Origin: Burkholderia sp. WP9
Lineage (GTDB): Bacteria; Pseudomonadota; Gammaproteobacteria; Burkholderiales; Burkholderiaceae
Length of the DNA stretch: 64,000 bases
NCBI RefSeq assembly: GCF_900104795.1
Contig: NZ_FNTG01000003.1
Location: 1 to 64,000 of the forward strand
Direction of reading: 5' to 3'
In this document: piece after piece, positions 1 to 64,000 of the stretch
How the letters are laid out: each line of letters begins with the position of its first letter
Position numbering within the stretch: the first letter of the stretch is position 1
Translations under genes and position numbers: made by a program
Notes under the pieces: model-generated
Seen by the model: the letters and a program-made list of their open reading frames with translations, nothing else
Database searches by the model: none
Told to the model about the DNA's origin: nothing

Positions 1-455
1 CGGACGTTCAACACTTGAGTTGGGTTACAAAAATCGGCGGTAAAGGATTTGCTCGCTCGTCGCCACCCTGCCAAGCAGCGCAAGAAGTGTCACTGGGGCT
101 GGTGGCCTCCTGGGTTCCCCGGGGACATGGGAGCCTATTTTCTCCGTCTGTTTATCCCCTTCCCGATTAGGCGGCGAAAGGGCTGCGCTTATGCCGTCTG
201 TTTTAAAGTTTGGACGCCCCCTGATTAACCGATCAGGCATCCGCTGCGTTTTTTCGAGCAACCCACAGGTCATTAGTTAGCAGGTTGCTGAAATACCGGT
301 GGACACGTCATCGCGGAAAGCGCTTGAAACGTTGATAGAAGACACACCACGCGTGCCGCGCGAATTGCGGGCAAATCGCGTCTTTGCTCGCCTCTTTGTC
401 TGTTTCGGTGCACCCGTAGACTACCTGGCACGGCCCAACCCTTCGGCGACCCATT
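1..455. other. No convincing gene
   Basis: I see no supported coding region here. A short inverted repeat lies near 210-235. The 5' end of the neighbouring glycosyltransferase may once have extended into this stretch. No sigma-28-type promoter with correct spacing was found. Confidence 0.4.
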
Positions 456-1235
456 GTGTTCACGATCATCATCCCCACCCATGACCGGCCGCTGCTCCTG
501 CGTCGCACGCTGAAGTCGCTCATCGCGCAGACGTGGCGCGAGTTCGCCGTCATCGTCGTGTCGGACTCCTCGACTTACCTGCCGCCCTACGCCGAGCTGA
601 GCGAGCTCCAGAGCCGCTATACCTACATCGTGCGCAGCGGCACGTCCGGCCCGGGCGAAAGCCGCAACCTGGGCCTCGCGCTCGCCCAGTCACGCTATGT
701 GATGTTCCTCGATGACGACGACACGCTCGAACCCGGTCATCTCGAAGCCGTGGCACGCCAGATTGGCGACGGCTCGCCCGAGCTGCTCTACTGCGACTTC
801 AAGGTCTGCCATGAAGACCGCACGACCGAGCCGCCAAGCGTCGAATCGATCGAGCCCGTGTCGATCTCGGGCGTAACGGCCGATAGCGTCTACGTGCTCA
901 ACCGGGTGCCGAACAGTTGCATCGTCTACCGGCGCGACGTCGTGGCGGACGTACGCCACGACACCGGCCTCAGGCTTTACGAAGACTGGGACTTTCTGCT
1001 CGCGTGCCTGCGTGGTCGCACGCTCGTGCACATGCCAGTCGACTCGGTAACCATCCACAAGAGCCGCGCGTGCGCGCCGGAAAACATGCGCCGCGGCAAC
1101 TCGCGCGACGATCTCATCGGCGCGACGATGCTCGAACTCTACCGGCGACATCCGGCGCCCAGCATGGCAATACGGCTCGAGCGCCTGGCGTTGATGGCGT
1201 CCGCCGGGCTCTCGCTCGACCTCGACAGCTTCTGA
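456..1235 (+). CDS. GT2-family glycosyltransferase, possibly 5'-truncated
   Basis: This is a family 2 (GT-A fold) glycosyltransferase of 259 residues. It likely transfers a sugar from a nucleotide-sugar to a protein or glycan; the acceptor cannot be read from sequence. It opens directly at the first Rossmann strand (FTIIIPTHDRP), has the nucleotide-binding region up to residue 60, and shows an acidic FLDDDD motif near residue 88 in the place of the DXD metal site. A YEDWDF motif near residue 178 fits the catalytic acidic region. The start is GTG with no clear Shine-Dalgarno, so the true N terminus may be lost upstream. With a second GT2 and a SPINDLY-type transferase next to fliC, flagellin glycosylation is the most likely role (inference). 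Confidence 0.8.
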   Translation: MFTIIIPTHDRPLLLRRTLKSLIAQTWREFAVIVVSDSSTYLPPYAELSELQSRYTYIVRSGTSGPGESRNLGLALAQSRYVMFLDDDDTLEPGHLEAVARQIGDGSPELLYCDFKVCHEDRTTEPPSVESIEPVSISGVTADSVYVLNRVPNSCIVYRRDVVADVRHDTGLRLYEDWDFLLACLRGRTLVHMPVDSVTIHKSRACAPENMRRGNSRDDLIGATMLELYRRHPAPSMAIRLERLALMASAGLSLDLDSF

Positions 1236-1268
1236 GCTGCGCGCTCATCATTGGGGTTCGGGGATCTT

Positions 1269-1932
1269 GTGCCATGAAAGCGCTCGCTTGTTGAGCGCTA
1301 TGCTGTATCTGAGATGAAGGTAGGCCCTTCGGAGTCGGTTTGTAGGAACGGGCTCCAAACAGCCATAAGCTGCTTCAGTACGAAAGGCTGCGGTGGTGAA
1401 CGTTATGGTTAAAAGCCGGGGTTAGACCTCGGCATGTATGAATTAGAGAGACGAGCGCAAGCGAACCACTGACGACGCATCGAAAGACCCTTTAGGCGAC
1501 ATCGAAACTGAGACGGATCCCTTCTCATTATCAGCATGGCGGGAACCTGCTTATTGGCCATGCGGTGTCCGGTGTATAGGTGGCGTGACTCCAATTCAGG
1601 CTCAGATACGGAACTTGGGAACTCTTCATGTGATGCCAAGGGAAAACCTTATAAGTGTGAACCACGAAGGGGGAAAGTACCGATGCACGTGAAGGGGGCG
1701 GATCATCCAGTAGTAGCGATGAAGCGCTTGTAATGAGCGTGGAGCGAAGGGGATGACTCAGTTCAAAGAAGGCTATCGCCAACCGGGAAACCGGGATGAG
1801 CATCTGTCTTCCGCGTCGATTTGTCATTGCGAGATGGCAAGAGAATGACTGGGACGAGCCGTGTAAATCGAGAGATTTACGCACGGATCTGTGGGCGGCT
1901 GGTGGTGAAATTCCGCCGGCCGACCCGGCAAT
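1269..1932 (+). ncRNA. ORF-less group II intron
   Basis: The sequence begins GTGCC and shows the conserved block that normally precedes the maturase ORF (AAGGGGATGACTCAG near 1747). Domain V follows at about 1856-1890: GAGCCGTG, a GAGA tetraloop and ACGGATC. Domain VI at about 1892-1926 folds as a GGG/CCC clamp, a bulged A at 1923 (the branch point), and a ten-pair stem. The 3' end AAT at 1930-1932 is eight nucleotides past the branch A. Domain IV is only some tens of bases, so no reverse transcriptase is encoded and any mobility would need a maturase in trans. In domain V the usual partner of the catalytic-triad G (a U) is A here, which may impair activity. It sits 34 bp after a glycosyltransferase stop codon. 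Confidence 0.75.
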
Positions 1933-2162
1933 GGAACAGCGAACCGACATAAGACGGATTTCGTTGAGATGCATAAACCTATCGCCATCGAAAACAATTT
2001 GGCAACAGGGTTTTGCAACGGTTTCCGCCTTACCTGGCGGACTGAACGTAGACGATGCACAAACGTTGGTTTGTGCAAGTCCGACCATGCGGGATGCCGC
2101 ACTCACGGGGCTTCCCAGCGGATAGCACAACCCTTACAGTAAGTAGGTTCGCTGTTCCATTG
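1929..2162. repeat. 17-bp perfect inverted repeat enclosing 200 bp
   Basis: CAATGGAACAGCGAACC at 1929-1945 is the exact reverse complement of 2146-2162. The left arm begins at the very 3' end of the group II intron. The enclosed 200 bp has smaller hairpins (around 2028-2042, 2060-2076 and 2089-2100) and no gene. It may be a miniature inverted-repeat element or a structured extension of the intron region. Confidence 0.6.
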
Positions 2163-2207
2163 ATCCCAGAACCTTTCATTCGAAAAAGAGACTACGAGGA
2201 GCTGGGC

Positions 2208-2964
2208 GTGCCCACCGTTTCCGTCATCATCCCGCCCACTGGGACCTCGCTGCTCGGCGCGTGCGTCGAGTCCGTTTTGAGGCAGACGTCATGCAGACGT
2301 CAAGCCCGTGATCGTCATCGACGGGCCCGAATACATCGAGCCATTCCGCAGCGCGATCGCCAGGCTTGACATGCGCCGCGCGGACATCTGCGCGCTGACG
2401 GCTAACGTCGGCCGCAATGGCTTTTACGGGCACCGCGTCTATGCAGTCTTCTCGCACCTGACCGACAGCGACCTCATCTGCTTTCTCCATCAGGACAACT
2501 GGCTTGAGCCGGATCATGTGGCGAGTCTCCTCGACGCCATCGAGACGAACGCCTGGGACTGGGCTTTCGTCTTCAGAAATGTGGTCGATTCCGACGGTGC
2601 GTTTCTCGTGCACGACGAGTGGCAAAGCGTTGGCCCGTGGAACCAGACTTCGCCGCACAAGCTCGTCGACACGAACTGCTATTGCCTGCGCATGAGCGTA
2701 GCTCAGCGTTTTGCGAGCCACTTGCACGGCGGCTTGAGGCAGGACCGCGCGTTCTACGCGGCACTAAGCCAGGGCGCGCCAAATTACGGCACGACCGGTC
2801 AATACACGGTCAACTATCGCATGCGAGGCGATCTTCAGGATGCCGTAATTAATTTACTCGTGCGCGAAAACTTCGCCATGCACGCGCGCTATCCAGACGG
2901 CCTTCCCTGGCTCGACAGGAACACGGTGGCGCCCCATGGCGTGCTTGACAGCGAAGCCGGCTGA
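2208..2964 (+). pseudogene. GT2-family glycosyltransferase with a frameshift
   Basis: A GTG start at 2208 with Shine-Dalgarno ACGAGGAG six bases upstream opens PTVSVIIPPTGTS, the first strand of a GT2 fold. The frame is lost near 2290-2300, where GACGTC occurs twice (cagacgtcatgcagacgtc). The +1 frame then continues with KPVIVIDGPEY, LTDSDLICFLHQDN (acidic metal site) and a long C-terminal part ending at 2964. A one-base insertion explains it, either a real mutation or an assembly error. The joined protein would be about 252 residues. The neighbours point to flagellin or surface glycan glycosylation. Confidence 0.75.
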
Positions 2965-3015
2965 ACCGGGCGCTTGTCCAGGGGCAGCCCGTTTTTGCGC
3001 TAGTCGGCCCGTCCG

Positions 3016-4830
3016 TCAGCCCAGTTCGCCGACGAGCCGGACGAAATGATCTTCGAGATGGCGAGTGAAGCGCGGCGTATCGAACAACACCCCGCTTTCC
3101 CGCACCCGCCCAAGCTGCTCGCGCAGCTTGCGGCAGTACGCCGGGTCATTCGCAAGCACGACCGCCTTCTCTTCGTACCCGCCCAGGTCGCGAGTAATCA
3201 GCTCCTGCATGCCCGCACCGGTCAGTAGCGCGCCGGCCATGCGCGAGGCGAAGGTGCGGCCCGTGCATGTGAGCACGGGCAGCCCCATCCACAGCGCGTC
3301 GTTCGCGGTCGTGCCCGCGTTGAACGGGTACGTGTCGAGGAAGAGATCCGCCGTGGCATAACGCGCGAGATAGTTCTCCGGCGACACACGCGGTGCGAAG
3401 ACGAGGCGCGCCTCGTCCACGCCGAGCCGCGTCGCTTCGCGGCGCAGGTTCGCCTGTGCCCACGGATTGTCCGCGAGGAGCCACAGCACGCTGCCCGGCA
3501 CCCGCTTGAGGATGTTCATCCACACCGCGAACACTTCGGGTGTGTACTTGTAATTGTTGTTGAACGAGGAAAACACGAAGCCGTCGCGTGGCAAACCGCA
3601 GCTCTCACGCGACGGAGCTGGGCCGCTGATACGTTTGCGGTCGCTGACCTGATAAACGTCGGGCATATACAGCGGCTTTTCCGCGTAGTACTGCGCCGAG
3701 TCCCGCGGAATCAGGAATTCATCAGCAATCACGTAGTCGATGAACGGCAGCCCCGTCGTGGCGGGCAAACCGAGATAGGTGATCTGCACCGGCGCAGGGC
3801 GATACGCGAGCAGCTGGGGCCGCGCACCGAGAGTCTGGCCTTGCAGGTCCACGAGAATGTCGATCTCGTGCTCACGCAGCAGCCTTGCCGCTGCCTCGTC
3901 GCTGAGGTGGTCGATGCGCTCGAAGTGGTCCATCGCGCCGATCACACGCTGGCGCAGGGCCGAGCCGTCGTCGCGCGACCAGCAGTAGCCGTAAACCTCG
4001 AAGCGCTCGCGGTCGTGCAGCTCGAAGAGCTCGACCGTCAGCATGGAAACCGGATGCAGACAGAAGTCCGACGATAGATAGCCGATGCGGATCTTGTCGT
4101 GCCCATACGCCGAGCGGTTCGTGAGCGCGGGAACATCGAGATCGATCTTCGCCTTGACGTAGTTCCGGGCGGCCGCGAGCTGCATGGCGGGATCGTCGGA
4201 AAGGCTGATCATCGCCAGCGCGGAGGTCGCGTCGCGCGTCGCCTGAGGATCGACGCCGTCGATGGTCGCGTAGACCGGCCATTCGCACTGTTTGGCGCGC
4301 AGGAACACCCAATGATGCAGCACGTCGGGTTGCATCGGCGCGAGGCGCAGGCTCTTCGTGAGCGCAGCGTGCGCTTCGTCGTAGCGCCGTGCGTTCTCGT
4401 GCACGCGGCCAAGATTGTTCAGCGCGGACACGCGCAGCGCCCGCTGGTCCGCAATGTCGGGCGACGCATGCTCCGCAACCCAGGTCCACTCGGCAATCGC
4501 CTCGTCGATCTGGTTCGTGCACTCGTGAATGACGGCGAGGCTGAAATGCGGATTGACGAAGTTCGGCGCGAGCTCAATCGCCCGCCTGTACACGGCCTTC
4601 GCCCCCTCGGCATCCCCGGCGTTGAATAGCGCTACGCCGAGATTGAAATAAACGAAATGATTGACGGGCGTGCTGTTGCGCGCCAGCCAGGTCTGATAAA
4701 GCACGGCCGCGAGCTCGAACTGGCGGTCCGCCTCGAAGCGATTGGTCTGTTCGAGCAGCCCGGTCATATCGAGCTTGCCGTGCCAGGCCTGCAGAACTAG
4801 AGATTCAAAACCCGTTTGGGAGGACGCCAT
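3016..4830 (-). CDS. SPINDLY/OGT-type TPR glycosyltransferase (GT41)
   Basis: A 604-residue cytoplasmic protein: an N-terminal TPR region (about residues 20-190) followed by a GT41 catalytic half like O-GlcNAc transferase/SPINDLY. GT41 signatures include HPVSMLTVELFELHDRERFEVY, VDLQGQT, YRPAPVQITYLGLPATTG, the SFNNNYKYTPEVFAVW block and DTYPFNAGTTANDALWMGLPV. Such enzymes put a single sugar on Ser/Thr of target proteins and are repeatedly found beside bacterial flagellin genes. I chose the ATG at 4830 (MASSQTGF) because the upstream in-frame extension is Arg-rich with no family similarity. It runs leftward, convergent with the upstream GT2. The Ser/Thr-rich central part of FliC is the most likely substrate (inference). 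Confidence 0.88.
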   Translation of the reverse strand: MASSQTGFESLVLQAWHGKLDMTGLLEQTNRFEADRQFELAAVLYQTWLARNSTPVNHFVYFNLGVALFNAGDAEGAKAVYRRAIELAPNFVNPHFSLAVIHECTNQIDEAIAEWTWVAEHASPDIADQRALRVSALNNLGRVHENARRYDEAHAALTKSLRLAPMQPDVLHHWVFLRAKQCEWPVYATIDGVDPQATRDATSALAMISLSDDPAMQLAAARNYVKAKIDLDVPALTNRSAYGHDKIRIGYLSSDFCLHPVSMLTVELFELHDRERFEVYGYCWSRDDGSALRQRVIGAMDHFERIDHLSDEAAARLLREHEIDILVDLQGQTLGARPQLLAYRPAPVQITYLGLPATTGLPFIDYVIADEFLIPRDSAQYYAEKPLYMPDVYQVSDRKRISGPAPSRESCGLPRDGFVFSSFNNNYKYTPEVFAVWMNILKRVPGSVLWLLADNPWAQANLRREATRLGVDEARLVFAPRVSPENYLARYATADLFLDTYPFNAGTTANDALWMGLPVLTCTGRTFASRMAGALLTGAGMQELITRDLGGYEEKAVVLANDPAYCRKLREQLGRVRESGVLFDTPRFTRHLEDHFVRLVGELG

Positions 4831-5047
4831 GAGTCGACTCGCATGCTTGCACAACAACTTACGGCCGCCAGAGTTCAGGCGGCCACCTGCATTGAAAGCG
4901 GCGCGGGCGGCTACGCCGGCCAGCTCGCGCCCCGATCGGAGCCGCCACAGTTTAATCTGAAGCGGCCACTGACACTTTTCCATCCCGCTCCGGACGCGGC
5001 CGATCCCGATACACTGAATCGTGACGCGCGCCGGAGCGTGACCAGCC

Positions 5048-8000
5048 TTACAGCGCCAGCTGGCTGGTCTGGTCCGTCGACATCGCAATGACCTGGGCCG
5101 GTTGCAGCGAATGCACCTGGGCCGTCGTCATCGCCGCCACCTGATCCGTCGTCAACGCCTTGATCTGGTCGGTGGTAAGCGAAGCGATTTGCTGGGTCTT
5201 CATCGCGGCAATCGACTGCGTGGTCAGCGCGACAACCTGGGCCGTCGTCATCGCAACGACCTCGGTCGTCGTCATCGCGGCCACCTGGCCCGTGCTCAGC
5301 GCATGGACCTGGTCGGTCGTCAGGCCGTTCTTCACCTGGTCGGTCGTCAGCGCCGCCACTTGCGCGTATGTCAGCGCAGCCGCTTGCGAAGTCGTCATGT
5401 TGCGCAGCTGGGCCGTCGTCAGCGCTGAGATCTGCGAGCCCTTCATCGCCGAGATGTCGCCGGTCGCAAGCGCGCTCGCCTGATCCGTCGTCAGCGCCGC
5501 CACGTCCGCTGTGGTCAGCGCCGCCGCCTGGGCCGTCGTGAGCGCATGGACCTGGTCGGTCGTCAGGCCGTTCTTCACCTGGTCGGTCGTCAGCGCGGCA
5601 ATTTGAGCCGTGGTCAGCGTCCCCGCCTGGGTGGCGGAGAGATGGCTCAGCTGATCGGTCGTCAGCGCCTGGATCTGAGTGGACTTGAGAGCCCCGAAGG
5701 CGCCCGACGTCAGCGAGTTGACCTGGTCGGTCGTGAGCGACGCGACCTGATCGGTCGTCAGCGCCGAAACCTGTGCCGACGTCAGCGCGTGGACCTGATC
5801 GGTGGTCATGCTGCTGACCTGATCAGTCGTCAGCGCCGTGATCTGGCTGGTCTTGAGCGCCGCCACGTCGGCCGTGCTCAGAGCCGAGGCCTGATCGGTT
5901 GTGAGCGCCGCGACGGCGGCCGTCGACAGCGCACCCGCCTGGCTCACGCTGAACGCTTTGATCTGCGTAGTCGTGAAGCCATTTTGGACCTGATCGGTCG
6001 TGAACGCCGCCACTTGCGTGTAGGTCAGCACAGCTGCCTGCGCCGTCGTCAGATTGAGCAACTGGCTGGTCGTCATGTGCGCGACCTGTGCCGTCGTCAA
6101 CCCGCCGATGGACGACGCGGCGATTGCGCTCGACTGGTCCGTCGAGAGGCCGGCCACGTCCGCGGTCGTGAGTGCCGCGACTTGTGTCGAACTCAGCGTC
6201 TTGACCTGGTCGGTCGTCAGACCGTTATCGACCTGATCGGTCGTGAGCGCGCCGATCTGCGCCGTGGTCAGCGCACGGATCTGGCTGGTCGAAAGGTTGC
6301 TCAGCTGGCCCGTGGTCAGCGCGGTGATCTGTGCCGTCTTGAGCGCCGCGACCGCTGCCGCCGTTAGCGCGTTGAGCTGGTCCGTCGTAAGTTTGCTCAC
6401 CTGATCGGTCGTCAGCGCGGCGGTCTGGGTCGTCGTGAGCGCATGAGCCTGGTCGGTCGTCAGCGCGACCAGCTGGCCCGTCGTCAGCGCGGCAACCTGC
6501 TGCGTCTTGAGGCCCGCAACCGCCGTCGTCGTGAGCGCGTTGAGCTGGTCGGTACCCAGCACCGCAACGTCGGTCGTCGTGAGCGCGCTGGCCTGCGCCG
6601 CCGTCAGCGCATGGGCCTGGTCGGTCGTCAGGCCGCTCTTGACCTGGTCACTCGTCAGCGCCGCCACCTGGGTGGACGTGAGCGCGTGCGTCTGCGTCGT
6701 CGTCAGCGCGTTCAGCTGGCCCGTCGTCAGCGCGGCAACCTGCGTCGGCTTGAGCGCCGCAACCGCTGCCGTCGTCAGCGCGTTGAGCTGGTCGGTACCC
6801 AGCACCGCAACGTCGGTCGTCGTGAGCGCACTGGCCTGCGCCGCCGTCAGCGCATGGGCCTGGTCGGTCGTCAGGCCGCTCTTGACCTGGTCACTCGTCA
6901 GCGCCGCCACCTGGGTGGACGTGAGCGCGTGCGTCTGCGTAGTCGTCAGCGCGTTCAGCTGGCCCGTCGTCAGCGCGGCAACCTGCGTCGGCTTGAGCGC
7001 CGCGACCGCTGCCGTCGTCAGCGCGTTGAGCTGGTCCGTCGTGAGTTTGCTCACCTGATCGGTCGTCAGCGCGGCAGCCTGGGCCGTCGTGAGCGCATGA
7101 GCCTGGTCGGTCGTCAGCGCGACCAGTTGGCCCGTCGTCAGCGCGGCAACCTGCGTCGGCTTGAGACCCGCAATGTCAGCCGTGGAGAGCGCATCCAGCT
7201 GGCCGGTTGTCAGCGCCGAGATGTCACCGGTCGTCAGCGCACCGGCCTGCCCGGCCGTGAGCGCGTGGACCTGATCGGTCGTGAGGCCGTTCTGGACCTG
7301 ATCGGTCGTGAGCGCGCCGATCTGCGCCGTGGTCAGCGCACGGATCTGGTTGGTCGAAAGGTTGCTCAGCTGGCCCGTGGTCAGCGCGGTGATCTGTGCC
7401 GTCTTGAGCGCCGCGACCGCTGCCGTCGTCAGCGCGTTGAGCTGGTCCGTCGTGAGTTTGCTCACCTGATCGGTCGTCAGCGCGGTGGCCTGGGTCGTCG
7501 TGAGCGCATGAGCCTGGTCGGTCGTCAGCGCGACCAGTTGGCCCGTCGTCAGCGCGGCAACCTGCGTCGGCTTGAGACCCGCAACCGCCGTCGTCGTGAG
7601 CGCGTCGAGCTGGTCGGTCGACAGCGCGGCAACGTCAGCCGTCGTGAGCGCGCCGGCCTGCGCCGCCGTGAATGCGTGCACCTGGTCGGTCGTCAGGCCG
7701 CTCTTGATCTGGTCACTCGTCAGCGCCGCCACCTGGGTGGACGTGAGCGCGTGCGTCTGCGTCGTCGTCAGCGCGTTCAGCTGGCCCGTCGTCAGCGCGG
7801 CAACCTGCGTCGGCTTGAGCGCCGCAACCGCTGCCGTCGTGAGCGCGTTGAGCTGGTCCGTCGTGAGTTTGCTCACCTGATCGGTCGTCAGCGCGGCGGC
7901 CTGGGTCGTCGTGAGCGCATGAGCCTGGTCGGTCGTCAGCGCGACCAGCTGGCCCGTCGTCAGCGCGGCGACCTGCTGCGTCTTGAGACCCGCAACCGCC

Positions 8001-9364
8001 GCCGTCGTGAGCGCGTCGAGCTGGTCGGTCGACAGCGCGGTAACGTCAGCCGTCGTGAGCGCGCCGGCCTGCGCCGCTGTGAATGCGTGCACCTGGTCGG
8101 TCGTCAGGCCGCTCTTGATCTGGTCACTCGTCAGCGCCGCCACCTGGGCGGACGTGAAAGCCTGCGTCTGCGTCGTCGACAGCGCGTTCAGCTGGCCCGT
8201 CGTCAGCGCGGCAACCTGCGTCGGCTTGAGCGCCGCAACCGCTGCCGTCGTGAGCGCGTTGAGCTGGTCGGTACCCAGCACCGCAACGTCGGTCGTCGTG
8301 AGCGCGCTGGCCTGCGCCGCCGTCAGCGCATGGGCCTGGTCGGTCGTCAGGCCGCTCTTGACCTGGTCACTCGTCAGCGCCGCCACCTGGGTGGACGTGA
8401 GCGCGTGCGTCTGCGTAGTCGTCAGCGCGTTCAGCTGGCCCGTCGTCAGCGCGGCAACCTGCGTCGGCTTGAGCGCCGCAACCGCTGCCGTCGTCAGCGC
8501 GTTGAGCTGGTCGGTACCCAGCACCGCAACGTCGGTCGTCGTGAGCGCACTGGCCTGCGCCGCCGTCAGCGCATGGGCCTGGTCGGTCGTCAGGCCGCTC
8601 TTGACCTGGTCACTCGTCAGCGCCGCCACCTGGGTGGACGTGAGCGCGTGCGTCTGCGTAGTCGTCAGCGCGTTCAGCTGGCCCGTCGTCAGCGCGGCAA
8701 CCTGCGTCGGCTTGAGCGCCGCGACCGCTGCCGTCGTCAGCGCGTTGAGCTGGTCCGTCGTGAGTTTGCTCACCTGATCGGTCGTCAGCGCGGCAGCCTG
8801 GGCCGTCGTGAGCGCATGAGCCTGGTCGGTCGTCAGCGCGACCAGTTGGCCCGTCGTCAGCGCGGCAACCTGCGTCGGCTTGAGACCCGCAATGTCAGCC
8901 GTGGAGAGCGCATCCAGCTGGCCGGTTGTCAGCGCCGAGATGTCACCGGTCGTCAGCGCACCGGCCTGCCCGGCCGTGAGCGCGTGGACCTGATCGGTCG
9001 TGAGGCCGTTCTGGACCTGATCGGTCGTGAGCGCGCCGATCTGCGCCGTGGTCAGCGCACGGATCTGGTTGGTCGAAAGGTTGCTCAGCTGGCCCGTCGT
9101 CAGCGCGGTGATCTGTGCCGTCTTGAGCGCCGCAATGTCCGTGACGCTGAGTGCGCCGATTTGCTCGGAAGTCAGGGCGGCGATGCCTGCGCTGCTAAGG
9201 GAAACCACAGCCGAGGTAGTGAGCGCCCCAATCGCGTCCGTCGTCAGCGCCTCGACTTGATCCGTACTCAGCGCGCTAAGGTCCGCCGACGTCAACGCCC
9301 GAGCTTGTGTGGTCGTCAAGGCAGCGATCTGCGCCGTAATCATCCCCGCTACGATCGAAGTCAT
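5048..9364 (-). CDS. Giant octapeptide-repeat protein (ALTTxQVx units)
   Basis: This 1438-residue protein is built almost entirely from an eight-residue unit, consensus A-L-T-T-D-Q-V-x, in roughly 175 copies. Occasional nine-residue units (N/S-G-L-T-T-D-Q-V/A-x) break the phase, and some units read ALKPTQVA. Leu at position 2 and Ile/Val/Leu at position 7 are nearly invariant. The T-T-x-Q step resembles a helix N-cap box, so a superhelix of short helices is possible, but a beta-solenoid is not excluded. There is no signal peptide, membrane segment or cysteine. The start ATG 9364 follows AGGATGAAG. A sigma-28-like promoter lies 112 bp upstream. I do not recognise a named family. A fibre, scaffold or flagellum-linked surface protein is a guess from context. 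The opposite strand is also open in a long Arg-rich frame, which I take as an artefact of codon bias. Confidence 0.82.
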   Translation of the reverse strand: MTSIVAGMITAQIAALTTTQARALTSADLSALSTDQVEALTTDAIGALTTSAVVSLSSAGIAALTSEQIGALSVTDIAALKTAQITALTTGQLSNLSTNQIRALTTAQIGALTTDQVQNGLTTDQVHALTAGQAGALTTGDISALTTGQLDALSTADIAGLKPTQVAALTTGQLVALTTDQAHALTTAQAAALTTDQVSKLTTDQLNALTTAAVAALKPTQVAALTTGQLNALTTTQTHALTSTQVAALTSDQVKSGLTTDQAHALTAAQASALTTTDVAVLGTDQLNALTTAAVAALKPTQVAALTTGQLNALTTTQTHALTSTQVAALTSDQVKSGLTTDQAHALTAAQASALTTTDVAVLGTDQLNALTTAAVAALKPTQVAALTTGQLNALSTTQTQAFTSAQVAALTSDQIKSGLTTDQVHAFTAAQAGALTTADVTALSTDQLDALTTAAVAGLKTQQVAALTTGQLVALTTDQAHALTTTQAAALTTDQVSKLTTDQLNALTTAAVAALKPTQVAALTTGQLNALTTTQTHALTSTQVAALTSDQIKSGLTTDQVHAFTAAQAGALTTADVAALSTDQLDALTTTAVAGLKPTQVAALTTGQLVALTTDQAHALTTTQATALTTDQVSKLTTDQLNALTTAAVAALKTAQITALTTGQLSNLSTNQIRALTTAQIGALTTDQVQNGLTTDQVHALTAGQAGALTTGDISALTTGQLDALSTADIAGLKPTQVAALTTGQLVALTTDQAHALTTAQAAALTTDQVSKLTTDQLNALTTAAVAALKPTQVAALTTGQLNALTTTQTHALTSTQVAALTSDQVKSGLTTDQAHALTAAQASALTTTDVAVLGTDQLNALTTAAVAALKPTQVAALTTGQLNALTTTQTHALTSTQVAALTSDQVKSGLTTDQAHALTAAQASALTTTDVAVLGTDQLNALTTTAVAGLKTQQVAALTTGQLVALTTDQAHALTTTQTAALTTDQVSKLTTDQLNALTAAAVAALKTAQITALTTGQLSNLSTSQIRALTTAQIGALTTDQVDNGLTTDQVKTLSSTQVAALTTADVAGLSTDQSSAIAASSIGGLTTAQVAHMTTSQLLNLTTAQAAVLTYTQVAAFTTDQVQNGFTTTQIKAFSVSQAGALSTAAVAALTTDQASALSTADVAALKTSQITALTTDQVSSMTTDQVHALTSAQVSALTTDQVASLTTDQVNSLTSGAFGALKSTQIQALTTDQLSHLSATQAGTLTTAQIAALTTDQVKNGLTTDQVHALTTAQAAALTTADVAALTTDQASALATGDISAMKGSQISALTTAQLRNMTTSQAAALTYAQVAALTTDQVKNGLTTDQVHALSTGQVAAMTTTEVVAMTTAQVVALTTQSIAAMKTQQIASLTTDQIKALTTDQVAAMTTAQVHSLQPAQVIAMSTDQTSQLAL
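5100..9130. repeat. Nested tandem repeats: 24 bp, 243 bp, 1719 bp
   Basis: At DNA level the octapeptide gene has three nested periods. The base unit is 24 bp. A 243-bp unit recurs, for example from 6542 to 6785 and from 8261 to 8504. A near-identical block of several hundred base pairs recurs at a distance of 1719 bp (7251 to 8970, 7382 to 9101, 6542 to 8261). All keep the reading frame, so the gene has grown by in-frame tandem duplication and probably varies in length by recombination. Confidence 0.85.
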
Positions 9365-9381
9365 GCTTCATCCTGTCTAGA

Positions 9382-9684
9382 TTAATTTTGTTTCGAACGG
9401 GCTTCTTCGATACGTACCGTGCGCCGCTCTATCCGTACATCCGGCCGGCCAGCACGACTCCCCGGCCCCAATTCATTAACGACATAACGATCAGAAACTT
9501 TAGAAAGGCCCGGTAATAATCTGTCTGTTTCATCGGACAAATTCGTTCGCGCGATGAAAGCAATGATTTGAAAGAAATATTCGAAAACCTGTTTTGCGGC
9601 TCCTTCCAGCAGGCTGCTGAAATAGACCCCAGCGGAAGCTGCTTCACTCCGTTCTTGCGGCTCTCGCCGTAAGATTTTTCGCAT
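9382..9684 (-). CDS. Doubtful 100-residue ORF upstream of the repeat gene
   Basis: An open frame of 100 codons ends 18 bp before the giant repeat gene. Its C-terminal part (RPDVRIERRTVRIEEARSKQ) has a protein-like charge pattern. However, a sigma-28-like promoter lies inside it, and no family or Shine-Dalgarno is evident. It could equally be the untranslated leader of the repeat gene. Confidence 0.22.
   Translation of the reverse strand: MRKILRREPQERSEAASAGVYFSSLLEGAAKQVFEYFFQIIAFIARTNLSDETDRLLPGLSKVSDRYVVNELGPGSRAGRPDVRIERRTVRIEEARSKQN
9476..9502 (-). promoter_or_regulatory. Sigma-28-like promoter of the giant repeat gene
   Basis: Read on the minus strand: TAAAGTTT (9502-9495), an 11-base spacer, then GTCGTTAA (9483-9476). 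The sigma-28 (FliA) consensus is TAAAGTTT-N11-GCCGATAA, so the -35 is perfect and the -10 matches 6 of 8. It lies 112 bp before the ATG at 9364. Confidence 0.6.
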
Positions 9685-9766
9685 TGTGCAATTTCAATGC
9701 GAATTCAACGTCTTTTTTCAGTGTTTTGAGGCCAATTTGTGGCCCCCATTGCCGAGTTTTCCGCCA

Positions 9767-9963
9767 CTAGGCCATGTTCAACACGAACATCTGGTCCACC
9801 TTCTCCAACCCGCGCACCATCACCTGGCGCATGCGCCCCACCGTCTTCGCCCACCTGAAACCTTGTTCGATCAGCGTGCGCTTTTGCCGCGAAATGGCGT
9901 AACCCACGCTCAAGGCAATCGTATCGGGCACGGCCGAACGCCGCCCCGAGGTGTTTTGCGTGA
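9767..9963 (-). pseudogene. IS5-type transposase, 3' fragment
   Basis: The minus strand encodes the C terminus of an IS4/IS5-type DDE transposase (RQKRTLIEQGFRWAKTVGRMRQVMVRG, ending at a TAG at 9767). The rest of the gene is missing to the right, where another IS fragment begins. It is a dead remnant in a cluster of three. Confidence 0.65.
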
Positions 9964-10026
9964 ACCGCCTCCGATTTTTCTGGACACGAATTTGGGGTAA
10001 AACCTGTGTCTGGAAATGGTTCGAAG

Positions 10027-10427
10027 ATGCTGAACAAGTCGAAAGTCGCTGATGCTGTGCGTGGGGCGGTAGAAGGAGCGCGTAGCGCGACTGGAAGCGC
10101 CCCAGGCGCGGGCGCCGAAGTGAAACGGTGGTCCGTCAACAGGAGGAAAGAAGTCGTCCTGCGCCTGTTGCGCGGCGAGCCGGCGGTCGCCATTTCGCGC
10201 GAGGTGTCGGTGCCGATATACCGGCTCGAAGAATGGCGTGAGCGAGCCTTGGCCGGTATGGATGCCGGCCTCAAGGAGCGCTGAACGATCCGCTGGAGGC
10301 AAAGCTTGGCGAGGCCACCTGGCGCATTGGCGAGCTGGTTATGGAAGTCGAGATCCTGCGCAAGGAACGGCAGGCCCGACACTCTTTGGGCAACCGGAGG
10401 AATGGAATGAGCGCCTCCCACCCGTGA
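10027..10427 (+). pseudogene. IS3-family orfA, frameshifted
   Basis: The frame from 10027 encodes an IS3-type OrfA helix-turn-helix region (VKRWSVNRRKEVVLRLLRG, then VPIYRLEEWRERALAGMDAGLKER). It stops at 10282 through a small deletion. The next frame continues NDPLEAKLGEATWRIGELVMEVEILRKER to a stop at 10425. No orfB follows, so the element is inactive. Confidence 0.7.
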
Positions 10428-10534
10428 GCGGTAGGAGTTGAAGGCAGGAAGCTGGGCCCTCACGGGGCGACGGCATCAAAGTGCCCAAAACGGAAGATCA
10501 TAGAGATTTTCCAGAGCCAAGCCAGAGGACTCTC

Positions 10535-10943
10535 ATGAAGCTCACGCCCGTTGGGATCGGAAGAACGTCATGCAGGTGCACTACGTGGATGAAGAGACCG
10601 GGGAGGTTGTGAACAAGCCGATCAAACGTGCGCAGTTCCTCGAGTATTTCGCGAACCGCGCGCCGTGCCTGATCGGGATGGAGGCTTGCGGCGGTGCGCA
10701 TCACTGGGCACGGCAACTCACGAAGATGGGGCATCAGGTGAAGCTGATGCCGGCGGAGTTCGTGAAAATGTTCAACATTCGCAATAAGAGCGATGCGGCG
10801 GACGCCCGGCGATCTGGCTAGCAGTGCAGCAATCGAGCAAGCCGGTCGCGGTAAAGACAGAGATGCAGCAAGCGATGCTGGCGCTACACCGGACGCGCGA
10901 ACAACCCGCGCCCCAGCATCAACCCGGAAGTCGATGCCTGTAA
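10535..10943 (+). pseudogene. IS110-family transposase, N-terminal fragment
   Basis: Starts MKLTPVGI and, after a short deletion near 10558, continues GKNV-QVHYVDEETGEVVNKPIKRA, MEACGGAHHWARQL and NIRNKSDAADAR, the DEDD-type N-terminal region of IS110/IS1111 transposases. A one-base deletion near 10810 shifts the frame. The +1 frame carries on (VQQSSKPVAVKTEMQQAMLAL) to about 10943, where similarity ends. No C-terminal domain remains. Confidence 0.72.
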
Positions 10944-11020
10944 ACAGGGATTTGTCTGTTTGCGCAGATTTCTCAGGCCGGCGGGAATCACAAACTCCTT
11001 ATTTCCGCCAACCTGGACCA

Positions 11021-11320
11021 TCAGTATCTGGCGACGCGGTGATACTCGCGAGTGGCTGCGGCGCAGTTCATCGCTTTGAAGTGTCCGCCCTCTAATTCAG
11101 ACTTGCCCCTGGTCGCAAGCGCAAGCACCGCTTCGTCGATTTTCTGAACGCGACGCACGAGCTTTAGGGTCTCGTCATCGACGTCGCCTGTGAGCGACAT
11201 TAGCAACGGCGAGCGCCGCTCGCTCAGCCGGGCGGCCTCAGGCCAGTCTGCCTGTTGGGCCGCATGTTCGATCGCCTGGGATAAGGCAAGAAGACTTTCG
11301 GCCAGTTCGCGCGATGTCAT
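11021..11320 (-). CDS. fliT: FliT-like flagellar chaperone
   Basis: A 99-residue, mostly helical protein (MTSRELAESLLALSQAIEHAAQQADW, a second helix with ARLSERRSPLLMSL, and a third around VRRVQKIDEAVLALA). FliT is the export chaperone of the filament cap FliD and in enterics also binds FlhD/FlhC. Length and the LxxRxxLL region fit the family. It lies 18 bp downstream of fliD on the same strand, the usual fliC-fliD-fliT order. The last residues (about 80-99) look atypical and may be altered by the IS debris just downstream. Confidence 0.75.
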   Translation of the reverse strand: MTSRELAESLLALSQAIEHAAQQADWPEAARLSERRSPLLMSLTGDVDDETLKLVRRVQKIDEAVLALATRGKSELEGGHFKAMNCAAATREYHRVARY

Positions 11321-11338
11321 GTCGTATAACCCTTACGC

Positions 11339-13168
11339 TCAGTTCTTACCGTTGGCCAGTGCACCCGCGCTGTTCGTGCCGCCGAACAGCTGCGTCAGGT
11401 ACTGCGAGTTATTGTTCATCGTCGCCATCAACGTGTTGAGCGCCGTGAACTGCGCCTGATACTGGCTCGTCAGCTGAGCGGTGTAGGCCGTGAGAGTGGT
11501 TTGCTGCGAGGCGATGCTCGTGAGGTCGGCGTTGATGGTAGTCGTTTCGGTATCCATGATACCGCCAGTCCGCGTGAGGTTCGTGATGCTATTGTTCAAC
11601 TGGGCGGCAATACCGTTCGTCGAGTTGAACAGCGAGGCAACGGTCGCCGGCGAGCTTGTCAGCGCAGTGTTGAGCGCGTTGCTGTCTGTGGCCATCGAGC
11701 CATCTGCATTTAACGTGATGCCGATCGAGGCGAGCGTGAGCGACCTATTGCCGCTCTTGACGCCGCCACTCACGATGCTAGCAAGCGAGTTCTGGATCGT
11801 GTTGGCCATCGAGTCGCCCAGCAGCGGGCCGGCCTGCGACCCTTGCGCCTGCGTGCCGTCGAACGACGTGAGCGCGCCCATCGTCGTGACCAGCGTGTTG
11901 TACAGGCTGACGAAGTTGGTGATCGCCGTTGCCTCGGAGGTCGTGTCGGACGCAATGGTCAGCGTCTGTGCGTTGCCCGTCGTGACACCCGATGACGATG
12001 TGGTGCCGAGCGCGGCGGCGGTCAGGTTCAGCGTGACGCCTGCGATTGCTGTCGTCGACGTGTTGGCGGAACTGCTGACCGGCGTACCGTCTACGGTGAA
12101 GAGCGCATCTTGCGCCGCCTGCGTCTGGTTCCACGCGACGCCACCCGACGAAGTGACTGGCGAGGCCGTCATGCTCCCAAGACTCGACAGCCCGTCCCCT
12201 GCCTGCGCGCCACTCACGGACACGCTAACGGCGTTCGAACCGCCGTTGGACGAACTCAGCACAAGCTCCTGTGAACCGTTCGCCGTGGTGACAATATTCG
12301 CGGTCACGCCTGGATTATCGCTCGCCTTGTTGATCGCCGATGCGATGTCGCTTAGCTTGTCATTCGGTGAGCTGATGGCGACGCTCATCGGCTTGCCGCC
12401 GATCGACACAGTTATCGTACCGGCACCTAGCTCCTGGCTCGCGCTGAACGTGCCTGACGTGAGCGACGGCGACGACTTGACACCGAGACTCGACAGCCCG
12501 GCATCGCTTTGCACGTTGCTGGTGGACACGCTGATGGTGTTCGATGCACCCGTGGATGTCGAGCGCATCACGAGGTGCGCGCCGTCCGTGCCGGTGACGA
12601 TGGTGGCCGAAACACCCGGATTATTGGTCGCGGAGTTGATCGCCGCGGCAATGCCACTCAACGTATTGTTCGTCGAGTCGATGTTGACGCTCATCGACTG
12701 GCTGCCGAGCGAGACGCTCAGTGTCCCGGTGCCGAGCACGGTGGTCGCGTTGAAGGCGCCCGAGGAAATTGTTTGTGCCTGCGCGATCTGCTGGACCGAG
12801 ATGGCATAGCTGCCCGCGACAGCGCCCACGCCGGCGGTCGCGCTCAGGCCCGAGCCGCTTGTCGTCGCCGTGTACGACGCCAGCGTGGTGCCGTTCGCGA
12901 GGTTGGTCAAGCTGGCCTGCAATGCCGACATGGCCGCCTTGAGCGTACCGATCGCGGAGATCTTGGTGTTGTCCGCGGTTGTCTGCGCAGTCAATGCCGA
13001 CAGCTGGCCGGCCGTCTTCGAGTTGACCAGCGCGGTGACCAACGAAGAGACATCGAGTGACGAATTGCCGGTGGAACCGCTGATGACCGACTGTGCGGCT
13101 TGCTGAAGCGCGGCATTGTTGCTCGCGGTTGCGGCGGCAGCAGCTGATGCTGTCGAGACGGTTGACAT
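11339..13168 (-). CDS. fliD: Flagellar filament capping protein FliD
   Basis: FliD (HAP2) caps the growing filament and folds incoming flagellin. The N-terminal helical region (residues 35-100; LDVSSLVTALVNSKTAGQLSAL) and the C-terminal coiled region (AQLTSQYQAQFTALNTLMATM, then LTQLFGG) are typical. At 609 residues it is longer than the usual 450-500. The extra length comes from a duplicated segment of about 90 residues: two copies of the pattern GAGT(L/I)(S/T)VS(L/I)G...AIN.A..NPGV.A.IV..., each ending GLSSLG, at about residues 140-230 and 240-330. The start follows GAGGGAG. It is preceded by fliC and probably co-transcribed or driven by a promoter in the 147-bp gap; I see no clear sigma-28 box there. 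Confidence 0.92.
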   Translation of the reverse strand: MSTVSTASAAAAATASNNAALQQAAQSVISGSTGNSSLDVSSLVTALVNSKTAGQLSALTAQTTADNTKISAIGTLKAAMSALQASLTNLANGTTLASYTATTSGSGLSATAGVGAVAGSYAISVQQIAQAQTISSGAFNATTVLGTGTLSVSLGSQSMSVNIDSTNNTLSGIAAAINSATNNPGVSATIVTGTDGAHLVMRSTSTGASNTISVSTSNVQSDAGLSSLGVKSSPSLTSGTFSASQELGAGTITVSIGGKPMSVAISSPNDKLSDIASAINKASDNPGVTANIVTTANGSQELVLSSSNGGSNAVSVSVSGAQAGDGLSSLGSMTASPVTSSGGVAWNQTQAAQDALFTVDGTPVSSSANTSTTAIAGVTLNLTAAALGTTSSSGVTTGNAQTLTIASDTTSEATAITNFVSLYNTLVTTMGALTSFDGTQAQGSQAGPLLGDSMANTIQNSLASIVSGGVKSGNRSLTLASIGITLNADGSMATDSNALNTALTSSPATVASLFNSTNGIAAQLNNSITNLTRTGGIMDTETTTINADLTSIASQQTTLTAYTAQLTSQYQAQFTALNTLMATMNNNSQYLTQLFGGTNSAGALANGKN

Positions 13169-13262
13169 GGAACGGCTCCCTCGCGTAGATGACTCAGATA
13201 CGTTGTTGTTTATTCAGAATGCAGGGCAGGAGGCCGTGCCTCCCGTGAACCTTGAACATATC

Positions 13263-13297
13263 GCCTACGCACCGCATGATGCGCGCGACGCGTAGGC
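13263..13297. terminator. Hairpin between fliC and fliD
   Basis: GCCTACGC (13263-13270) pairs with GCGTAGGC (13290-13297) across a 19-base loop, 19 bp after the fliC stop. A T-run follows only on the plus-strand side, so for leftward fliC transcription it is more likely an RNA-stabilising or attenuating hairpin than a full terminator. Confidence 0.45.
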
Positions 13298-13315
13298 TTT
13301 TTACTGCAAGAAGCC

Positions 13316-14725
13316 TTATTGTAGGAGCTTCAGAACCTGCTGCGGCAGCGAGTTAGCTTGTGCCAGCACCGAGATGCCAGCCTGTTGCAACACTTGCGCC
13401 TTGCTCAGATTCGCCGTTTCCTGCGCGAAGTTGGCGTCCGTGATGTTCGATTGTGCTTGCGACAGGTCGGTCGACTGGGCCTGCTGGGTCGTGGCGATCG
13501 CCGTGAATCGGTTTTGTGCTGCACCCAGACTTGCCTGGATGTTGTTCATGGTCGTCAGCGCGTTGTCGATCGACTCCATCGCCTGGGTCGCGCCGTTCGT
13601 CGTGCTGACGTCGATGCTTGAGACGGCTTGCGTGTTGCCAGTGAAATTGGCGTTCAGGACCGTACCCGGCGTGGCGACAAAAGCCAGCGTCGATGGACTA
13701 CCGGCAGCAGCGGGCGCGGTGACTTTGAAGACAGCGTTAGCGACAGTGCTGGAAAGCGCAGTGCCGTTCTGATCAGAGAACTGGAAGCCACCGTTGCCAT
13801 CCGACTTCACCGTGATCGCGGTGATCGCGCTCGACGGCAGCGGGATCGTCGCAGTACCGGAGTTGTCGGTACCGGTAGAGTCAATGTCGAGACCACCGAT
13901 AGTGCCAAGGGTCGTGCCGGCGGCCAACGTCGTGTTGTTGTTGGTGCCGATCGAGGCCATGACCTTGGCCGGATCAAGGGTGCCGCCAGCCAGGGTCGAG
14001 GGAGGCGTAGTGGTGAGGTCGAACATGGCGGTGACGGCCGGAGCACCGACCGACTGATTGTTCTGGTCGGTGAACGTGTAGCCGCCTTTGCCGTCTGCCT
14101 GGATATTGACCTGCGTGATTTCATTGCCGGTGCTGGCGGCCGTCCATTGCGCGCCGTTGGAATCGACGGACACCGATAGCGTGCCGAGCGTTGCGCCGGC
14201 CTGTACCGCGCCGTTGCCGATCGAAGCCGCCGAAAGATTTTGTCCCAGATTCAGGCCGACCGTCTGGCCAACATTCGCACCGACCTGGAACGACACGCTG
14301 CCTGCCGAACCGTCCAGAATGTTCTTGCCGTTGTACTGCGTTTGCGATGCGATCCGGTTCACTTCGGCAATCTGCTGTGACACTTCCTGTTGCAGCGCTG
14401 CCCGGTTGTCATTCGTCAGACCGCCGCTCGACGCCTGCACTGCCAGCGTACGGATACGCTGCAGGCTCGATGTGATCTGTGCGAGGCCACTGTTGGCCGT
14501 CTGGATCATCGAGACGCCGTCGTTCGCGTTCGACACGCCCTGGTTCAGACCGTTGATCTGCGTTTGCATGCCGGTCGAGATGGCCAGGCCTGCTGCATCG
14601 TCCGCCGCGCTGTTGATGCGCTTGCCCGACGACAGGCGGGTGATGGCTTGCGAGAGGGCGCTTTGCGAGCCACTGAGGTTCTGCTGGGCAACCAGCGAGT
14701 TGATATTGCTATTGATTCCGAGCAT
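13316..14725 (-). CDS. fliC: Flagellin FliC
   Basis: Flagellin of 469 residues. The conserved D0/D1 N terminus (MLGINSNINSLVAQQNLS, LSSGKRINSAADDAAGLAI) and C terminus (ETANLSKAQVLQQAGISVLAQAN, ending LKLLQ) are complete. The middle is Ser/Thr/Gly-rich and holds two related modules (ITQVNIQADGKGGYTFTDQN and ITAITVKSDGNGGFQFSDQN), a duplicated D2-like unit. The start is ATG 14725, where family members begin, behind AGGAG; an upstream in-frame Met was rejected. It has a canonical sigma-28 promoter at 14811-14837. The leader resembles the 5' end of the neighbouring omega-RNA, which makes this gene, or a close paralogue elsewhere, the likely target of the adjacent IscB-derived protein. Confidence 0.96.
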   Translation of the reverse strand: MLGINSNINSLVAQQNLSGSQSALSQAITRLSSGKRINSAADDAAGLAISTGMQTQINGLNQGVSNANDGVSMIQTANSGLAQITSSLQRIRTLAVQASSGGLTNDNRAALQQEVSQQIAEVNRIASQTQYNGKNILDGSAGSVSFQVGANVGQTVGLNLGQNLSAASIGNGAVQAGATLGTLSVSVDSNGAQWTAASTGNEITQVNIQADGKGGYTFTDQNNQSVGAPAVTAMFDLTTTPPSTLAGGTLDPAKVMASIGTNNNTTLAAGTTLGTIGGLDIDSTGTDNSGTATIPLPSSAITAITVKSDGNGGFQFSDQNGTALSSTVANAVFKVTAPAAAGSPSTLAFVATPGTVLNANFTGNTQAVSSIDVSTTNGATQAMESIDNALTTMNNIQASLGAAQNRFTAIATTQQAQSTDLSQAQSNITDANFAQETANLSKAQVLQQAGISVLAQANSLPQQVLKLLQ

Positions 14726-14787
14726 GGAAAATCTCCTGTATAGGCGTTGAGCCTTACATGCCACATTGGCATCGGCGGAAGCATTTC

Positions 14788-14803
14788 ACTGCTAGCCACC
14801 TCA
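14788..14803 (-). promoter_or_regulatory. fliC leader segment matching the omega-RNA guide
   Basis: On the minus strand this reads TGAGGTGGCTAGCAGT, beginning about where a sigma-28 transcript would start. The putative omega-RNA guide at 16509-16524 reads TGAGGCGGCCAGCAGT: 14 of 16 identical, both differences T to C. The next bases here are GAAATG. An RNA-protein complex bound here would sit at +1 to +16 and block fliC transcription (inference). Confidence 0.6.
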
Positions 14804-14810
14804 CTAGGAG

Positions 14811-14837
14811 ATGTCGGCCTCAGATCACGAAACTTTA
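14811..14837 (-). promoter_or_regulatory. Sigma-28 (FliA) promoter of fliC
   Basis: Minus strand: TAAAGTTT (14837-14830), an 11-base spacer, GCCGACAT (14818-14811). The consensus is TAAAGTTT-N11-GCCGATAA; 8/8 and 6/8 positions match. The leader to the ATG is about 80 bases. Confidence 0.88.
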
Positions 14838-14960
14838 GATTTCATCGGGTAAATTAAAATCAAAAACCGGAAACAGACCGGTATTCGGTTCATCACGCCA
14901 CCTGTCAAGGTAGCTTGCCAAGGTTAACGGTAGGCCGACACCGCCGTCAGCAATAACCCG

Positions 14961-16247
14961 TCACATCGAATAACTGTATCCATCAGCCCGCTGCAGAACG
15001 ACGCAGTATCGATGGTGGATCCCAGTAACCGGTCCGTCTGGCTTGTGCACGTCAAAATAGCCACGCGAGCGGACCGCCACTCGCCCCGTATGGATGCCGG
15101 CTTTCTTGCCGGTCGGGACAGTTGCACGAACGCGATCACCGGTCTGAACGTTATGGATGCGCTTGTTGCGCATCAGATAGGCACGGGGGAAGCCATATGC
15201 ATTCACAAGTGTTCGCTGGTATCGGCCTCGGCCCGTACACTTTATCTTGATGACGGGAATGCGCCAGCCGACGACAGCCGTGACTGCGCCCACACATACC
15301 GCATCCAGAGCCGGCGACTTGGGAAGAGCAAGGCGTGTACGGTTCCATTTCGTGCGTCCGCCGCTGGACAGATCGACAGGGAGCCCAGTCGTTGCGAGGA
15401 ACTGTGCGATGGCCGAACGCGTGCCGTCGACCGCCGCGCGATCTCTCTGTGGCGCGTTTGTCCAGTTTCGCAGCCGCACGAGCCGCGCCCGATCGGTGAC
15501 GAACTCGCCAATGTCACGCCCAGCTCGCCGCGCGATGCAGGAAGTACAGGCCAGGATCAAACCGGATATGTGCCTCGCCGGCTCGCCTGCCGTACGAAGA
15601 TCGATCGGGTCAATCTGCAGATGCTGGCGGTCGGAATCGCAATAGACGCATTGACGTCCCCACTTATCCAGGAGATACGCGCGAATCTCGTGGGCCGCGA
15701 TTTCAGCATGCTCCTCATTGTCGGGGGCGCTTTCGTCACTTTCTGCCGCCGCGAGGTCGTAACGCACCAGTTCGTTAGCAAGTCCGCTTACTGGTGCCCA
15801 ACGGATAAAACGCGTCACCCAGGATTTTGTCGTGTCGACCCGATGTCTCAGGCTGGGAGGGAGCCAGCCACTGGTTCGTGCGGGATTGGCATAGTGCGGA
15901 GCCCGGTACCGCAGGTTAGCGCTGCGCCTGCGTCGGCGGAAGTTGCTGCGGGCAGACAGGCCCTCGCTGATCTGACGCCCCCGATGTATCAGTTCAAACA
16001 GGTTAAGAACGGCGGTCGACTCGCCATCCTCGCGCACCAGTGCGAGTCCGGTTATCTTGCTCCCCGGTTCAATTTTAATGCGCACCGGCTGCAACCTACT
16101 TTCCTCGAGGAGTCGGTCTGTAAGGCGAATGACAAACGGCATCACGCGATGAACGCGTGCGCGCCGACGCTCGAGCATCAGCCGAGCCCGTTTCTCCGAA
16201 CACGGCATTAATGGTCTACCGCGTCGATCCAGTACGAATACTGCCAT
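14961..16247 (-). CDS. iscB: IscB homologue with degenerate RuvC and HNH sites
   Basis: A 428-residue IscB-type protein. It has the PLMP domain (FVLDRRGRPLMPC), RuvC-I (residues 57-71), Arg-rich bridge helix (about 101-117), RuvC-II (NELVRYD, E159), an HNH domain with two CxxC knuckles (C200/C203, C234/C237), RuvC-III (LDAVCVG, D315), and the C-terminal omega-RNA/TAM-binding part. Active IscBs are RNA-guided DNA nucleases. Here RuvC-I reads IEPGSK rather than IDPGSK (D to E at 60). The HNH reads IDPIDL where the family has a DHI/EHI-V-P motif (catalytic His to Pro at 214), its last Asn/His is Ile238, and the RuvC-III His is Pro312. The fold looks kept and catalysis lost. No Y1 TnpA is nearby, so it appears domesticated. 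It lies between fliC and its own omega-RNA. RNA-guided repression of flagellin is the best hypothesis. Confidence 0.9.
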   Translation of the reverse strand: MAVFVLDRRGRPLMPCSEKRARLMLERRRARVHRVMPFVIRLTDRLLEESRLQPVRIKIEPGSKITGLALVREDGESTAVLNLFELIHRGRQISEGLSARSNFRRRRRSANLRYRAPHYANPARTSGWLPPSLRHRVDTTKSWVTRFIRWAPVSGLANELVRYDLAAAESDESAPDNEEHAEIAAHEIRAYLLDKWGRQCVYCDSDRQHLQIDPIDLRTAGEPARHISGLILACTSCIARRAGRDIGEFVTDRARLVRLRNWTNAPQRDRAAVDGTRSAIAQFLATTGLPVDLSSGGRTKWNRTRLALPKSPALDAVCVGAVTAVVGWRIPVIKIKCTGRGRYQRTLVNAYGFPRAYLMRNKRIHNVQTGDRVRATVPTGKKAGIHTGRVAVRSRGYFDVHKPDGPVTGIHHRYCVVLQRADGYSYSM

Positions 16248-16250
16248 GTG

Positions 16251-16525
16251 TTCTCAATTGTCCCTTACGGAACCTTGTTACGGGAGCCACCTGGGCTCCG
16301 CTCCCCTCGCCAAAGTTGTACAGCAGCGTTACCCTGCGACCCGTTTCGTGCTTGCTCGAAGCGTGTCTACTGCCGCAGGTTCCAGGGTCCGCAACTGAGG
16401 AAGCATCGCGGAGTGGGTCTTGAACTTCTGCACAACGTAGCCCCTTGCGGGGCTCTGGCTGGTCAACCTCGGGCTTTTGCAAGCCTCGGCCTTAGGCCGG
16501 AGCGATTGACTGCTGGCCGCCTCAT
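16251..16525 (-). ncRNA. Putative omega-RNA (HEARO-type) of the IscB homologue
   Basis: IscB omega-RNAs lie directly upstream of iscB with the guide at the RNA 5' end. This 275-base non-coding stretch runs from a sigma-28-like promoter to the iscB ATG and is rich in hairpins: CCGGCC-TAA-GGCCG (16500-16487), AGCCCC-GCAA-GGGGCT (16454-16439), and a CCGTAAC/GTTCCG stem just before the ATG. The guide should be the 5' part; TGAGGCGGCCAGCAGT at 16524-16509 matches the fliC leader 14/16. The exact ends are estimates. Confidence 0.72.
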
Positions 16526-16531
16526 TCTAGG

Positions 16532-16558
16532 ATTTCGGCAAAAACAGAGCGAACTTGA
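16532..16558 (-). promoter_or_regulatory. Sigma-28-like promoter of the omega-RNA/iscB unit
   Basis: Minus strand: TCAAGTTC (16558-16551), 11-base spacer, GCCGAAAT (16539-16532). It matches the sigma-28 consensus in spacing, 6/8 in the -35 and 6/8 in the -10. It aligns without gaps to the fliC promoter at a constant offset of 1721 bp, suggesting a captured fliC promoter copy. Confidence 0.68.
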
Positions 16559-16665
16559 GGGTCGTGTCCAAGATAATATTCTCAGCGGGTCGTCTCTGCT
16601 GTTTGCACCAGATTTGACAAAATACCTGATCCCGCTCGACGGGCTCGTGCGACCTGATCCAGACG

Positions 16666-16694
16666 AAAAAAAACCGACCGGGTTAGGGGTCGGC
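16666..16694 (-). terminator. Intrinsic terminator, minus strand
   Basis: Minus strand: CCGACC (16693-16688), 8-base loop, GGTCGG (16679-16674), then eight T (16673-16666). It sits upstream of the omega-RNA promoter and would insulate it from leftward transcription. I could not assign a gene upstream of it. Confidence 0.7.
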
Positions 16695-16958
16695 GAAGGA
16701 TTCTGGCCATTCCGAGGGCCATGCCAGAACCTGAGAGGGCCACATTATGCCGCAGACTGGCCGGCGAAGGCTATCCGCATCCAGTTCGCAGGGGATCACC
16801 ATGATCTGGCAACTAGCGGCGCACGCATGCCGGGAGCAAGCCCGTCCAGATCTCGTCCGCGATGCTACGCTGGTCCCATTCCCGCGTGGGAAGCACCGCA
16901 ATGGACAGTAGCTGGCCGGTCATGGGTGGCTCTACAACCCGGTGCCCGGGTAGCAGGG
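16695..16958. other. Unassigned sequence between terminator and promoter
   Basis: About 260 bp with open frames on both strands but none with a recognisable family or Shine-Dalgarno. It may be a decayed gene end whose terminator survives at 16666-16694. Confidence 0.35.
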
Positions 16959-16986
16959 TAAAGATTTGCGTATTGCATGTCGTTAA
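16959..16986 (+). promoter_or_regulatory. Possible sigma-28-like promoter of the cNMP/FliG-motAB operon
   Basis: TAAAGATT (16959-16966), 12-base spacer, GTCGTTAA (16979-16986). The -10 is identical to that proposed for the giant repeat gene. The spacer is one base longer than ideal. It lies 90 bp before the TTG start at 17076. Confidence 0.42.
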
Positions 16987-17075
16987 CCAATCAGATAAGC
17001 AGAGACCATCTGACATGCCTGTGCGTCAGCGTGGCGCCGGCTGAACAAGGCAATAAGCTCTTCGGGGAATGAATC

Positions 17076-18320
17076 TTGAATCAACAACGATCGTCATGGT
17101 CCCGCACCGCGGCCCCTGGCGAAGTCATCTACTCTGAAGGTTACGCAGGCGATGCCGCTATCTTCGTGATCGCAGACGGCAAAGTCGAAATCTCCACCTA
17201 TTGCGACGAAAAGAAGGTCGTCCTCGCCACCTTGGGCAAAGGCGAATTTTTCGGCGAAGCAGCCCTGCTGTCTTCCGAACCCCGAGCACACAGCGCGAAA
17301 GCACTGAGCTTCTGTCAGTTGACCGTTATCTCGGCCGACGTCGTGGAAGAGGAACTTGAGCGAGTGTCGCCGCTGCTGCGCCATATCGTGCGTACCATGA
17401 TCCGCCGGGCCAAAAAGAAGGACGACATCCTTGCCACTTACACGCACGCTGATTTTCTGCCGGGAGTCGTTTCATACGCACACGTTCTGGCGCTGATGGC
17501 GGGCAGCGAGAGCGCGGATCGGCCTGACGCACGTATACGCCGCGCGCCAGGCGAAGAGTTCTCGGTGCCTTTGCCCGAAGTCATCAGGAAGTGCCATGCC
17601 ATTGCCGGCCATTCCCGGCCGCATGTGATGGCGATGCTCAAGCGCATGGAGAAACTCAACCTGGTCACGCTCGAACCTGGCCGCTCCGACCGCTTGAGCA
17701 GCATGTCAACGCGATATTCAGCGCAAGACGGCGCGACCAGCCGGCAGCTCGTCACTTTCGATTCGATCCGGATCACAGATCGAGCCCAACAGGTGGCAGA
17801 CCAGGAACTGGACATCTCCATTAGCAGCGAACTCGAGCTGATCGAACTGCCTGACCTGGAAGCGCTGATCGGCGTCGATAAGAAGCTGATTCTGAACAAG
17901 CTGTCCCACGCGGAAATCGCGGAAGACATTTTTGCATTCCGCAAGACTAAAGTCCTGAATTACGTCGAGCAAAAAGGCATTGCGTATTTTTCACGACGCA
18001 ATTCACGTGACGCTAGCGATCTGAAATCGCTTGACGATCTGGAGTTCGTCGACCAGCGGACCCTGTTCGAAGCTGTGAATGCTTTCGACACCTATGACCT
18101 CGCCAAACTGCTCTCCGCGGTGACCGGCCAGCCTGTTGGTGAGCGCCTGCTGTCGGTGATGACCGAGGCGAGAAAGAAAGAGGTGTCGTGGGTCATGCGG
18201 CGGGACATCAGGATCGATCCGCTCGAGATTGCCGGGATCGAGGAGCGATTGCTCGATACGGTGCGGGCCATCAAAGCTCCTGCGGGCAACACAGCATCAT
18301 TTTCGAGTCTGGGTGCCTGA
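17076..18320 (+). CDS. cNMP-binding / winged-HTH / FliG-like protein
   Basis: A 414-residue cytoplasmic protein of three parts. Residues 10-115 are a cyclic-nucleotide-binding beta-roll (APGEVIYSEG, GEFFGEAALLSSEPRAHSAKA; the FGEAAL-R motif is the phosphate-binding cassette). Residues 150-210 look like a Crp-type winged helix (PLPEVIRKCHAIAGHSRPHV, MEKLNLVTLEPG). Residues 320-400 resemble the FliG C-terminal torque domain (LEFVDQRTLFEAVNAFDTYDLAKLL, ERLLSVMTEARKKE, IDPLEIAGIEERLLDTVRAI). It starts at TTG 17076 behind a G-rich site and precedes motA by 69 bp. It could be a transcription factor that borrowed a FliG fold, or a rotor-associated c-di-GMP/cAMP-responsive clutch. Its place before motAB favours a motor role; neither is proven. 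Confidence 0.78.
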   Translation: MNQQRSSWSRTAAPGEVIYSEGYAGDAAIFVIADGKVEISTYCDEKKVVLATLGKGEFFGEAALLSSEPRAHSAKALSFCQLTVISADVVEEELERVSPLLRHIVRTMIRRAKKKDDILATYTHADFLPGVVSYAHVLALMAGSESADRPDARIRRAPGEEFSVPLPEVIRKCHAIAGHSRPHVMAMLKRMEKLNLVTLEPGRSDRLSSMSTRYSAQDGATSRQLVTFDSIRITDRAQQVADQELDISISSELELIELPDLEALIGVDKKLILNKLSHAEIAEDIFAFRKTKVLNYVEQKGIAYFSRRNSRDASDLKSLDDLEFVDQRTLFEAVNAFDTYDLAKLLSAVTGQPVGERLLSVMTEARKKEVSWVMRRDIRIDPLEIAGIEERLLDTVRAIKAPAGNTASFSSLGA

Positions 18321-18389
18321 TACCCGGTTCGCGGACACCCGCTTATTCCGGTTTGGGCTGGCGGTACGCGCGGCCGTTGGAGAGGATAT

Positions 18390-19154
18390 ATGGATCTTTT
18401 GACCCTGTTCGGCGCATTGTTCGGTGGGACGGCCGTCGTCGCCGGATTTCTGCTCGAGGGTGGGCAATTCAGTACCCTCTTTCAGATGGAGGCGTTCGTC
18501 GTCGTGTTTGGGGGCACCCTCGGCGCGGTGATGATTCAGAACACCTGGGCGAGGTTCTATGACGGCGTCAAGCAACTGCGGCTCGCCTTTGTGAAAGCGC
18601 GCCAGGTCGACCGCGAAAGTCTGGCGGTTCTGCTCGAATGGGGCGATCAGGCGAAGCTGAACGGCATGCTGGCATTCGAGTCGATGGAAGTCGGCGGCAT
18701 CAACCCGTTTGCCAGAAGAGGGCTGGAATTGCTGGCCAACGGCGTATCTACCCCGGTGCTGGAAGACGCCTTGCAAAGAGAGCTGGATGCCTACGAGCGC
18801 AATCACATGGCGGGCGCGCGAATCTGGCAGCAGGCGGGCGGGTATGCGCCGACCTTCGGCATCCTCGGTGCCGTACTCGGCCTGATTCAGGTCACCGGTC
18901 ATCTGCTCGACCCCGCGCAACTCGGCGCCGGCATCGCGGTTGCGTTCGTCGCCACGCTTTACGGCCTCGCTTTGGCGAACCTGGTCTTTCTGCCGTTGTA
19001 CGGGAAGATCAGGGCGCAAGTGGATAGCGAATTGCGGTTCCGGCGTTTATATCTCGACGGCCTGCTGGCGATATCGCGTAAGGAATCGCCCCATACGATC
19101 GAAACCCGGCTGGCGGGCGACGTGCGCGAAAGATCGGCTGAGTTGCTGGGATAG
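18390..19154 (+). CDS. motA: Flagellar stator protein MotA
   Basis: A 254-residue MotA/PomA-family protein, one half of the ion-conducting stator. Four membrane segments are visible (about 4-20, 32-50, 148-170 and 180-203). The cytoplasmic loop between the second and third includes AFESMEVGGINPFARRGLELLANG. The TFGILGAVLGLIQ and ALYGLALANLVFLPL segments are the conserved pore helices. Start ATG 18390 follows GAGAGGATAT. It forms an operon with the upstream cNMP/FliG protein and with motB 58 bp downstream. It resembles the MotC type more than E. coli MotA. Confidence 0.92.
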   Translation: MDLLTLFGALFGGTAVVAGFLLEGGQFSTLFQMEAFVVVFGGTLGAVMIQNTWARFYDGVKQLRLAFVKARQVDRESLAVLLEWGDQAKLNGMLAFESMEVGGINPFARRGLELLANGVSTPVLEDALQRELDAYERNHMAGARIWQQAGGYAPTFGILGAVLGLIQVTGHLLDPAQLGAGIAVAFVATLYGLALANLVFLPLYGKIRAQVDSELRFRRLYLDGLLAISRKESPHTIETRLAGDVRERSAELLG

Positions 19155-19212
19155 GCTGCGTCAGGCTCGCGCTGGCATACCATTCAATCGCTTCCAAAGC
19201 AGACTTTAGTCG

Positions 19213-19924
19213 ATGAACACCTCCTCTTCCAGCAGGCGCGGCGCCTCGGACGGGACTGCCTACGAAGACGACGTCGAGGCGCAGTCCGGGCGATGGCTGA
19301 TCTCCTACTCGGACCTCATCACCACGCTGATGGTGCTGTTCCTCACGCTATACGCGTTGCAACTTGCCCGCTACAAAGAGCTGGAAATGAAAACTTTCCA
19401 GCAACGCATTGCCAGGGAAAGAACGAAGGACGCCTTCGCCCAGGCCTGATGCGGCAAGGCAGCAGCTACTCGCTCTTCTGGAACCGCTTCGCGACACCGG
19501 TCAGATTACACTTGCGAGCGCCAGCCACGGCATCGAGATCGCAATCAACGCGAAGGTTCTGTTTTACTCCGGCGACGCACGCTTGCTGCCGGAAGCTGTT
19601 GGGGTGTTGAATCAGGTTGCGGTGGTGCTGCGCGATCATTCCGCAAACAACATTCTCGTAGAGGGACACACTGACAGTTCGCCGATATCGACGGCGAAAT
19701 ACGAATCCAACTGGGAGCTGTCGTCGGCACGGGCGGGATCTGTAGTTCGATTCTTCGCCGACAAAGGAATCGAAGCCCGCAGGATGGCCGCAATTGGCCG
19801 GGCTGATAATTTCCCCTTGATTCTCGGAGATACTGCGTCCGCGCGTGCTGCGAATCGCCGCGTGACCATCCTCGTGGAGGATCAAGCCATGGAGGGCAGC
19901 AGCGCGTCGTATGGACCCGGGTGA
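19213..19924 (+). pseudogene. motB: MotB-type stator protein, frameshifted
   Basis: MotB pairs with MotA and anchors the stator to peptidoglycan. The frame from 19213 encodes the N-terminal tail and the single membrane helix (SYSDLITTLMVLFLTLYALQ, with the ion-binding Asp) and stops at 19447. The +1 frame carries straight on with DAARQQLLALLEPLRDTGQ and an OmpA-type domain (VEGHTDSSPIST, NWELSSARAGSVVRFF, SARAANRRVTILVE) to 19922. One extra T at the GCCTGATG junction explains it. It may be a true loss of function, an assembly error or a programmed shift; no slippery heptamer is evident. Confidence 0.85.
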
Positions 19925-20377
19925 ACGGATGCGTGACCCGATCAGATGCCTCAGTGATCGGACCGTGCCGCGTCAGATAGCCAGGCGCCGCCGCGAGCAC
20001 GTGCCAGATTTTCAGTCGAAGCCACCCACACGCTGCAGGCAGCGCCCTGGACCTACCGCAGCCCGCCGTGCCAATGCTGGACCGCAAAGTCTCCAGAAAT
20101 GCCGATCCGCCGCAGAATGTAATTGCTGGGTTGCAAAAACAATCATGACCGTTTCGGCGGGCTTTTTTCGTCCCTTCAACGGGTAGTCTGAAAGGACCAT
20201 GGTGGAGACATTTCCCCTCTGAGCGGCGCAACGCCGTCCCACATTTTTCCTTACGATCGTCGGCTTGGGGACATGCTAGTGACGCGGCATTATCATGATC
20301 CGGCTATACGCTGTGCGAACAGTCAAAGAGCCATGCGTCCGTAGATCGCTAAGCCGGTCCTTTATTACAGATGGCGG
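19925..20377. other. No gene; possible long-stem terminator
   Basis: No convincing gene. GCCCGCCG at 20061-20068 can pair with CGGCGGGC at 20155-20162, which is followed by six T, so this may be the terminator of the motor operon with an unusually long loop, or the second arm may belong to a decayed hairpin. Confidence 0.3.
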
Positions 20378-20690
20378 GTAAGCGCCAAACAGAGGACACC
20401 TGGCTTCGTCGGCTTCTAAGGGCGACGATTGCGTCCGCAACCTACATTGCGGACGCAAACCATGAGCGACGATGAGATTGACTTTCTGCCACTTCGGGTC
20501 ATTCGGGAATGCTCCAACGGCAAGCGCAGGTATGACCCTGAGGGTAAGCGCCGACTGATCGAGGCGTGCTTGCGGCCAGGTTTCCTCTTTCAGCGACCGC
20601 TCGGGATCGGGGAATTTGAGCGGAGATACCGACGATTGCGGAGCGACACCGACGCGCAAGCCGCGCCACAGAAAGTCTGTCGCTAACTAT
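20378..20690 (+). mobile_element. IS66-family remnant (left end and broken orfA)
   Basis: The left terminal GTAAGCGCC at 20378 is followed by a hairpin TTGCGTCCGCAA/TTGCGGACGCAA (20429-20458), then ATG 20462 with DEIDFLPLRVIRE, an IS66 TnpA start. After about 40 codons the sequence leaves the family (small indel near 20580) and stops at 20686. The spacing from end to ATG (84 bp) matches the intact copy at 59187 (86 bp). Confidence 0.75.
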
Positions 20691-20834
20691 GGCCGCAGCC
20701 ATGCCAGTGGCGGCCGTAGGGATACACGGTCTGTCAAGCGCGCGGCATATTGAAGGTACCTGTCCCGCCAGGACGATGCGGACAGGCTCCCCCCAGGATT
20801 GCTTCGTTAGTCATGAGGAGAACACGCACGAACG

Positions 20835-21011
20835 TCATAGTGAGTTGGAGTCAAACGCCATCAGAAGCTTCACGACCTCCGCGTTCAATTCACTGGACTT
20901 TTCCGTGATCGGGCCGAAACCCTTCGCCTTGCGAATCGCTTCCTGCGTCGTAATCACGGCCCCGAGCTCAAGGAGAAGTGCGTCGGAAATGGGTGGCGGA
21001 TCGATGTTCAT
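20835..21011 (-). CDS. Small hypothetical protein, 58 residues
   Basis: Starts MNIDPPPISDALLLELGAVI and ends VKLLMAFDSNSL. The acidic/amphipathic pattern (TTQEAIRKAKGFG, EKSSELNAEVVKLL) looks like a real small helical protein rather than noise. No domain recognised. It is divergent from the AT-hook gene to the right. Its Shine-Dalgarno is weak. Confidence 0.5.
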   Translation of the reverse strand: MNIDPPPISDALLLELGAVITTQEAIRKAKGFGPITEKSSELNAEVVKLLMAFDSNSL

Positions 21012-21161
21012 GTCACTTTAACGACACCAGCAACCCAAACTTTAGATGCGTGGACCGAACGCTGAACGGCCGACCTGAGTCATGTTTCGGACCGGGCTTA
21101 GCCCGTCGGATGTGACATAAAACCTGGTGAGCGGACGTCCTGCTTGACGCTCTCCACATTA

Positions 21162-21203
21162 ACGTTATTAGTAACAATATCAAATTTCCGTTACTAATAA
21201 CGT
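21162..21203. promoter_or_regulatory. Paired palindromic operator
   Basis: ACGTTATTAGTAAC (21162-21175) and GTTACTAATAACGT (21190-21203) are exact reverse complements separated by 14 bp. Each arm contains GTTA-N4-TAAC, itself a near palindrome, so there are two dimer sites. It is AT-rich in a GC-rich setting and lies 35 bp before the AT-hook gene, so autoregulation is likely. Confidence 0.7.
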
Positions 21204-21237
21204 AAAATAGAGATGGTCAACTACATCAGGACAGATC

Positions 21238-21513
21238 ATGCGCGCACCGGCAAGCGACAAGGTAACCGGCACCATGGAAAAACGGGGTCGTGGCCGGCCA
21301 CGAAAACCGGATGCGCTGTCGAACGCTGAACGTCAGGCCGCGTGGCGGGCACGGCACGGCGCCCGCACAAAATCCGTTACCGTAACGAAAAACGTCCCCA
21401 CTCTTACCGAAACCCACGACGTGCTGGTGCAGGAATGCGAGCAGCTGCGTGGCGAACTGGCGCGGGCGCGGCGCGAGCTTGAGGTGATGTCGCGGGGGAC
21501 GCCGTCCACCTAG
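21238..21513 (+). CDS. Small AT-hook-like DNA-binding protein
   Basis: A 91-residue basic protein. Residues 15-25 contain KRGRGRPRKP, an AT-hook core (GRP flanked by basics), which inserts in AT-rich minor groove. This is followed by LSNAERQAAWRARHGAR, found in many plasmid-borne small regulators, and a C-terminal coiled segment (HDVLVQECEQLRGELARARRELEVM). ATG 21238 follows AGGACAG; an internal Met at 21274 would give a shorter form. The paired operator just upstream is the obvious candidate binding site. Confidence 0.65.
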   Translation: MRAPASDKVTGTMEKRGRGRPRKPDALSNAERQAAWRARHGARTKSVTVTKNVPTLTETHDVLVQECEQLRGELARARRELEVMSRGTPST

Positions 21514-21574
21514 GCTCCTGCAAACGTGGCGGCGGTTCTCTGAATGCGGACCTTTCTATAGGCGGCTAAGGAAA

Positions 21575-21859
21575 ATGACAATAAAAGAACGAATAATCGA
21601 TGATGTCGCGGGGATGAGTGATCACTCGATGGGCGAAGACTCAACAGGTTCCGCAAATAAGAGCAACGAATTAACTGAAGCCGGGAGCAACATCCACTCT
21701 CTGGTGCATCCGGCGGCAGGTAGCCCACAAAGAGACCTTGGAATATTACTTATGGTTCAGGACAGGTGCGTTATGTACGACGGCCGGCTCATCTACGAAG
21801 CGACGTCGTGTGACGAAGCCATCCTTTACAGGGATCGACTGTACAATCTGTACTATTAG
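21575..21859 (+). CDS. Hypothetical protein, 94 residues
   Basis: The N-terminal half is polar and probably flexible. The C-terminal half (GILLMVQDRCVMYDGRLIYEATS, then DEAILYRDRLYNLYY) has a compact alternating hydrophobic pattern like a small domain. It begins with ATG behind AAGGAAA. No family recognised and no operon partner. Confidence 0.5.
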   Translation: MTIKERIIDDVAGMSDHSMGEDSTGSANKSNELTEAGSNIHSLVHPAAGSPQRDLGILLMVQDRCVMYDGRLIYEATSCDEAILYRDRLYNLYY

Positions 21860-22098
21860 GAGCCGCCAGCGGCCTGGTTCACATACAGCCCAGTCGCTCC
21901 GGCGAACACCCGCAGGCAGATCTGAAGGACTTCAAATGAAGGGCGCTGTAGGCTGATGCAGTTGCCGGGCATATGGCGCAGAAACTTATGTTGCGTGCGA
22001 GTGCGACGGTCCCGATAGTGGCCTCAATCTTGTGACTTGACACAACATAAGTAACTCAGTTTCGTGGTCGAACATCCGCGCAACCATGGAGGTTCGCC

Positions 22099-22410
22099 AT
22101 GTTCGATCAGCTATTGGCCCGGCCGGCTCTGTTGTCGGCAGAACGGGCTGGCGCAAACGTTTTGCGTATCGTTATTCATCTGTGCATGGCTCGATTGAGG
22201 GGATTGATGATCGCGGGTTCCATGCCTGCGTTGATTGGCCCCCGTCGAGTCCAGGATGCCAGGGCCGGGCGTCACTGGTTGTCACGCGAAGTCGCGAATG
22301 TTCTGTCCATCCCCCTTGTTACACCTCGCGCCGTCGCCTGGGCCCCTGCTGCCTGTCAGTCGGGTTTGCGCTCGGAACCCGACAAGGCGAAATCGTTGAC
22401 TCCGTTTTGA
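22099..22410 (+). CDS. Doubtful 103-residue ORF
   Basis: ATG 22099 follows GGAGG at good spacing, and the first 60 residues include a hydrophobic stretch. The remainder looks like random GC-rich translation. No family recognised. The rest of 21860-22830 holds no supported gene; the tad promoter should lie in 22440-22830. Confidence 0.25.
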   Translation: MFDQLLARPALLSAERAGANVLRIVIHLCMARLRGLMIAGSMPALIGPRRVQDARAGRHWLSREVANVLSIPLVTPRAVAWAPAACQSGLRSEPDKAKSLTPF

Positions 22411-22830
22411 AGCGCAGAAATCCGAAATGATCTGCCGGCCGCCGAAGGCAGCGCAACTTCATGGTCCTGATTTCGCACCAGGATAAACACTTATCCGTTC
22501 CGAATTTCCGAACTGACTTGCCGCGGGTTATTCACTGGGATATTCCAGGCAGGATGGACTTCGCAAACGTTAAACCATCAGATTTACACTCCTGAACGAT
22601 TTGCAAAGTTACCCGAAATATCGTCGGCCCAAGAAATTCTCGTTAAAAATCGCTAAAGTTTCTTTCTGCATTGCCGTTAGAACCTGTGCTGGCCGTCCCG
22701 GCTCGAATTGCGAAACAGTGGTTTTTCGCCGATTCACTTTATCTGGACGAGAAGGGCGTGGGATGCGGCTGGCAACGCCCGGTTCCTGGTCTTCCCGGGC
22801 GAATCCTTCCATCTGTTTTCGGGGAATTAA

Positions 22831-23010
22831 ATGAGCAAACTTCTTAAAGCATTTGTTCGTGACGAGCGTGGCGTCAGCGCCATCGAATACGCCATTCTGG
22901 CAGGCATCATTGTGGTGGCGCTGACGGCGGTTGGCACGGCGTTCAACACCGGCGTCCAAGGCTTGTTTACCACGTTGCTCTCCAATATCAAAACGGCGAG
23001 CAATCCCTAA
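22831..23010 (+). CDS. flp: Flp-type pilin (Tad pilus major subunit)
   Basis: A 59-residue type IVb prepilin, the fibre subunit of the Tad/Flp pilus. The leader MSKLLKAFVRDERG is cut after Gly before VSAIEYAILAGIIVV; Glu at mature position 5 and the following Tyr are the Flp hallmark. The remainder of the helix (VALTAVGTAFNTGVQGLFTTLLS) is typical. It is the first gene of the tad locus and is followed by a strong hairpin that could raise its expression over downstream genes. Confidence 0.94.
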   Translation: MSKLLKAFVRDERGVSAIEYAILAGIIVVALTAVGTAFNTGVQGLFTTLLSNIKTASNP

Positions 23011-23020
23011 CGGGCGAAGC

Positions 23021-23053
23021 CGGAGGTCCGGGCGTTGCTGGTTCGGACCTCCG
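23021..23053 (+). terminator. Hairpin after flp
   Basis: CGGAGGTCCG (23021-23030) pairs with CGGACCTCCG (23044-23053) with a 13-base loop. There is no T-run, so it probably stabilises flp mRNA or attenuates read-through, a common way to over-express the pilin. Confidence 0.6.
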
Positions 23054-23085
23054 CTGGTCTTCCCTCATTTCATGCCACCAACACT

Positions 23086-23595
23086 GTGCACCTATTGTCT
23101 CTCGCCATCCGTCTGGTCGTGCTGAGCGCGCTGCTCTGGCTCGCGGTCATCGACGTTCATTCGCGGCGCTTGCCGACCAGGGTCGTGCTGGCGGTCGGCG
23201 CGCTGTTTTTCGCGGACGCGGCAACCCTTCGGCTGACCCTCGATCAGGTGATGGTCCATCTAGGGTTGGCACTAGGCGTCTTCCTCGTCTGTGCTGCGCT
23301 CTTCGCCGCAAAGATGCTTGGCGGAGGCGACGCGAAGCTTGCCGCAGTCATTTTCCTGTGGGTCGGCCTGCGTCTCGCGCTCCCGGCCTTGACGCTGATT
23401 TCAATGATCGGGACGGTTGTGTCCCTGATCAGTCTTGCCACGCGAAACATGAAACCGGAGCAGCGTTCGTGGCCGTTGCGGGCACTGGCAATGTTTTCGG
23501 GAGCGCGCGGTGTTCCGTACGGCGTAGCGCTTGCCTTTGGCGGCGGCCTGGTGATTGTGCTGCCTGCCGTGCTGCCCCTGATTCTGAAGCGATAG
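23086..23595 (+). CDS. tadV: Tad prepilin peptidase (TadV/CpaA)
   Basis: An inner-membrane aspartyl protease of the A24 family that cleaves Flp and pseudopilin leaders. The two catalytic Asp are visible: AVIDVHSRRLP and the GGGDAKLAA (GxGD) motif. About six hydrophobic segments fill the rest, and there is no methyltransferase domain, as usual for Tad peptidases. I chose GTG 23086, past the post-flp hairpin; a TTG at 23035 with a GGAGG site inside the hairpin would add 17 residues. Confidence 0.85.
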   Translation: MHLLSLAIRLVVLSALLWLAVIDVHSRRLPTRVVLAVGALFFADAATLRLTLDQVMVHLGLALGVFLVCAALFAAKMLGGGDAKLAAVIFLWVGLRLALPALTLISMIGTVVSLISLATRNMKPEQRSWPLRALAMFSGARGVPYGVALAFGGGLVIVLPAVLPLILKR

Positions 23596-23607
23596 GACGG
23601 CGTCTCC

Positions 23608-24555
23608 ATGTCAAACATCATTAAATTCGCCGTGCTTATCGTCGGTGCGCTCATGATCGCGCTGATCGTTCGCGTGGTCGTCGCGAGCGGTTCGCATCGG
23701 TCGAAGCCCATCGTCGATACGCAGAAGGTGCTGGTCAGCGCGGCCGACCTGCCGCAGGGTCTTCTGCTGCGCGACGAGGATCTCGGCTGGAAGCCAGTGC
23801 CGGTCGCGGAAGTGCCGCCGGGCGCTATCGTGTCCGGTGCGCCGGACGCCCTGGAACTGAAGGGTGCGTTGCTGCGCCATGCGGCAGCAAGCGGCACCGT
23901 TCTGGTGGCCGAAGACGTGATCCTGCCGGGCGCCCCCGGTTTTCTCGCGGCGACGCTCAAACCTGAAATGCGCGCCGTGTCGGTGGCCGTCGACGACGTG
24001 TCCGGTAACGCTGGTCTGATCCAGCCGGGCGACTACGTCGATCTGCTGCTGACGCAGCAGATGGATCGCCGCACCGATTTACCTGACCTTGCGGTGTCGA
24101 GCGAAACCGTCGTCGAGCACGTCCGGGTACTGGCGGTCGGGTCGGAAATCAAGCGGCCGAAGAACAGCGACACGCCGGAGGTAGTCGGCAACCGTGCCCG
24201 CACCGTCACGCTGGAAGTCACGCCACGGATGGGGGAGGTCGTGTCCGTCGCGGCGCGGCTCGGCAGTCTGTCGCTCGCGTTGCGCAGTTTCGCGACGGCT
24301 TCGCGCGACCCCGCGGTTCCGATGGCTGCTTCCGCGGCGCAGCCTGCGCCGGTTTGGGCCGGCGACATCTCGCGCGCCGTGCGCGATCTGCCGCGCTCGC
24401 GCGCGGTCCAGGTCGCCGCCGCAGCGCCCGCACCCGTCGCGCCGCGGCCGGTCACGATCTACAGAGGCTCCGAGAAATCCGACGCGACGACGAGCGCGGC
24501 CGCGGGAGGCGACAGCGCGTCACCGCCGCTGCCTTCCATGCCCGCGTCGCGCTGA
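23608..24555 (+). CDS. cpaB: Tad pilus assembly protein CpaB/RcpC
   Basis: A 315-residue periplasmic protein with one N-terminal membrane anchor (IIKFAVLIVGALMIALIVRVV), an SAF/antifreeze-like domain (VLVSAADLPQGLLLRDEDL) and the RcpC core (AVSVAVDDVSGNAGLIQPGDYVDLLLT). It supports secretin assembly or stability. The C-terminal 80 residues are Ala/Pro-rich and low complexity. It lies 12 bp after the peptidase and before the secretin, the usual order. Confidence 0.9.
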   Translation: MSNIIKFAVLIVGALMIALIVRVVVASGSHRSKPIVDTQKVLVSAADLPQGLLLRDEDLGWKPVPVAEVPPGAIVSGAPDALELKGALLRHAAASGTVLVAEDVILPGAPGFLAATLKPEMRAVSVAVDDVSGNAGLIQPGDYVDLLLTQQMDRRTDLPDLAVSSETVVEHVRVLAVGSEIKRPKNSDTPEVVGNRARTVTLEVTPRMGEVVSVAARLGSLSLALRSFATASRDPAVPMAASAAQPAPVWAGDISRAVRDLPRSRAVQVAAAAPAPVAPRPVTIYRGSEKSDATTSAAAGGDSASPPLPSMPASR

Positions 24556-24607
24556 TGCCGTTCAAACCGCTGGACCAGATCCATTCGCCAGGATAGAGAG
24601 ACGTCAG

Positions 24608-26113
24608 ATGCCGTTCAGTCCGATTTGCAAAGCAACATGGGTGATGGCTTGCGCGGTATGGTGCGCGGCACCGGCGCTCGCGGCTCCCCCGTATGCGGTC
24701 AAGCCGCACGCCACCTCCGCCCGCGCGGTGCCAGCCGCTTTGTCGCACGCCGCAGTAGCCCGGACTGTCGCGGTGGCGCCGGACGGGATGCCGGACTACG
24801 CGTCGGGGCCGCTGAACATCAGCGCGGGCAAAGGCACGCTGGTACGTCTGAACGAGGACGCCACCTCGGTCTTTGTCGCCGACCCGACGGTCGCGGACGT
24901 TCACGTCCCGTCGCCGAAGGCCGTGTTCGTGCTGGGCAAGAAGACCGGTACGACGACGCTCTATGTGCTGGGCGCGAATAACAGGACACTGGTGCAGCGC
25001 ATGGTCGTCGTCGGACGCGACATGGACGGCCTGCGTAGCATGATCGCCGCTCGCTTTCCTGGCATGAACGTGCAGATGAGCACGGGTCAGGGCTCGTTGC
25101 AGCTTTCCGGCAAAGCGGCCAACCCCGCTGACGCCGATGCCGTCGTGCAGGCCGTCACGCCCTATCTGGCGGACAAGGAAGTCCTGATCAACCGGATGAC
25201 GATCGACCGTCCGCTACAAGTGCAGTTGCGCGTGCGCATCACGGAGGTGGACCGGAACGTCACGCAGCAGTTGGGGATCAACTGGCAGGCGATGGGCAGT
25301 GCGGTCGGCAATTTCTACGGCGGCATCTTTAGCGGGCGTCCGATCTATAACCTGAACCAGCCGATCGTCGGACCCACGGGCCAGACGACCTTTCCGGTGA
25401 ACCTCCCGTCGAACAACGCGTTTTCGCTGTTCGGCGCGTTCAAGACCAACAACGTCAATATCCAGGCGCTTGTCGATGCTTTGAACCAGGAAGGCCTGCT
25501 GACCGTTCTCGCGGAGCCGAATCTCGTCGCGTTGTCTGGGCAGACGGCCAGCTTTCTCGCGGGTGGTGAATTCCCCATTCCGGTGTCGCAGACCAATGGT
25601 GCGATCTCCGTCGAATTCAAGCAGTTCGGTGTGAAGCTCGATTTCACGCCGACCGTGCTGAACGATCACCGCATCAGTCTGAAGGTACGTCCGGAGGTGA
25701 GCCAGATCGACACATCGGTGAGCGTGACGACTGGGGGCATCACGGTTCCGGGGCTGAGTGTGCGCCGCGCGGATACGACCGTCGAGCTGGGGAGCGGCCA
25801 GAGCTTCGCAATCGGCGGCCTGTTGCAGAGCAATACTACCGACATCATTTCGCAGATTCCGGGTATGGGTTCCATTCCGATCCTGGGCAAGCTGTTTTCG
25901 TCGACGAACTACCAGAACAACAAGACGGAGCTCGTAATCATGGTGACGCCGTATCTGGTCGAGCCGACCGATCCGTCGAAACTTCGCACGCCGCTCGAAT
26001 CGCTTGTGTCGCCCAGCAGCGACATCGAATACAGCTACAGGCGTCAGGCCGGCGACGGACCTTCTGCGTCTGACCAACCGCGTCTGGTCGGCGCGGCCGG
26101 ATACGTCTATTGA
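24608..26113 (+). CDS. cpaC: Tad secretin CpaC/RcpA
   Basis: A 501-residue outer-membrane secretin through which the pilus passes. A Sec signal peptide (MPFSPICKATWVMACAVWCAAPALA) precedes the pilus-associated BON/N domains (about 80-230). The secretin core has the typical LTVLAEPNLVALSGQTASFLAGGEFP and the terminal GMGSIPILGKLFSSTNYQNNKTELVIMVTPYLV motifs. ATG 24608 is chosen because the signal peptide starts there; the longer upstream frame overlaps cpaB out of frame. Confidence 0.94.
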   Translation: MPFSPICKATWVMACAVWCAAPALAAPPYAVKPHATSARAVPAALSHAAVARTVAVAPDGMPDYASGPLNISAGKGTLVRLNEDATSVFVADPTVADVHVPSPKAVFVLGKKTGTTTLYVLGANNRTLVQRMVVVGRDMDGLRSMIAARFPGMNVQMSTGQGSLQLSGKAANPADADAVVQAVTPYLADKEVLINRMTIDRPLQVQLRVRITEVDRNVTQQLGINWQAMGSAVGNFYGGIFSGRPIYNLNQPIVGPTGQTTFPVNLPSNNAFSLFGAFKTNNVNIQALVDALNQEGLLTVLAEPNLVALSGQTASFLAGGEFPIPVSQTNGAISVEFKQFGVKLDFTPTVLNDHRISLKVRPEVSQIDTSVSVTTGGITVPGLSVRRADTTVELGSGQSFAIGGLLQSNTTDIISQIPGMGSIPILGKLFSSTNYQNNKTELVIMVTPYLVEPTDPSKLRTPLESLVSPSSDIEYSYRRQAGDGPSASDQPRLVGAAGYVY

Positions 26114-26135
26114 GCCGCTTATCGAGTCCGACATC

Positions 26136-26510
26136 ATGAAAACCGTCCGTCTTCTCACGCTTTTTCTCGCCTGCGCTGGTGCGGCCAGTGTCAGCGGATG
26201 CTTCAAGCCGCCGCGCAGCATGCCCGATCAGTCGGCGATAGGCTTCGACGGCCGCTCCGCGTTGCCACCCGATTGCGCGAGCCTTTCGCGCCCTTCGGTG
26301 TTGACGGATGCGGGCTGGCACCGCCCGAGCATGGAGTGGGGGTGTGCGACCTACACCAATCTCGCGGCGCAGGTCGCACATCCGCAGGACCTCGTCAAGC
26401 CACAGCCGCTCGGTCCAGCCGACGCTGCCGTCGCGGCGAGCGCGGTGCATCGCTACGAAACCGGCCATGTGATTCCGCTCGACACCGGCACGTCGCGCGA
26501 TTCCAAGTGA
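26136..26510 (+). CDS. cpaD: CpaD-type lipoprotein of the Tad system
   Basis: A 124-residue lipoprotein with a signal peptide and lipobox SVSGC (Cys at about 22). The remainder (PDCASLSRPSVL, WGCATYTNLAAQVAHPQDLVKP) matches CpaD-like pilotins that help place the secretin. Two further Cys (PPDC, WGC) may form a disulfide. It is 22 bp downstream of cpaC. Confidence 0.82.
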   Translation: MKTVRLLTLFLACAGAASVSGCFKPPRSMPDQSAIGFDGRSALPPDCASLSRPSVLTDAGWHRPSMEWGCATYTNLAAQVAHPQDLVKPQPLGPADAAVAASAVHRYETGHVIPLDTGTSRDSK

Positions 26511-26537
26511 CGCAAGCAACACTCACGGAAGAACAGC

Positions 26538-27758
26538 ATGAGCACGACTGACTTCAATCTCACCAAGGGCAACACCGCCACCCGGGTCGCGGATTTCATT
26601 GCGTTCGTCAACGATCGAAAGACCGAACAGGTGCTCAGGAGCTTCGTGCTCGATCAGGCCATGCCGCATACGCATGTCGCGATCGGCGGTGTCAGCGACG
26701 CGATTGCGTATCTGTCGAAGATTGAACGCTCGCCGCAATTCCTGCTGGTTGACCTGCACGACTCGGTGATGCCGCTCTCGGACCTCGGCCGGCTGGCGGA
26801 AGTGTGCGAGCCGTCGGTTCAGGTCGTGGCGCTCGGGGAGCGCAACGACGTCGGCCTGTTCCGCAGTCTGCTGAAGATCGGCGTACGCGACTATCTGGTC
26901 AAACCCCTCACGGTGGAACTGCTCAAGCGGACCGTGAACGTCACCGAGGGCAAGGTCAGCCCCGTAATGCTGGCCCGTGCCGGTAAGACGATCGCGTTCG
27001 CGGGAACGCGCGGCGGGGTCGGCACGACGACGGTCGCGCTCAACGTGGCCCGGCATCTAGCCGAGGACACGCACCGCCGGGTCGCCTATGTCGATCTGAA
27101 CCTGTACGGCGGGGCGGCGAACAGCATGCTCGGCATCCAGAGCAACAACGGCCTGACTGACGTGCTGCAAAACGTGCACCGGCTGGATCCGCAATACGTG
27201 GAGCGCACGCTCGTGGCGAAAGGCGCGCGGCTCTTCATGCTATCCGCCGAACTCGCTTACGGGAGCGTCCAGCCTTTCGAGAGCGACGCGCTCGGACGCG
27301 TGCTCGAGCTGCTGTGCGACAGCTTCCATTATGTGATTCTCGACGTCGACAAGATGACCGATCCCCTTGCGGGCGATGCGTTCGATTTTGCGGCGCGCGT
27401 CTATCTGATCGCCGACCGTTCAGTGCACTCGACTCGCGAGACGATCCGCCTGCTGCGCTTTATCGAGGACCGCGACAACAATCCGCCCACCTCGCTGCTG
27501 CTGAACAACCCGAACGCCGCGAGCGCCGGCAAGGTTCAGGCGGCCGACTTTACGTCGGCCGTCGGACGTGCCGCATTGTATGAGATTCCGTTCGAAGCCA
27601 GGGCGATCTCGATTGCGGAGAACCTTGGCGAGGCGCCGATCGAAAAGGTGCCGCACGGCTTCAACCAGACCATCACGCGAATCGGCCATGACCTTACCGG
27701 TCAGCCCTCGGCGGCTGAACGCACCTTCTTCCAGAAACTCAAACTCAGGAGAAGCTGA
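26538..27758 (+). CDS. tadZ: TadZ/CpaE localisation ATPase
   Basis: A 406-residue ParA/MinD-type ATPase with an N-terminal atypical receiver domain (about 1-130; VRDYLVKPL). The deviant Walker A is GTRGGVGTTTVALNVARHL near residue 155. TadZ proteins place the pilus machine at a cell pole. Its stop overlaps the start of tadA (TGATG). Confidence 0.92.
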   Translation: MSTTDFNLTKGNTATRVADFIAFVNDRKTEQVLRSFVLDQAMPHTHVAIGGVSDAIAYLSKIERSPQFLLVDLHDSVMPLSDLGRLAEVCEPSVQVVALGERNDVGLFRSLLKIGVRDYLVKPLTVELLKRTVNVTEGKVSPVMLARAGKTIAFAGTRGGVGTTTVALNVARHLAEDTHRRVAYVDLNLYGGAANSMLGIQSNNGLTDVLQNVHRLDPQYVERTLVAKGARLFMLSAELAYGSVQPFESDALGRVLELLCDSFHYVILDVDKMTDPLAGDAFDFAARVYLIADRSVHSTRETIRLLRFIEDRDNNPPTSLLLNNPNAASAGKVQAADFTSAVGRAALYEIPFEARAISIAENLGEAPIEKVPHGFNQTITRIGHDLTGQPSAAERTFFQKLKLRRS

Positions 27759-29149
27759 TGTTCGGGCAAAAACAGACACGCACGTCCGCCACGACAGACG
27801 ATTCTGCAGCCGCGGAAACCGTCGCCGTGATCGAAGCGACGGCGGCACCCGCCGTGGTTGCTGTCCACGCGCCGGGCGGCAATGAGACGCTGGTCAGGTC
27901 GGAGCTGTTCAAGACGATCCGGACCGGCGTTTTCAGCTTGATGAACGCCTCCGCCGCAGTCGGCAGGACGCGCGAGCAGATGAAGCCCGGTGTCGAACAG
28001 CTCGTGCTGGAAATTGCCGAGCGCGAGCATCTGAACATCACGATTTCCGAGCAGGGGCAGATCGTCGGTGAACTGCTGAACGACATGTTCGGTCTGGGGC
28101 CGATCGAACCATTGCTCGCCGATGAAACCATTACTGACGTGCTCGTCAACGGACCGGATCAGGTCTACGTCGAACGCCACGGCCGGCTCGAACTCACGCC
28201 CTACAAGTTTCGCGACAACACGCACGTGGTCAACGTGGCACAGCGGATCGCGGCAGGGGTCGGACGGCGCGTCGACGAAAGCAGCCCGATGGTCGACGCG
28301 CGTCTGGCAGACGGCAGCCGGGTCAACGTCGTGCTTCCGCCGCTCGCGATCCATGGTGCGACCATCTCGATCCGTAAGTTTTCGAAGCGCAACATCACGC
28401 TTCACCGGATGGCGCAGCAGGGCAACATGTCGCAGCAAATGGCGAACCTGCTCAAGCTTGCGAGCACCTGCCGGCTCAATATCATTGTTTCAGGCGGCAC
28501 GGGCTCCGGCAAGACGACGCTGCTCAACGCGCTGTCGCATTTCATCGGGCTCGGTGAGCGCACCATCACCATCGAGGATGCGGCCGAACTGCAGCTCGTG
28601 CAGCCGCACGTCGTGAGCCTCGAGACGCGGCCGGAGAATGCCGAAGGGCTCGGCGGTGTCGCACAGCGCGATCTTGTGCGTAACGCGCTGCGGATGCGGC
28701 CCGACCGGATCATCCTCGGTGAAACGCGCGGCCCGGAAGCCTTCGACGTTTTGCAGGCGATGAACACGGGCCACGATGGCTCAATGACCACGATCCATGC
28801 GAACACGCCGCGCGACGGTATCACGCGCCTCGAGAGCATGGTGATGATGGCGAACGGCAATCTGCCGCTTCTGTCCATACGCCGGCAGATCGCGAGCGCA
28901 GTGCACCTGATCGTGCAGATCGAGCGGATGCGTGACGGCATGCGCCGCGTGACGCGGATCACCGAACTTGTCGGCATGGAAGGCGACGTCATCATTACCC
29001 AGGACCTGTTCACGTTTCGCTACGACGCGACTGCCTATAGCGAAGAGGTCAAGGGCGTTTACGAATCGGCGCTGGTGCGGCCGGCGTTCTCCGCGCGCGC
29101 GGCGTATTACGGGCTCGAGGACGCGTTGCTGGAGGCGATGAAGCCATGA
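27758..29149 (+). CDS. tadA: Tad secretion ATPase TadA/CpaF
   Basis: A 463-residue hexameric ATPase powering pilus extension and retraction. Visible: an N-terminal helical region, VLVNGPDQVYVERHG, Walker A GGTGSGKTTLLNAL (about residue 250), the Asp box ITIEDAAELQL, Walker B region RPDRIILGETRG and the His box GHDGSMTTIHANTPRD. Its last codons overlap tadB by four bases. Confidence 0.96.
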   Translation: MFGQKQTRTSATTDDSAAAETVAVIEATAAPAVVAVHAPGGNETLVRSELFKTIRTGVFSLMNASAAVGRTREQMKPGVEQLVLEIAEREHLNITISEQGQIVGELLNDMFGLGPIEPLLADETITDVLVNGPDQVYVERHGRLELTPYKFRDNTHVVNVAQRIAAGVGRRVDESSPMVDARLADGSRVNVVLPPLAIHGATISIRKFSKRNITLHRMAQQGNMSQQMANLLKLASTCRLNIIVSGGTGSGKTTLLNALSHFIGLGERTITIEDAAELQLVQPHVVSLETRPENAEGLGGVAQRDLVRNALRMRPDRIILGETRGPEAFDVLQAMNTGHDGSMTTIHANTPRDGITRLESMVMMANGNLPLLSIRRQIASAVHLIVQIERMRDGMRRVTRITELVGMEGDVIITQDLFTFRYDATAYSEEVKGVYESALVRPAFSARAAYYGLEDALLEAMKP

Positions 29150-30120
29150 GCCGGGTCGACCTCCTGACGGTTTGCGCTTTCATCCTTGTACTCATGCTCG
29201 GCGTGATGTGGCTGACCGCGCAGGACATGCGCAAAAAGCAGCCGCACGCGAGGATCAAGGCGCGCATGGAGGCGACGTTCTCCGCACATAGCGTCCGAAC
29301 CAGGGATGTCAAGGCATACGACACGGACCTGTTCACGGTCAGCAAAAGAGAAAACGTGTTCAGCCACTGGTACGGTCCGAAGGCGGCACGCCTTCGGACC
29401 GTTGCCGGGAAGAACGGCATTCGCGTCGTGTTTGCGGCAGGTGTGGCTGGCGAACTGGTCGCCCTGCTGATGACGCAATTCATGCCGCTACCCGTCTTTG
29501 CCAGGCCGCTGCTTGTTCTCGGGTTACCTGCGTTCGCGGTAGTCCGCTCGTATGGTTTTCTGGTCCAGCGCTTTCGCCGGCGCTTTCTCGATGGTTTTCC
29601 GGACGTGATCGATCTGATCGTGCGCGCGGTGCGGGCGGGCGTCCCAGTGACGCAGGTCATCGGTACCGTGTCGAGCGAGTGCGCCGAGCCGATAGGTCAC
29701 GAGTTCAAATTGATGAGCGATTCGCTCCAGATGGGTCTCGATCTGGAAGAAGTGCTGGCGGTCGCGGTCAGGCGCATCGAAATCGCAGACTTCTCGTTCT
29801 TCTGCGTCTGTTTGCTGCTGCAGCGTGAAACGGGCGGCCAGCTCGGCGAGACGCTCGAGGGTCTGGCTACGATCGTCCGGACCCGGCGCGAGATCCGCCA
29901 GAAAACGAAGGCGCTAACCGGCGAAGCCCGCATCACGACCAAGATCATGGCTTGCATTCCGGCGGTCATCATGCTGGCCATGTATGCCCTGAATCGAAAT
30001 TATCTCTTTATTCTGTTCAAAACGCAGCCAGGACAGAAACTCCTGACCTTCGGCGCGATCTCCATGATGTTCGGGCTGCTGCTGATCGGCAAGATGTCCA
30101 AACTGGATACGTCACGATGA
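29146..30120 (+). CDS. tadB: Tad inner-membrane platform protein TadB
   Basis: A 324-residue T2SF-domain membrane protein. An N-terminal helix, a pair of helices near 90-125, the cytoplasmic GspF-type domain (FPDVIDLIVRAVRAGVPVTQ, QRETGGQLGETLEGLATIVR) and C-terminal helices fit TadB. It forms the platform with TadC on which TadA acts. Translationally coupled on both sides. Confidence 0.93.
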   Translation: MSRVDLLTVCAFILVLMLGVMWLTAQDMRKKQPHARIKARMEATFSAHSVRTRDVKAYDTDLFTVSKRENVFSHWYGPKAARLRTVAGKNGIRVVFAAGVAGELVALLMTQFMPLPVFARPLLVLGLPAFAVVRSYGFLVQRFRRRFLDGFPDVIDLIVRAVRAGVPVTQVIGTVSSECAEPIGHEFKLMSDSLQMGLDLEEVLAVAVRRIEIADFSFFCVCLLLQRETGGQLGETLEGLATIVRTRREIRQKTKALTGEARITTKIMACIPAVIMLAMYALNRNYLFILFKTQPGQKLLTFGAISMMFGLLLIGKMSKLDTSR

Positions 30121-31079
30121 GCCAGGCCAACGTCGAAACATTGATCAACCTGCTCATGCTGCTCGCGCTGTTCGCCGCGCTTGCGATCTGGTGGGCGACA
30201 AAGCACGGCGGCAGGCGTGGAAAGATCGCCGAGCGCGCCCGGCAGGCCGCGATCACCCAGCGCGTGGACGGTACGGCAATTGAGGAAATTGAGAACGGGA
30301 GCGCGTTTCGTCATCGCCTCGTGCGCCGCCTGACAATCATCGGCGACCGCCTTCCGCTTTTCGATGCGAAATACCGCCTGAAGCTGCAGAAGGAAATGCT
30401 GCAGAGCGGCTATCGCAGTCGGGCCGCCGTATCGATCATGCTCGCGGTCAAATTCGCGGTCGGCCTGATCTGTGCCGCGCTGACGGTCATGCTGGGCTCG
30501 CACATTCCGGTCATTGGCGCGTATCCGGCCATTCGCGGCGCGATGATGCTCTTCGTGTTCATCACCGGGATGATCATCCCCGAATACATCATGGCGTTTC
30601 GTGCATCGCGACGTCGCAAGGCGATGGCGGGGTGCCTGCCCGACGCGCTCGACCTGCTCGTGATCTGCACGAACGCCGGCAACAGTCTCGGCGTGAGCAT
30701 CCGGCGCGTCGCCGACGAACTCGAGACAATCTGTCCGCCGCTCGCAAGCGAATTTGCGCTGACCGCCGACGAGCTGAAACTTTCCGGCGACAGCACGCGC
30801 GCGCTGCACGGGTTAGCCGAGCGCATCAACCTGCCGTCGATCCGCGCGCTGATTTCCACGCTGACCCAATCCATGCGTTACGGCACGCCAATCACGCAGG
30901 CACTGCGCACGCTGTCGCGTACGGAGCGCCTCGCGCACATTGTGTCGCTGGAAGAGAAGGCCGCCAAGCTCGCGCCGAAGATGGTCGTGCCGATGATGCT
31001 GTTCATTCTTCCCGCAGTCGTCGCGATCGCGGCTGGCCCGGCCGTTATTCAACTGATGGACGCGCTCTCCAAACAATGA
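30117..31079 (+). CDS. tadC: Tad inner-membrane platform protein TadC
   Basis: A 320-residue T2SF-domain protein paralogous to TadB. The start ATG 30117 overlaps the tadB stop; in-frame upstream sequence is inside tadB and rejected. Segments include MLLALFAALAIWW, paired helices near 110-160, LPDALDLLVICTNAGNSLGVS and the terminal MVVPMMLFILPAVVAIAAGPAV. Confidence 0.93.
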   Translation: MSQANVETLINLLMLLALFAALAIWWATKHGGRRGKIAERARQAAITQRVDGTAIEEIENGSAFRHRLVRRLTIIGDRLPLFDAKYRLKLQKEMLQSGYRSRAAVSIMLAVKFAVGLICAALTVMLGSHIPVIGAYPAIRGAMMLFVFITGMIIPEYIMAFRASRRRKAMAGCLPDALDLLVICTNAGNSLGVSIRRVADELETICPPLASEFALTADELKLSGDSTRALHGLAERINLPSIRALISTLTQSMRYGTPITQALRTLSRTERLAHIVSLEEKAAKLAPKMVVPMMLFILPAVVAIAAGPAVIQLMDALSKQ

Positions 31080-31987
31080 AAAACGCTCACCTCACCGTCG
31101 CCCGACATACACTCTCCGCGCGGGGAGCAAAGCTCCTGCGCATTGCCCGGCACACTGGGCTGGTTGCCTGCGGCGTATCACTGCTGACGGCAACCGCTGC
31201 CTGTACCACGACGACCCAGCGTGTCTTCGAGACGCGGCCCGTCACGCGGAACTCGACGCCGAGCAGCATGAGCGAGCTTCGCATCGCGGATACCGCACTC
31301 GACTCGGGCAACCTCGAACTGGCGACAACGCTGTACGACAAGATCGTGAAGGCCGATCCGCGTTCGGTCGAGGGCTTGACCGGGCTCGGCAATACACTTT
31401 ACGCGGTGGGCGACTTCACGCGGGCCGGGGTCTACTACGACCACGCGAGCCAGATCGATCCGGCGGCGACCGCGCCGCTGATCGGCATGGCACGTGTCGC
31501 TATTCACCAGCGCCGCTTCGACGCCGCAATTGCCACCTATCAGCGCGTTCTTAAGATGACACCCGACGATCCGATGGCGTTGGCTGGCCTCGGTGCAGCG
31601 TTCGACCTCACAGGCGATCACCTGGGCGCGCAGGCCGTGCTGCGGGACGCATTGAACAAAAACCCTGGCGATCCGATGCTGAGCGTGAATCTCGGATTGT
31701 CGCTGATTTTGAGCGGTAATCCGCGCGAAGGCGCCAACGTGCTGCTCGACGTGACGCGTTATCCGGCGGCGCCCTCGCAGGCCCGGCAGGACCTCGCGCT
31801 GGCTTATGGCATGCTCGGCAACACGGAGGCGGCCGCGGAAATCCTGAGTCAGGATTTGCCGAAGGCGTCGGTGCAGGACAACTTGCGCTTCTACGCGATT
31901 CAGCGCGCGAGGCTCTCGTCGCAATCCGGCAAGACCGGCGCGTTGGCGGTGCCGAACGCGGCGGTGCAGACATCGGCATTGCCATGA
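31076..31987 (+). CDS. tadD: TadD TPR lipoprotein
   Basis: A 303-residue lipoprotein. The signal region ends LLTATAAC (lipobox, Cys about 42) and at least five TPR-like repeats follow (for example ELATTLYDKIVKADPRSVEGL and FDAAIATYQRVLKMTPDDPMAL). TadD-type proteins act like pilotins for the secretin. Overlaps the tadC stop and the tadE start. Confidence 0.88.
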   Translation: MKNAHLTVARHTLSARGAKLLRIARHTGLVACGVSLLTATAACTTTTQRVFETRPVTRNSTPSSMSELRIADTALDSGNLELATTLYDKIVKADPRSVEGLTGLGNTLYAVGDFTRAGVYYDHASQIDPAATAPLIGMARVAIHQRRFDAAIATYQRVLKMTPDDPMALAGLGAAFDLTGDHLGAQAVLRDALNKNPGDPMLSVNLGLSLILSGNPREGANVLLDVTRYPAAPSQARQDLALAYGMLGNTEAAAEILSQDLPKASVQDNLRFYAIQRARLSSQSGKTGALAVPNAAVQTSALP

Positions 31988-32496
31988 AGGGCCCGGCCTG
32001 GTGGCGCTCTCGTCGCATGCTGCGCTCGTTACGCTGGCCGGGTGCGTGGGCAGACGATCGCGGAAGCTCAGCCATCGAGTTCGCGGTTCTATCGCCGTTC
32101 GTGTTTTTCTTCGTGCTCGGCACCGTCGAGCTCGCACTGGACATGATCGTCGACGCGTCCGTGCAGATCGCAGCCGAAAACGCATCACGTATGGGCCTGA
32201 CCACGACCGCGCCAGCCACGGGGACGCGCGCGAGTCAGGCGCAGGCCATCGTGATGGCCACTCTGGGACTCTGGAAGAACATCGGCGCCACGGTGAGCAT
32301 CACCACACTCGACTACGGGAGCTACAACAACGTCGGGACGCCCAACTATCAAACCGGTCTGGGCGGCTTGGGCGATGTCGTGTCCTATCAGATCGTCGTC
32401 AGCCTGCCGAAGGGCTTCACCGGCTTGCCGAAATATTTTGGTGTGCCCATGCCGATGGTGTTCCAACGCATCTATCTCGTGCAGAACGAAAAATGA
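31984..32496 (+). CDS. tadE: TadE-like pseudopilin
   Basis: A 170-residue minor pseudopilin. A short basic N terminus, then RGSSAIEFAVLSPFVFFFVLG, the TadE motif with Glu five residues into the processed helix. The C-terminal globular part is Gly/Thr-rich. Overlaps tadD and the following pseudopilin by four bases each. Confidence 0.87.
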   Translation: MKGPAWWRSRRMLRSLRWPGAWADDRGSSAIEFAVLSPFVFFFVLGTVELALDMIVDASVQIAAENASRMGLTTTAPATGTRASQAQAIVMATLGLWKNIGATVSITTLDYGSYNNVGTPNYQTGLGGLGDVVSYQIVVSLPKGFTGLPKYFGVPMPMVFQRIYLVQNEK

Positions 32497-33176
32497 AACG
32501 CACGTCAAACACCCCGCCGCCCCGCGCCCATCGCTCTTTGTCCGCACGCTTGCGCGTGGGCTTGCGCCTGCTGCTGCGCTCGGATCGCGGCGTCGTAGCC
32601 TTCGAGTTCGTGTTCATCGTGCCGCTGATGCTGCTGGTCATGCTTGGCTTCAGCGAGATCTACCTGTATATGCGGACCGTGAGCCTGGTTGAACACACGG
32701 CTTTCACGCTGGCTGACTCGCTGGGACAGATGCAACAGGTCATCAACGATCCGTCCACTAGTGCGTCGAACAATCTGGGTTCGATCTGGAACGCGGCGAC
32801 GTTGATTGCCTCGCCTGCTGCGCTGAAGGCGAATGGAGGGGTGATTGTTACGTCGATCTGCGATTCAGGGAGCGGCTGTGCTCCCGTGACCAATCCGACG
32901 ATGGCGTCCGGCACGCCGATGCAGCTATGGCAGCAGGCTGCGCCGTGGACCTTATCCGGGATGAAGTCGCGGGAAACCACCGGCAATCTGCTGCCGGCCA
33001 CATGGCCGTTTCGTAACGGCGATTCAGCCATTGTGGTCGAGGTGTTCTATAACTACACGCCGTTTTCCATGACCCTGCCATTCTGGACAAAAGCGCCTGG
33101 CATGCAGACCATCTACGAACGCGTCTATGTGCGTCCGCGCGTGGCCGCGCCGTTCAAACTGGCGGCGGCATCATGA
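32493..33176 (+). CDS. TadE/TadF-like pseudopilin
   Basis: A 227-residue second pseudopilin. After a 30-residue basic region comes RGVVAFEFVFIVPLMLLVMLG, again with Glu in the helix. The remaining part includes ICDSGSGC (possible disulfide) and a C-terminal YNYTPFSMTLPFW segment common to TadE/TadF proteins. Start at ATG 32493, overlapping tadE. Confidence 0.83.
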   Translation: MKRTSNTPPPRAHRSLSARLRVGLRLLLRSDRGVVAFEFVFIVPLMLLVMLGFSEIYLYMRTVSLVEHTAFTLADSLGQMQQVINDPSTSASNNLGSIWNAATLIASPAALKANGGVIVTSICDSGSGCAPVTNPTMASGTPMQLWQQAAPWTLSGMKSRETTGNLLPATWPFRNGDSAIVVEVFYNYTPFSMTLPFWTKAPGMQTIYERVYVRPRVAAPFKLAAAS

Positions 33177-35026
33177 TGCGCCGTGTCATTTCACCGCGGC
33201 GCGCCTCGCGATCTGGCGTTTACCAGGTGCCCGAACAGCCACGAACCGTCTCGTCCCTGCTCAAGGGTGACGAAGGCGCGATTACCGTCATGTTTGCGCT
33301 GTGCGCGACGCTGATGGTCGGCTCGATGTGCACGGCGATCGATACTATTCACTATGAGATCACGCAAACGCGCGTGCAGATGGCGCTCGATGTCGCCTCG
33401 CTGTCGTCGGGTGTCGATCTCACGCATACCGGCCTGTCCGTCTCACAATGGCAGGCCGATGCGCGCGCCTACTACAACGCGAACATGCCGTCCGGCTATA
33501 TGGAATTCAGCATGCCGGACGCGCAGTTTTCGGCGACGCTCAGCGGCACGCCTTCCACTGGACAGACCATCAAGCTTTCCGCGACGGGTTCCGCACCGCT
33601 TCTTGCTCCGATCATCTTCGGCACGGCCTCGGCGGGCAGCGGTTCAGGCTCCGGTTCAGGTTCGGGCTCGGGCCCGTCGGGCGATTACGTGACCATCGCG
33701 GCCAGCAACACCGTGCTACGCCAGCCAAACAGCCTGCTCGAACTGGCGCTGATACTCGACAACACCGGCTCGATGGCGGACAACGCCAGCACCGACAAAA
33801 CCCAAGGTACTAAGATCGCGGGCCTGCGCACGGCCGCTGCCAATCTGGTGAGCAGCGTGCTGGGCGTGGCGAATAACCAGTCCTATGTCGGGCTGGTGCC
33901 GTTCACGACCATGGTGAACGTGAACGGCGCGCTGCTTTCCAGCGGAAGCTGGTTGTCGCCGACTTTCAGCTATAACCCGACCGGTGTGTCGATGGCCGTG
34001 AAGTCGGGCGTGACCGGATCGGGCTGGGGTGGCTGCCCGGTCGAGCCGCGCGAGAACAAGACGAACAACATGTATCCGCTGGCCTATGCGCCAGCCAGTA
34101 ATCCAGGCTTCACGCCCTTTTACTACAACGTGCCGAAAACGGGCTTCACCGTCAGCACCGTCAACAGCTTGAGCGCCACCGTAGGTTCCGGCAAAAACGC
34201 CACCAAGGGTTGCGTTGCATCGAATGTGACGAAGGTCGCCGGCGTTCCATTGAGCATCCAGACCAACGGTTCGACCACGGCCTGCAGTGTGGGTACCGGC
34301 TCGGGGGTCGCCGCCGCCTGGGCCCAGCCCACCACGACCAAACCCAGCTATTACGTGTACGACCAGAACGGCAACATCAACGGATCGGGTAGTCCGTGCA
34401 CGATTGCGCCGGTCAAATTCCTTACTCAATCGGCGACTACGCTGACCACCGCAATCAACAACATGCAGGCGGCAGGCTCGACGCTGATTCCGACGGGTCT
34501 GCTGTGGGGCTGGCGGATGTTGTCGTCGAGCTGGTCGAACGCCGTGTCGGGCGGCAATGGTTGGGTCTCCACGAATAACAACCTGCCGCTTCCCGAGACG
34601 ACCCAGGGCTTGCAGCGCGTGGCAATCGTGCTGACCGACGGCGAGAACGATCCGGGCTCGGCTAACGGCATCATGCCGATGCCCTCGTTCAACGGTCTGA
34701 CCGGGGTGGGAAACAGTGCTTTGCAAGCGCCCACCGTGACGCGCCCGACGGACGGCAGCTCGCTCTCCAATGGCTCGGCCGCATCGGTGAGCGACGTCAA
34801 CGCGTTCCAGCTCGCTGTCTGCACGGCAATGAAAAACGACGGCATCATCATCTACGCGATCACGTTCGGCACGTATGGCACCGACGCGACCAGTGTCGCT
34901 GCCCAGGCCATGATGCAAAGTTGCGCGTCACCGGGGAACTACTATCACGCGCCGACCAACGCGACGCTGAACGCGATCTTCCAGCAGATCGCGAGCAGCC
35001 TCGGTGTGCTTCGATTGACCCAGTGA
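33173..35026 (+). CDS. tadG: TadG-like protein with VWA domain
   Basis: A 617-residue TadG/pilus-tip type protein. An N-terminal helix (EGAITVMFALCATLMVGSMCTAI) is of the TadG 'Flp-like' kind. A Gly/Ser linker of alternating GSGS lies near 155-165. The von Willebrand A fold has MIDAS DNTGS (about 200) and VAIVLTDGEND (about 485). The last gene of the tad operon, overlapping the pseudopilin by four bases. Confidence 0.88.
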   Translation: MMRRVISPRRASRSGVYQVPEQPRTVSSLLKGDEGAITVMFALCATLMVGSMCTAIDTIHYEITQTRVQMALDVASLSSGVDLTHTGLSVSQWQADARAYYNANMPSGYMEFSMPDAQFSATLSGTPSTGQTIKLSATGSAPLLAPIIFGTASAGSGSGSGSGSGSGPSGDYVTIAASNTVLRQPNSLLELALILDNTGSMADNASTDKTQGTKIAGLRTAAANLVSSVLGVANNQSYVGLVPFTTMVNVNGALLSSGSWLSPTFSYNPTGVSMAVKSGVTGSGWGGCPVEPRENKTNNMYPLAYAPASNPGFTPFYYNVPKTGFTVSTVNSLSATVGSGKNATKGCVASNVTKVAGVPLSIQTNGSTTACSVGTGSGVAAAWAQPTTTKPSYYVYDQNGNINGSGSPCTIAPVKFLTQSATTLTTAINNMQAAGSTLIPTGLLWGWRMLSSSWSNAVSGGNGWVSTNNNLPLPETTQGLQRVAIVLTDGENDPGSANGIMPMPSFNGLTGVGNSALQAPTVTRPTDGSSLSNGSAASVSDVNAFQLAVCTAMKNDGIIIYAITFGTYGTDATSVAAQAMMQSCASPGNYYHAPTNATLNAIFQQIASSLGVLRLTQ

Positions 35027-35091
35027 GGGAGGAAGGCAGTGCGTCGATCGGCACCGGGGTTTTGCGTGAGAAAGAATCAGGACGTCGACAC

Positions 35092-35283
35092 GTGCAACGA
35101 AGACGTCTTTTGCGACTCCTTGATGGCATTGACAGATGCATCGTTAAGGCGCAGATGCTTTACCAGCAACCAGTTGATCGCGACCCCGAAATCGGAGCTA
35201 CCTGGTCGGGGCTGGCGCGCGTGCCCGCATGGATTGCAGGCGTTGATGACCGCACGCCGTTCCTGATTAACGGTGCCGGATAG
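35092..35283 (+). CDS. Small hypothetical ORF after tadG
   Basis: From a GTG at 35092 a 63-residue frame (starting VQRRRLLRLLDGIDRCIVKAQ) ends TPFLINGAG. The pattern looks protein-like, but the start is uncertain and no family is recognised. It may be the tail of a longer decayed gene. Confidence 0.32.
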   Translation: MQRRRLLRLLDGIDRCIVKAQMLYQQPVDRDPEIGATWSGLARVPAWIAGVDDRTPFLINGAG

Positions 35284-35295
35284 AAGCGAGGCGTA

Positions 35296-35532
35296 ATGGA
35301 CAAAGGAAAACTCCCGTTTGCGCTCGCGCATCGCCTGCGCTTTATTGACTTCCTGTTAGCCGGGTACGACACGATCGACCGCAGCGCGATCTGCTCTTTC
35401 TTTGTGCTGTCGATGCCGCAAGCGTCGCACAACTTCGCGACGTATCAACAGATTGGGCCTCATGACATGAAATACGACAAAACGTCGAAAACGTACCGGC
35501 GCAAGTTTGAATTTGAGAGGGTTTTCCCATAA
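35296..35532 (+). CDS. Small HTH-like hypothetical protein
   Basis: A 78-residue protein (starts MDKGKLPFALAHRLRFIDFLL; then IDRSAICSFFVLSMPQASHNF, and KYDKTSKTYRR). It resembles the N-terminal winged-helix part of WYL-type regulators or plasmid proteins that begin the same way; without the WYL domain the role is open. Start codon of the next gene overlaps its stop. Confidence 0.55.
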   Translation: MDKGKLPFALAHRLRFIDFLLAGYDTIDRSAICSFFVLSMPQASHNFATYQQIGPHDMKYDKTSKTYRRKFEFERVFP

Positions 35533-35873
35533 TGCGCTGGTTCAGCGTGACGGAAAAGACGCCGCGAGCCACAGCAGGGCATAGCTTTTCGCACTATGTC
35601 GTCGTGTGGATCGTGTGCGATAACGGCGTCGAATTCTGGCAGGCCGATAAATACGATACGGCGAGCGGGACATGGGTCAAGAACCACGGCGAGGGTCGGC
35701 GCGTCACGCATTGGACCGAAGGCCCGAAACGTCCGCGCGAATACGGGGAGACTTATGTCATGATGGATGGCGGCCTCGCGATACGCTGCACCATCTGCCA
35801 CAAGACCTCGTATAACCGGAATGATGTCCTTGATCGCTATTGCGGAAACTGCCAAACGTTCCATGGGCGGTAA
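35532..35873 (+). CDS. Hypothetical protein with C-terminal zinc-knuckle
   Basis: A 113-residue protein. The N-terminal half (VVVWIVCDNGVEFWQADKYD, WVKNHGEGRRVTHW) looks like a small beta domain. The end holds CTICH-N13-YCGNC, a four-ligand zinc ribbon. Phages and plasmids carry similar short proteins. Coupled to both neighbours. Confidence 0.55.
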   Translation: MRWFSVTEKTPRATAGHSFSHYVVVWIVCDNGVEFWQADKYDTASGTWVKNHGEGRRVTHWTEGPKRPREYGETYVMMDGGLAIRCTICHKTSYNRNDVLDRYCGNCQTFHGR

Positions 35874-36063
35874 GCGCATGCTGCTGCGTGTGAGCGCGCC
35901 GCACTTCGTGGCGGCTGCGTTGCATGAGAAGCGCGACGGCGAATGGAAGTGCATCGCCGCCGCGCCGATTATTGCCTATCAGTTGGCGTCCGAGGTGGCA
36001 TGCTTTGCCCCACATGGGAGAGGACGTATTCCGCTTTGGACTGACGATCGACGGACCCGGTGA
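35863..36063 (+). pseudogene. Truncated hypothetical gene cut by an IS fragment
   Basis: From ATG 35863 the frame reads MGGKRMLLRVSAPHFVAAAL and WKCIAAAPIIAYQL, then at about 36010 passes into IS5-family sequence and stops at 36063. The native C terminus is missing. The start overlaps the upstream stop, so the three genes 35296-36010 were an operon. Confidence 0.5.
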
Positions 36064-36541
36064 GCAGATGCTCAGCCAGTCGCGCGGCGCACGAGATGTC
36101 GGCGACCTGTCCTTCAGTGACGATCAGTCTCAACGGCCGCCCCTTCGAATCCACCGCCAGATGCAGTCTGGTGCTCAGTCCGCCTCGGGAACGTCCGAGC
36201 GCTTGCGGCCCGCTTTTTTAAGGCCCCGGCCGAATGCTGGTGCGCTCGCACGACCGTCGAATCGATGAGGACGTGCTCGATTTCCGTCTCGCCTGCCAAA
36301 GCATTCGCCACCCGCGGCCACACACCCTTGCTTCGCCAGCGCGAGAAACGGATCTATGCCTTATGCCACCGGCCGAATTGCGCGGGCAGATCGCGCCATG
36401 GGCTGCCGATGCGGGCAATCCAGGCAACGCCTAGAGGAACCAGCGATTGTCGGAGGCCGTTCGGCCTCGGTCACCTTCCTTGCCCGGCAGGATAGCTTGG
36501 ACTTTGTTCCATACTTCGTCGATCAGAAGCGTTCGTACCAT
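36015..36541 (-). pseudogene. IS5-family transposase fragment, frameshifted
   Basis: From ATG 36541 (MVRTLLIDEVWNKVQAILPG) an IS427-type IS5 transposase can be followed through three frames: ARIGSPWRDLPAQFGRW-like, then VANALAGETEIEHVLIDSTVVRAHQHSAG (first catalytic Asp), then DSKGRPLRLIVTEGQVADISCA. The C-terminal Glu region is missing. Stop codons and shifts make it inactive. Confidence 0.72.
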
Positions 36542-36625
36542 CCTGTCTCGCAGCGCAAAAGACAGGATGTAGACACATTTCTTTAAATGTGAACAGAGCC
36601 TGGGACTGCCGCCCCAGACAGGTTG

Positions 36626-37636
36626 TTAGAGTGTTTCTGCCACGGATGCTCTGGTTCTCCGTGACAGACTCTCCTCGAAAAGAACCGAACTGATCCGTTG
36701 ACGCAGAGACTTCGAAAGCCAGATCACGCCAAATGCGAGCACCAAACCTGAAAAGACGTCTGCAAGGTAGTGCCCTCCTTGCGTGGGCGTGGAAGCGATC
36801 ATCGCAAGGTTGAGCAAGCATGCAATGATGGAAATAATTCGCACATGACGAAGCGAGTAGGCAAACAGAACGGCGAGGGCTGTATGCAATGACGGCATGG
36901 ACACCAGACCCTGCGCCGATCTCAGATCGAAAGCGCGCAAAGTGCCGCTTCTCAATAGAGCAAAGTCGGATACGCTGGATGCAGTGTTCGGATCGGTAAC
37001 GTTGAAATGAACAAAGGCGCTTGCCGCAGGAAATGGTGTTGAAATAAGGAGCGCAAAAATGGTTGCCGATATAAAGAGCAGTGCAAATTCTGACAACTCC
37101 TCGCGGCGCCTCGTTAACGCAAGAACTACGGGCGTCCCAATTAATTGCCACCATCCGCTAGCGTAAGCCCATGCAAGCACGCGTTGAACGGCAGGATGGG
37201 AATGCACCCACTCGTAGACAGACGGCCATCTGAAGCCAAGCGCGAGATCGAACCGAACAAGCGAATTGTCGATGAGCGGGGCATTCGTAGTCACGCAAAG
37301 ATAAGACAGGAGCGAACCCGCCCACGTGAAACATGAAAGCATCGTAAGCCACGCGAGTAAGTCCGATATTTCAGCATAGCGTAGCCGCCTCGTTATTTTC
37401 CGATAGCGCGGGATGTTTGCGACCAATCCTAGCGCCACTGCGATGCCTATAAAAATCCCGGCAATTTTCGCGGGATCACGTAGATGTTCGCCATTTATTG
37501 AATAGGATTCCACACGAAACCACGCGATATCGACCAGAATGATCGCCAACACGGCGGCCCATCCAGTTATGTATCGCAGCCAATAATTTCTGTGCATATC
37601 GCGGTCGCGGAGAAACGTATCTTGGCCATGATCCAT
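36626..37636 (-). CDS. PAP2-superfamily membrane phosphatase/transferase
   Basis: A 336-residue protein with about seven membrane helices. The C-terminal PAP2-type signature is present: SMPSLHTAL (catalytic His) and PTQGGHYLADVFSG (second His and Asp). Such enzymes act on lipid phosphates or transfer phospho-headgroups at the membrane. Start ATG 37636 follows GAGGAG. Codons are less GC-biased than the neighbours, which suggests separate acquisition. No link to the T4SS is apparent. Confidence 0.78.
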   Translation of the reverse strand: MDHGQDTFLRDRDMHRNYWLRYITGWAAVLAIILVDIAWFRVESYSINGEHLRDPAKIAGIFIGIAVALGLVANIPRYRKITRRLRYAEISDLLAWLTMLSCFTWAGSLLSYLCVTTNAPLIDNSLVRFDLALGFRWPSVYEWVHSHPAVQRVLAWAYASGWWQLIGTPVVLALTRRREELSEFALLFISATIFALLISTPFPAASAFVHFNVTDPNTASSVSDFALLRSGTLRAFDLRSAQGLVSMPSLHTALAVLFAYSLRHVRIISIIACLLNLAMIASTPTQGGHYLADVFSGLVLAFGVIWLSKSLRQRISSVLFEESLSRRTRASVAETL

Positions 37637-37679
37637 GCGCTATTTGCTCCTCGCAATTGTCGTGTTTTTTTCAGAACAG

Positions 37680-38024
37680 TTACCCGGCCGTACTTTTCTT
37701 TGCTTTCAGATAAGAACCGGCGGCAGGAGACGGAATAGCTGCGCTTCGAGTATTTAACGGCGGGTAGCCAGGAAACTTTACGGTCACCGTCACGCCCGTC
37801 GTCGCCAGCCGGAACATCACGCAAAAGCCGAGAGACATTTGAGTAATCGCTTTCGCACGGGGGAAATGCCTGCGACGCGCCAGATAGGCTGCTTTCTGAG
37901 AGAAGTCGTCGTTTGAATGTCCAAACAATTGGGTAAGCCAGCGGCGGCTTAGGCCGGTTAGCGACGGTGCTTTCCTACTGAACCCGGCAGCCAGGATACA
38001 TAGCCAAATAGGCGGCAGCCACAA
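37680..38024 (-). CDS. Doubtful 114-residue ORF
   Basis: An open frame with a short hydrophobic N terminus and a plausible central part (QMSLGFCVMFRLATTGVTVTV), but with no Shine-Dalgarno or family. The rest of 38025-38121 holds nothing I recognise. Confidence 0.25.
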   Translation of the reverse strand: MWLPPIWLCILAAGFSRKAPSLTGLSRRWLTQLFGHSNDDFSQKAAYLARRRHFPRAKAITQMSLGFCVMFRLATTGVTVTVKFPGYPPLNTRSAAIPSPAAGSYLKAKKSTAG

Positions 38025-38121
38025 TTACTACAACATCGGATCTCGACGTTATCGGCTTGCGGCTTAGAAATAACCAATTGAAATGTACTAATCTTGGCTA
38101 CGGGATCCGGCAGATGGCGAT

Positions 38122-38355
38122 TTAGAGCAAGTGCTTAACCCGGTTTCCGTTCCGCTGCACCTCAAACCCCATCTTCGGCTCGCTGAGCTTGAAACGTGAG
38201 CGCTGCGTCAGATCGACAACGCGAATACTGTACTGCTGCATCAGCTCTCGAATCCTGGCGAACGCCTGCTCGCTCTTGTGCGCGAAAGCTTCGTCCACTT
38301 TTCGCTGGATTGCGTCGCGCTCCGCGATGAGTTCCTCATAAGTTTGGGTTGGCAT
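38122..38355 (-). CDS. H-NS-like oligomerisation domain protein
   Basis: A 77-residue protein. Residues 5-50 (ELIAERDAIQRKVDEAFAHK, ARIRELMQQYSI) form the helical/coiled-coil pattern of MvaT/H-NS-family N-terminal domains. The family DNA-binding loop (TWSGRGRxP) is absent; the C terminus is a short basic strand-like tail. ATG 38355 follows GGGGAAG. Truncated H-NS forms are known to modulate full-length H-NS. It ends the T4SS operon. See the complementary protein at 49730. Confidence 0.62.
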   Translation of the reverse strand: MPTQTYEELIAERDAIQRKVDEAFAHKSEQAFARIRELMQQYSIRVVDLTQRSRFKLSEPKMGFEVQRNGNRVKHLL

Positions 38356-38429
38356 TATCTTCCCCACGTTACTCTGATGGTCAGCAGGTATGAACCTACG
38401 GACGGTCACCTCGCACGTTTCTGCTTTTA

Positions 38430-38687
38430 TTAATTGCCGTTTTTATGGGTGGCCTTCCACGCCTGGAACGCCTTGTCGCGTTTCAGGTGCTGCACGAGTA
38501 CGTGCTCGATGATGAAGTCGAACGACACCTCGGCACCGTTCATATCCTGATAGGCCTGCTGGTAGGCGAGCAAGTCGGCGTGCACGTCCTGCGACAGGTT
38601 GACCGGCAGCTTCGTTTTCTCAGGCTCACGTTTGACGATCGGCAGCAGCAGGCGCGCGGACAATTTGCGGGTGTTTTTTTCAGACAT
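38430..38687 (-). CDS. DUF2274-like small conjugation-associated protein
   Basis: An 85-residue protein (KLPVNLSQDVHADLLAYQQAYQ, then FIIEHVLVQHLKRDKAFQAW) with the layout of DUF2274 proteins, which resemble ribbon-helix-helix factors and sit at the end of conjugation operons. Function unknown. Same direction as virB11 upstream. Confidence 0.6.
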   Translation of the reverse strand: MSEKNTRKLSARLLLPIVKREPEKTKLPVNLSQDVHADLLAYQQAYQDMNGAEVSFDFIIEHVLVQHLKRDKAFQAWKATHKNGN

Positions 38688-38701
38688 GGTTGTTCAAGTC
38701 C

Positions 38702-39184
38702 TCAGTGTTTGCGACGGATCGCCTTGATGACATGCAGCGGCCAGAGCCACACGCAATAAAGCCGCACATCGATTCGACTGTGCCAGTTGAGTCCCGCGAA
38801 CAGCTCGGCGGGCACGGCCTTGGCGAACGAACAGGCGAGCAGGCCGATCACGACATACCCGCCGAACGACAGGATGGTGTTGTTCGTTACTTCGAAGCCC
38901 ACCCGACGCATGAGGTAGCTCGCGAGACACATGACCCCGATCAGGACGCCGGCGTTGATCGCGCGCACGCGTACGGCCTTCTGTCTCGTCATGTTGAGGT
39001 CGCGTTGCCTGAGCTGGTATTGCTCCTGTTGATGGGCGACGCGCTGGACGTGCGCGAGAACAGGTTCGCCCTTCCTGCGGCCCCATAGATAGGGCGCGAC
39101 CTTCCGGTATACGGCCGTCGCAGCGATCGCGGCCGCGACGATCCAGAAGCTATTGATGAACAGGGTATGAATCGAATGGTTCAT
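38702..39184 (-). CDS. T4SS-operon membrane protein of unknown function
   Basis: A 160-residue protein with an N-terminal membrane helix (FINSFWIVAAAIAATAVY), a coiled basic region (QQEQYQLRQRDLNMTRQKAV) and two more helices (GVLIGVMCLASYLM, YVVIGLLACSFA). ATG 39184 overlaps the virB11 stop. Not recognised; a plasmid-specific inner-membrane accessory is likely. Confidence 0.6.
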   Translation of the reverse strand: MNHSIHTLFINSFWIVAAAIAATAVYRKVAPYLWGRRKGEPVLAHVQRVAHQQEQYQLRQRDLNMTRQKAVRVRAINAGVLIGVMCLASYLMRRVGFEVTNNTILSFGGYVVIGLLACSFAKAVPAELFAGLNWHSRIDVRLYCVWLWPLHVIKAIRRKH

Positions 39185-40212
39185 GGCTTCTTTCCTTCTC
39201 GCGCGGCGTTTTGCTTCTTGAAAAGCGGGTCGTAAAGCAGCTCGACAACGTCCCAATCCTTCATGTAGATGATGAGGTCGAGCGTCGCGTGAATCGTGCG
39301 CAGAATCATGTCGTAGTCGAGCATCCGGCCGACCTCGGACGATTTCACCAGGTCCGCGATCCGGCTCGGCGTCTCGGCCGCGCTATTGGAGTGCGTCGAG
39401 AAGATGCCGCCGGGGTGGCCGGTGTTCGCGCTCTTGATGTAGTCCCACGCGGCATCGTCGCGCAGCTCGGTCAGGAAAACGCGATCGGGCGACAGGCGCA
39501 TGGTGGTTTTCAGGCACTCCCGCGCTGACAGACGCCCCTCCTGTTCGCCGTATACGAGGTAGCCAATCTCGTCGTGATCGTCGGAGCCAACCTCGTGCGT
39601 GTCCTCCAGAATCAGCACCCGTTCGCGACGCGGTACGTACTTCAACAGCGTCCGAGTGAACGTGGATTTGCCTGAACCGGTCGCGCCGGCGACGGCTACA
39701 TTCAGCTTTCCGGTAATGGCCGCCTTGAGGAAACCCGTAATGTCGCCCCTGTCGCGCAGGGCAGTCATTTCCTCTTCGAACGGTGTGAGCTTCAGGGAGT
39801 CCGCAAATGTACGGATCTGTAGTTTCCTGAAGCGCCCTTCCGCATCAAGCTCTTCGAGCGTCTTGTCTACGGCCAGATGCTTCCGGATCGCAATCAGCAC
39901 TGTTCCTTCGAGAACGGCCGGCGGCCAGCATAGGACGCCGCGCGAACCGTCCGGCAACAACACATCGTTGACCGGTTGGCGCGGCAAGCCGTTCGCGCTG
40001 AGTAACGTGTTGGTGAGCTTTTCGAGATACGACCTGGTGAGAAACGGCGCGTCGATAAGGACCCGGCCCTTGGTGGTGGCGCACACGAGCTGCCCGAAGC
40101 GGTTCACGCGCAGTTCGAAGACATTCGGGTCGTTCATGTACTCATTGAGTGGCCCCAACGTAGAGAGCAACGAACGGTTGTCGAAATACTTGAGATTTGC
40201 AGGAGCGTTCAT
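39181..40212 (-). CDS. virB11: T4SS ATPase VirB11
   Basis: A 343-residue hexameric traffic ATPase that switches the T4SS between pilus assembly and DNA transfer. N-terminal domain to about 150; Walker [16 protein letters not shown] (about 178), ILEDTHEV Asp box, [13 protein letters not shown]alker B, HSNSA His box. Start and stop overlap neighbours by four bases. Confidence 0.95.
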
Positions 40213-41354
40213 TGTTGAGGCTCATCCATAGAGAGCGTGTACACGTCACTGAAATCAAGGTCACGGCGAACGTAGATCATCACGCGGTCGCCCTGCTGGT
40301 CGTACAACGTCGGCGGAATGTCGATCGTTGCGCGCAGCGCCTCGGCCGCAAGCTGGTTGCTGGTATTCGATGTGTTGTCCAGGCTGATATTCGTGTTGCC
40401 GCCGCTGGAATTGCCCCGGTTCGCCGCGAGCTGCACGAGGGCCTGGCCCACGTCTGAGAACACCGAAATGAACATGGCACCGCCAAACCGGGTCCAGAAA
40501 TGGGTATCGACCTGGCCGGGGATACCGGAGCTGCCAAGGGAGTTCGTCCCGGAGCTGTCGATGTTGACGATGGCGTTGTCCGGATTGCGTACGCGAGTCC
40601 ACAACACAAACACGCGGTTCTGGCCCATCTTGATGCCGCTGGAGATTTCGCCGTCGACGTGTGCGCCCTTGTCGATCAATTTCACCTTGCCATCGGCCGA
40701 ATAAACATCACTGCTGACCTGACACGACACCATACCGGGCTGCGTGGTGTCCAGCTCGGTTTTCGTGCCGCACGGGATCATTACGCCGCTCGGCACCGTG
40801 AGGTTCGGATGCGCGAGCATGGTCGCCTTGACGGCCTGCGGCCGTGCGGCCGTCGTGGTCCGGTCGAGTGTTTCACTGCTCTGGCTGACGCGCTGGATTG
40901 GCAAGCCGCCCGACGACGCAGGGGGCGTTGCGCCAGCGTCGGTGCCGGCGCCCTGGGCATTGCCTGAGCCGCCCTGGCTTCGGCCCAACCGCCGCAGGTT
41001 CGCCAGCTCCTCCGGTGAGGCCTGTTGCTGGCCTGGTGCAGCGCTGTTCGTGCCGGTAGCCGGCGCGCTGGCTGGGTCCGGTGAGCTGGTCGGTACGGCA
41101 CTGGCCGGTGTCTCGGTGAAGTGCCGTTGAGGTAGCACGCCGGAAAACGTCTGGTCGCGCTTCGCGCCAGTCTGGTCCCCATCGGGTGGCTTCGGGTGCA
41201 GTGCGTGCCACGCGAGAAAACCAATCAGTGCGAGAGCCAGCACGACCATCAGCAGAAGAAAGGCCGCAAGGCCTGGAACCGACCTCCTGGGGCCGGCCAC
41301 GAACGGCTGCCGGCCGTCCGGTACGGATTCTGGCGTATCGATACGGTCGGTCAT
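40209..41354 (-). CDS. virB10: T4SS core complex protein VirB10
   Basis: A 381-residue protein spanning both membranes. An N-terminal cytoplasmic tail, a membrane helix ([21 protein letters not shown] at about 30-50), a Pro/Ala/Ser-rich periplasmic linker, and the TrbI/VirB10 barrel ([41 protein letters not shown], the Gly/Ser antenna region, [24 protein letters not shown]). Overlaps virB9 and virB11. Confidence 0.95.
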
Positions 41355-42244
41355 TGGTTATCTCCATTGTCCTGCTTGAGCGCCCGCCGGACGTAGGGCG
41401 AAACCGTACCTCCCGGGTTCGCGCCGAGCGCGGGATTGAAGTTCTGGTTGCGGACGCCGATTACCTTGTTGCCCGACCGGATGCGCCATTCCCTGACGAC
41501 CAGCTCGGCGACGATGATGTTGTGATTCGGCCCTTCGATATGCACGTTAGGAACGGTTTCCTTACCGCTCGCGCTGATGTAGGTGATCGTCGGCAACTCG
41601 GCGTTAGGCAGGAACTTGAAAGATGTGAACCGGTAGTTATCCCACGCGTTGACCGGAGCGATATCGTTCATCGCCGGATCGTAGGACCGGTCGTAGCTCA
41701 TGTTCACCAGGCCCTGGTCGGAAGCTGTCGAGAGTGCATCCTTGACGCGCTGCGCGTTCGTCTTCGCGAGCGCCACACGTCGATCGTCGTCCGGGTAGTT
41801 GTAGTTCAGCGCGATCGTGGCCGAACGCATCGCCCATGGCGTTTTGATGAAGCTGTCGGCCGTGTTGCCGGCGCTGCCATCGTTGGCTTTCTTCGAGCCA
41901 ATGAAGTGCAGCAGCAAGTGATACACGTGGCGATCGGTAACCAGCACGAGGTTCGTGTCACTGTTGGCCTGTGTCGGCTGCACGAAGATATGGTTGCCGT
42001 TCTGGGAAAGCGCCCACGCGGCCTGGTCGCCGAAGGCGTGGGTAACGTACCGCTCGCCGGGCGCTACAGTAATCGTCAACGCAAGGCCAATCACGCAATT
42101 GACTTCAACGGTATCGATCGGGTTATAGGTGACCGATTTGATGCGACGGTCGTAGGGTGAATCTTTCTTCGGGCCGATGGCCCATGCGTGCTGCATGCCC
42201 GTGAACGCGAGCGCGGCGAGCAGGGGAATCATGGCAAGGCGCAT
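41351..42244 (-). CDS. virB9: T4SS outer-membrane core protein VirB9
   Basis: A 297-residue periplasmic protein with a signal peptide ([22 protein letters not shown]), the N-terminal TrbG/VirB9 region ([27 protein letters not shown]) and the C-terminal domain ([31 protein letters not shown]). ATG 42244 behind GGAGAA; a TTG two codons upstream is possible. Forms the outer-membrane ring with VirB7 and VirB10. Confidence 0.93.
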
Positions 42245-42246
42245 GG

Positions 42247-42978
42247 TCAATTCTCCGTAGCCTCGGCGTTCGGCCGGAAGGCCAACACCTGCAACCCAAA
42301 CGGGTTGATGAATCGTTGCTTCGCGGTCATGGGCCTGGCCGCATACTTGTACGCAACCGTCGCGATCCAGTATTTCGTCGGTTCATCGCCCGGGCGGGCG
42401 CGATACTTCCTGGTTGTGCTGTAACGCACCGTTGCGATGCCATGATCGCGATCGAGAATGACCGACGAAACGTTCACCCGGGTCATTTCGGTATCACCCA
42501 GCTTTTTGTCGGGCGCGTCCGCGCCATTCCAGAGCTTCTGATACCTGTCGGCAACCTCGCCCGTCGCAGTGAGGTTAATAAAGTCATAGTCGGCCTGCGA
42601 CGAATAGAACTCATAGCCTTCGTGATGGATGACAAACCGAACGATCCAGTAGCTATCGACAACCTCGCCGTAAGACGTGGTTTCGCCAGGCATCAGCGAC
42701 ACCTGCTGGACCGCACCGGTCTTCGGGTCCATGACGAGCATGTGTTCCGGAATCGGCTGGCTGTAGCGCCAGATAACGAAACCGGCCAGCGCGAGCGACA
42801 GGAACCCGAAGCCGATGGCCGAAGCGCTCACTTGCCACGCGCGCCTGCGTGAGGTCAGGACTTCATCGAGCAGATCGACTTCGAGGCCTTGACGCTCTTC
42901 CTTGTACTTCTCAATGTCGTTTGCGGTGATCGGCGTCGCGCCCGATTTCCCCGACTTTCCAAGGGCCAGATTCATCAT
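42247..42978 (-). CDS. virB8: T4SS inner-membrane protein VirB8
   Basis: A 243-residue assembly factor. A cytoplasmic N terminus, one membrane helix (ASAIGFGFLSLALAGFVIW) and the periplasmic NTF2-like VirB8 domain (DSYWIVRFVIHHEGYEFYSSQADYDFI; ATVRYSTTRKYR). The stop is next to the virB9 start. Confidence 0.94.
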   Translation of the reverse strand: MMNLALGKSGKSGATPITANDIEKYKEERQGLEVDLLDEVLTSRRRAWQVSASAIGFGFLSLALAGFVIWRYSQPIPEHMLVMDPKTGAVQQVSLMPGETTSYGEVVDSYWIVRFVIHHEGYEFYSSQADYDFINLTATGEVADRYQKLWNGADAPDKKLGDTEMTRVNVSSVILDRDHGIATVRYSTTRKYRARPGDEPTKYWIATVAYKYAARPMTAKQRFINPFGLQVLAFRPNAEATEN

Positions 42979-43166
42979 CGTGCGGTTCCTCCTGCACTTT
43001 TCGACATCAGCGACTGCGGGGTGACGCGGCCCTGCAGCTCGTCGGGAATGGTCTTGTTGACTGGAACAAGCCTGGTCATGTCAGGTTCGGGCGGGGGCGT
43101 GACGTGAGCGCATCCGGCCAGTGAAGCCAACGCCAGCAGACCGATAGCAATGTGGCGAGTGTTCAT
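42975..43166 (-). CDS. virB7: VirB7-like lipoprotein
   Basis: A 63-residue lipoprotein with lipobox LASLAGC and a short mature part (PEPDMTRLVPVNKTIPDELQG). Size, signal and position between virB6 and virB8 identify it as the VirB7 component that anchors the VirB9 ring. The longer frame upstream is Ala/Arg-rich read-through and was rejected. Confidence 0.85.
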   Translation of the reverse strand: MNTRHIAIGLLALASLAGCAHVTPPPEPDMTRLVPVNKTIPDELQGRVTPQSLMSKSAGGTAR

Positions 43167-43188
43167 GGATTCATCCCTTGGACGGGTT

Positions 43189-44322
43189 TCAGGAGTTGCT
43201 CTGCGAGCCTTGGGAGCCGCGCGCGGAAACATTACTCGCGCTGCCTTCGCTGCTCGATGACGATGAGCTACCGCTGCCGCCCCATGACGACGAGCTGCCG
43301 CCGTATGACCCACTGCCCTGGGAACCGCGGGCGTAGGAGTAGGCGCCGCTGCCACCGCTGGAGGGGCCGGACGATCCGCTGGAGGAACCCGACCCGCTTT
43401 CGGTACGGCCAACGCTGCCGCCTCCGCCGCCCTTTCCACCGCCGTTGCCAGCCGGAGACGGGGCCTGCCGTATGTGCTGGGCGAGTTTGGTGCTGACGCC
43501 GTTGGTCCAGCGCGCGGCGAGGTCGGGCAGGGACTTCAAGAGCACAACGGCCATGACGGTGATGATGCCGGCGGTGATAATTGCCATCAGCGCGCCTGAG
43601 TTCGGATTGGGATTCGCCGCTGCTGAAATAGCGTTGTCGAAGAAGTGCATGAAAATGCCGAAGCTCATAGCCGTCATGGCAATGAGAAGGATGTAGTTAA
43701 GGACTGAGCCAAGCCAGTTTCCGAAGAAGCTAACAAGCGGCGGGACTATCAAGAGCAGAATGAAAAACGGCCCAAAACATACGGTGATTGCCAGCAGGAA
43801 CTTCGCAAGCAGGATCGAAATAGCCCCAATGCCGCAAATCAGTAGCGTGGAAATGATTACGACAATGCCAAGTACCAGCGCGACCAACCCGCGTTCGGAC
43901 GTGATGCCGGCTTGGTCGAACAATGTTCGCATGACTGTAAGACTGTGGTCCATCGCCGAATCGATCATGCTCGCTATGGCGCTTGAGCTGCCGCTCGCTG
44001 TAGAGCCATTCAACAACAGCACCGACCCTAACTCGTCCGGCAAGTGCATGGCAGTGCTCGCCAAAGTCGTTGCGTACAGGCCGCCCGCGCCGGCGATAGC
44101 TACGATGGCGAAATACTTGATGAACTTCTCCACGAGCTGCGATAGAGGCTCGCCGGTCGGCCGCAACATGATTGCAAGACCATCCACTGTGAGCATGATG
44201 ACAAGACCGAGCGCAGCGAGCGGAGCCGCCCATCCGATAATTCTGCTCACGTTCGCGGCTACGATTTGCGTCGTTACCGCGTCCATGTAGGTGAATATTT
44301 GTGTTACGCCATCGTAGGCCAT
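43189..44322 (-). CDS. virB6: T4SS inner-membrane channel protein VirB6
   Basis: A 377-residue polytopic protein with at least six membrane helices (for example IIGWAAPLAALGLVIMLTV, LVLGIVVIISTLLICGIGAI, FFILLLIVPPL, LMAIITAGIITVMAVVLL) matching TrbL/VirB6. The C-terminal 85 residues are an unusual Gly/Ser tract probably exposed in solution. Codons and GC drop in 43600-44300, hinting at a different history from its neighbours. Confidence 0.9.
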   Translation of the reverse strand: MAYDGVTQIFTYMDAVTTQIVAANVSRIIGWAAPLAALGLVIMLTVDGLAIMLRPTGEPLSQLVEKFIKYFAIVAIAGAGGLYATTLASTAMHLPDELGSVLLLNGSTASGSSSAIASMIDSAMDHSLTVMRTLFDQAGITSERGLVALVLGIVVIISTLLICGIGAISILLAKFLLAITVCFGPFFILLLIVPPLVSFFGNWLGSVLNYILLIAMTAMSFGIFMHFFDNAISAAANPNPNSGALMAIITAGIITVMAVVLLKSLPDLAARWTNGVSTKLAQHIRQAPSPAGNGGGKGGGGGSVGRTESGSGSSSGSSGPSSGGSGAYSYARGSQGSGSYGGSSSSWGGSGSSSSSSSEGSASNVSARGSQGSQSNS

Positions 44323-44331
44323 TGCCTTCCC

Positions 44332-44595
44332 CTACTTGTTGGTCAAGTTGGGCGCGTTGTTGGTCTCGCCGCCTTTCTTGTAATAGTCCTTGCCGTTGAT
44401 ATAGATGTCGGACTCGGCATTGGATGCGTTCATGCACTCGGGAGTCATCGCTTTCGCGGCGTCGTCCTTGCATTGAGCCACCATTGTTTTCCGTTCCGCG
44501 TCATGGTCGCGATACCAGCTCCGCGTGTGGCTTTCCTCCTTGTTGTTGCAGGCTGCGAGAACGAGAGTTACGAGAATGAGCAAAGATTTCTTCAT
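44332..44595 (-). CDS. eexN: EexN-like entry-exclusion lipoprotein
   Basis: An 87-residue lipoprotein with lipobox LVLAAC. The mature part SWYRDHDAERKTMVAQCKDD...TPECMNASNA matches the EexN-type pattern of entry-exclusion lipoproteins encoded between virB5 and virB6. It would block uptake of the same plasmid by a cell already carrying it. ATG 44595 follows GGATCACCACC. Confidence 0.8.
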   Translation of the reverse strand: MKKSLLILVTLVLAACNNKEESHTRSWYRDHDAERKTMVAQCKDDAAKAMTPECMNASNAESDIYINGKDYYKKGGETNNAPNLTNK

Positions 44596-44606
44596 GGTGG
44601 TGATCC

Positions 44607-45314
44607 TCAATTGCCGGTGAGATTCGGTGCGGTATTGGTTTCGCTGTCGTCGCCAAGCAGGTATCGCTTTTGGGCGATTGCCTGTTGCTGACGCAACAGG
44701 CGCTCTTGCGCCTGTTGACCCATCGCCATGAGCTGAAGCTTCGTTTGCTCGCCATGAATAGCGCCCTGTGCGGTCCCGATGCGGGCCTGCAAATCTTCGA
44801 TCTGCTTTTGCGTCGTGGCCTGCCCGATCTGCTGCGTAAGCGACTGCATGTCGTTCAGCTCGCGCATCTGGTTGTCATAGGCCTGCTCGGTCATCGCGCG
44901 GTCATAGGCTCCCTTCTCGTGTAGCTTCTCGTCGATGAATTTGAGCGCGTCGCCGCGGCCCATGCCACGAATCTGATTGTCGAACTGAGACAGGATGGAC
45001 GAGGCGGACCCGGACACGCTGGAGGTGCTGTTCATCGCGTCGGAATAGACCGCACTCCAGTTCTGCGGCAGGTTGTTGCGAAGGGTCGAAGTGCTTGTCG
45101 GTAGCATGCTGCTGTAGCTGCCGATAGTCCCACTCATCGCTTCATACTGCTGTCTCGCCTGGTCGAGCTGCGCCTTCATCTGCCCAATCTGTTGAAGGAA
45201 ATTTGCGGCACGTTGGGCGAGTGACGTTGGATCGGTGACAACGATCTGCGCGTGCGCGCCGGCGCACGAGGTGGCCAGCGCGATTGCCATTGCGGTTTGT
45301 TTCCAGAGCTTCAC
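44607..45314 (-). CDS. virB5: T4SS minor pilin VirB5
   Basis: A 235-residue secreted helical protein. GTG 45314 behind AGGAGA opens a signal peptide (AMAIALATSCAGAHA), followed by long helices (LAQRAANFLQQIGQMKAQLDQARQQYEAM and a C-terminal coiled region). VirB5 sits at the pilus tip. The upstream in-frame Arg-rich stretch was rejected. Confidence 0.88.
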   Translation of the reverse strand: MKLWKQTAMAIALATSCAGAHAQIVVTDPTSLAQRAANFLQQIGQMKAQLDQARQQYEAMSGTIGSYSSMLPTSTSTLRNNLPQNWSAVYSDAMNSTSSVSGSASSILSQFDNQIRGMGRGDALKFIDEKLHEKGAYDRAMTEQAYDNQMRELNDMQSLTQQIGQATTQKQIEDLQARIGTAQGAIHGEQTKLQLMAMGQQAQERLLRQQQAIAQKRYLLGDDSETNTAPNLTGN

Positions 45315-45324
45315 GGTGGTTCTC

Positions 45325-47991
45325 CTAGTAACGGCGCGATTTCTTACCGACGACAGCCGCGTAGTAACGCGGCAACCACACGTCCGGATCATCGGAGCCA
45401 AGGTCGCGAATGAGCTTTTCGAGCCGATCCGCGTTGTCCGGCGTGCCGGACAGAATGCTGAGCTCTTCGTCCATGCCGTCGAGCTTCATCACGGCAACGC
45501 CGGATTGGCCGCTCTGCTTGATGAGGAATTGGCGGCTGTGTTCGGGAATGGACTTGACCGCGTCGTACTCAGCCGGCGCGAGCTTCAGGCCTGCGGAACC
45601 GGTGTAATCTTCCGGGTCCGCATCGCGGTTTTCGAGCAGGAGCAACGTCACCATCTGCTGGATAACGGTCTTGCCGATGCTGCTCGAAATGGCGTCGTTC
45701 GGCTCCTGCGTCGAGAACACGTAGATGCAGTCTTTCTTGCGGTCGTTCTTGATGCCCCGCTTGATTTCGCGGACCATGATGGGGTCATCGAGATACTGTG
45801 CAAATTCATCGAATACCTGGATGAATCGACGCTTGCCGTCGATAGTCGAACGCACGCGGAAGTTGAGGTACATCAGCATTGGCGTGCGGGTGACAGGCGC
45901 AACCTCGTCTTTCGCGACGAGGAATTCCGTAAGGTCGAATGCGTTGATATCGCGCGTGTTGAAGTCGAGCGTGTCGGCTTCGTTATCGAACAGCCATCCG
46001 TAATCGCCGTTGCGCGTCCACGGCCTGAGCATGGCTGCCAATGTCATGCGCGCACCTGGGCCGCGATAGGGATCGGGCAAATGCTCCACCACAGCGGTGA
46101 TGGACCGGTCGGCAAGCGGAATGAGCGTCTGTTCGCCCCGGTGAGCCTCCGGATCATCGATGGGCGGCCCCATGACGGCATCAATGGCCGCCGACAGGTC
46201 GTCTACTTCGTGCTGCTCAAGTGGCTCGCCGTTCAGGGTGGTCTCGGCAAGCACGCGCAACAGACGCTTCACGAATGCGATGTAGATGCGCGTGGGGTCG
46301 AGCTGGAGAGGTTGCCATCCAGTCGGCGCGCCGTCCTTAAGCACCGTGTAACGCCCGTGGAGTGCCTTGACAAGCGGATACATGCCGCGATCGCGATCGT
46401 AGATCGCCATGCGGGGATCAATGGAACGCTCGGTCGCGAAGGTCAACAGGAGGTCCAGGAGCGTCGTCTTGCCAGAGCCGATACGCCCGAATATGCCCGT
46501 CACGCCTGGCGGTCGCTTGCCGAACGAACGCTCCTTCTTCGGCGTCGAGTGGAAACTGAAAAAAGCCGGCGTACCGCTGACGGCGCGAAACAGGGCAATC
46601 GCCCTGCCCCACGGGTTATCAGTGGCCTTGCCGGAAAGGAAGTTGTGAAACGACGAGAAGCAGAAGAAATTCCAGCTATTGACCGGCACCGGGCGCGGCA
46701 TGAACGCCGTGTTGCCAGGCAGGCGGCTGTAATACGCTGCCTCCGATGCCATGCCGACCGCGCCCGCTGCAACGCCGCACTGATTGAGCATGACCTTGGC
46801 CTGACGTGCCAGTGCCTGAGCCCTTTCGGCCGTGTCGCCGACCACATGCATGGTCGCATAGTGAAAGCCCATCACGAACCGGCCGGAAACAAGATCGTCG
46901 CGCGCATCCGTAATCTGACTGATCTGCGAATGGCTTGGATCGCCGGTTTCGATCAGCGACAGTTGCTGGTTGCGTAGAAAGATGCGGCCGGCCGCCTTGG
47001 ACATGCAGAAAAACACCTGCGTGAGAACGAATTCGAACGGGGCCTCCATCAGCAGGTTAAGCTGCCCCGGCTCCGTCTCTTCCTCGTACTCGCGAATCTC
47101 GACGGCGGCCGTGAAAAGGTTGCGGTCGATGGTCCGGATCTGGATCACGTCGCCGAACAGCGAACTGACCGGGCGATTCGTCATCAGGTAATCACGGATG
47201 CGTCCCCGGCACACCGGCACCGGGGACCATTCGCCGTTCGCGAGGAACCCAAGCCATTCCAGCGCACGCGAGAACACATGGCGCTGCGTCGCCGGCACCG
47301 GCTTCGGTGCTGCACCGTCATCGTCGGCCGGCAGGTTGGCGAGAAGGTCGCCTTCGATATCGTCGTCCAGCTCGTCGGCGTCGTCGGTCGTGTCGTCCTG
47401 TTCCTCGATCAGGTTGCCTTTCTTGTCGCGGTAATACAGGCCCATCGGTTCGATACCATACGAGCGCATCGCACCGGTTAGCTGGGTCGCGATATCTTCG
47501 AGCGCGGCGATTGCCTGCTTTTGCCTCCCGTCCAGTTGCTCGCGCGAGGGCCGGTCGAACCGCGCGAGAAATTTTTGCGTGAGGTCGCCGACAGGGTTAT
47601 AAACGACCGTCAGATACAGGTCGTTCGTCATCAGCGGCGTTTTCTCGAAGCTCTTGCGATATTTCGCGTCCAGCTCGCGCGCAAAGCGGGTCTTGAAGCT
47701 AGCGGCCGGATAGCTCTCGGTTTTGTGGTGATGCAGATGCGTCCAGAACTTCACGTGTTCGTTGCCGATCTGCTTTGCGACGTGGTTGAGGTCGAGAACC
47801 CACGACCTGAGCGTTTCATCGTGGGCGCTCTGGTGCGTGCGGCCGGGGACGCGAAACACGATCAGATATTCCGCGCCGATCGTGCTGATAATGGTTTCGG
47901 TGAGGTGCTGCGAATAGGGAATGTTCTTCACGAAGGAAGGCTCCTTCTTGAAGGTCTTGGTTTCGCTGATATTCCGGATAGCGAGCGCCAT
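45325..47991 (-). CDS. virB4: T4SS ATPase VirB4
   Basis: An 888-residue energy-transducing ATPase at the base of the T4SS. N-terminal CagE/TrbE domain, Walker A GRIGSGKTTLLDLL (about 440), the Walker B region FIQVFDEFAQYL (about 700) and the conserved STQEPNDA motif. ATG 47991 with GAGGT five bases upstream is preferred over ATG 48003. Its 5' part overlaps the extended virB3 frame. Confidence 0.94.
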   Translation of the reverse strand: MALAIRNISETKTFKKEPSFVKNIPYSQHLTETIISTIGAEYLIVFRVPGRTHQSAHDETLRSWVLDLNHVAKQIGNEHVKFWTHLHHHKTESYPAASFKTRFARELDAKYRKSFEKTPLMTNDLYLTVVYNPVGDLTQKFLARFDRPSREQLDGRQKQAIAALEDIATQLTGAMRSYGIEPMGLYYRDKKGNLIEEQDDTTDDADELDDDIEGDLLANLPADDDGAAPKPVPATQRHVFSRALEWLGFLANGEWSPVPVCRGRIRDYLMTNRPVSSLFGDVIQIRTIDRNLFTAAVEIREYEEETEPGQLNLLMEAPFEFVLTQVFFCMSKAAGRIFLRNQQLSLIETGDPSHSQISQITDARDDLVSGRFVMGFHYATMHVVGDTAERAQALARQAKVMLNQCGVAAGAVGMASEAAYYSRLPGNTAFMPRPVPVNSWNFFCFSSFHNFLSGKATDNPWGRAIALFRAVSGTPAFFSFHSTPKKERSFGKRPPGVTGIFGRIGSGKTTLLDLLLTFATERSIDPRMAIYDRDRGMYPLVKALHGRYTVLKDGAPTGWQPLQLDPTRIYIAFVKRLLRVLAETTLNGEPLEQHEVDDLSAAIDAVMGPPIDDPEAHRGEQTLIPLADRSITAVVEHLPDPYRGPGARMTLAAMLRPWTRNGDYGWLFDNEADTLDFNTRDINAFDLTEFLVAKDEVAPVTRTPMLMYLNFRVRSTIDGKRRFIQVFDEFAQYLDDPIMVREIKRGIKNDRKKDCIYVFSTQEPNDAISSSIGKTVIQQMVTLLLLENRDADPEDYTGSAGLKLAPAEYDAVKSIPEHSRQFLIKQSGQSGVAVMKLDGMDEELSILSGTPDNADRLEKLIRDLGSDDPDVWLPRYYAAVVGKKSRRY

Positions 47992-48325
47992 GCCATACCT
48001 CATCTCGAATGTCGTTAATCGACGGCGCGCTGTAATCGACCGGCGAGTAACTGGACCCTCCCCACAGCCGCGTGAAGGCGGATTCGTACATGTTGCGAAC
48101 CTTCGTTTTCAGCCATAAACCGATAATGCGAAACATGCGGTCATCGTGTTTCGTGATGCCCCACTCGATAAGCCACAGCATGCCGAACACAAGCAGCGCC
48201 CACAGATGGATCACCATGAACAGGGACGCCGAAAACATGAAGGTCAGGACGAACACGTTGCGGGGCACCAGCAACCATGTCGCTACGCGCGTCGCCCCCT
48301 TGAAGAGTGGGAATTTCTTAGCCAT
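47816..48325 (-). CDS. virB3: T4SS inner-membrane protein VirB3, with 3' read-through
   Basis: The first 109 residues fit VirB3: MAKKFPLFKGATR, a membrane hairpin (VFVLTFMFSASLFMVIHLWALLVFGMLWLI) and a soluble tail to INDIRDEV. Homologues are normally 90-110 residues, but this frame continues through virB4 for about 60 codons with no family look. Loss of the native stop, or a frameshift near 48000, would explain it. Confidence 0.82.
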   Translation of the reverse strand: MAKKFPLFKGATRVATWLLVPRNVFVLTFMFSASLFMVIHLWALLVFGMLWLIEWGITKHDDRMFRIIGLWLKTKVRNMYESAFTRLWGGSSYSPVDYSAPSINDIRDEVWHGARYPEYQRNQDLQEGAFLREEHSLFAAPHRNHYQHDRRGISDRVSRPRPHAPERPR

Positions 48326-48603
48326 CAGACGAGGCCGAAGAAACCCACGATCGCCGACGCGGAGCCGATGATGATGAGGCCGAGCACCGGGTTGACCACC
48401 TGATGGACCTTGATCAGATGGAAGAAGATGCCGGCACCGATTGCGACGATGCCGAGAATGCACGCGGCGGGAATCCAGAGCATCACCCACGAGTGCATCG
48501 AGTTCAACGAGGACGCGCCAGTGTCAACGGCAAAGGATTGACTCGCCGCGACCAGTGCGAAGGCGCCCACGACGATTTGTGCAGCTTGAACGCGCTTTTT
48601 CAT
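48325..48603 (-). CDS. virB2: T4SS major pilin VirB2
   Basis: A 92-residue prepilin with a signal peptide cut near SFA-VDTG, followed by two hydrophobic helices (HSWVMLWIPAACILGIVAIGAGIFF and VNPVLGLIIIGSASAIVGFF). Its stop overlaps the virB3 start. Forms the conjugative pilus. Confidence 0.92.
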   Translation of the reverse strand: MKKRVQAAQIVVGAFALVAASQSFAVDTGASSLNSMHSWVMLWIPAACILGIVAIGAGIFFHLIKVHQVVNPVLGLIIIGSASAIVGFFGLV

Positions 48604-48610
48604 CTCAGGC

Positions 48611-48916
48611 TCACTCCAGGGTTAAAGTCTCGGTTTCCCACTCGAAATCCGAAAAGGACAACAGGCACTCTTTGACGCCGACTTTTGTATCGAGCCAATC
48701 GACCAGGGCGCGCAGGTCGGACCACGTTCTAGGTTCCAGACTCTTCTTGACCCGGAACGCGCACGTGTACGCCTGGCCGGAATCGTTCTCGATGTCGAGA
48801 AACGGTATCCACTCGCGTTTTTCGATACGGCGGATTGCGACACGCACGACCCGCCATTCACGCAAGATGCTTTCGAGCTGGCCGAGCATCGCCAGATAAA
48901 CGACTTTCTTTTTCAT
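48611..48916 (-). CDS. Unknown protein between virB1 and virB2
   Basis: A 101-residue soluble protein (WRVVRVAIRRIEKREWIPFLD, YTCAFRVKKSLEPRTWSDLRALVDW). Mixed alpha/beta pattern. The ATG overlaps the virB1 stop by four bases and virB2 follows closely, so it belongs to the T4SS operon. No family recognised. Confidence 0.6.
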   Translation of the reverse strand: MKKKVVYLAMLGQLESILREWRVVRVAIRRIEKREWIPFLDIENDSGQAYTCAFRVKKSLEPRTWSDLRALVDWLDTKVGVKECLLSFSDFEWETETLTLE

Positions 48917-49695
48917 TGGTCACCTTTCGTTGAGGCCCGGCGTATGTACGCGCCGATTTCGGGATGGGCGAACGCGCCCGCTTCGATCTGATTTGCCGCG
49001 CCAGGCTCGCCAAGCTGCGTGCGCTGGTTAGATGCGGGTGGGTTCTGCTGCTGCGTGAGCGTTGCGGCGCCCGGCGCTGGTCCGGCCGGGTCGATGACGT
49101 TGCTCGAGCTCGAGCCGCTGCTCGAAGCGTTCGGGTCGATTGGCCCGTCGAACAAGGCGGGAATTTTCAGCTTGATCTGTGCGACGACACGCTTTACGTA
49201 GCCGTTTGCAAAGCCCTTCTGCTGGTTGCCGGTGTTGTAGCAGGACAGCGCCCGCTGCAAGGCCGCCTGTCCCTCACCTACCTGCTGGACAGCACGGGCG
49301 TAACAGCCACCTAGAACCTGTGCGCCGGCGCGCAGATTCGTGCAGGGGTCCAGCAGTTGTGTACCGGTGAGGCCAAGGCTGCGAAAATTGGCCGAATTGA
49401 TCTGCGCGTAGCCAACGTCATAATTCCAACCGCGCGCATCGAGCTTGGCGAGCGCATCGCGGGCTTCCTGCTCGGTGGTGGGCTGACGATCCAAGCTTTG
49501 GCCGCCATTCACGTTGATGGCGAACTGATTGTTATGCGACTCGGCACTGACCAGGTAAGCAACCGTAAGCGGATGCACGTCAGGCGCGCACGTGCGTGCC
49601 AACGCGAGAACCTGTGAAGACAGGCTCCCGTGTGCGTACCCGAAGACCGAAACAACGGCCGACAAGCACACGACGAGCATCGATAATTTTTTCAC
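48913..49695 (-). CDS. virB1: VirB1 lytic transglycosylase
   Basis: A 260-residue periplasmic SLT enzyme that locally opens peptidoglycan for the T4SS. GTG 49695 gives a signal peptide (KKLSMLVVCLSAVVSVFGYAHG). The SLT fold shows AESHNNQFAINVN with the catalytic Glu, GYAQINSANF, DPCTNLRAGAQVLGGCYA and LSCYNTGN. The last 70 residues are a Ser/Gln/Pro-rich tail. It is the first gene of the leftward operon. Confidence 0.9.
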   Translation of the reverse strand: MKKLSMLVVCLSAVVSVFGYAHGSLSSQVLALARTCAPDVHPLTVAYLVSAESHNNQFAINVNGGQSLDRQPTTEQEARDALAKLDARGWNYDVGYAQINSANFRSLGLTGTQLLDPCTNLRAGAQVLGGCYARAVQQVGEGQAALQRALSCYNTGNQQKGFANGYVKRVVAQIKLKIPALFDGPIDPNASSSGSSSSNVIDPAGPAPGAATLTQQQNPPASNQRTQLGEPGAANQIEAGAFAHPEIGAYIRRASTKGDQ

Positions 49696-49729
49696 ATTCA
49701 CATTTGTGATGTTTTTGCTACTGTTATAA
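49693..49729. promoter_or_regulatory. Divergent control region of the virB operon
   Basis: Between divergent virB1 and the double H-NS gene, TCACA-TT-TGTGA (49698-49709) is a symmetric operator-like site. TTGTGA and TATAAA on the plus strand could be promoter boxes for the rightward gene. The stretch is AT-rich, as H-NS-type targets are. Confidence 0.45.
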
Positions 49730-50128
49730 ATGATAAAGGAACCCTCAGTCGTGTCAACTACGGAGAGAAATGAAGGTCGGCGACTCATCAATCTGGAAGA
49801 CGGCGTCGTGATCGAATTCGTACCGTTTCCCTCGCAAGCGACACCGAAAGGCGAAGCTCGTTATCGCGATCCCGTTAACCCGCTCAACACGTGGTCGGGG
49901 CGCGGACAGCGGCCTTCATGGCTCGCGGCATACGTTGAGCAGGGACGCTCTATTAAAGAGTTCGAGATCCCTGGCGCACCGCCACGGGTCATGACCGCGC
50001 GATATCGCGATCCAGCCGACCCCGGCAACACGTGGACCGGCTACGGTAGGCGGCCGACCTGGCTGTTGACGTACCTGGAAGCCGGCCGGAAGCTGGAGGA
50101 ATTTGAAGTGACGAACGAAAGGATCTGA
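49730..50128 (+). CDS. Protein with two tandem H-NS DNA-binding modules
   Basis: A 132-residue protein. It has two copies of the H-NS C-terminal module, at about 45-75 (ARYRDPVNPLNTWSGRGQRPSWL) and 90-120 (ARYRDPADPGNTWTGYGRRPTWL). Each is followed by a short helix. The first has the classical GRG-RP minor-groove loop; the second has GYG-RP. There is no N-terminal coiled coil. It probably silences or regulates the AT-rich intergenic region next to it and the T4SS operon. Confidence 0.82.
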   Translation: MIKEPSVVSTTERNEGRRLINLEDGVVIEFVPFPSQATPKGEARYRDPVNPLNTWSGRGQRPSWLAAYVEQGRSIKEFEIPGAPPRVMTARYRDPADPGNTWTGYGRRPTWLLTYLEAGRKLEEFEVTNERI

Positions 50129-50131
50129 GAC

Positions 50132-50497
50132 ATGGGACAGGTCATTCCAATTGAAACGGGTAAGCGTGTAGGCCGCATGCGACGGTTCGCAGCGGCGCGC
50201 GAACGGGTTGCCCCGGCTTGCGCCGGCGCGGTTCGTTTACTTGGTCGCCTATTGCTTGATACCACGTGTTTTTTTATCGCCGGCGGTCTTCGTCTTTTTG
50301 GCCGCTATATTCGGTTCGCTTTAACGTGTGCTGTCCTGGTTGCACTCGTCGCACTCGGCGTCGAGTGCTTCCACCACTGCCCGCACCCTCGGACCGCGAT
50401 CATCGCGACGTGCGCGGCGATTGCATTGTTGGGCCTGCGTGAAGCACTGTATCGGTTGGAACGCCGTGCGCATGACTACGCCCCCCTCTGGAGATAA
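50132..50497 (+). CDS. Plasmid membrane protein of unknown function
   Basis: A 121-residue protein with a basic N terminus and three hydrophobic segments (LLLDTTCFFIAGGLRLF, FALTCAVLVALVALGV, AIIATCAAIALLGL). It is translated four bases after the double H-NS gene and six before a TrbM-type gene. Not recognised. Confidence 0.55.
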   Translation: MGQVIPIETGKRVGRMRRFAAARERVAPACAGAVRLLGRLLLDTTCFFIAGGLRLFGRYIRFALTCAVLVALVALGVECFHHCPHPRTAIIATCAAIALLGLREALYRLERRAHDYAPLWR

Positions 50498-50502
50498 CGC
50501 TC

Positions 50503-50808
50503 ATGAAGAAAGATCTCTCAACGCTTCTCGCGCTTCTGCTGGGTCTGGCCGTTACGGTCTCTGCATCCGCATCGTCCTGCAATACCGTTATCTGCATGGC
50601 CGGCCAAGTCCAGGGCCAGTCAGGCGGAAGCGACTGCGACCAGGCTATCAGGGACTTCTTTGCCATCAAGCGCTACCATCACGGCCACCTCGATCTGGGC
50701 CCAACGAGTGACGCGCGCCGTCAGTTTCTAAACGAATGTCCAGATTCTCAGCAACAGAACTCCAGCAGCGTAGACGAGATTATCAGCCGATTTGGCACGA
50801 TGGAGTAA
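50503..50808 (+). CDS. trbM: TrbM/KikA-family protein
   Basis: A 101-residue secreted protein. The signal peptide (TLLALLLGLAVTVSASA) precedes SCNTVICMAGQVQGQSGGSDC and AIRDFFAIKRYHHG, the Cys-rich pattern of TrbM/MpfK proteins of conjugative plasmids. Its exact role in transfer is not settled. Confidence 0.78.
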   Translation: MKKDLSTLLALLLGLAVTVSASASSCNTVICMAGQVQGQSGGSDCDQAIRDFFAIKRYHHGHLDLGPTSDARRQFLNECPDSQQQNSSSVDEIISRFGTME

Positions 50809-50913
50809 TGCGGGGACGAATGTAAAAGTAAAGATTTGCAAGTCTTATGCGCTTTGCATGCCTGGCATATCTAACATTTTTTATTGACCCGTATCCTGCT
50901 TGAAAATGTCAAC

Positions 50914-50943
50914 AAAAAAGGGAGAGAAGTTGCCTTCTCTCCC
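50914..50943 (-). terminator. Intrinsic terminator
   Basis: Minus strand: a perfect ten-pair stem (GGGAGAGAAG, 50943-50934, with its complement 50929-50920), a GCAA loop and then six T. Terminates the leftward gene at 50980-51429. Confidence 0.85.
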
Positions 50944-50979
50944 CTTTCCTTTGCTGCGTCGGCTATTCGAGCCTGCTCC

Positions 50980-51429
50980 CTAGAATGCTACCTCATCATC
51001 GTCTACGGGCACATCCGAGCGCGGCGGCACGACATCGAGCGCAATCCGTACAGTGTTGTCGGCATTACGCACGCGCCGGCCATACACGTTCAAACGCGGT
51101 GCTTCATCCCACTCTTCCTGCGAATACTCGTCGCGTACGTCAGGGCTAAGGGGCAGGACTACCAGGTAACCAGAATACTCCGGCGACCTGGCCGTCTTCT
51201 TTTCCTCGTTGCGAAACAGACGCCCCGAGTAATGCACCTGCCCTTTCGCGCCGACCGACAGGTCGAGAAAACGCTTGTCCGATCCCTTTGCATCCTTGAG
51301 AAAGGCCGACAACGGAACCGACTCACCATCGAGCTTGATAAACCCCGTGAAAAGCGGACCATTCTCGCGGGTGTGTTCCTCGTCCACGGGGAACAGAACA
51401 GCGGTAGTACGGCTGGTTTCGGTCAACAT
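50980..51429 (-). CDS. Plasmid protein with SSB-like acidic C-terminal tip
   Basis: A 149-residue protein with a beta-rich central region (LFTGFIKLDGESVPLSAFL, GQVHYSGRLFRNE, YSGYLVVLPL). It ends VPVDDDEVAF, an acidic tail with terminal Phe that resembles the tip by which SSB recruits repair and replication proteins. ATG 51429 has AGGAGG. It has its own terminator. DUF736-like or SSB-related; not certain. Confidence 0.6.
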   Translation of the reverse strand: MLTETSRTTAVLFPVDEEHTRENGPLFTGFIKLDGESVPLSAFLKDAKGSDKRFLDLSVGAKGQVHYSGRLFRNEEKKTARSPEYSGYLVVLPLSPDVRDEYSQEEWDEAPRLNVYGRRVRNADNTVRIALDVVPPRSDVPVDDDEVAF

Positions 51430-51758
51430 GATGAACCTCCTTCAAAGTAGAAAAAGGCCATCCGGGAGCGTCGGGAGACGATCCACGGATAGCGCGGATC
51501 GTCTCTCGACATGGCAAAGGTAGGACAAAAGGCGGAAATACTCAAGCCCGCGGTAATGATCTGCGCCAGGCCGGTGCCGTCGCAGCCGTCCAGGACGTCA
51601 TCCGGCCGCCCTCTGCCTTGATACCTCGACGCGGATCGGTCAGCACATAGGCGGTCGGCTTGCTTTCTCAGGATCGCACCAAGGCACATCAGATGCGACG
51701 TCGTGGTCTTGATCGTGCGGCCCTTGTGTGCCGACATAGACGATGCTGCTCAGATTTT

Positions 51759-51935
51759 TCAAGAATTTCGCGTATGATTTCTTGGGCTGACACCACACCC
51801 CTTTCCCCTTGGCACCTGCCGGCTCCGATCCGCCGCCGCTGCCACATAGCACCCGTAAAGCACCCGCGTGGGCCGGACCGTTAGTTGCATAGTCTCGGCT
51901 GCTTCCTTCTTCGCGGCGTCCTTCTTTGTCATGGT
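51759..51935 (-). CDS. Small doubtful ORF
   Basis: A 58-residue frame (MTKKDAAKKEAAETMQLTVR...) with a Lys/Ala-rich start. No family. It overlaps the far end of a zinc-ribbon remnant only on the opposite strand. The rest of 51430-51758 shows nothing I can assign. Confidence 0.3.
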   Translation of the reverse strand, partial: TMTKKDAAKKEAAETMQLTVRPTRVLYGCYVAAAADRSRQVPRGKGCGVSPRNHTRNS

Positions 51936-52016
51936 TTTCCGCTCGCGTTTCGCCGATGTCACGGCCAGCGTAGCGACGGCGTTGCAAACGCGGCCAAGGA
52001 GGGTGGACGAGCACGA

Positions 52017-52150
52017 AACCACTGCTCCGAAGAAGCGGACCCGTCGACACGTCAAATGCACGTGCGCCGAATGCGGCTACGCCGACACCGTTTGCACCTC
52101 GCGCAAATGGCTCGATCTTGCCGGCCGGCCGCGTTCACCTGTGTACGACG
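52017..52150 (+). pseudogene. Remnant of a zinc-ribbon plasmid protein
   Basis: KKRTRRHVKCTCAECGYAD followed by SRKWLDLAGRP is the core of a common plasmid/phage zinc-ribbon protein (CxC...CxxC, then RKWL..AG.P). The start is unclear and the C-terminal Cys pair is replaced by unrelated sequence. Probably a gene fragment. Confidence 0.4.
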
Positions 52151-53242
52151 CAATGGCCATCTATAACGCCGATGAGGCAGGCTCACCCGAAAGGAACCAG
52201 AAAACTCCTAAGTTTGTAACGCTGCAACTTTATAACTGCACCGCCCGGCCATCGTGCGGCGCATCATTTTTTGCGCAGATCGCCGTCGCATGCATCCGCG
52301 CCTCGACGATCCTCACTCCGTAGAATCTAGGCTTGTCGATCGTCCCGCGTTGCGAAGGCGTCGCAAACAGGCGGCTACGCCACAGAATAACGAGCTGGCT
52401 TACGCGGTCCCAGCGGTGCTCTACCAACGTGGTCGATTCACCCGCGCCCGCCGGTGGACGGCTGCGCTGCCCACACCACAAGGGCGTGGACAGTCCCGGC
52501 CCGACCGGCCGGGAAACCGCACCCGCCCACTGGCTCTCCGCGAGCGCGCCCTTCGGGCCTGACGCGCCGCTCTGCGGCTTGCCCCAAGGTGCGATAGAAA
52601 ACCCTGACCCGGCCCGCGCCGGCACACATCGCCCAAAACGCCCTACAAGCCGCTGGCTGGCCCAGGCACCAACCCGCACCACCATCCTTCCGGAAACGCC
52701 ACCAGCGCCCGGAAAACGCCCGCAAACCGGGGGTATCATCGACGGGCCTCTTTTCTGTAGACAATTTTGGCCGTGGTGAATCAGGAGAACTTCAGCCGCG
52801 GGCCCTCACAGGGGCCGGGTTGAGTGGTCGGGCCGGGCGAAGGCCGGCCCGGGCGCGATTTATCCCGGTCTTAGTCGGTGGCGGGGCTTTGCCCCGTCAG
52901 CGGCTTAGACCAAGGCTCCTGCCGGCCGTTGTGAAAGAGTGGGGTGCTGAGGGTCGTCAAGGAGCGGAGCGCCGTGCGTGCCTCCGCTTGCGGGGCCGGA
53001 AACCGATGCTGGGTATGGTTTTCGAGGTGTCACCGGCGCACTTCTGCCGAACTATTTTGCGTCAGAGTAACGGAGACTGTGTCTGCATCGGAACTCCGGC
53101 AGGTGCGGGTCGGTAGACCTCGTAGCCCGCCGAGGCTAGCATGTAGGCCACTGGCTCGCGAACCCTTGTGTTCGGATGGGGGAATTGACTTCCCTTCACG
53201 TGGTGGCTGCCGTGCGGACATGGGTGGGGTTTGCTGTCCTGA
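52151..53242. other. GC-rich gene-poor stretch with hairpins
   Basis: No convincing gene over about 1.1 kb. Strong hairpins occur at 52829-52852 (CGGGCCGG with GCCGGCCCG) and 52882-52896 (CGGGGC-TTT-GCCCCG). Such a stretch beside the replication origin may hold oriT or control RNAs; I found no relaxase and no nic motif that I can defend. Confidence 0.4.
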
Positions 53243-53450
53243 TTGTCCACAAATGTTGGCGAATCAAGGCATTGGAAGTGACTTATCCACAAGCGATCGA
53301 GTTCGCGCCTTGTAAAAATATTTACAAACCCTCTTGTAAAAACTCTTGTAAACGCCCGGAAAATCATAGGGGGCAAGGCTTTCCCGGGAGGGATTCTGAC
53401 ATTTTCGTGGTAGTCCGCCTTTTTCGTGGTTAGTCTGACATTTTCGTGGT
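53243..53450. other. Putative vegetative origin of replication (oriV)
   Basis: Two DnaA boxes, TTGTCCACA (53243-53251) and TTATCCACA (53283-53291, consensus). Next come TTGTAAA at 53310, 53334 and 53346 with inverted TTTACAA at 53321, in an AT-rich patch. Last, three TTTTCGTGGT repeats at 53402, 53421 and 53441 (19-20 bp apart; two carry the longer GTCTGACA prefix). This combination of DnaA boxes, AT-rich segment and iterons is typical of theta-plasmid origins. Confidence 0.7.
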
Positions 53451-53574
53451 CGCTGCTTAAAAAACAGGCAGTCAAGCCGGACCCTCAAGGCAAACTATTC
53501 TGACGCAAACACCACATGTCAGGCTCACCACGTTTTTGTCAGAATGCATCGACCGATTGCGTCGCAAAGAACAA

Positions 53575-53596
53575 GGCATATGCCTTAGCATATGCC
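53575..53596 (+). promoter_or_regulatory. VapB operator-like palindromes
   Basis: GGCATATGCC (53575-53584) and GCATATGCC (53588-53596), two palindromic half-site pairs 13 bp apart, directly before the vapB Shine-Dalgarno. Antitoxin autoregulation at such sites is usual. Confidence 0.6.
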
Positions 53597-53608
53597 AAGG
53601 AGAATATC

Positions 53609-53851
53609 GTGACGACAACCATTGAAGGCCGGCATGTCCGGCTATTCCGTAACGGCCGCAACCAGGCCATCCGCATCCCGCGCGAGCTCGAACTTCCGGG
53701 CGACGAAGCCATTGTCCGCAGGGAAGGCGCGCGTCTCATCATCGAGCCAGTGAAAGCCACGCCGCTACGCGAGCTGCTGGCGCAGTGGTCGCCGCTCGAT
53801 GAAGCTTTTCCTGATATCGACAGCCTGCCAGCCGAGCCGGCGGACCTGTAA
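53609..53851 (+). CDS. vapB: VapB-type antitoxin
   Basis: An 80-residue SpoVT/AbrB-fold antitoxin: swapped-hairpin N terminus (VRLFRNGRNQAIRIPRELEL, DEAIVRREGARLIIEP) and a C-terminal toxin-binding tail. GTG 53609 follows AGGAG at eight bases. Its stop overlaps the vapC ATG (TAATG). It neutralises VapC and represses the operon. Confidence 0.9.
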   Translation: MTTTIEGRHVRLFRNGRNQAIRIPRELELPGDEAIVRREGARLIIEPVKATPLRELLAQWSPLDEAFPDIDSLPAEPADL

Positions 53852-54264
53852 TGCCGCTGTACCTGCTCGACACGAACATCATCTTGGACGCCATCCGGAA
53901 CACGCGCGGTTTCTGTGCCGCCCGGATAGGGAAAGAGGCACCGGAGAGCCTTTGCACGTCGATCATCGTCGCGGCTGAACTGCGCTTCGGCGCGGAAAAG
54001 AAAGGCTCACCCGAATTGACCGGCCGCGTCGATCGCGCGCTGGCGAGTCTGTCGGTCATGGCGTTGAGAAGCGACGCCGACCGCTTCTATGGAGAGCTGC
54101 GCGCCGATCTTGAATGCCGGGGCCAGCTGATCCGCGCGAACGATATGCTGATCGCCGCGCATGCGCTGGCGATCGACGCCGTGGTCGTTACGGACAACAC
54201 CGACGAATTTTCCCGTGTGCAAGGTCTCCGGACCGAAAACTGGCTGGTCCGCAGTCCGGCCTGA
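53851..54264 (+). CDS. vapC: VapC-type PIN-domain toxin
   Basis: A 137-residue PIN ribonuclease. Acidic metal ligands are visible: LLDTN (Asp near 7), SIIVAAELRFG (Glu), NDMLIAAHAL (Asp) and VTDN (Asp). VapC toxins cut specific RNAs such as initiator tRNA. With vapB it stabilises the plasmid. Confidence 0.92.
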   Translation: MPLYLLDTNIILDAIRNTRGFCAARIGKEAPESLCTSIIVAAELRFGAEKKGSPELTGRVDRALASLSVMALRSDADRFYGELRADLECRGQLIRANDMLIAAHALAIDAVVVTDNTDEFSRVQGLRTENWLVRSPA

Positions 54265-54297
54265 GGCGACGGCACGCCGTGCCGCCGTCGGTCTGCG

Positions 54298-54651
54298 TCA
54301 CGGCGTCGCCGGCGTCGCGCTGGGTTCCATCGCGGCGAGCTGCGCCTTGCGGCGCTCCACCACACTCCGGATGACGCGCTCCATGAGCGCCGGATCCGCG
54401 GCGCACACGTCGATCATCGCGCTGATCAGCTCGGGCAGGTCAAGCGTCGGCCGGAAAGCCGGATACGCCTTCATCTGCTTCTTCGCGCTCCGGAAGCTTT
54501 CATCGAACACCAGCACGGCTTTCATGCCCGGCGTCGGCTCCTTCTTCTTCGGCACGACCTTGCGCACACCGAACGCCTCTGACGCATCATCCTCCCGCCA
54601 TTCCTGCTCGGTGAACGTCACCAGCTCGGGCTGCTTCTGAACATCGCTCAT
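54298..54651 (-). CDS. Plasmid-maintenance protein of unknown function
   Basis: A 117-residue helical protein with a Lys-rich KVVPKKKEPTPGMKAVLVFDESFRSAKKQM and a helical end (LPELISAMIDVCAADPALMERVIRSVVER). It follows the iteron-preceded gene by 12 bp and so forms an operon with it. Not recognised. Confidence 0.55.
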   Translation of the reverse strand: MSDVQKQPELVTFTEQEWREDDASEAFGVRKVVPKKKEPTPGMKAVLVFDESFRSAKKQMKAYPAFRPTLDLPELISAMIDVCAADPALMERVIRSVVERRKAQLAAMEPSATPATP

Positions 54652-54663
54652 GCGTCACCTCGA

Positions 54664-55377
54664 TCAGTTGTCGTGGCGCGCCGCGTGAGCGGCGAGCCAG
54701 TCATCCAGCGTGAAATTTTCGTCCGCCATGCGACGCACGTAGGGCAACGCGCCTGGCAGGGGCAGCGTCTCGGCCTTCCGTCCTGAACGCTCCCACTCGG
54801 CCGACAGGAACGCCACGAGCTTGCCGACCTGATACCGGGTTGTGTGAAATCCCGGTGTTTGATATAGCGACCGCACCAGCCCGGCGACAAGATCGTCAGC
54901 GCGCCTGGAACGCACCGTCGAGCGGATCTGGAAACGCCACTGCCGCTCTGTCTCGGTCGTCATCCGCCACGTGAGCCGAACGCCGCCGCCGGCCGCCTTC
55001 GAGTGCGACAGTTTAAGCAGTTCGTAACCGGAGACGTGTATCCGCTCTCCCTGGGCAAGCGCATCTTTCAGCTTTTCCAGCTTGTGTGCGGCATGCTCGC
55101 CGTCGGTGACCATCAGAAACCAGTGCAACGAATCGCCCCGCTCAAGATCGGCGAGCATGAGCCGCGCGTTAGCCTTGCCTAGCCCCTTCCGGTAGGCACG
55201 CTGGTTCATGTTCAGGCATACCTCGTAGCGCGCCTGAAACTTGTCGCATAGCGCCTGCGCGCGCTCCGCACTGACCACGCCTGACGCGTGATGCCGGTAG
55301 CCGTGCCTGACCAGATCGAGAAGCCGCTGCATGAGCAACGTCTTGTATCGGATGACCTGCGATTGAATCTTCCTCAT
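54664..55377 (-). CDS. Possible replication/maintenance protein behind iterons
   Basis: A 237-residue basic protein (KIQSQVIRYKTLLMQRLLDL; GLGKANARLMLADLERGDSL HWFLMV; RLTWRMTTETERQWRFQ). I do not recognise the family. It begins at ATG 55377, right beside three 23-bp direct repeats, the arrangement of an initiator that binds iterons at its own promoter. It lies near oriV and vapBC. A Rep or copy-control function is an inference; a mobilisation factor is the alternative. Confidence 0.55.
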   Translation of the reverse strand: MRKIQSQVIRYKTLLMQRLLDLVRHGYRHHASGVVSAERAQALCDKFQARYEVCLNMNQRAYRKGLGKANARLMLADLERGDSLHWFLMVTDGEHAAHKLEKLKDALAQGERIHVSGYELLKLSHSKAAGGGVRLTWRMTTETERQWRFQIRSTVRSRRADDLVAGLVRSLYQTPGFHTTRYQVGKLVAFLSAEWERSGRKAETLPLPGALPYVRRMADENFTLDDWLAAHAARHDN

Positions 55378-55440
55378 ATATGCGGATTGAATCAAATCAT
55401 TTATGCGGATTGAATCAAATCATTTATGCGGATTGAATAT
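55378..55440. repeat. Three 23-bp iteron-like direct repeats
   Basis: TGCGGATTGAAT begins at 55381, 55404 and 55427, an exact 23-bp period. The full unit is TTATGCGGATTGAATCAAAT plus CAT. They abut the ATG at 55377. About two helix turns per unit is typical of Rep-binding iterons. Confidence 0.8.
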
Positions 55441-55749
55441 TCGGTAGGACTCCATTCATTGATAATGCGAACCATTTCTGCGCAAGGCTTTCCAGTTATC
55501 CTGGATGCTTCGCATTCCCGGATAATTATAAGAGATTCCGCGCGCGAAGCGCGCTTTCCTCATACACATTTCCTACAATGCATCTGCTGGCCACCACAAG
55601 TGGCCCTTAACGCGCATGCATCACTCTGCGTTGCGAGGGTCGCCACAAGCGGCCAGCCACGCAGCACGAGGGCGACCAACCCTTTGCATTACCCGGTTGC
55701 CCGAAGTGGTGTATCGCGCGAGCGGTTACACGGAACAGGGGCAGCCACC

Positions 55750-57115
55750 ACCGCAGTAGTCCGGGGCTGACCACCCCTGGATTCCATCACTTCACGCGAG
55801 CCGTCAGGCTCAAGGCACGGCTACCAACCGTACCGAGTGTGCTGAAGTCGTATGCGCGTAATGGCGCTGGTACGACTACGACGAGCGCTGGACGGTGTAA
55901 CTCCGTCCTTCGACTCAATCCCCCGGCAGGACGGGGAACGAGGTTGGGCGACACGGAAACGGGCATCGCGAGGAAATGCGCGATGTTCCTGTGTAGCGTG
56001 AAAACGGGAGACAGCTTTGCTGTCGTCAGGACCGTCCAGGGGCTGCGGGAGACCGTAGAACCTGTGCCACACACGTAGGCTGCCGAGGCGTTCCGAAAGG
56101 GCGCAGGCGTGCAAGGGGAAACCTGGCGCACGTGGCACCTTCCGGCGAAAGCTGGGGGGGTCGCTGTATAGCTTAAGCGTGTAAATGCATCCGTCGAGGA
56201 TGCTATGTGGTGGGGCATCAGGCCTGTCTGAAGACGAAGCCGTTGACGGCACAACAGGTAAGCGAGCCGCTTTGGAATCTCGGGCCGCTGAAAACCTGAT
56301 GGGTGAGAGGGAACACCTCACTGTTGTTGCTTGAGGCGCAGGCGTGATGCTCTGGGGCGTGGTTTTGCCTCAGTAGCGTTGCACTAACGCGGGAATCGCT
56401 AAGGCCAATACCGGGCTGGTAACCCGATGGCTATGCGAGGGAGAGTGGATCAGTAGGGCCGTGCCGCGCAAGCCGCATAGCTGTTTGTCGCGATTCGTCT
56501 GAAGCGCAAACAGCAGGCGCAAGCCTGTCCGAAAGTTCACGGCACACGTAAGCGTGAAGATGCGGGGTGGTTCCCGCAGTGGGATGTTGGAACGGGCGCG
56601 GCTGGTACCCACGCCCGTCCTGGGATTGGTCTCCCGGGGTCTCCAACGTGTAATTAACCTTTGAAAAGGAGCTTGTCGTGGAAGCAGAACGCAGTGCAAT
56701 CGCCGGCCCACAAAGCCGGACACAATCCGGCCGAAGTTGGGCCGTCAGGCAGATCGGCCCGCTGCACGGGGCCGAAGTCAGCAACAGGTCGCGCGCCTCG
56801 GCGCGCGCAAGTCAACCCGGCAGCGCTCAGGCCGGTGATCAAAACAGTCCCTTTCGGACCGGTGACAACCAGAGAAGCGGCGTTATTGCGTCGGCTTCGC
56901 TGTGGCAACCCGGGGTTTAACTCCGGTATGTCAAACAACAAACAGGCCACAAGCCTGCGTCAATGGCGTCAAGGTTGAGGGTGTGGGAACCCCTCAATTG
57001 CTGTGCGGCCGCAGACCGTATCTGCCGGCTGGATGGTGCGCCTTTTTAGGCAATCCGTTCGTGCTTCTGCACACGCCGACCCTAAACCGGAGAGACGAAA
57101 GTCTCTCCGGTTCCC
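55750..57115 (+). ncRNA. Candidate large structured RNA region
   Basis: About 1.35 kb with no credible gene but many compact hairpins, often with GNRA or tight loops on the plus strand. Examples: GAGCC/GGCTC near 55799-55813, GACAGC-TTT-GCTGTC near 56010-56024, GTGAG/CTCAC near 56303-56320, GCGCGCC/GGCGCGC near 56792-56808, and a ten-pair stem CCGGAGAGAC-GAAA-GTCTCTCCGG at 57087-57110. It ends 20 bp before virD4. Density and loop type suggest a transcribed, folded RNA; ends and strand are estimates. Confidence 0.45.
56678..56920 (+). CDS. Doubtful ORF inside the structured region
   Basis: GTG 56678 has AAGGAG at six bases, and an 80-codon frame follows. Its product is Ser/Arg/Gly-rich without a fold-like pattern and is encoded through several strong hairpins, so it is probably not a protein gene, but the Shine-Dalgarno is notable. 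Confidence 0.2.
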   Translation: MEAERSAIAGPQSRTQSGRSWAVRQIGPLHGAEVSNRSRASARASQPGSAQAGDQNSPFRTGDNQRSGVIASASLWQPGV

Positions 57116-57135
57116 CCTGATTTCTGGAGGAGGCC

Positions 57136-58908
57136 GTGCTTTTTCCTGATCTTGCCAACGCTTACAATGCGCAGTCATCAGCCTATGTCATGGTCGAGCG
57201 CGCGTTACAGTGGTCCAGTCCGTGGTACTGGATCATTCTGGCGATCCCGCTTTTTACGGTGTCGCTTCTGCATCCGGTGCCGTGGAGGCTCCGCACGAAC
57301 GATCCGACAGTGGCCGACCTGGTGACGTTCCTCGCGCGTCGAATCTCTGTATCCGCGCTTGGCGTCCTGGTCTTTCTCCTGCCGCTCGTCGCGTTCGTGA
57401 TGTTCTTCGCCACGGCCCGAATGCCGCTTCCTGACGCCGTGTCGAGCTATGACGCGTGGCTCGCCGGTCGGTTCGGGCAATACTGGCCGCTCGTGGCCGG
57501 CGCGATCCTCTATGGCCTCGTACTGCGGTTCGTGTGGGACCGGCATGTCTCGCCCAGGCTGTCCGCTTACTGGCGCTCGATGCGCGTCATGCAGGAAGCC
57601 GACAAGCCGGTCGATGCACGCGACGAAGCCGGAAGCCTTGCGGCCAAGGATTTCGAGCCGGAAAAATTCTTCCTGCGCGGCTCGATGTTCTATGGTCTGA
57701 ACGAGCTGGGCGAGCCGATCAGGATAGCGCTCGAACTGTTCAAAAAAATCCACCACGCGATCCTTGGGCCGACCCGTTACGGTAAAGGCGTGGTGTTACA
57801 GGCGATCTATAAACAGTGCATCCGCGCTGGCTTCACGGTGTTCTATATCGATCCGAAGGGCGACGATTACCTCCCTTACCTGCTGCAAAACGAAGCGGAA
57901 GCGGCCGGCCGACGCTTCGTTTATCTCGACCTGAATCCGGGCGGGAAAGGGACATGGCATCCGTTCCTTGGCGGCGATTTCCGGCAGCGGCGCACGCGGA
58001 TCGTGCGCGCCTACAATCTCGAATCCGCCGGCACGGATGCGGATGTGTACAAGGCGAAAGAGCGGTCCCTGCTCGATGACGCGCTCGAAGCCACCGATGG
58101 CACGATCAGATCACTGTCGGCCTACGTGGCGGAAAAGGGTAATGCCGGCGACCGCGATCTGTCTACGCTACGCGACTCATTGCGCGAGTGGGCGCGAGTC
58201 GATACGTTCTCGCAGCCTGCGCGTCGCAAGGGTCATTCAATCGAAGCGTGCCTGACGAATAACGCTGTGGTGTACGTGCGCGGCGACCTGGACGACCCTG
58301 TTATCAAGGCCGCGACGAAAGCGTATATCTCCGAACTGGTCGCTGAAATAAAGCGCCTGCACCTGAAACGGACCTCGCATGTTACGGTCGGCGTCGATGA
58401 ATTGAAATTCCTGGCGTGTGCGGAAATCAATAGCGCGCTGGCCGCGATCGCGGGCTATGACGCGAATCTGTTGCTGGCCGCCCAGTCGATCGCGAACATT
58501 GAAGCGCCGGACGATAAACGCCTCGACGGCAAGGCGCTTGCGCGCGAATTCGAAGTCAATACGCACATCAAGCTGGTCTACCGCGCGCAGGATGAACGCA
58601 CCGCAGAGTGGGCGGAAAACCTGTCCGGTACGCAATGGCTCGACATTGCGCAGCGCGAAAACGTCAAGGCGAACGTCCACGGCGGCGAACAGTGGGAAGG
58701 TACGCGAACGATCACCAGGCTCGAACACGCGATCATTTCGCGCAACACACTGCTGAATCTGCCGCCGCGCGTCGGCATCGTCTATATGCCCGACCGTAGC
58801 CCCTCGAAGATTTTCACGAGCCCGGCCAGGGTTGACCGCAGCGTCGCATCGTGGGAAAACGGCCGCGCCGGCACCGAGCCGGCGCCGGAAGCGGCCCCGG
58901 CACCGTGA
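57136..58908 (+). CDS. virD4: Type IV coupling protein VirD4/TraG
   Basis: A 590-residue inner-membrane ATPase that delivers the relaxosome to the T4SS. Two N-terminal membrane regions (YWIILAIPLFTVSLL; SALGVLVFLLPLVAFVMFFA) and a further helix near 115-135. Walker A is GPTRYGKGVVLQAI (about 213). YIDPKGDDYLPYL and VGVDELKFLA (Walker B) follow. GTG 57136 follows GGAGGAGG. It lies far from the virB operon; no relaxase gene is in the window. Confidence 0.9.
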   Translation: MLFPDLANAYNAQSSAYVMVERALQWSSPWYWIILAIPLFTVSLLHPVPWRLRTNDPTVADLVTFLARRISVSALGVLVFLLPLVAFVMFFATARMPLPDAVSSYDAWLAGRFGQYWPLVAGAILYGLVLRFVWDRHVSPRLSAYWRSMRVMQEADKPVDARDEAGSLAAKDFEPEKFFLRGSMFYGLNELGEPIRIALELFKKIHHAILGPTRYGKGVVLQAIYKQCIRAGFTVFYIDPKGDDYLPYLLQNEAEAAGRRFVYLDLNPGGKGTWHPFLGGDFRQRRTRIVRAYNLESAGTDADVYKAKERSLLDDALEATDGTIRSLSAYVAEKGNAGDRDLSTLRDSLREWARVDTFSQPARRKGHSIEACLTNNAVVYVRGDLDDPVIKAATKAYISELVAEIKRLHLKRTSHVTVGVDELKFLACAEINSALAAIAGYDANLLLAAQSIANIEAPDDKRLDGKALAREFEVNTHIKLVYRAQDERTAEWAENLSGTQWLDIAQRENVKANVHGGEQWEGTRTITRLEHAIISRNTLLNLPPRVGIVYMPDRSPSKIFTSPARVDRSVASWENGRAGTEPAPEAAPAP

Positions 58909-59162
58909 ATTCGAGTGCCACACCCCCCGGGCTAGACATTTGTCGGACGGCAGGGCACCTGCCGGCGATGCCGCTGCGGCATTTTAATGCGTCACGGCTA
59001 TCCGATCGCTATGCCTTGCGCAGATTCTGCGACTGGCATGACTCTTCCGGCGCCCCTACCCGGCCGGTCCAAATCTCGTTGTACGCGCAACTGAAAAAAG
59101 CCGGCGTGTTGCGTCGGCTGAAGATTCCGGCTATGCCGAGGGGCATGCCGGCTGAAATCTGA
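58905..59162 (+). CDS. Small hypothetical protein after virD4
   Basis: An 85-residue frame from GTG 58905, overlapping the virD4 stop. Contains ALRRFCDWHDSSGAPTRPVQ and SLYAQLKKAGVLRRLKIP, a plausible small domain. The IS66 element starts 24 bp later. No family recognised. Confidence 0.5.
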   Translation: MNSSATPPGLDICRTAGHLPAMPLRHFNASRLSDRYALRRFCDWHDSSGAPTRPVQISLYAQLKKAGVLRRLKIPAMPRGMPAEI

Positions 59163-59237
59163 GAGGCCCGGATTATGTGATCCATCGTAAGCGCGCAATT
59201 TCCCCCACCTAGCTTTTGCGTGTATCAAGAGCCACGA

Positions 59238-59269
59238 TTGCGTCCGCAACCTCTAACTTGCGGACGCAA
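59238..59269 (+). promoter_or_regulatory. Leader hairpin of IS66 orfA
   Basis: ATTGCGTCCGCAA pairs exactly with TTGCGGACGCAAT, four bases before the tnpA ATG. The same hairpin precedes orfA in the remnant at 20429-20458, so it is a conserved part of this IS66 group, probably limiting tnpA translation. Confidence 0.7.
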
Positions 59270-59272
59270 TTT

Positions 59273-59740
59273 ATGACCCGGGATGACCTTTCGTTTTTGC
59301 CTTTGCGGGTGACCCGCGTGGGCGTGGGTGGCAAGCGCAGCTTCGATGTGACGGGTAAGCGCCTGCTAGTGGAGGCCTGCCAGCAGCCAGGCGCGTCATT
59401 GTCGGGCCTGGCATTGAAGGCCGGGGTGAACGCCAACCAGCTGCGCAAATGGGTTCGACTGCACCGGCAGGCACAAACGCGCGCAAGTAACGACGATATG
59501 GACGCGTCACCGTCGGCGTTCGTGCCAGTCATCGCGATCGCCGATCCAGCGCCGGCGCCTGCTTCGATGCATTCCGTGCGCGTGCAGCCAGAACAGCACT
59601 CATCGCATCTGTCTTCGCGCTCGCCGACATCCGCATGGCTGTCGGCCCAGTTGCCCAATGGGGTGAAACTCGAGCTCGAATGCTCGGAGCGCGACACCGC
59701 CCTCGTGAGCGCCATGATCGCGGCATTGGGACGGCGCTGA
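59273..59740 (+). CDS. tnpA: IS66 accessory protein TnpA (OrfA)
   Basis: A 155-residue helix-turn-helix protein (LPLRVTRVGVGGKRSFDVTGKR, GLALKAGVNANQLRKWVRLH) required with TnpB for IS66 transposition. Its stop overlaps the tnpB start (TGATG). The product of the degraded copy at 20462 begins almost identically. Confidence 0.9.
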   Translation: MTRDDLSFLPLRVTRVGVGGKRSFDVTGKRLLVEACQQPGASLSGLALKAGVNANQLRKWVRLHRQAQTRASNDDMDASPSAFVPVIAIADPAPAPASMHSVRVQPEQHSSHLSSRSPTSAWLSAQLPNGVKLELECSERDTALVSAMIAALGRR

Positions 59741-60093
59741 TGTTTCGCTTCGAAGCTGATCTGAAGGTGTTCCTGCACCGCGAACCAGTCGACTTCCAGG
59801 CCGGCATCAACAGTCTGGTGACGCTGGTCGAGCAATCCATGCAACTGGACCCGCTTGCGCGTGCCGTGTACGCCTTCCATAACCGCAGACGTAACCGGAT
59901 CAAGCTGCTGCTTTACGAGCGCAACGGTTTCTGGCTGATGCTGCGACGCCTCGAGGAAGATCACTTCATCTGGCCGCGCCGGCAACAGGCGGTCATCGAG
60001 CTGACGACCGAGCAGTTGCGCTGGCTGCTCGAGGGTATCGATATCGAGGCAATGCGCCGTCATCCCGCACGGCGGTACCGCCACGCCAGCTGA
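59740..60093 (+). CDS. tnpB: IS66 accessory protein TnpB (Orf2)
   Basis: A 117-residue protein of the IS66 Orf2 family (FLHREPVDFQAGINSLV, LYERNGFWLMLRRLEEDHFIWP, LTTEQLRWLLEGID). It lacks the usual MRKGFDGL-type motif only in detail. ATG 59740 chosen by overlap with tnpA. Not related to the IS605 TnpB nuclease. Confidence 0.92.
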   Translation: MFRFEADLKVFLHREPVDFQAGINSLVTLVEQSMQLDPLARAVYAFHNRRRNRIKLLLYERNGFWLMLRRLEEDHFIWPRRQQAVIELTTEQLRWLLEGIDIEAMRRHPARRYRHAS

Positions 60094-60146
60094 TGTTACA
60101 AATCTCCGTAAACCTGTAGCGCGTTGCATTGGGCTATCCTGGGAGC

Positions 60147-61736
60147 ATGAATGAAGACGACTTCTCCCGATTGCCGCCCGCCGCCCAGGCCTATATCCGT
60201 GAGCTTGAGTCACGTAACCGTCAGCTTGGCGAACGCATCGCCCAGCTGGAGGAGCAGTTTCGCCTGGCACAGAGCAAACGCTTCGCGCCCAGCAGCGAGA
60301 AGCTGCGTGATCGGGTCTTCGACGAGGCTGAACAGATCGCTGCCACTGAAGCGCATGACGATGACGTCGCGGCCGACACCTTCACGCTGCCCGAGACTGG
60401 CTTGCCGGATGTGCCGCAACCGCCACCGCGCAGTCCTGGACGCAAACCGCTGCCGGCGCATCTGCCACGTCAGCGCATCGAATACGACCTGCCCGATGAC
60501 CAGAAGATATGCCCGTGCTGCGCACACGAGCTTCATCGTATGGGCGAAGAGATCAGCGAACAGTTGCATATCGAGGTGAAGGCGTCAGTGCTGCAGCATG
60601 TGCGTTTCAAGTACGCATGCAGGCATTGCGAGCGCCACGCCGAACGCACGCCGGTGATCACCACACCGATGCCGCCGCAGCCATTGCCCGGCAGCAATGC
60701 GAGTGCCGCGATGATCGCCACCGTGACGGCCGGCAAGTATGTCGACGGAACGCCGCTATACCGGATGGCTAACGCATTGGGTCGCGCCGACATCGAAGTC
60801 GGACGCGGCACGCTGGCGAACTGGATCATCCGGCCTGCTGAGCTGCACTATAGCCGGCTCTTTGAGGCCTTGCGCGGGACGCTGCTGTCGCAGTCACTGA
60901 TTCACGGCGACGAGACAACAATACAGGTACTCAAGGAACCTGGCCGCGCCGCGCAGAGCACGTCATACATGTGGGTCTACCGTAGTGCCGAAGACTGTGC
61001 GCAGCCGGTCGTGCTGTTCGACTATCGGCCGGGGCGCGGGCAGGAATATCCTCAAGCGTTCCTCGCCGGCTACAAAGGCCTGCTGATGACAGACGGATAC
61101 GCCGCCTGGCGCACGCTCGAAGGCCCCACCCACCTGGGCTGCCTGGCTCATGCGCGCCGAGGCTTCGTCGACGCGCTCAAGGGCATGAAGAAACCGGGCG
61201 GCCGTGCTTCGCAGGCGCTGGAATACTTCGAGGCGCTGTACCAGGTCGAGGCGCTCGCCAAAGCTGATCCGCCCGAAGGCGAGACGCGCGTTGAATATAC
61301 GCACCGGCTGCGTCAGCAACACAGCGTGCCACTACTTGAAGCGTTCAGACAGTGGCTGGACGAACAGGCGCCGCAGGTCCTGCCAGAAAGTCTGCTGGGC
61401 AAGGCGATCTCATACACGCGCAACCAGTGGGCGTATTTGTGTCGCTACGTGAGCGATGGGCGGGCCCCAGTTGACAATAATGTCATCGAACGCGACATCC
61501 GCCCATTCTGTACAGGCAGGGCTTCGTGGCTGTTCAGTGACACGGTTGCCGGCGCGAAGGCGAGCGCCATGATCTACAGCCTTATGCTGACCTGCAGGGC
61601 CTGCAACGTCGAACCCTACGCCTATCTCGTGCACGTACTTACCGAATTACCGAAGCGTGCACCGGATGCCGACGTGACTGACCTCTTGCCGTTCAACTTC
61701 GCAAAGCTCACCGCCACCATCACTCCTCGAGCTTGA
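60147..61736 (+). CDS. tnpC: IS66 transposase TnpC
   Basis: A 529-residue DDE transposase: coiled-coil N terminus (RELESRNRQLGERIAQLEEQF), zinc-binding CPCC...CRHC region (about 130-170), and the DDE core (LIHGDETTIQVL, LLMTDGYAAW, DNNVIERDIRPF). The C terminus has the IS66 tail (LPFNFAKL). Full length, so the element is probably active. Confidence 0.95.
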   Translation: MNEDDFSRLPPAAQAYIRELESRNRQLGERIAQLEEQFRLAQSKRFAPSSEKLRDRVFDEAEQIAATEAHDDDVAADTFTLPETGLPDVPQPPPRSPGRKPLPAHLPRQRIEYDLPDDQKICPCCAHELHRMGEEISEQLHIEVKASVLQHVRFKYACRHCERHAERTPVITTPMPPQPLPGSNASAAMIATVTAGKYVDGTPLYRMANALGRADIEVGRGTLANWIIRPAELHYSRLFEALRGTLLSQSLIHGDETTIQVLKEPGRAAQSTSYMWVYRSAEDCAQPVVLFDYRPGRGQEYPQAFLAGYKGLLMTDGYAAWRTLEGPTHLGCLAHARRGFVDALKGMKKPGGRASQALEYFEALYQVEALAKADPPEGETRVEYTHRLRQQHSVPLLEAFRQWLDEQAPQVLPESLLGKAISYTRNQWAYLCRYVSDGRAPVDNNVIERDIRPFCTGRASWLFSDTVAGAKASAMIYSLMLTCRACNVEPYAYLVHVLTELPKRAPDADVTDLLPFNFAKLTATITPRA

Positions 61737-61807
61737 TCTGCCCGACACATCTACCCTCGCGCACGTTTCCAACCTCGGTGTGCTAAATCGCGCGCTTACG
61801 ATCCATC

Positions 61808-62405
61808 ATCTGAAACTCACAGACCATGGTCTGACCTGCCCGTTTAAAGATGGATCTATACTGACTCGCCGGGGAGGTCGGCAAAAATTCTTTGGCAAAC
61901 GTTTAACCAGGTAAACGTTACCTTTATCCTGGAATCGCATGCCTCTCGCCGACAACAGGGTTAGAGTATCGGCTCTACGGTCGGGCTCTGGTAATGGGGA
62001 ATTACCTCTTCATCCGACCTTGATGGAGGCATTAGTCATGCAGGCTGTCAAAAACCTTGAGGTAATCACCCTGCTCATCTGGAATTTCTGCGGTTAACGT
62101 GCTCCTGGCCGGATCGGGCGTGTTCTGTCTATTTGAGATAGGCGGTGAAACACGCATGTCGCTGAGTTGCGCGACAACTGGCTGCCTGGCGCGCGCAGCG
62201 GTCTGCAGATGCAGGCGGGGAAGCCTGGATCGAGATCCGGCATTGCGAAATGCCGGCACGCTGCAGCCGAGTCCGAGTCGTCCAGACGCCGTTGCCGCAG
62301 TACCTGCACCTCGGCCAGAAAGTCCGGGCGTTGGCGAAAGAGCGACGCTTACTGGGCGCGGTATTGCGGTTCCTTTCGAAAAATATGAAAAAGGCCTGAG
62401 AAAAT
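61808..62405. other. No supported gene
   Basis: About 600 bp with no convincing gene. A palindromic AACGTTTA/TAAACGTT pair at about 61902-61919 could be a protein site. A 24-codon reading frame from 62023 is too short to support. A GC-rich patch at 62220-62310 looks like decayed mobile DNA. Confidence 0.35.
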
Positions 62406-62705
62406 ATGAAGGTTAAAAGCAAATGGGGAAGAGGTATTCACGAAGGAAAAGTCATTTCCGTGGTGGACGGCAAGAGGATCTTCATCCATCTACGCTCTGC
62501 GATTGAGACGCACTCTTTGGGCAAAATAATCGCTCGTCAAAGCCAAAGTTTGCTTACCGTTGCGATCGACAGTGTACAAAAAATAGCAGATCACATCAGT
62601 GAGCCACTGACTCACGCGAAACCGGACGACATCGTAGTTCTGCTTTATGCAAACGACGAAACCCGTATAGCGGCCCTCACCATACTCGGTCTGCCTGATG
62701 CATAA
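62406..62705 (+). CDS. Hypothetical protein, 99 residues
   Basis: A soluble protein (GIHEGKVISVVDGKRIFIHLRS, KIIARQSQSLLTVAIDSVQKIAD, DDIVVLLYANDETRIAAL) with a regular alpha/beta pattern. Lower GC than its neighbours. No family recognised and no partner. Confidence 0.55.
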   Translation: MKVKSKWGRGIHEGKVISVVDGKRIFIHLRSAIETHSLGKIIARQSQSLLTVAIDSVQKIADHISEPLTHAKPDDIVVLLYANDETRIAALTILGLPDA

Positions 62706-63117
62706 GCAGATATCGACCGTCATTCCGGTCGAGAGTGTCAACCCGACTGTCGGCCTCTCGAACGCACCTGTCGTCCGTCTCGGTTAGCCTTCGTTCCCGT
62801 CTCCGGCACACAGACTGATAACAGCGCGAACGCCGGTTTGGCCGAGGACGTGCCGAAAAGAATCGGCGCACGCAGGTCCGTTAGCTATGCAACGCCGCCG
62901 TTCGAATGTCAGCATGAAAACTCGTGCGAACGGTAGTAGATGGCCGACACGGTCGATGCTAATTAGACAAAGCGATCCCGATAGCCTATCTCTGGGAGAC
63001 ACATGTCGACCCGGTCCCGGCCTGTGCAACGGAAAGCTCCATCACTGCGCTTCCATTCCGCGCGTTTGCACGCTTAGAATGTCCGGGTGACATCAATAAG
63101 CGTAAGATCTCGGCCGC
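62706..63117. other. No supported gene
   Basis: About 410 bp between the hypothetical gene and the HTH gene; only short frames without a Shine-Dalgarno or protein-like pattern. The promoter of the HTH gene should lie near 63040-63110. Confidence 0.35.
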
Positions 63118-63867
63118 ATGGAAAGGATTCCGCTCGCACGCCGCAGAGCGCTGGCGGCAGAACTGCTTCTGAAGGGAGTGCGTCCCACGGACATCTCCCG
63201 CAAGACCGGCTTGAGTTTCCCTACCATACGGAAATACAGGGCGCTGCTGGACAGTGAGGGCCCGAACGCGCTTGCGCAGATGAAGGAATACGGCTCGAGG
63301 TCACAGTTGAATGATGAAGCTCTGAGCTGGCTCGTCAGCGCTATCAAACATTCCCCAACGCTGCATGGTATTGCAGCGAACGCCTGGACTGTCGAGCAGG
63401 TGCGTAGCCTTATTTTGCAACGATTCGGAGTGAGCTATTCCGAATCGCACGTCGCCCATATAGTTCGAGAACGCGGACTTGCCTATCGCCTCACCTATCC
63501 GGCGGCCGACGCACACGCCCAGCGACGACAAAGGCCCGTTAACGACAGAGATGCGGCCCGAAGAAGAGTCGCCGCAGAAATGCTCCTGGCAGGCCAGAGT
63601 GCGGAGCAGGTCGCGGAAGCGCTGAATATCTGCCTAAAAACTGTCAAGGGTTATGGATCACTGGTGGACAGGAAGGGAGTTGAGGCACTGGATGAGTTGG
63701 CTACCCGCGGCCACCGTTCGACGCTTGATTCTAAAGCGCTTAGATGGTTGAAAGTTGCGCTGGAAAAAGGACCACGCGCCCACGGTTTCGAATCGGAACT
63801 GTGGAGGAATCGCGATGTGCAAGCGCTAATCAAACGTATGCGATCCATCAGTAGCGCCCTTGTGTAG
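63118..63867 (+). CDS. Protein with two tandem transposase-type HTH modules
   Basis: A 249-residue protein made of two related halves. Half one (about 5-125): RRRALAAELLLKGVRPTDIS, GLSFPTIRKYRALLDSEG, then QVRSLILQRFGVSYSESHV. Half two (about 145-249): RRRVAAEMLLAGQSAEQVAE, KTVKGYGSLVDRKG, then ALRWLKVALEKG. Each is like the paired HTH/winged helix of IS630-type transposases; no catalytic DDE part follows. Probably a regulator or partition-linked DNA-binding protein derived from a transposase (inference). Confidence 0.65.
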   Translation: MERIPLARRRALAAELLLKGVRPTDISRKTGLSFPTIRKYRALLDSEGPNALAQMKEYGSRSQLNDEALSWLVSAIKHSPTLHGIAANAWTVEQVRSLILQRFGVSYSESHVAHIVRERGLAYRLTYPAADAHAQRRQRPVNDRDAARRRVAAEMLLAGQSAEQVAEALNICLKTVKGYGSLVDRKGVEALDELATRGHRSTLDSKALRWLKVALEKGPRAHGFESELWRNRDVQALIKRMRSISSALV

Positions 63868-63886
63868 AAATCGCTGCACTCTGATG

Positions 63887-63910
63887 CTAGGTGTCCACGT
63901 GGACACCTAG
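63887..63910. promoter_or_regulatory. 24-bp perfect palindrome
   Basis: CTAGGTGTCCAC followed at once by its reverse complement, with core CACGTG. Two readings: a ParB-type centromere site, as Burkholderia parS sites often have a CACGTG core, or the leader hairpin of the IS66-like orf 13 bp downstream, as at 59238. The second is favoured by the other two IS66 copies. Confidence 0.6.
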
Positions 63911-63923
63911 AGGATTTGCACCG

Positions 63924-64000
63924 ATGACAGAAGAAAACGACTTGCGAAGCCGTTTGGTGATTGGCCAGAAGCGCGATGGCCGACGCGAATACGATGACAA
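63924..64000 (+). CDS. IS66-type OrfA, partial at window edge
   Basis: ATG 63924 opens MTEENDLRSRLVIGQKRDGR and continues REYDD to the window end. The KRDGRRxYD motif is that of IS66-family TnpA proteins of a second subtype. It follows the 24-bp palindrome. Incomplete, so the call is tentative. Confidence 0.5.
   Translation, partial: MTEENDLRSRLVIGQKRDGRREYDD

Follow-up and report, generated by a model that had tools for sequence, protein, structure and literature searches.

In the window, the stretch of 64,000 nucleotides of Burkholderia sp. WP9 analysed here, a gene of the IscB family stands beside a flagellin gene. The question raised by this locus is whether the IscB protein and its RNA form a module that represses flagellin and, if so, whether its target is the flagellin gene next to it or that of the host chromosome.

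Genetic organisation of the locus

The window is part of a contig of 188,748 bases, in a genome of 9.02 Mb and seven contigs. The same contig has matches to type IV secretion and conjugation families (T2SSE-type ATPase, TrbI, VirB8, TrbL/VirB6, CagE/TrbE/VirB and a coupling-protein domain), and because it encodes these proteins it is likely to be a plasmid of a Paraburkholderia bacterium. On the minus strand the order is a sigma-28-like promoter, a guide, a HEARO omega-RNA, iscB, a second sigma-28-like promoter, fliC, fliD and fliT. In the initial annotation iscB lies directly 5' of fliC and shares its strand, and this is confirmed, with iscB at 14961-16247 (minus strand) and the fliC ATG at 14725. 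Both promoters, which we take to be of the sigma-28 type from its consensus, align without gaps to flagellin promoters of the genus. The features are as follows, in the direction of transcription:

16532..16560, minus strand: putative sigma-28-like promoter of the omega-RNA/iscB transcript, CCTCAAGTT-N12-GCCGAAAT
16511..16526, minus strand: 16-nt guide AATGAGGCGGCCAGCA; 3' boundary from the left ends of related elements, 5' end and length presumed
16295..16510, minus strand: omega-RNA scaffold (HEARO, RF02033), 101 bits against a gathering score of 83
14961..16247, minus strand: iscB, intact reading frame of 428 aa with degraded RuvC and HNH active sites
14811..14837, minus strand: putative sigma-28-like promoter of the plasmid fliC, TAAAGTTT-N11-GCCGACAT
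14790..14805, minus strand: guide-like site in the leader of the plasmid's own fliC, 13/16 with two core mismatches, followed by GTGA
13316..14725, minus strand: plasmid flagellin fliC, 469 aa, with Flagellin_N, FliC_D2 and Flagellin_C
11339..13168, minus strand: fliD, filament cap, with FliD_C and FliD_N
11021..11320, minus strand: fliT, flagellar chaperone (FliT 32.3 bits, cut-off 29.5)

The initial annotation had also suggested looking in related genomes for iscB beside fliC, and a second such locus was found on plasmid pII of P. dioscoreae. This plasmid, which is typed as non-mobilizable, carries the same iscB-fliC-fliD-fliT cassette, with fliT annotated after fliD there too. Among 165 iscB locus records, examined mostly with 1.5 to 8 kb of flank, flagellin adjoins iscB in two, which are exactly the two loci whose IscB protein has a degraded active site. 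The plasmid flagellins are longer than the chromosomal ones (469 versus 382 aa in the window host; 593 versus 381 aa in P. dioscoreae), and in the window host the two kinds are alike at their ends, with 130/150 of the first and 74/85 of the last residues in common.

An IscB protein with lost catalytic residues

The window protein belongs to the IscB family by its matches to Pfam RRXRR (E 3.4e-53) and NCBIfam guided_IscB (302 bits, cut-off 175). It has the IscB architecture of RRXRR/PLMP, RuvC, an HNH region and a C-terminal TAM-binding region; the HNH region is present but degraded, and gives no HNH Pfam match. Seven positions were scored, which from knowledge of the IscB family we take to be catalytic: RuvC-I D, RuvC-II E, HNH H, N and N, and RuvC-III H and D. 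Five of these are replaced (D60E, HNH H214P, N229G and N238I, and RuvC-III H312P) and E187 and D315 are kept, so that the protein lacks the intact active site of an IscB nuclease. Loss of DNA cutting is a prediction, because E187 and D315 remain.

Alignment of relatives yielded 174 HSPs, duplicate genes from different collections included, and 163 of them cover all seven positions. Of the 163, 144 read DEHNNHD (again with duplicates), 12 deviate from it at one or two positions, and the remaining seven, reading EEPGIPD (window) or EEPGIQD (P. dioscoreae), are repeated records of two places. In alignment A3, comprising 46 proteins, between four and six of the seven residues are missing from the window protein and from six database proteins (one gap is counted among the lost residues in three of these seven proteins), and the other 39 comprise 36 that read DEHNNHD and three that deviate at one or two positions. 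Together with the P. dioscoreae protein, the seven dead proteins of A3 form a clade of eight rows with support of 100/100 in the tree. Active-site loss is clade-wide, at least four of the seven residues being absent from 8/8 rows (with the gap counted in three), and all eight rows are full-length although identity drops to about 60% across the clade. DNA context for the clade comes from two of its eight members, which are close relatives; the other six are P0001-P0004, P0006 and P0007. Of these, P0004 belongs to Paraburkholderia sp. RL17-383-BIF-A (285-kb contig), and P0006 and P0007 are encoded on contigs of 38 and 117 kb.

Domain by domain, seven dead and 38 intact proteins were compared, with P0042 left out and domain limits set by the analyst. 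Identity falls from 0.90 between active proteins to 0.55 between dead and active ones around RuvC-II, and from 0.64 to 0.43 in HNH; the corresponding values are 0.75 and 0.70 for PLMP-RuvC-I-BH and 0.71 and 0.65 for WED/TI. Judged by these identities, decay is centred on the nuclease parts, and the guide- and motif-binding parts are much less affected. The predicted structure is middling (pLDDT 69, pTM 0.51) and no conclusion rests on it; its ten best Foldseek matches are IscB or IsrB complexes, with query TM-scores of only 0.24-0.36.

Omega-RNA, guide limits and element ends

As in other IscB/HEARO elements, a HEARO omega-RNA lies directly 5' of iscB, with its guide 5' of the scaffold. Both the HEARO model and the left ends of relatives place the scaffold start at GTCAA. 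For IscB guides the initial annotation gives a length of about 16 nt, and the guide limits of 16511-16526 depend on this assumed value. A HEARO nuclease is reported to prefer 24-bp spacers (PMC9755519), and IsrB to form a guide-target duplex of 20 nt (PMC9581776).

The initial annotation had described a constant offset of 1721 between the RNA 5' of iscB and the fliC promoter and leader, and this offset holds both for the promoter boxes and for the guide core (16511-16524) when it is compared with the guide-like site before the plasmid fliC. Its count of 14/16 identities in TGAGGYGGCYAGCAGT is right, but the last two bases of that stretch fall outside the guide, the scaffold starting at GTCAA. 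An ungapped alignment of the promoter stretch before the guide core with the chromosomal fliC promoter also gives 20/36 identities, among them the -35 box CCTCAAGTT and GCCG.

At the other end, related elements run into ATGA, as seen in pairs with different flanks among those listed. Right ends were also read with a pattern that imposed TGA and left the first base alone free to vary, and the 93 read among 159 loci comprised 88 ATGA, 3 CTGA and 2 TTGA. ATGA at the right ends fits the TAM reported for IsrB, NTGA (PMC9581776). The window element has a clear left end; on its right side there is a possible, weak relic, ATGAAC at 14888-14893, which P. dioscoreae does not share.

The guide fits the chromosomal flagellin leader better than the plasmid one

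The leader of the chromosomal fliC reads ATTGAGGCGGCCAGCA followed by ATGA. It matches the guide at 15/16 positions and at 14/14 next to the motif, so that the guide core (the 3' 14 nt, 16511-16524) is identical to it. The leader of the plasmid's own fliC, AGTGAGGTGGCTAGCA followed by GTGA, matches at 13/16 positions and at 12/14 in the core; the two core mismatches are both C-A, lie at positions 5 and 9 from the motif and are the same in both plasmids. The P. dioscoreae guide has slightly different 5' bases, the first of the 16 differing between the two plasmids, and matches its chromosomal fliC at 14/16 and its plasmid fliC at 12/16 positions (cores 14/14 and 12/14). Over 20 nt the match of the window guide to the chromosomal fliC is weaker, at 17/20 by our own count.

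An exact search with the 14-mer returned three sites in the window's 9.02-Mb genome (the guide, the chromosomal fliC leader and one coding site) and two in the P. dioscoreae genome (the guide and the chromosomal fliC leader), and the reversed 14-mer returned none in either. With RTGA required after the guide and up to three mismatches allowed, six places were found in the whole genome, against two for the reversed control. The best of them besides the guide's own locus is the chromosomal fliC leader, with one mismatch; the plasmid fliC has three. One coding site (C2:2629369-2629384), within an ORF read as a nucleoside transporter, matches the guide at 16/16 positions and is followed by GATA instead of the motif. 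When the guides of 159 iscB loci were read by pattern, giving 113 distinct guides, the two plasmid guides matched the leader core at 14/14 and the other 111 at no more than 8/14. Thus, at both loci with known DNA (2/2), the guide matches the host fliC promoter or leader beside a motif, as is characteristic of TldR.

The leader is conserved across the genus. The motif TGAGGCGGCCAGCARTGA, with RTGA, was found in 82/144 genus genomes and its reversed control in none, and among the first 30 places fetched, 30/30 start 79-87 nt before the ATG of a flagellin-like protein. A plasmid with the window guide would, on these counts, find a matching leader in many hosts.

The initial annotation had proposed a repression module parallel to TldR. 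This idea is well supported by sequence, through the clade-wide residue loss, the second locus with its cassette and the constraint on protein and RNA described below. The target that it implied, the adjacent plasmid fliC, has to be corrected, given that the chromosomal fliC leader fits better (15/16 and ATGA, versus two core mismatches).

Constraint on the protein and the RNA

For the iscB genes of the window and P. dioscoreae pII, a single pair, the NG86 method gives dN 0.033, dS 0.245 and a ratio of 0.135, and YN00 gives dN 0.038, dS 0.197 and a ratio of 0.193. Along the gene, dN/dS has its minimum in the C-terminal part and its maximum around HNH. Between the same two plasmids the omega-RNA is identical in 210/217 alignment columns (guide core 14/14), the fliC promoter and leader (14726-14837) at 111/112 positions and the omega-RNA promoter stretch (16525-16560) at 32/36, compared with 61/83 for the non-coding stretch that precedes the omega-RNA promoter and 92/124 for the one between iscB and the fliC promoter. 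The HEARO scores of the two dead loci, 101 and 102, lie inside the range of 92-112 of four intact relatives. These values indicate that iscB and the omega-RNA are still constrained, and the guide match and the constraint together argue for function.

They also bear on whether the locus is merely a decaying IscB transposon, inserted into a flagellin leader in the past, in which the guide match is a relic with no present role. Related elements stop before ATGA and use their variable 5' flank as guide, and insertion into fliC would therefore leave a fliC-like guide; the guide is likely to resemble the fliC leader by descent, so that the match alone could be a relic, and the two plasmids already disagree at the first base of the 16-nt guide. 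Set against this, all eight dead rows have stayed full-length despite identities down to about 60%, dN/dS is 0.135-0.193 in the one pair, the omega-RNA is better conserved (210/217) than its flanks (61/83 and 92/124), and its HEARO scores (101 and 102) are those of intact elements (92-112 in four). We consider a mere relic unlikely.

Two further explanations grant the module a present activity. In one, it is an autoregulator that represses the adjacent plasmid fliC, the chromosomal fliC being secondary or spared; the plasmid gene is indeed adjacent and on the same strand, with a 13/16 guide match and GTGA alongside. The two mismatches within its 14-nt core are, however, shared by both plasmids, and the chromosomal site has none; on this mismatch pattern the plasmid fliC was rejected as the main target, and autoregulation as the chief role appears quite improbable. 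In the other, the protein has kept nicking or weak nuclease activity, directed at the flagellin leader or at plasmids or strains that bear it. Retention of RuvC-II E187 and RuvC-III D315 and the mild nature of D60E would suit such an enzyme, and there is a report of an IscB, located next to an inactivated Cas12, in which HNH is active and RuvC inactivated (PMC10910872). Yet 3/3 HNH positions and 2/4 RuvC positions are replaced in the window protein, and an enzyme that cut the fliC leader of the chromosome should be toxic, whereas the site is intact in both hosts; to residual cutting we accordingly give very little credence.

Proposed mechanism and origin

The reading that we prefer, with a probability of roughly 0.77, is that a nuclease-dead IscB on a probable plasmid uses its RNA guide to repress the chromosomal flagellin of the host. 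The sigma-28-like promoter would have the omega-RNA and iscB transcribed along with the flagellar genes, and a FliA-dependent start near 16526 would fix the 5' end of the guide. The omega-RNA would assemble with the dead IscB protein, and the resulting RNP would open an R-loop on the template strand at the first transcribed bases of the chromosomal fliC, blocking initiation by the sigma-28 polymerase and leaving the DNA uncut. The two C-A mismatches are predicted to spare the plasmid fliC at least in part, and the predicted outcome is a filament of plasmid flagellin, built with the plasmid's own cap and chaperone. The plasmid's own fliC may be repressed too, because 12/14 core positions and GTGA are kept and because TldR is reported to keep repression despite natural guide-target mismatches and to use a 6-nt seed (PMC13418256).

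As to origin, an IscB element may have entered a fliC leader at the junction of CAGCA and ATGA, with the nuclease decaying later. Insertion before ATGA in a fliC leader would land at the guide's end, and thus one insertion would give both the promoter and the guide. We infer this origin rather than observe it, since ATGAAC (14888-14893), a possible relic of the right junction, is absent from P. dioscoreae.

Relation to known systems

The closest counterpart is TldR with the prophage flagellin FliCP in Enterobacter, for which repression of the host fliC was shown by experiment (PMC13418256). Like TldR, as described there, the module is an RNA-guided nuclease of transposon origin whose active site is dead and whose guide is against the host fliC, and it has an alternative flagellin alongside on a mobile element, the window contig being judged mobile by its conjugation genes. 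Repression is experimental for TldR and predicted for the IscB module; likewise, a swap of flagellar identity was shown for TldR (PMC13418256) and is predicted here. The two differ in descent and setting. TldR comes from TnpB, on the Cas12 side, and is carried by prophages; the module comes from IscB, on the Cas9 side, with RuvC and HNH, has a HEARO omega-RNA with a 5' guide and a 3' motif, and is accompanied by fliD and fliT on what is a plasmid in P. dioscoreae and a probable one in the window. The IscB module would thus work like TldR yet be no TldR, being descended from IscB.

The module shares with the IscB/HEARO OMEGA nucleases its family match, a full HEARO RNA and the scaffold start GTCAA. 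It is unlike them in the loss of most catalytic residues, in its linkage to flagellar genes and in its guide, which corresponds to a conserved host leader instead of an arbitrary flank. In engineered dCas9 CRISPR interference, a dead protein of the Cas9 lineage blocks transcription at a promoter; the module differs in being natural and IscB-derived, with a single built-in guide and no CRISPR array, and its effect is predicted. FljA is a protein repressor that acts without a guide RNA, and in this the window module, which has a predicted one, is unlike the fljB-fljA pair. That pair, which adds a second flagellin and a putative repressor acting on the resident fliC, is described from the linear plasmid pBSSB1 of Salmonella Typhi (PMC1876496), and the carriage of both functions by a plasmid is what the two have in common. 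Taken as a whole, it is fairly probable that the locus represents a natural dCas9-like CRISPR-interference system that arose from IscB by one insertion into a flagellin leader and later death of the nuclease, independently of TldR, and by which plasmids silence the resident flagellin through its genus-wide leader and replace the host's filament with one of their own flagellin, cap and chaperone genes.

Searches for further loci and for precedents

Within the genus, 19/144 genomes had any iscB match, and among the fetched places that cover the seven positions the dead pattern was found only in the window and P. dioscoreae. The family search gave matches in 31/398 genomes, part of the places being fetched, and in the genome-contig search the best identity was 58% among 80 of at least 539 confirmed loci. 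One of 56 plasmid records matched at 90-95% identity and the other 55 at below 60%, and the plasmid search with the omega-RNA stretch gave one full-length match. Phage records held relatives in three cases, with a best identity of 39%. IMG/VR yielded 48 loci, with full-length identity of at most 56% and short fragments of up to 76%; none of its loci covering all seven positions had the dead pattern, and the exact guide-plus-scaffold pattern had 0 matches there. In a profile protein search, the six known dead proteins ranked first and the intact ones after them, among the 120 matches listed.

A literature search whose scope excluded bioRxiv and most subscription papers found no paper that treats both TldR and IscB. 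Among 29 papers with IscB and 'flagell', none concerned the regulation of flagella by IscB, judged by the title and the start of the abstract. The literature and sequence searches made turned up no IscB clade that combines degradation of both RuvC and HNH with a flagellin guide.

Implications

The plant-associated P. dioscoreae Msb3 carries the module, and a direct test is therefore possible in that strain. If the proposed reading is true, the Cas9 lineage, like the Cas12/TnpB lineage, has given rise to RNA-guided transcription factors, and the two have reached one target, the host flagellin, while carried by different kinds of mobile element. The one-step origin would mean that a transposon landing just downstream of a promoter acquires both that promoter and a guide against the gene family that the promoter serves.

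Genetic neighbourhood of the iscB-fliC module

Further features of the window, around the iscB-fliC-fliD-fliT module, are listed below.

Features around the module (coordinates, strand, description)
1316-1929 (+), matches to group II introns (D1-D4-2, gpII)
3016-9364 (-), TPR/glycosyltransferase family 41 protein and, beside it, an ALTTAQ-repeat protein (1438 aa)
16667-16741 (-), ncS54 (Burkholderia sRNA 54), Rfam match, 48 bits
17076-19924 (+), cNMP-binding-domain protein, MotA/ExbB-like protein and OmpA-domain (MotB-like) protein, adjoining the module
23035-35026 (+), Tad/Flp pilus-like cluster: prepilin peptidase, secretin, T2SSE ATPase, TadE/G-like protein
39181-48003 (-) and 57136-58908 (+), genes for type IV secretion/conjugation, together with a coupling-protein domain
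60129-61736, IS66 transposase

The ncS54 match sits directly upstream of the omega-RNA promoter, and Rfam also places ncS54 at a comparable position in P. dioscoreae pII (1004-1078 of L002, a stretch of this plasmid, which carries the same cassette). Two group-II-D1D4-7 matches were located upstream of the pII module (L002 336-874).

The adjoining trio at 17076-19924 is possibly a plasmid-borne stator set; across the 40 kb of pII that were examined, the annotation lists no cNMP-binding, MotA/ExbB-like or OmpA-domain protein. Either the ALTTAQ-repeat protein or flagellin could be the substrate for modification by the TPR/glycosyltransferase family 41 enzyme.

Flagellin leaders and annotation

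The flagellin leader is strongly conserved in the genus: directly downstream of the flagellin promoter, TGAGGCGGCCAGCARTGA was found in 82 of the 144 genomes (L076-L105 are leaders fetched from these). The pII flagellin (L186, NZ_LR699556.1) occupies a 593-codon open frame starting MLGINSN. The annotated start (75618, NZ_LR699556.1) falls approximately 0.8 kb within this longer frame; the annotated gene seems truncated.

Active-site changes in other IscB relatives

Outside the clade that has lost most RuvC and HNH catalytic residues, the IscB proteins of four further loci (L243, L239, L140 and L123) carry one or two active-site changes. Examples include D to A or G in RuvC-I, and H to P in HNH accompanied by H to S in RuvC-III. 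It is possible that these relatives represent further inactive or nickase forms of IscB.
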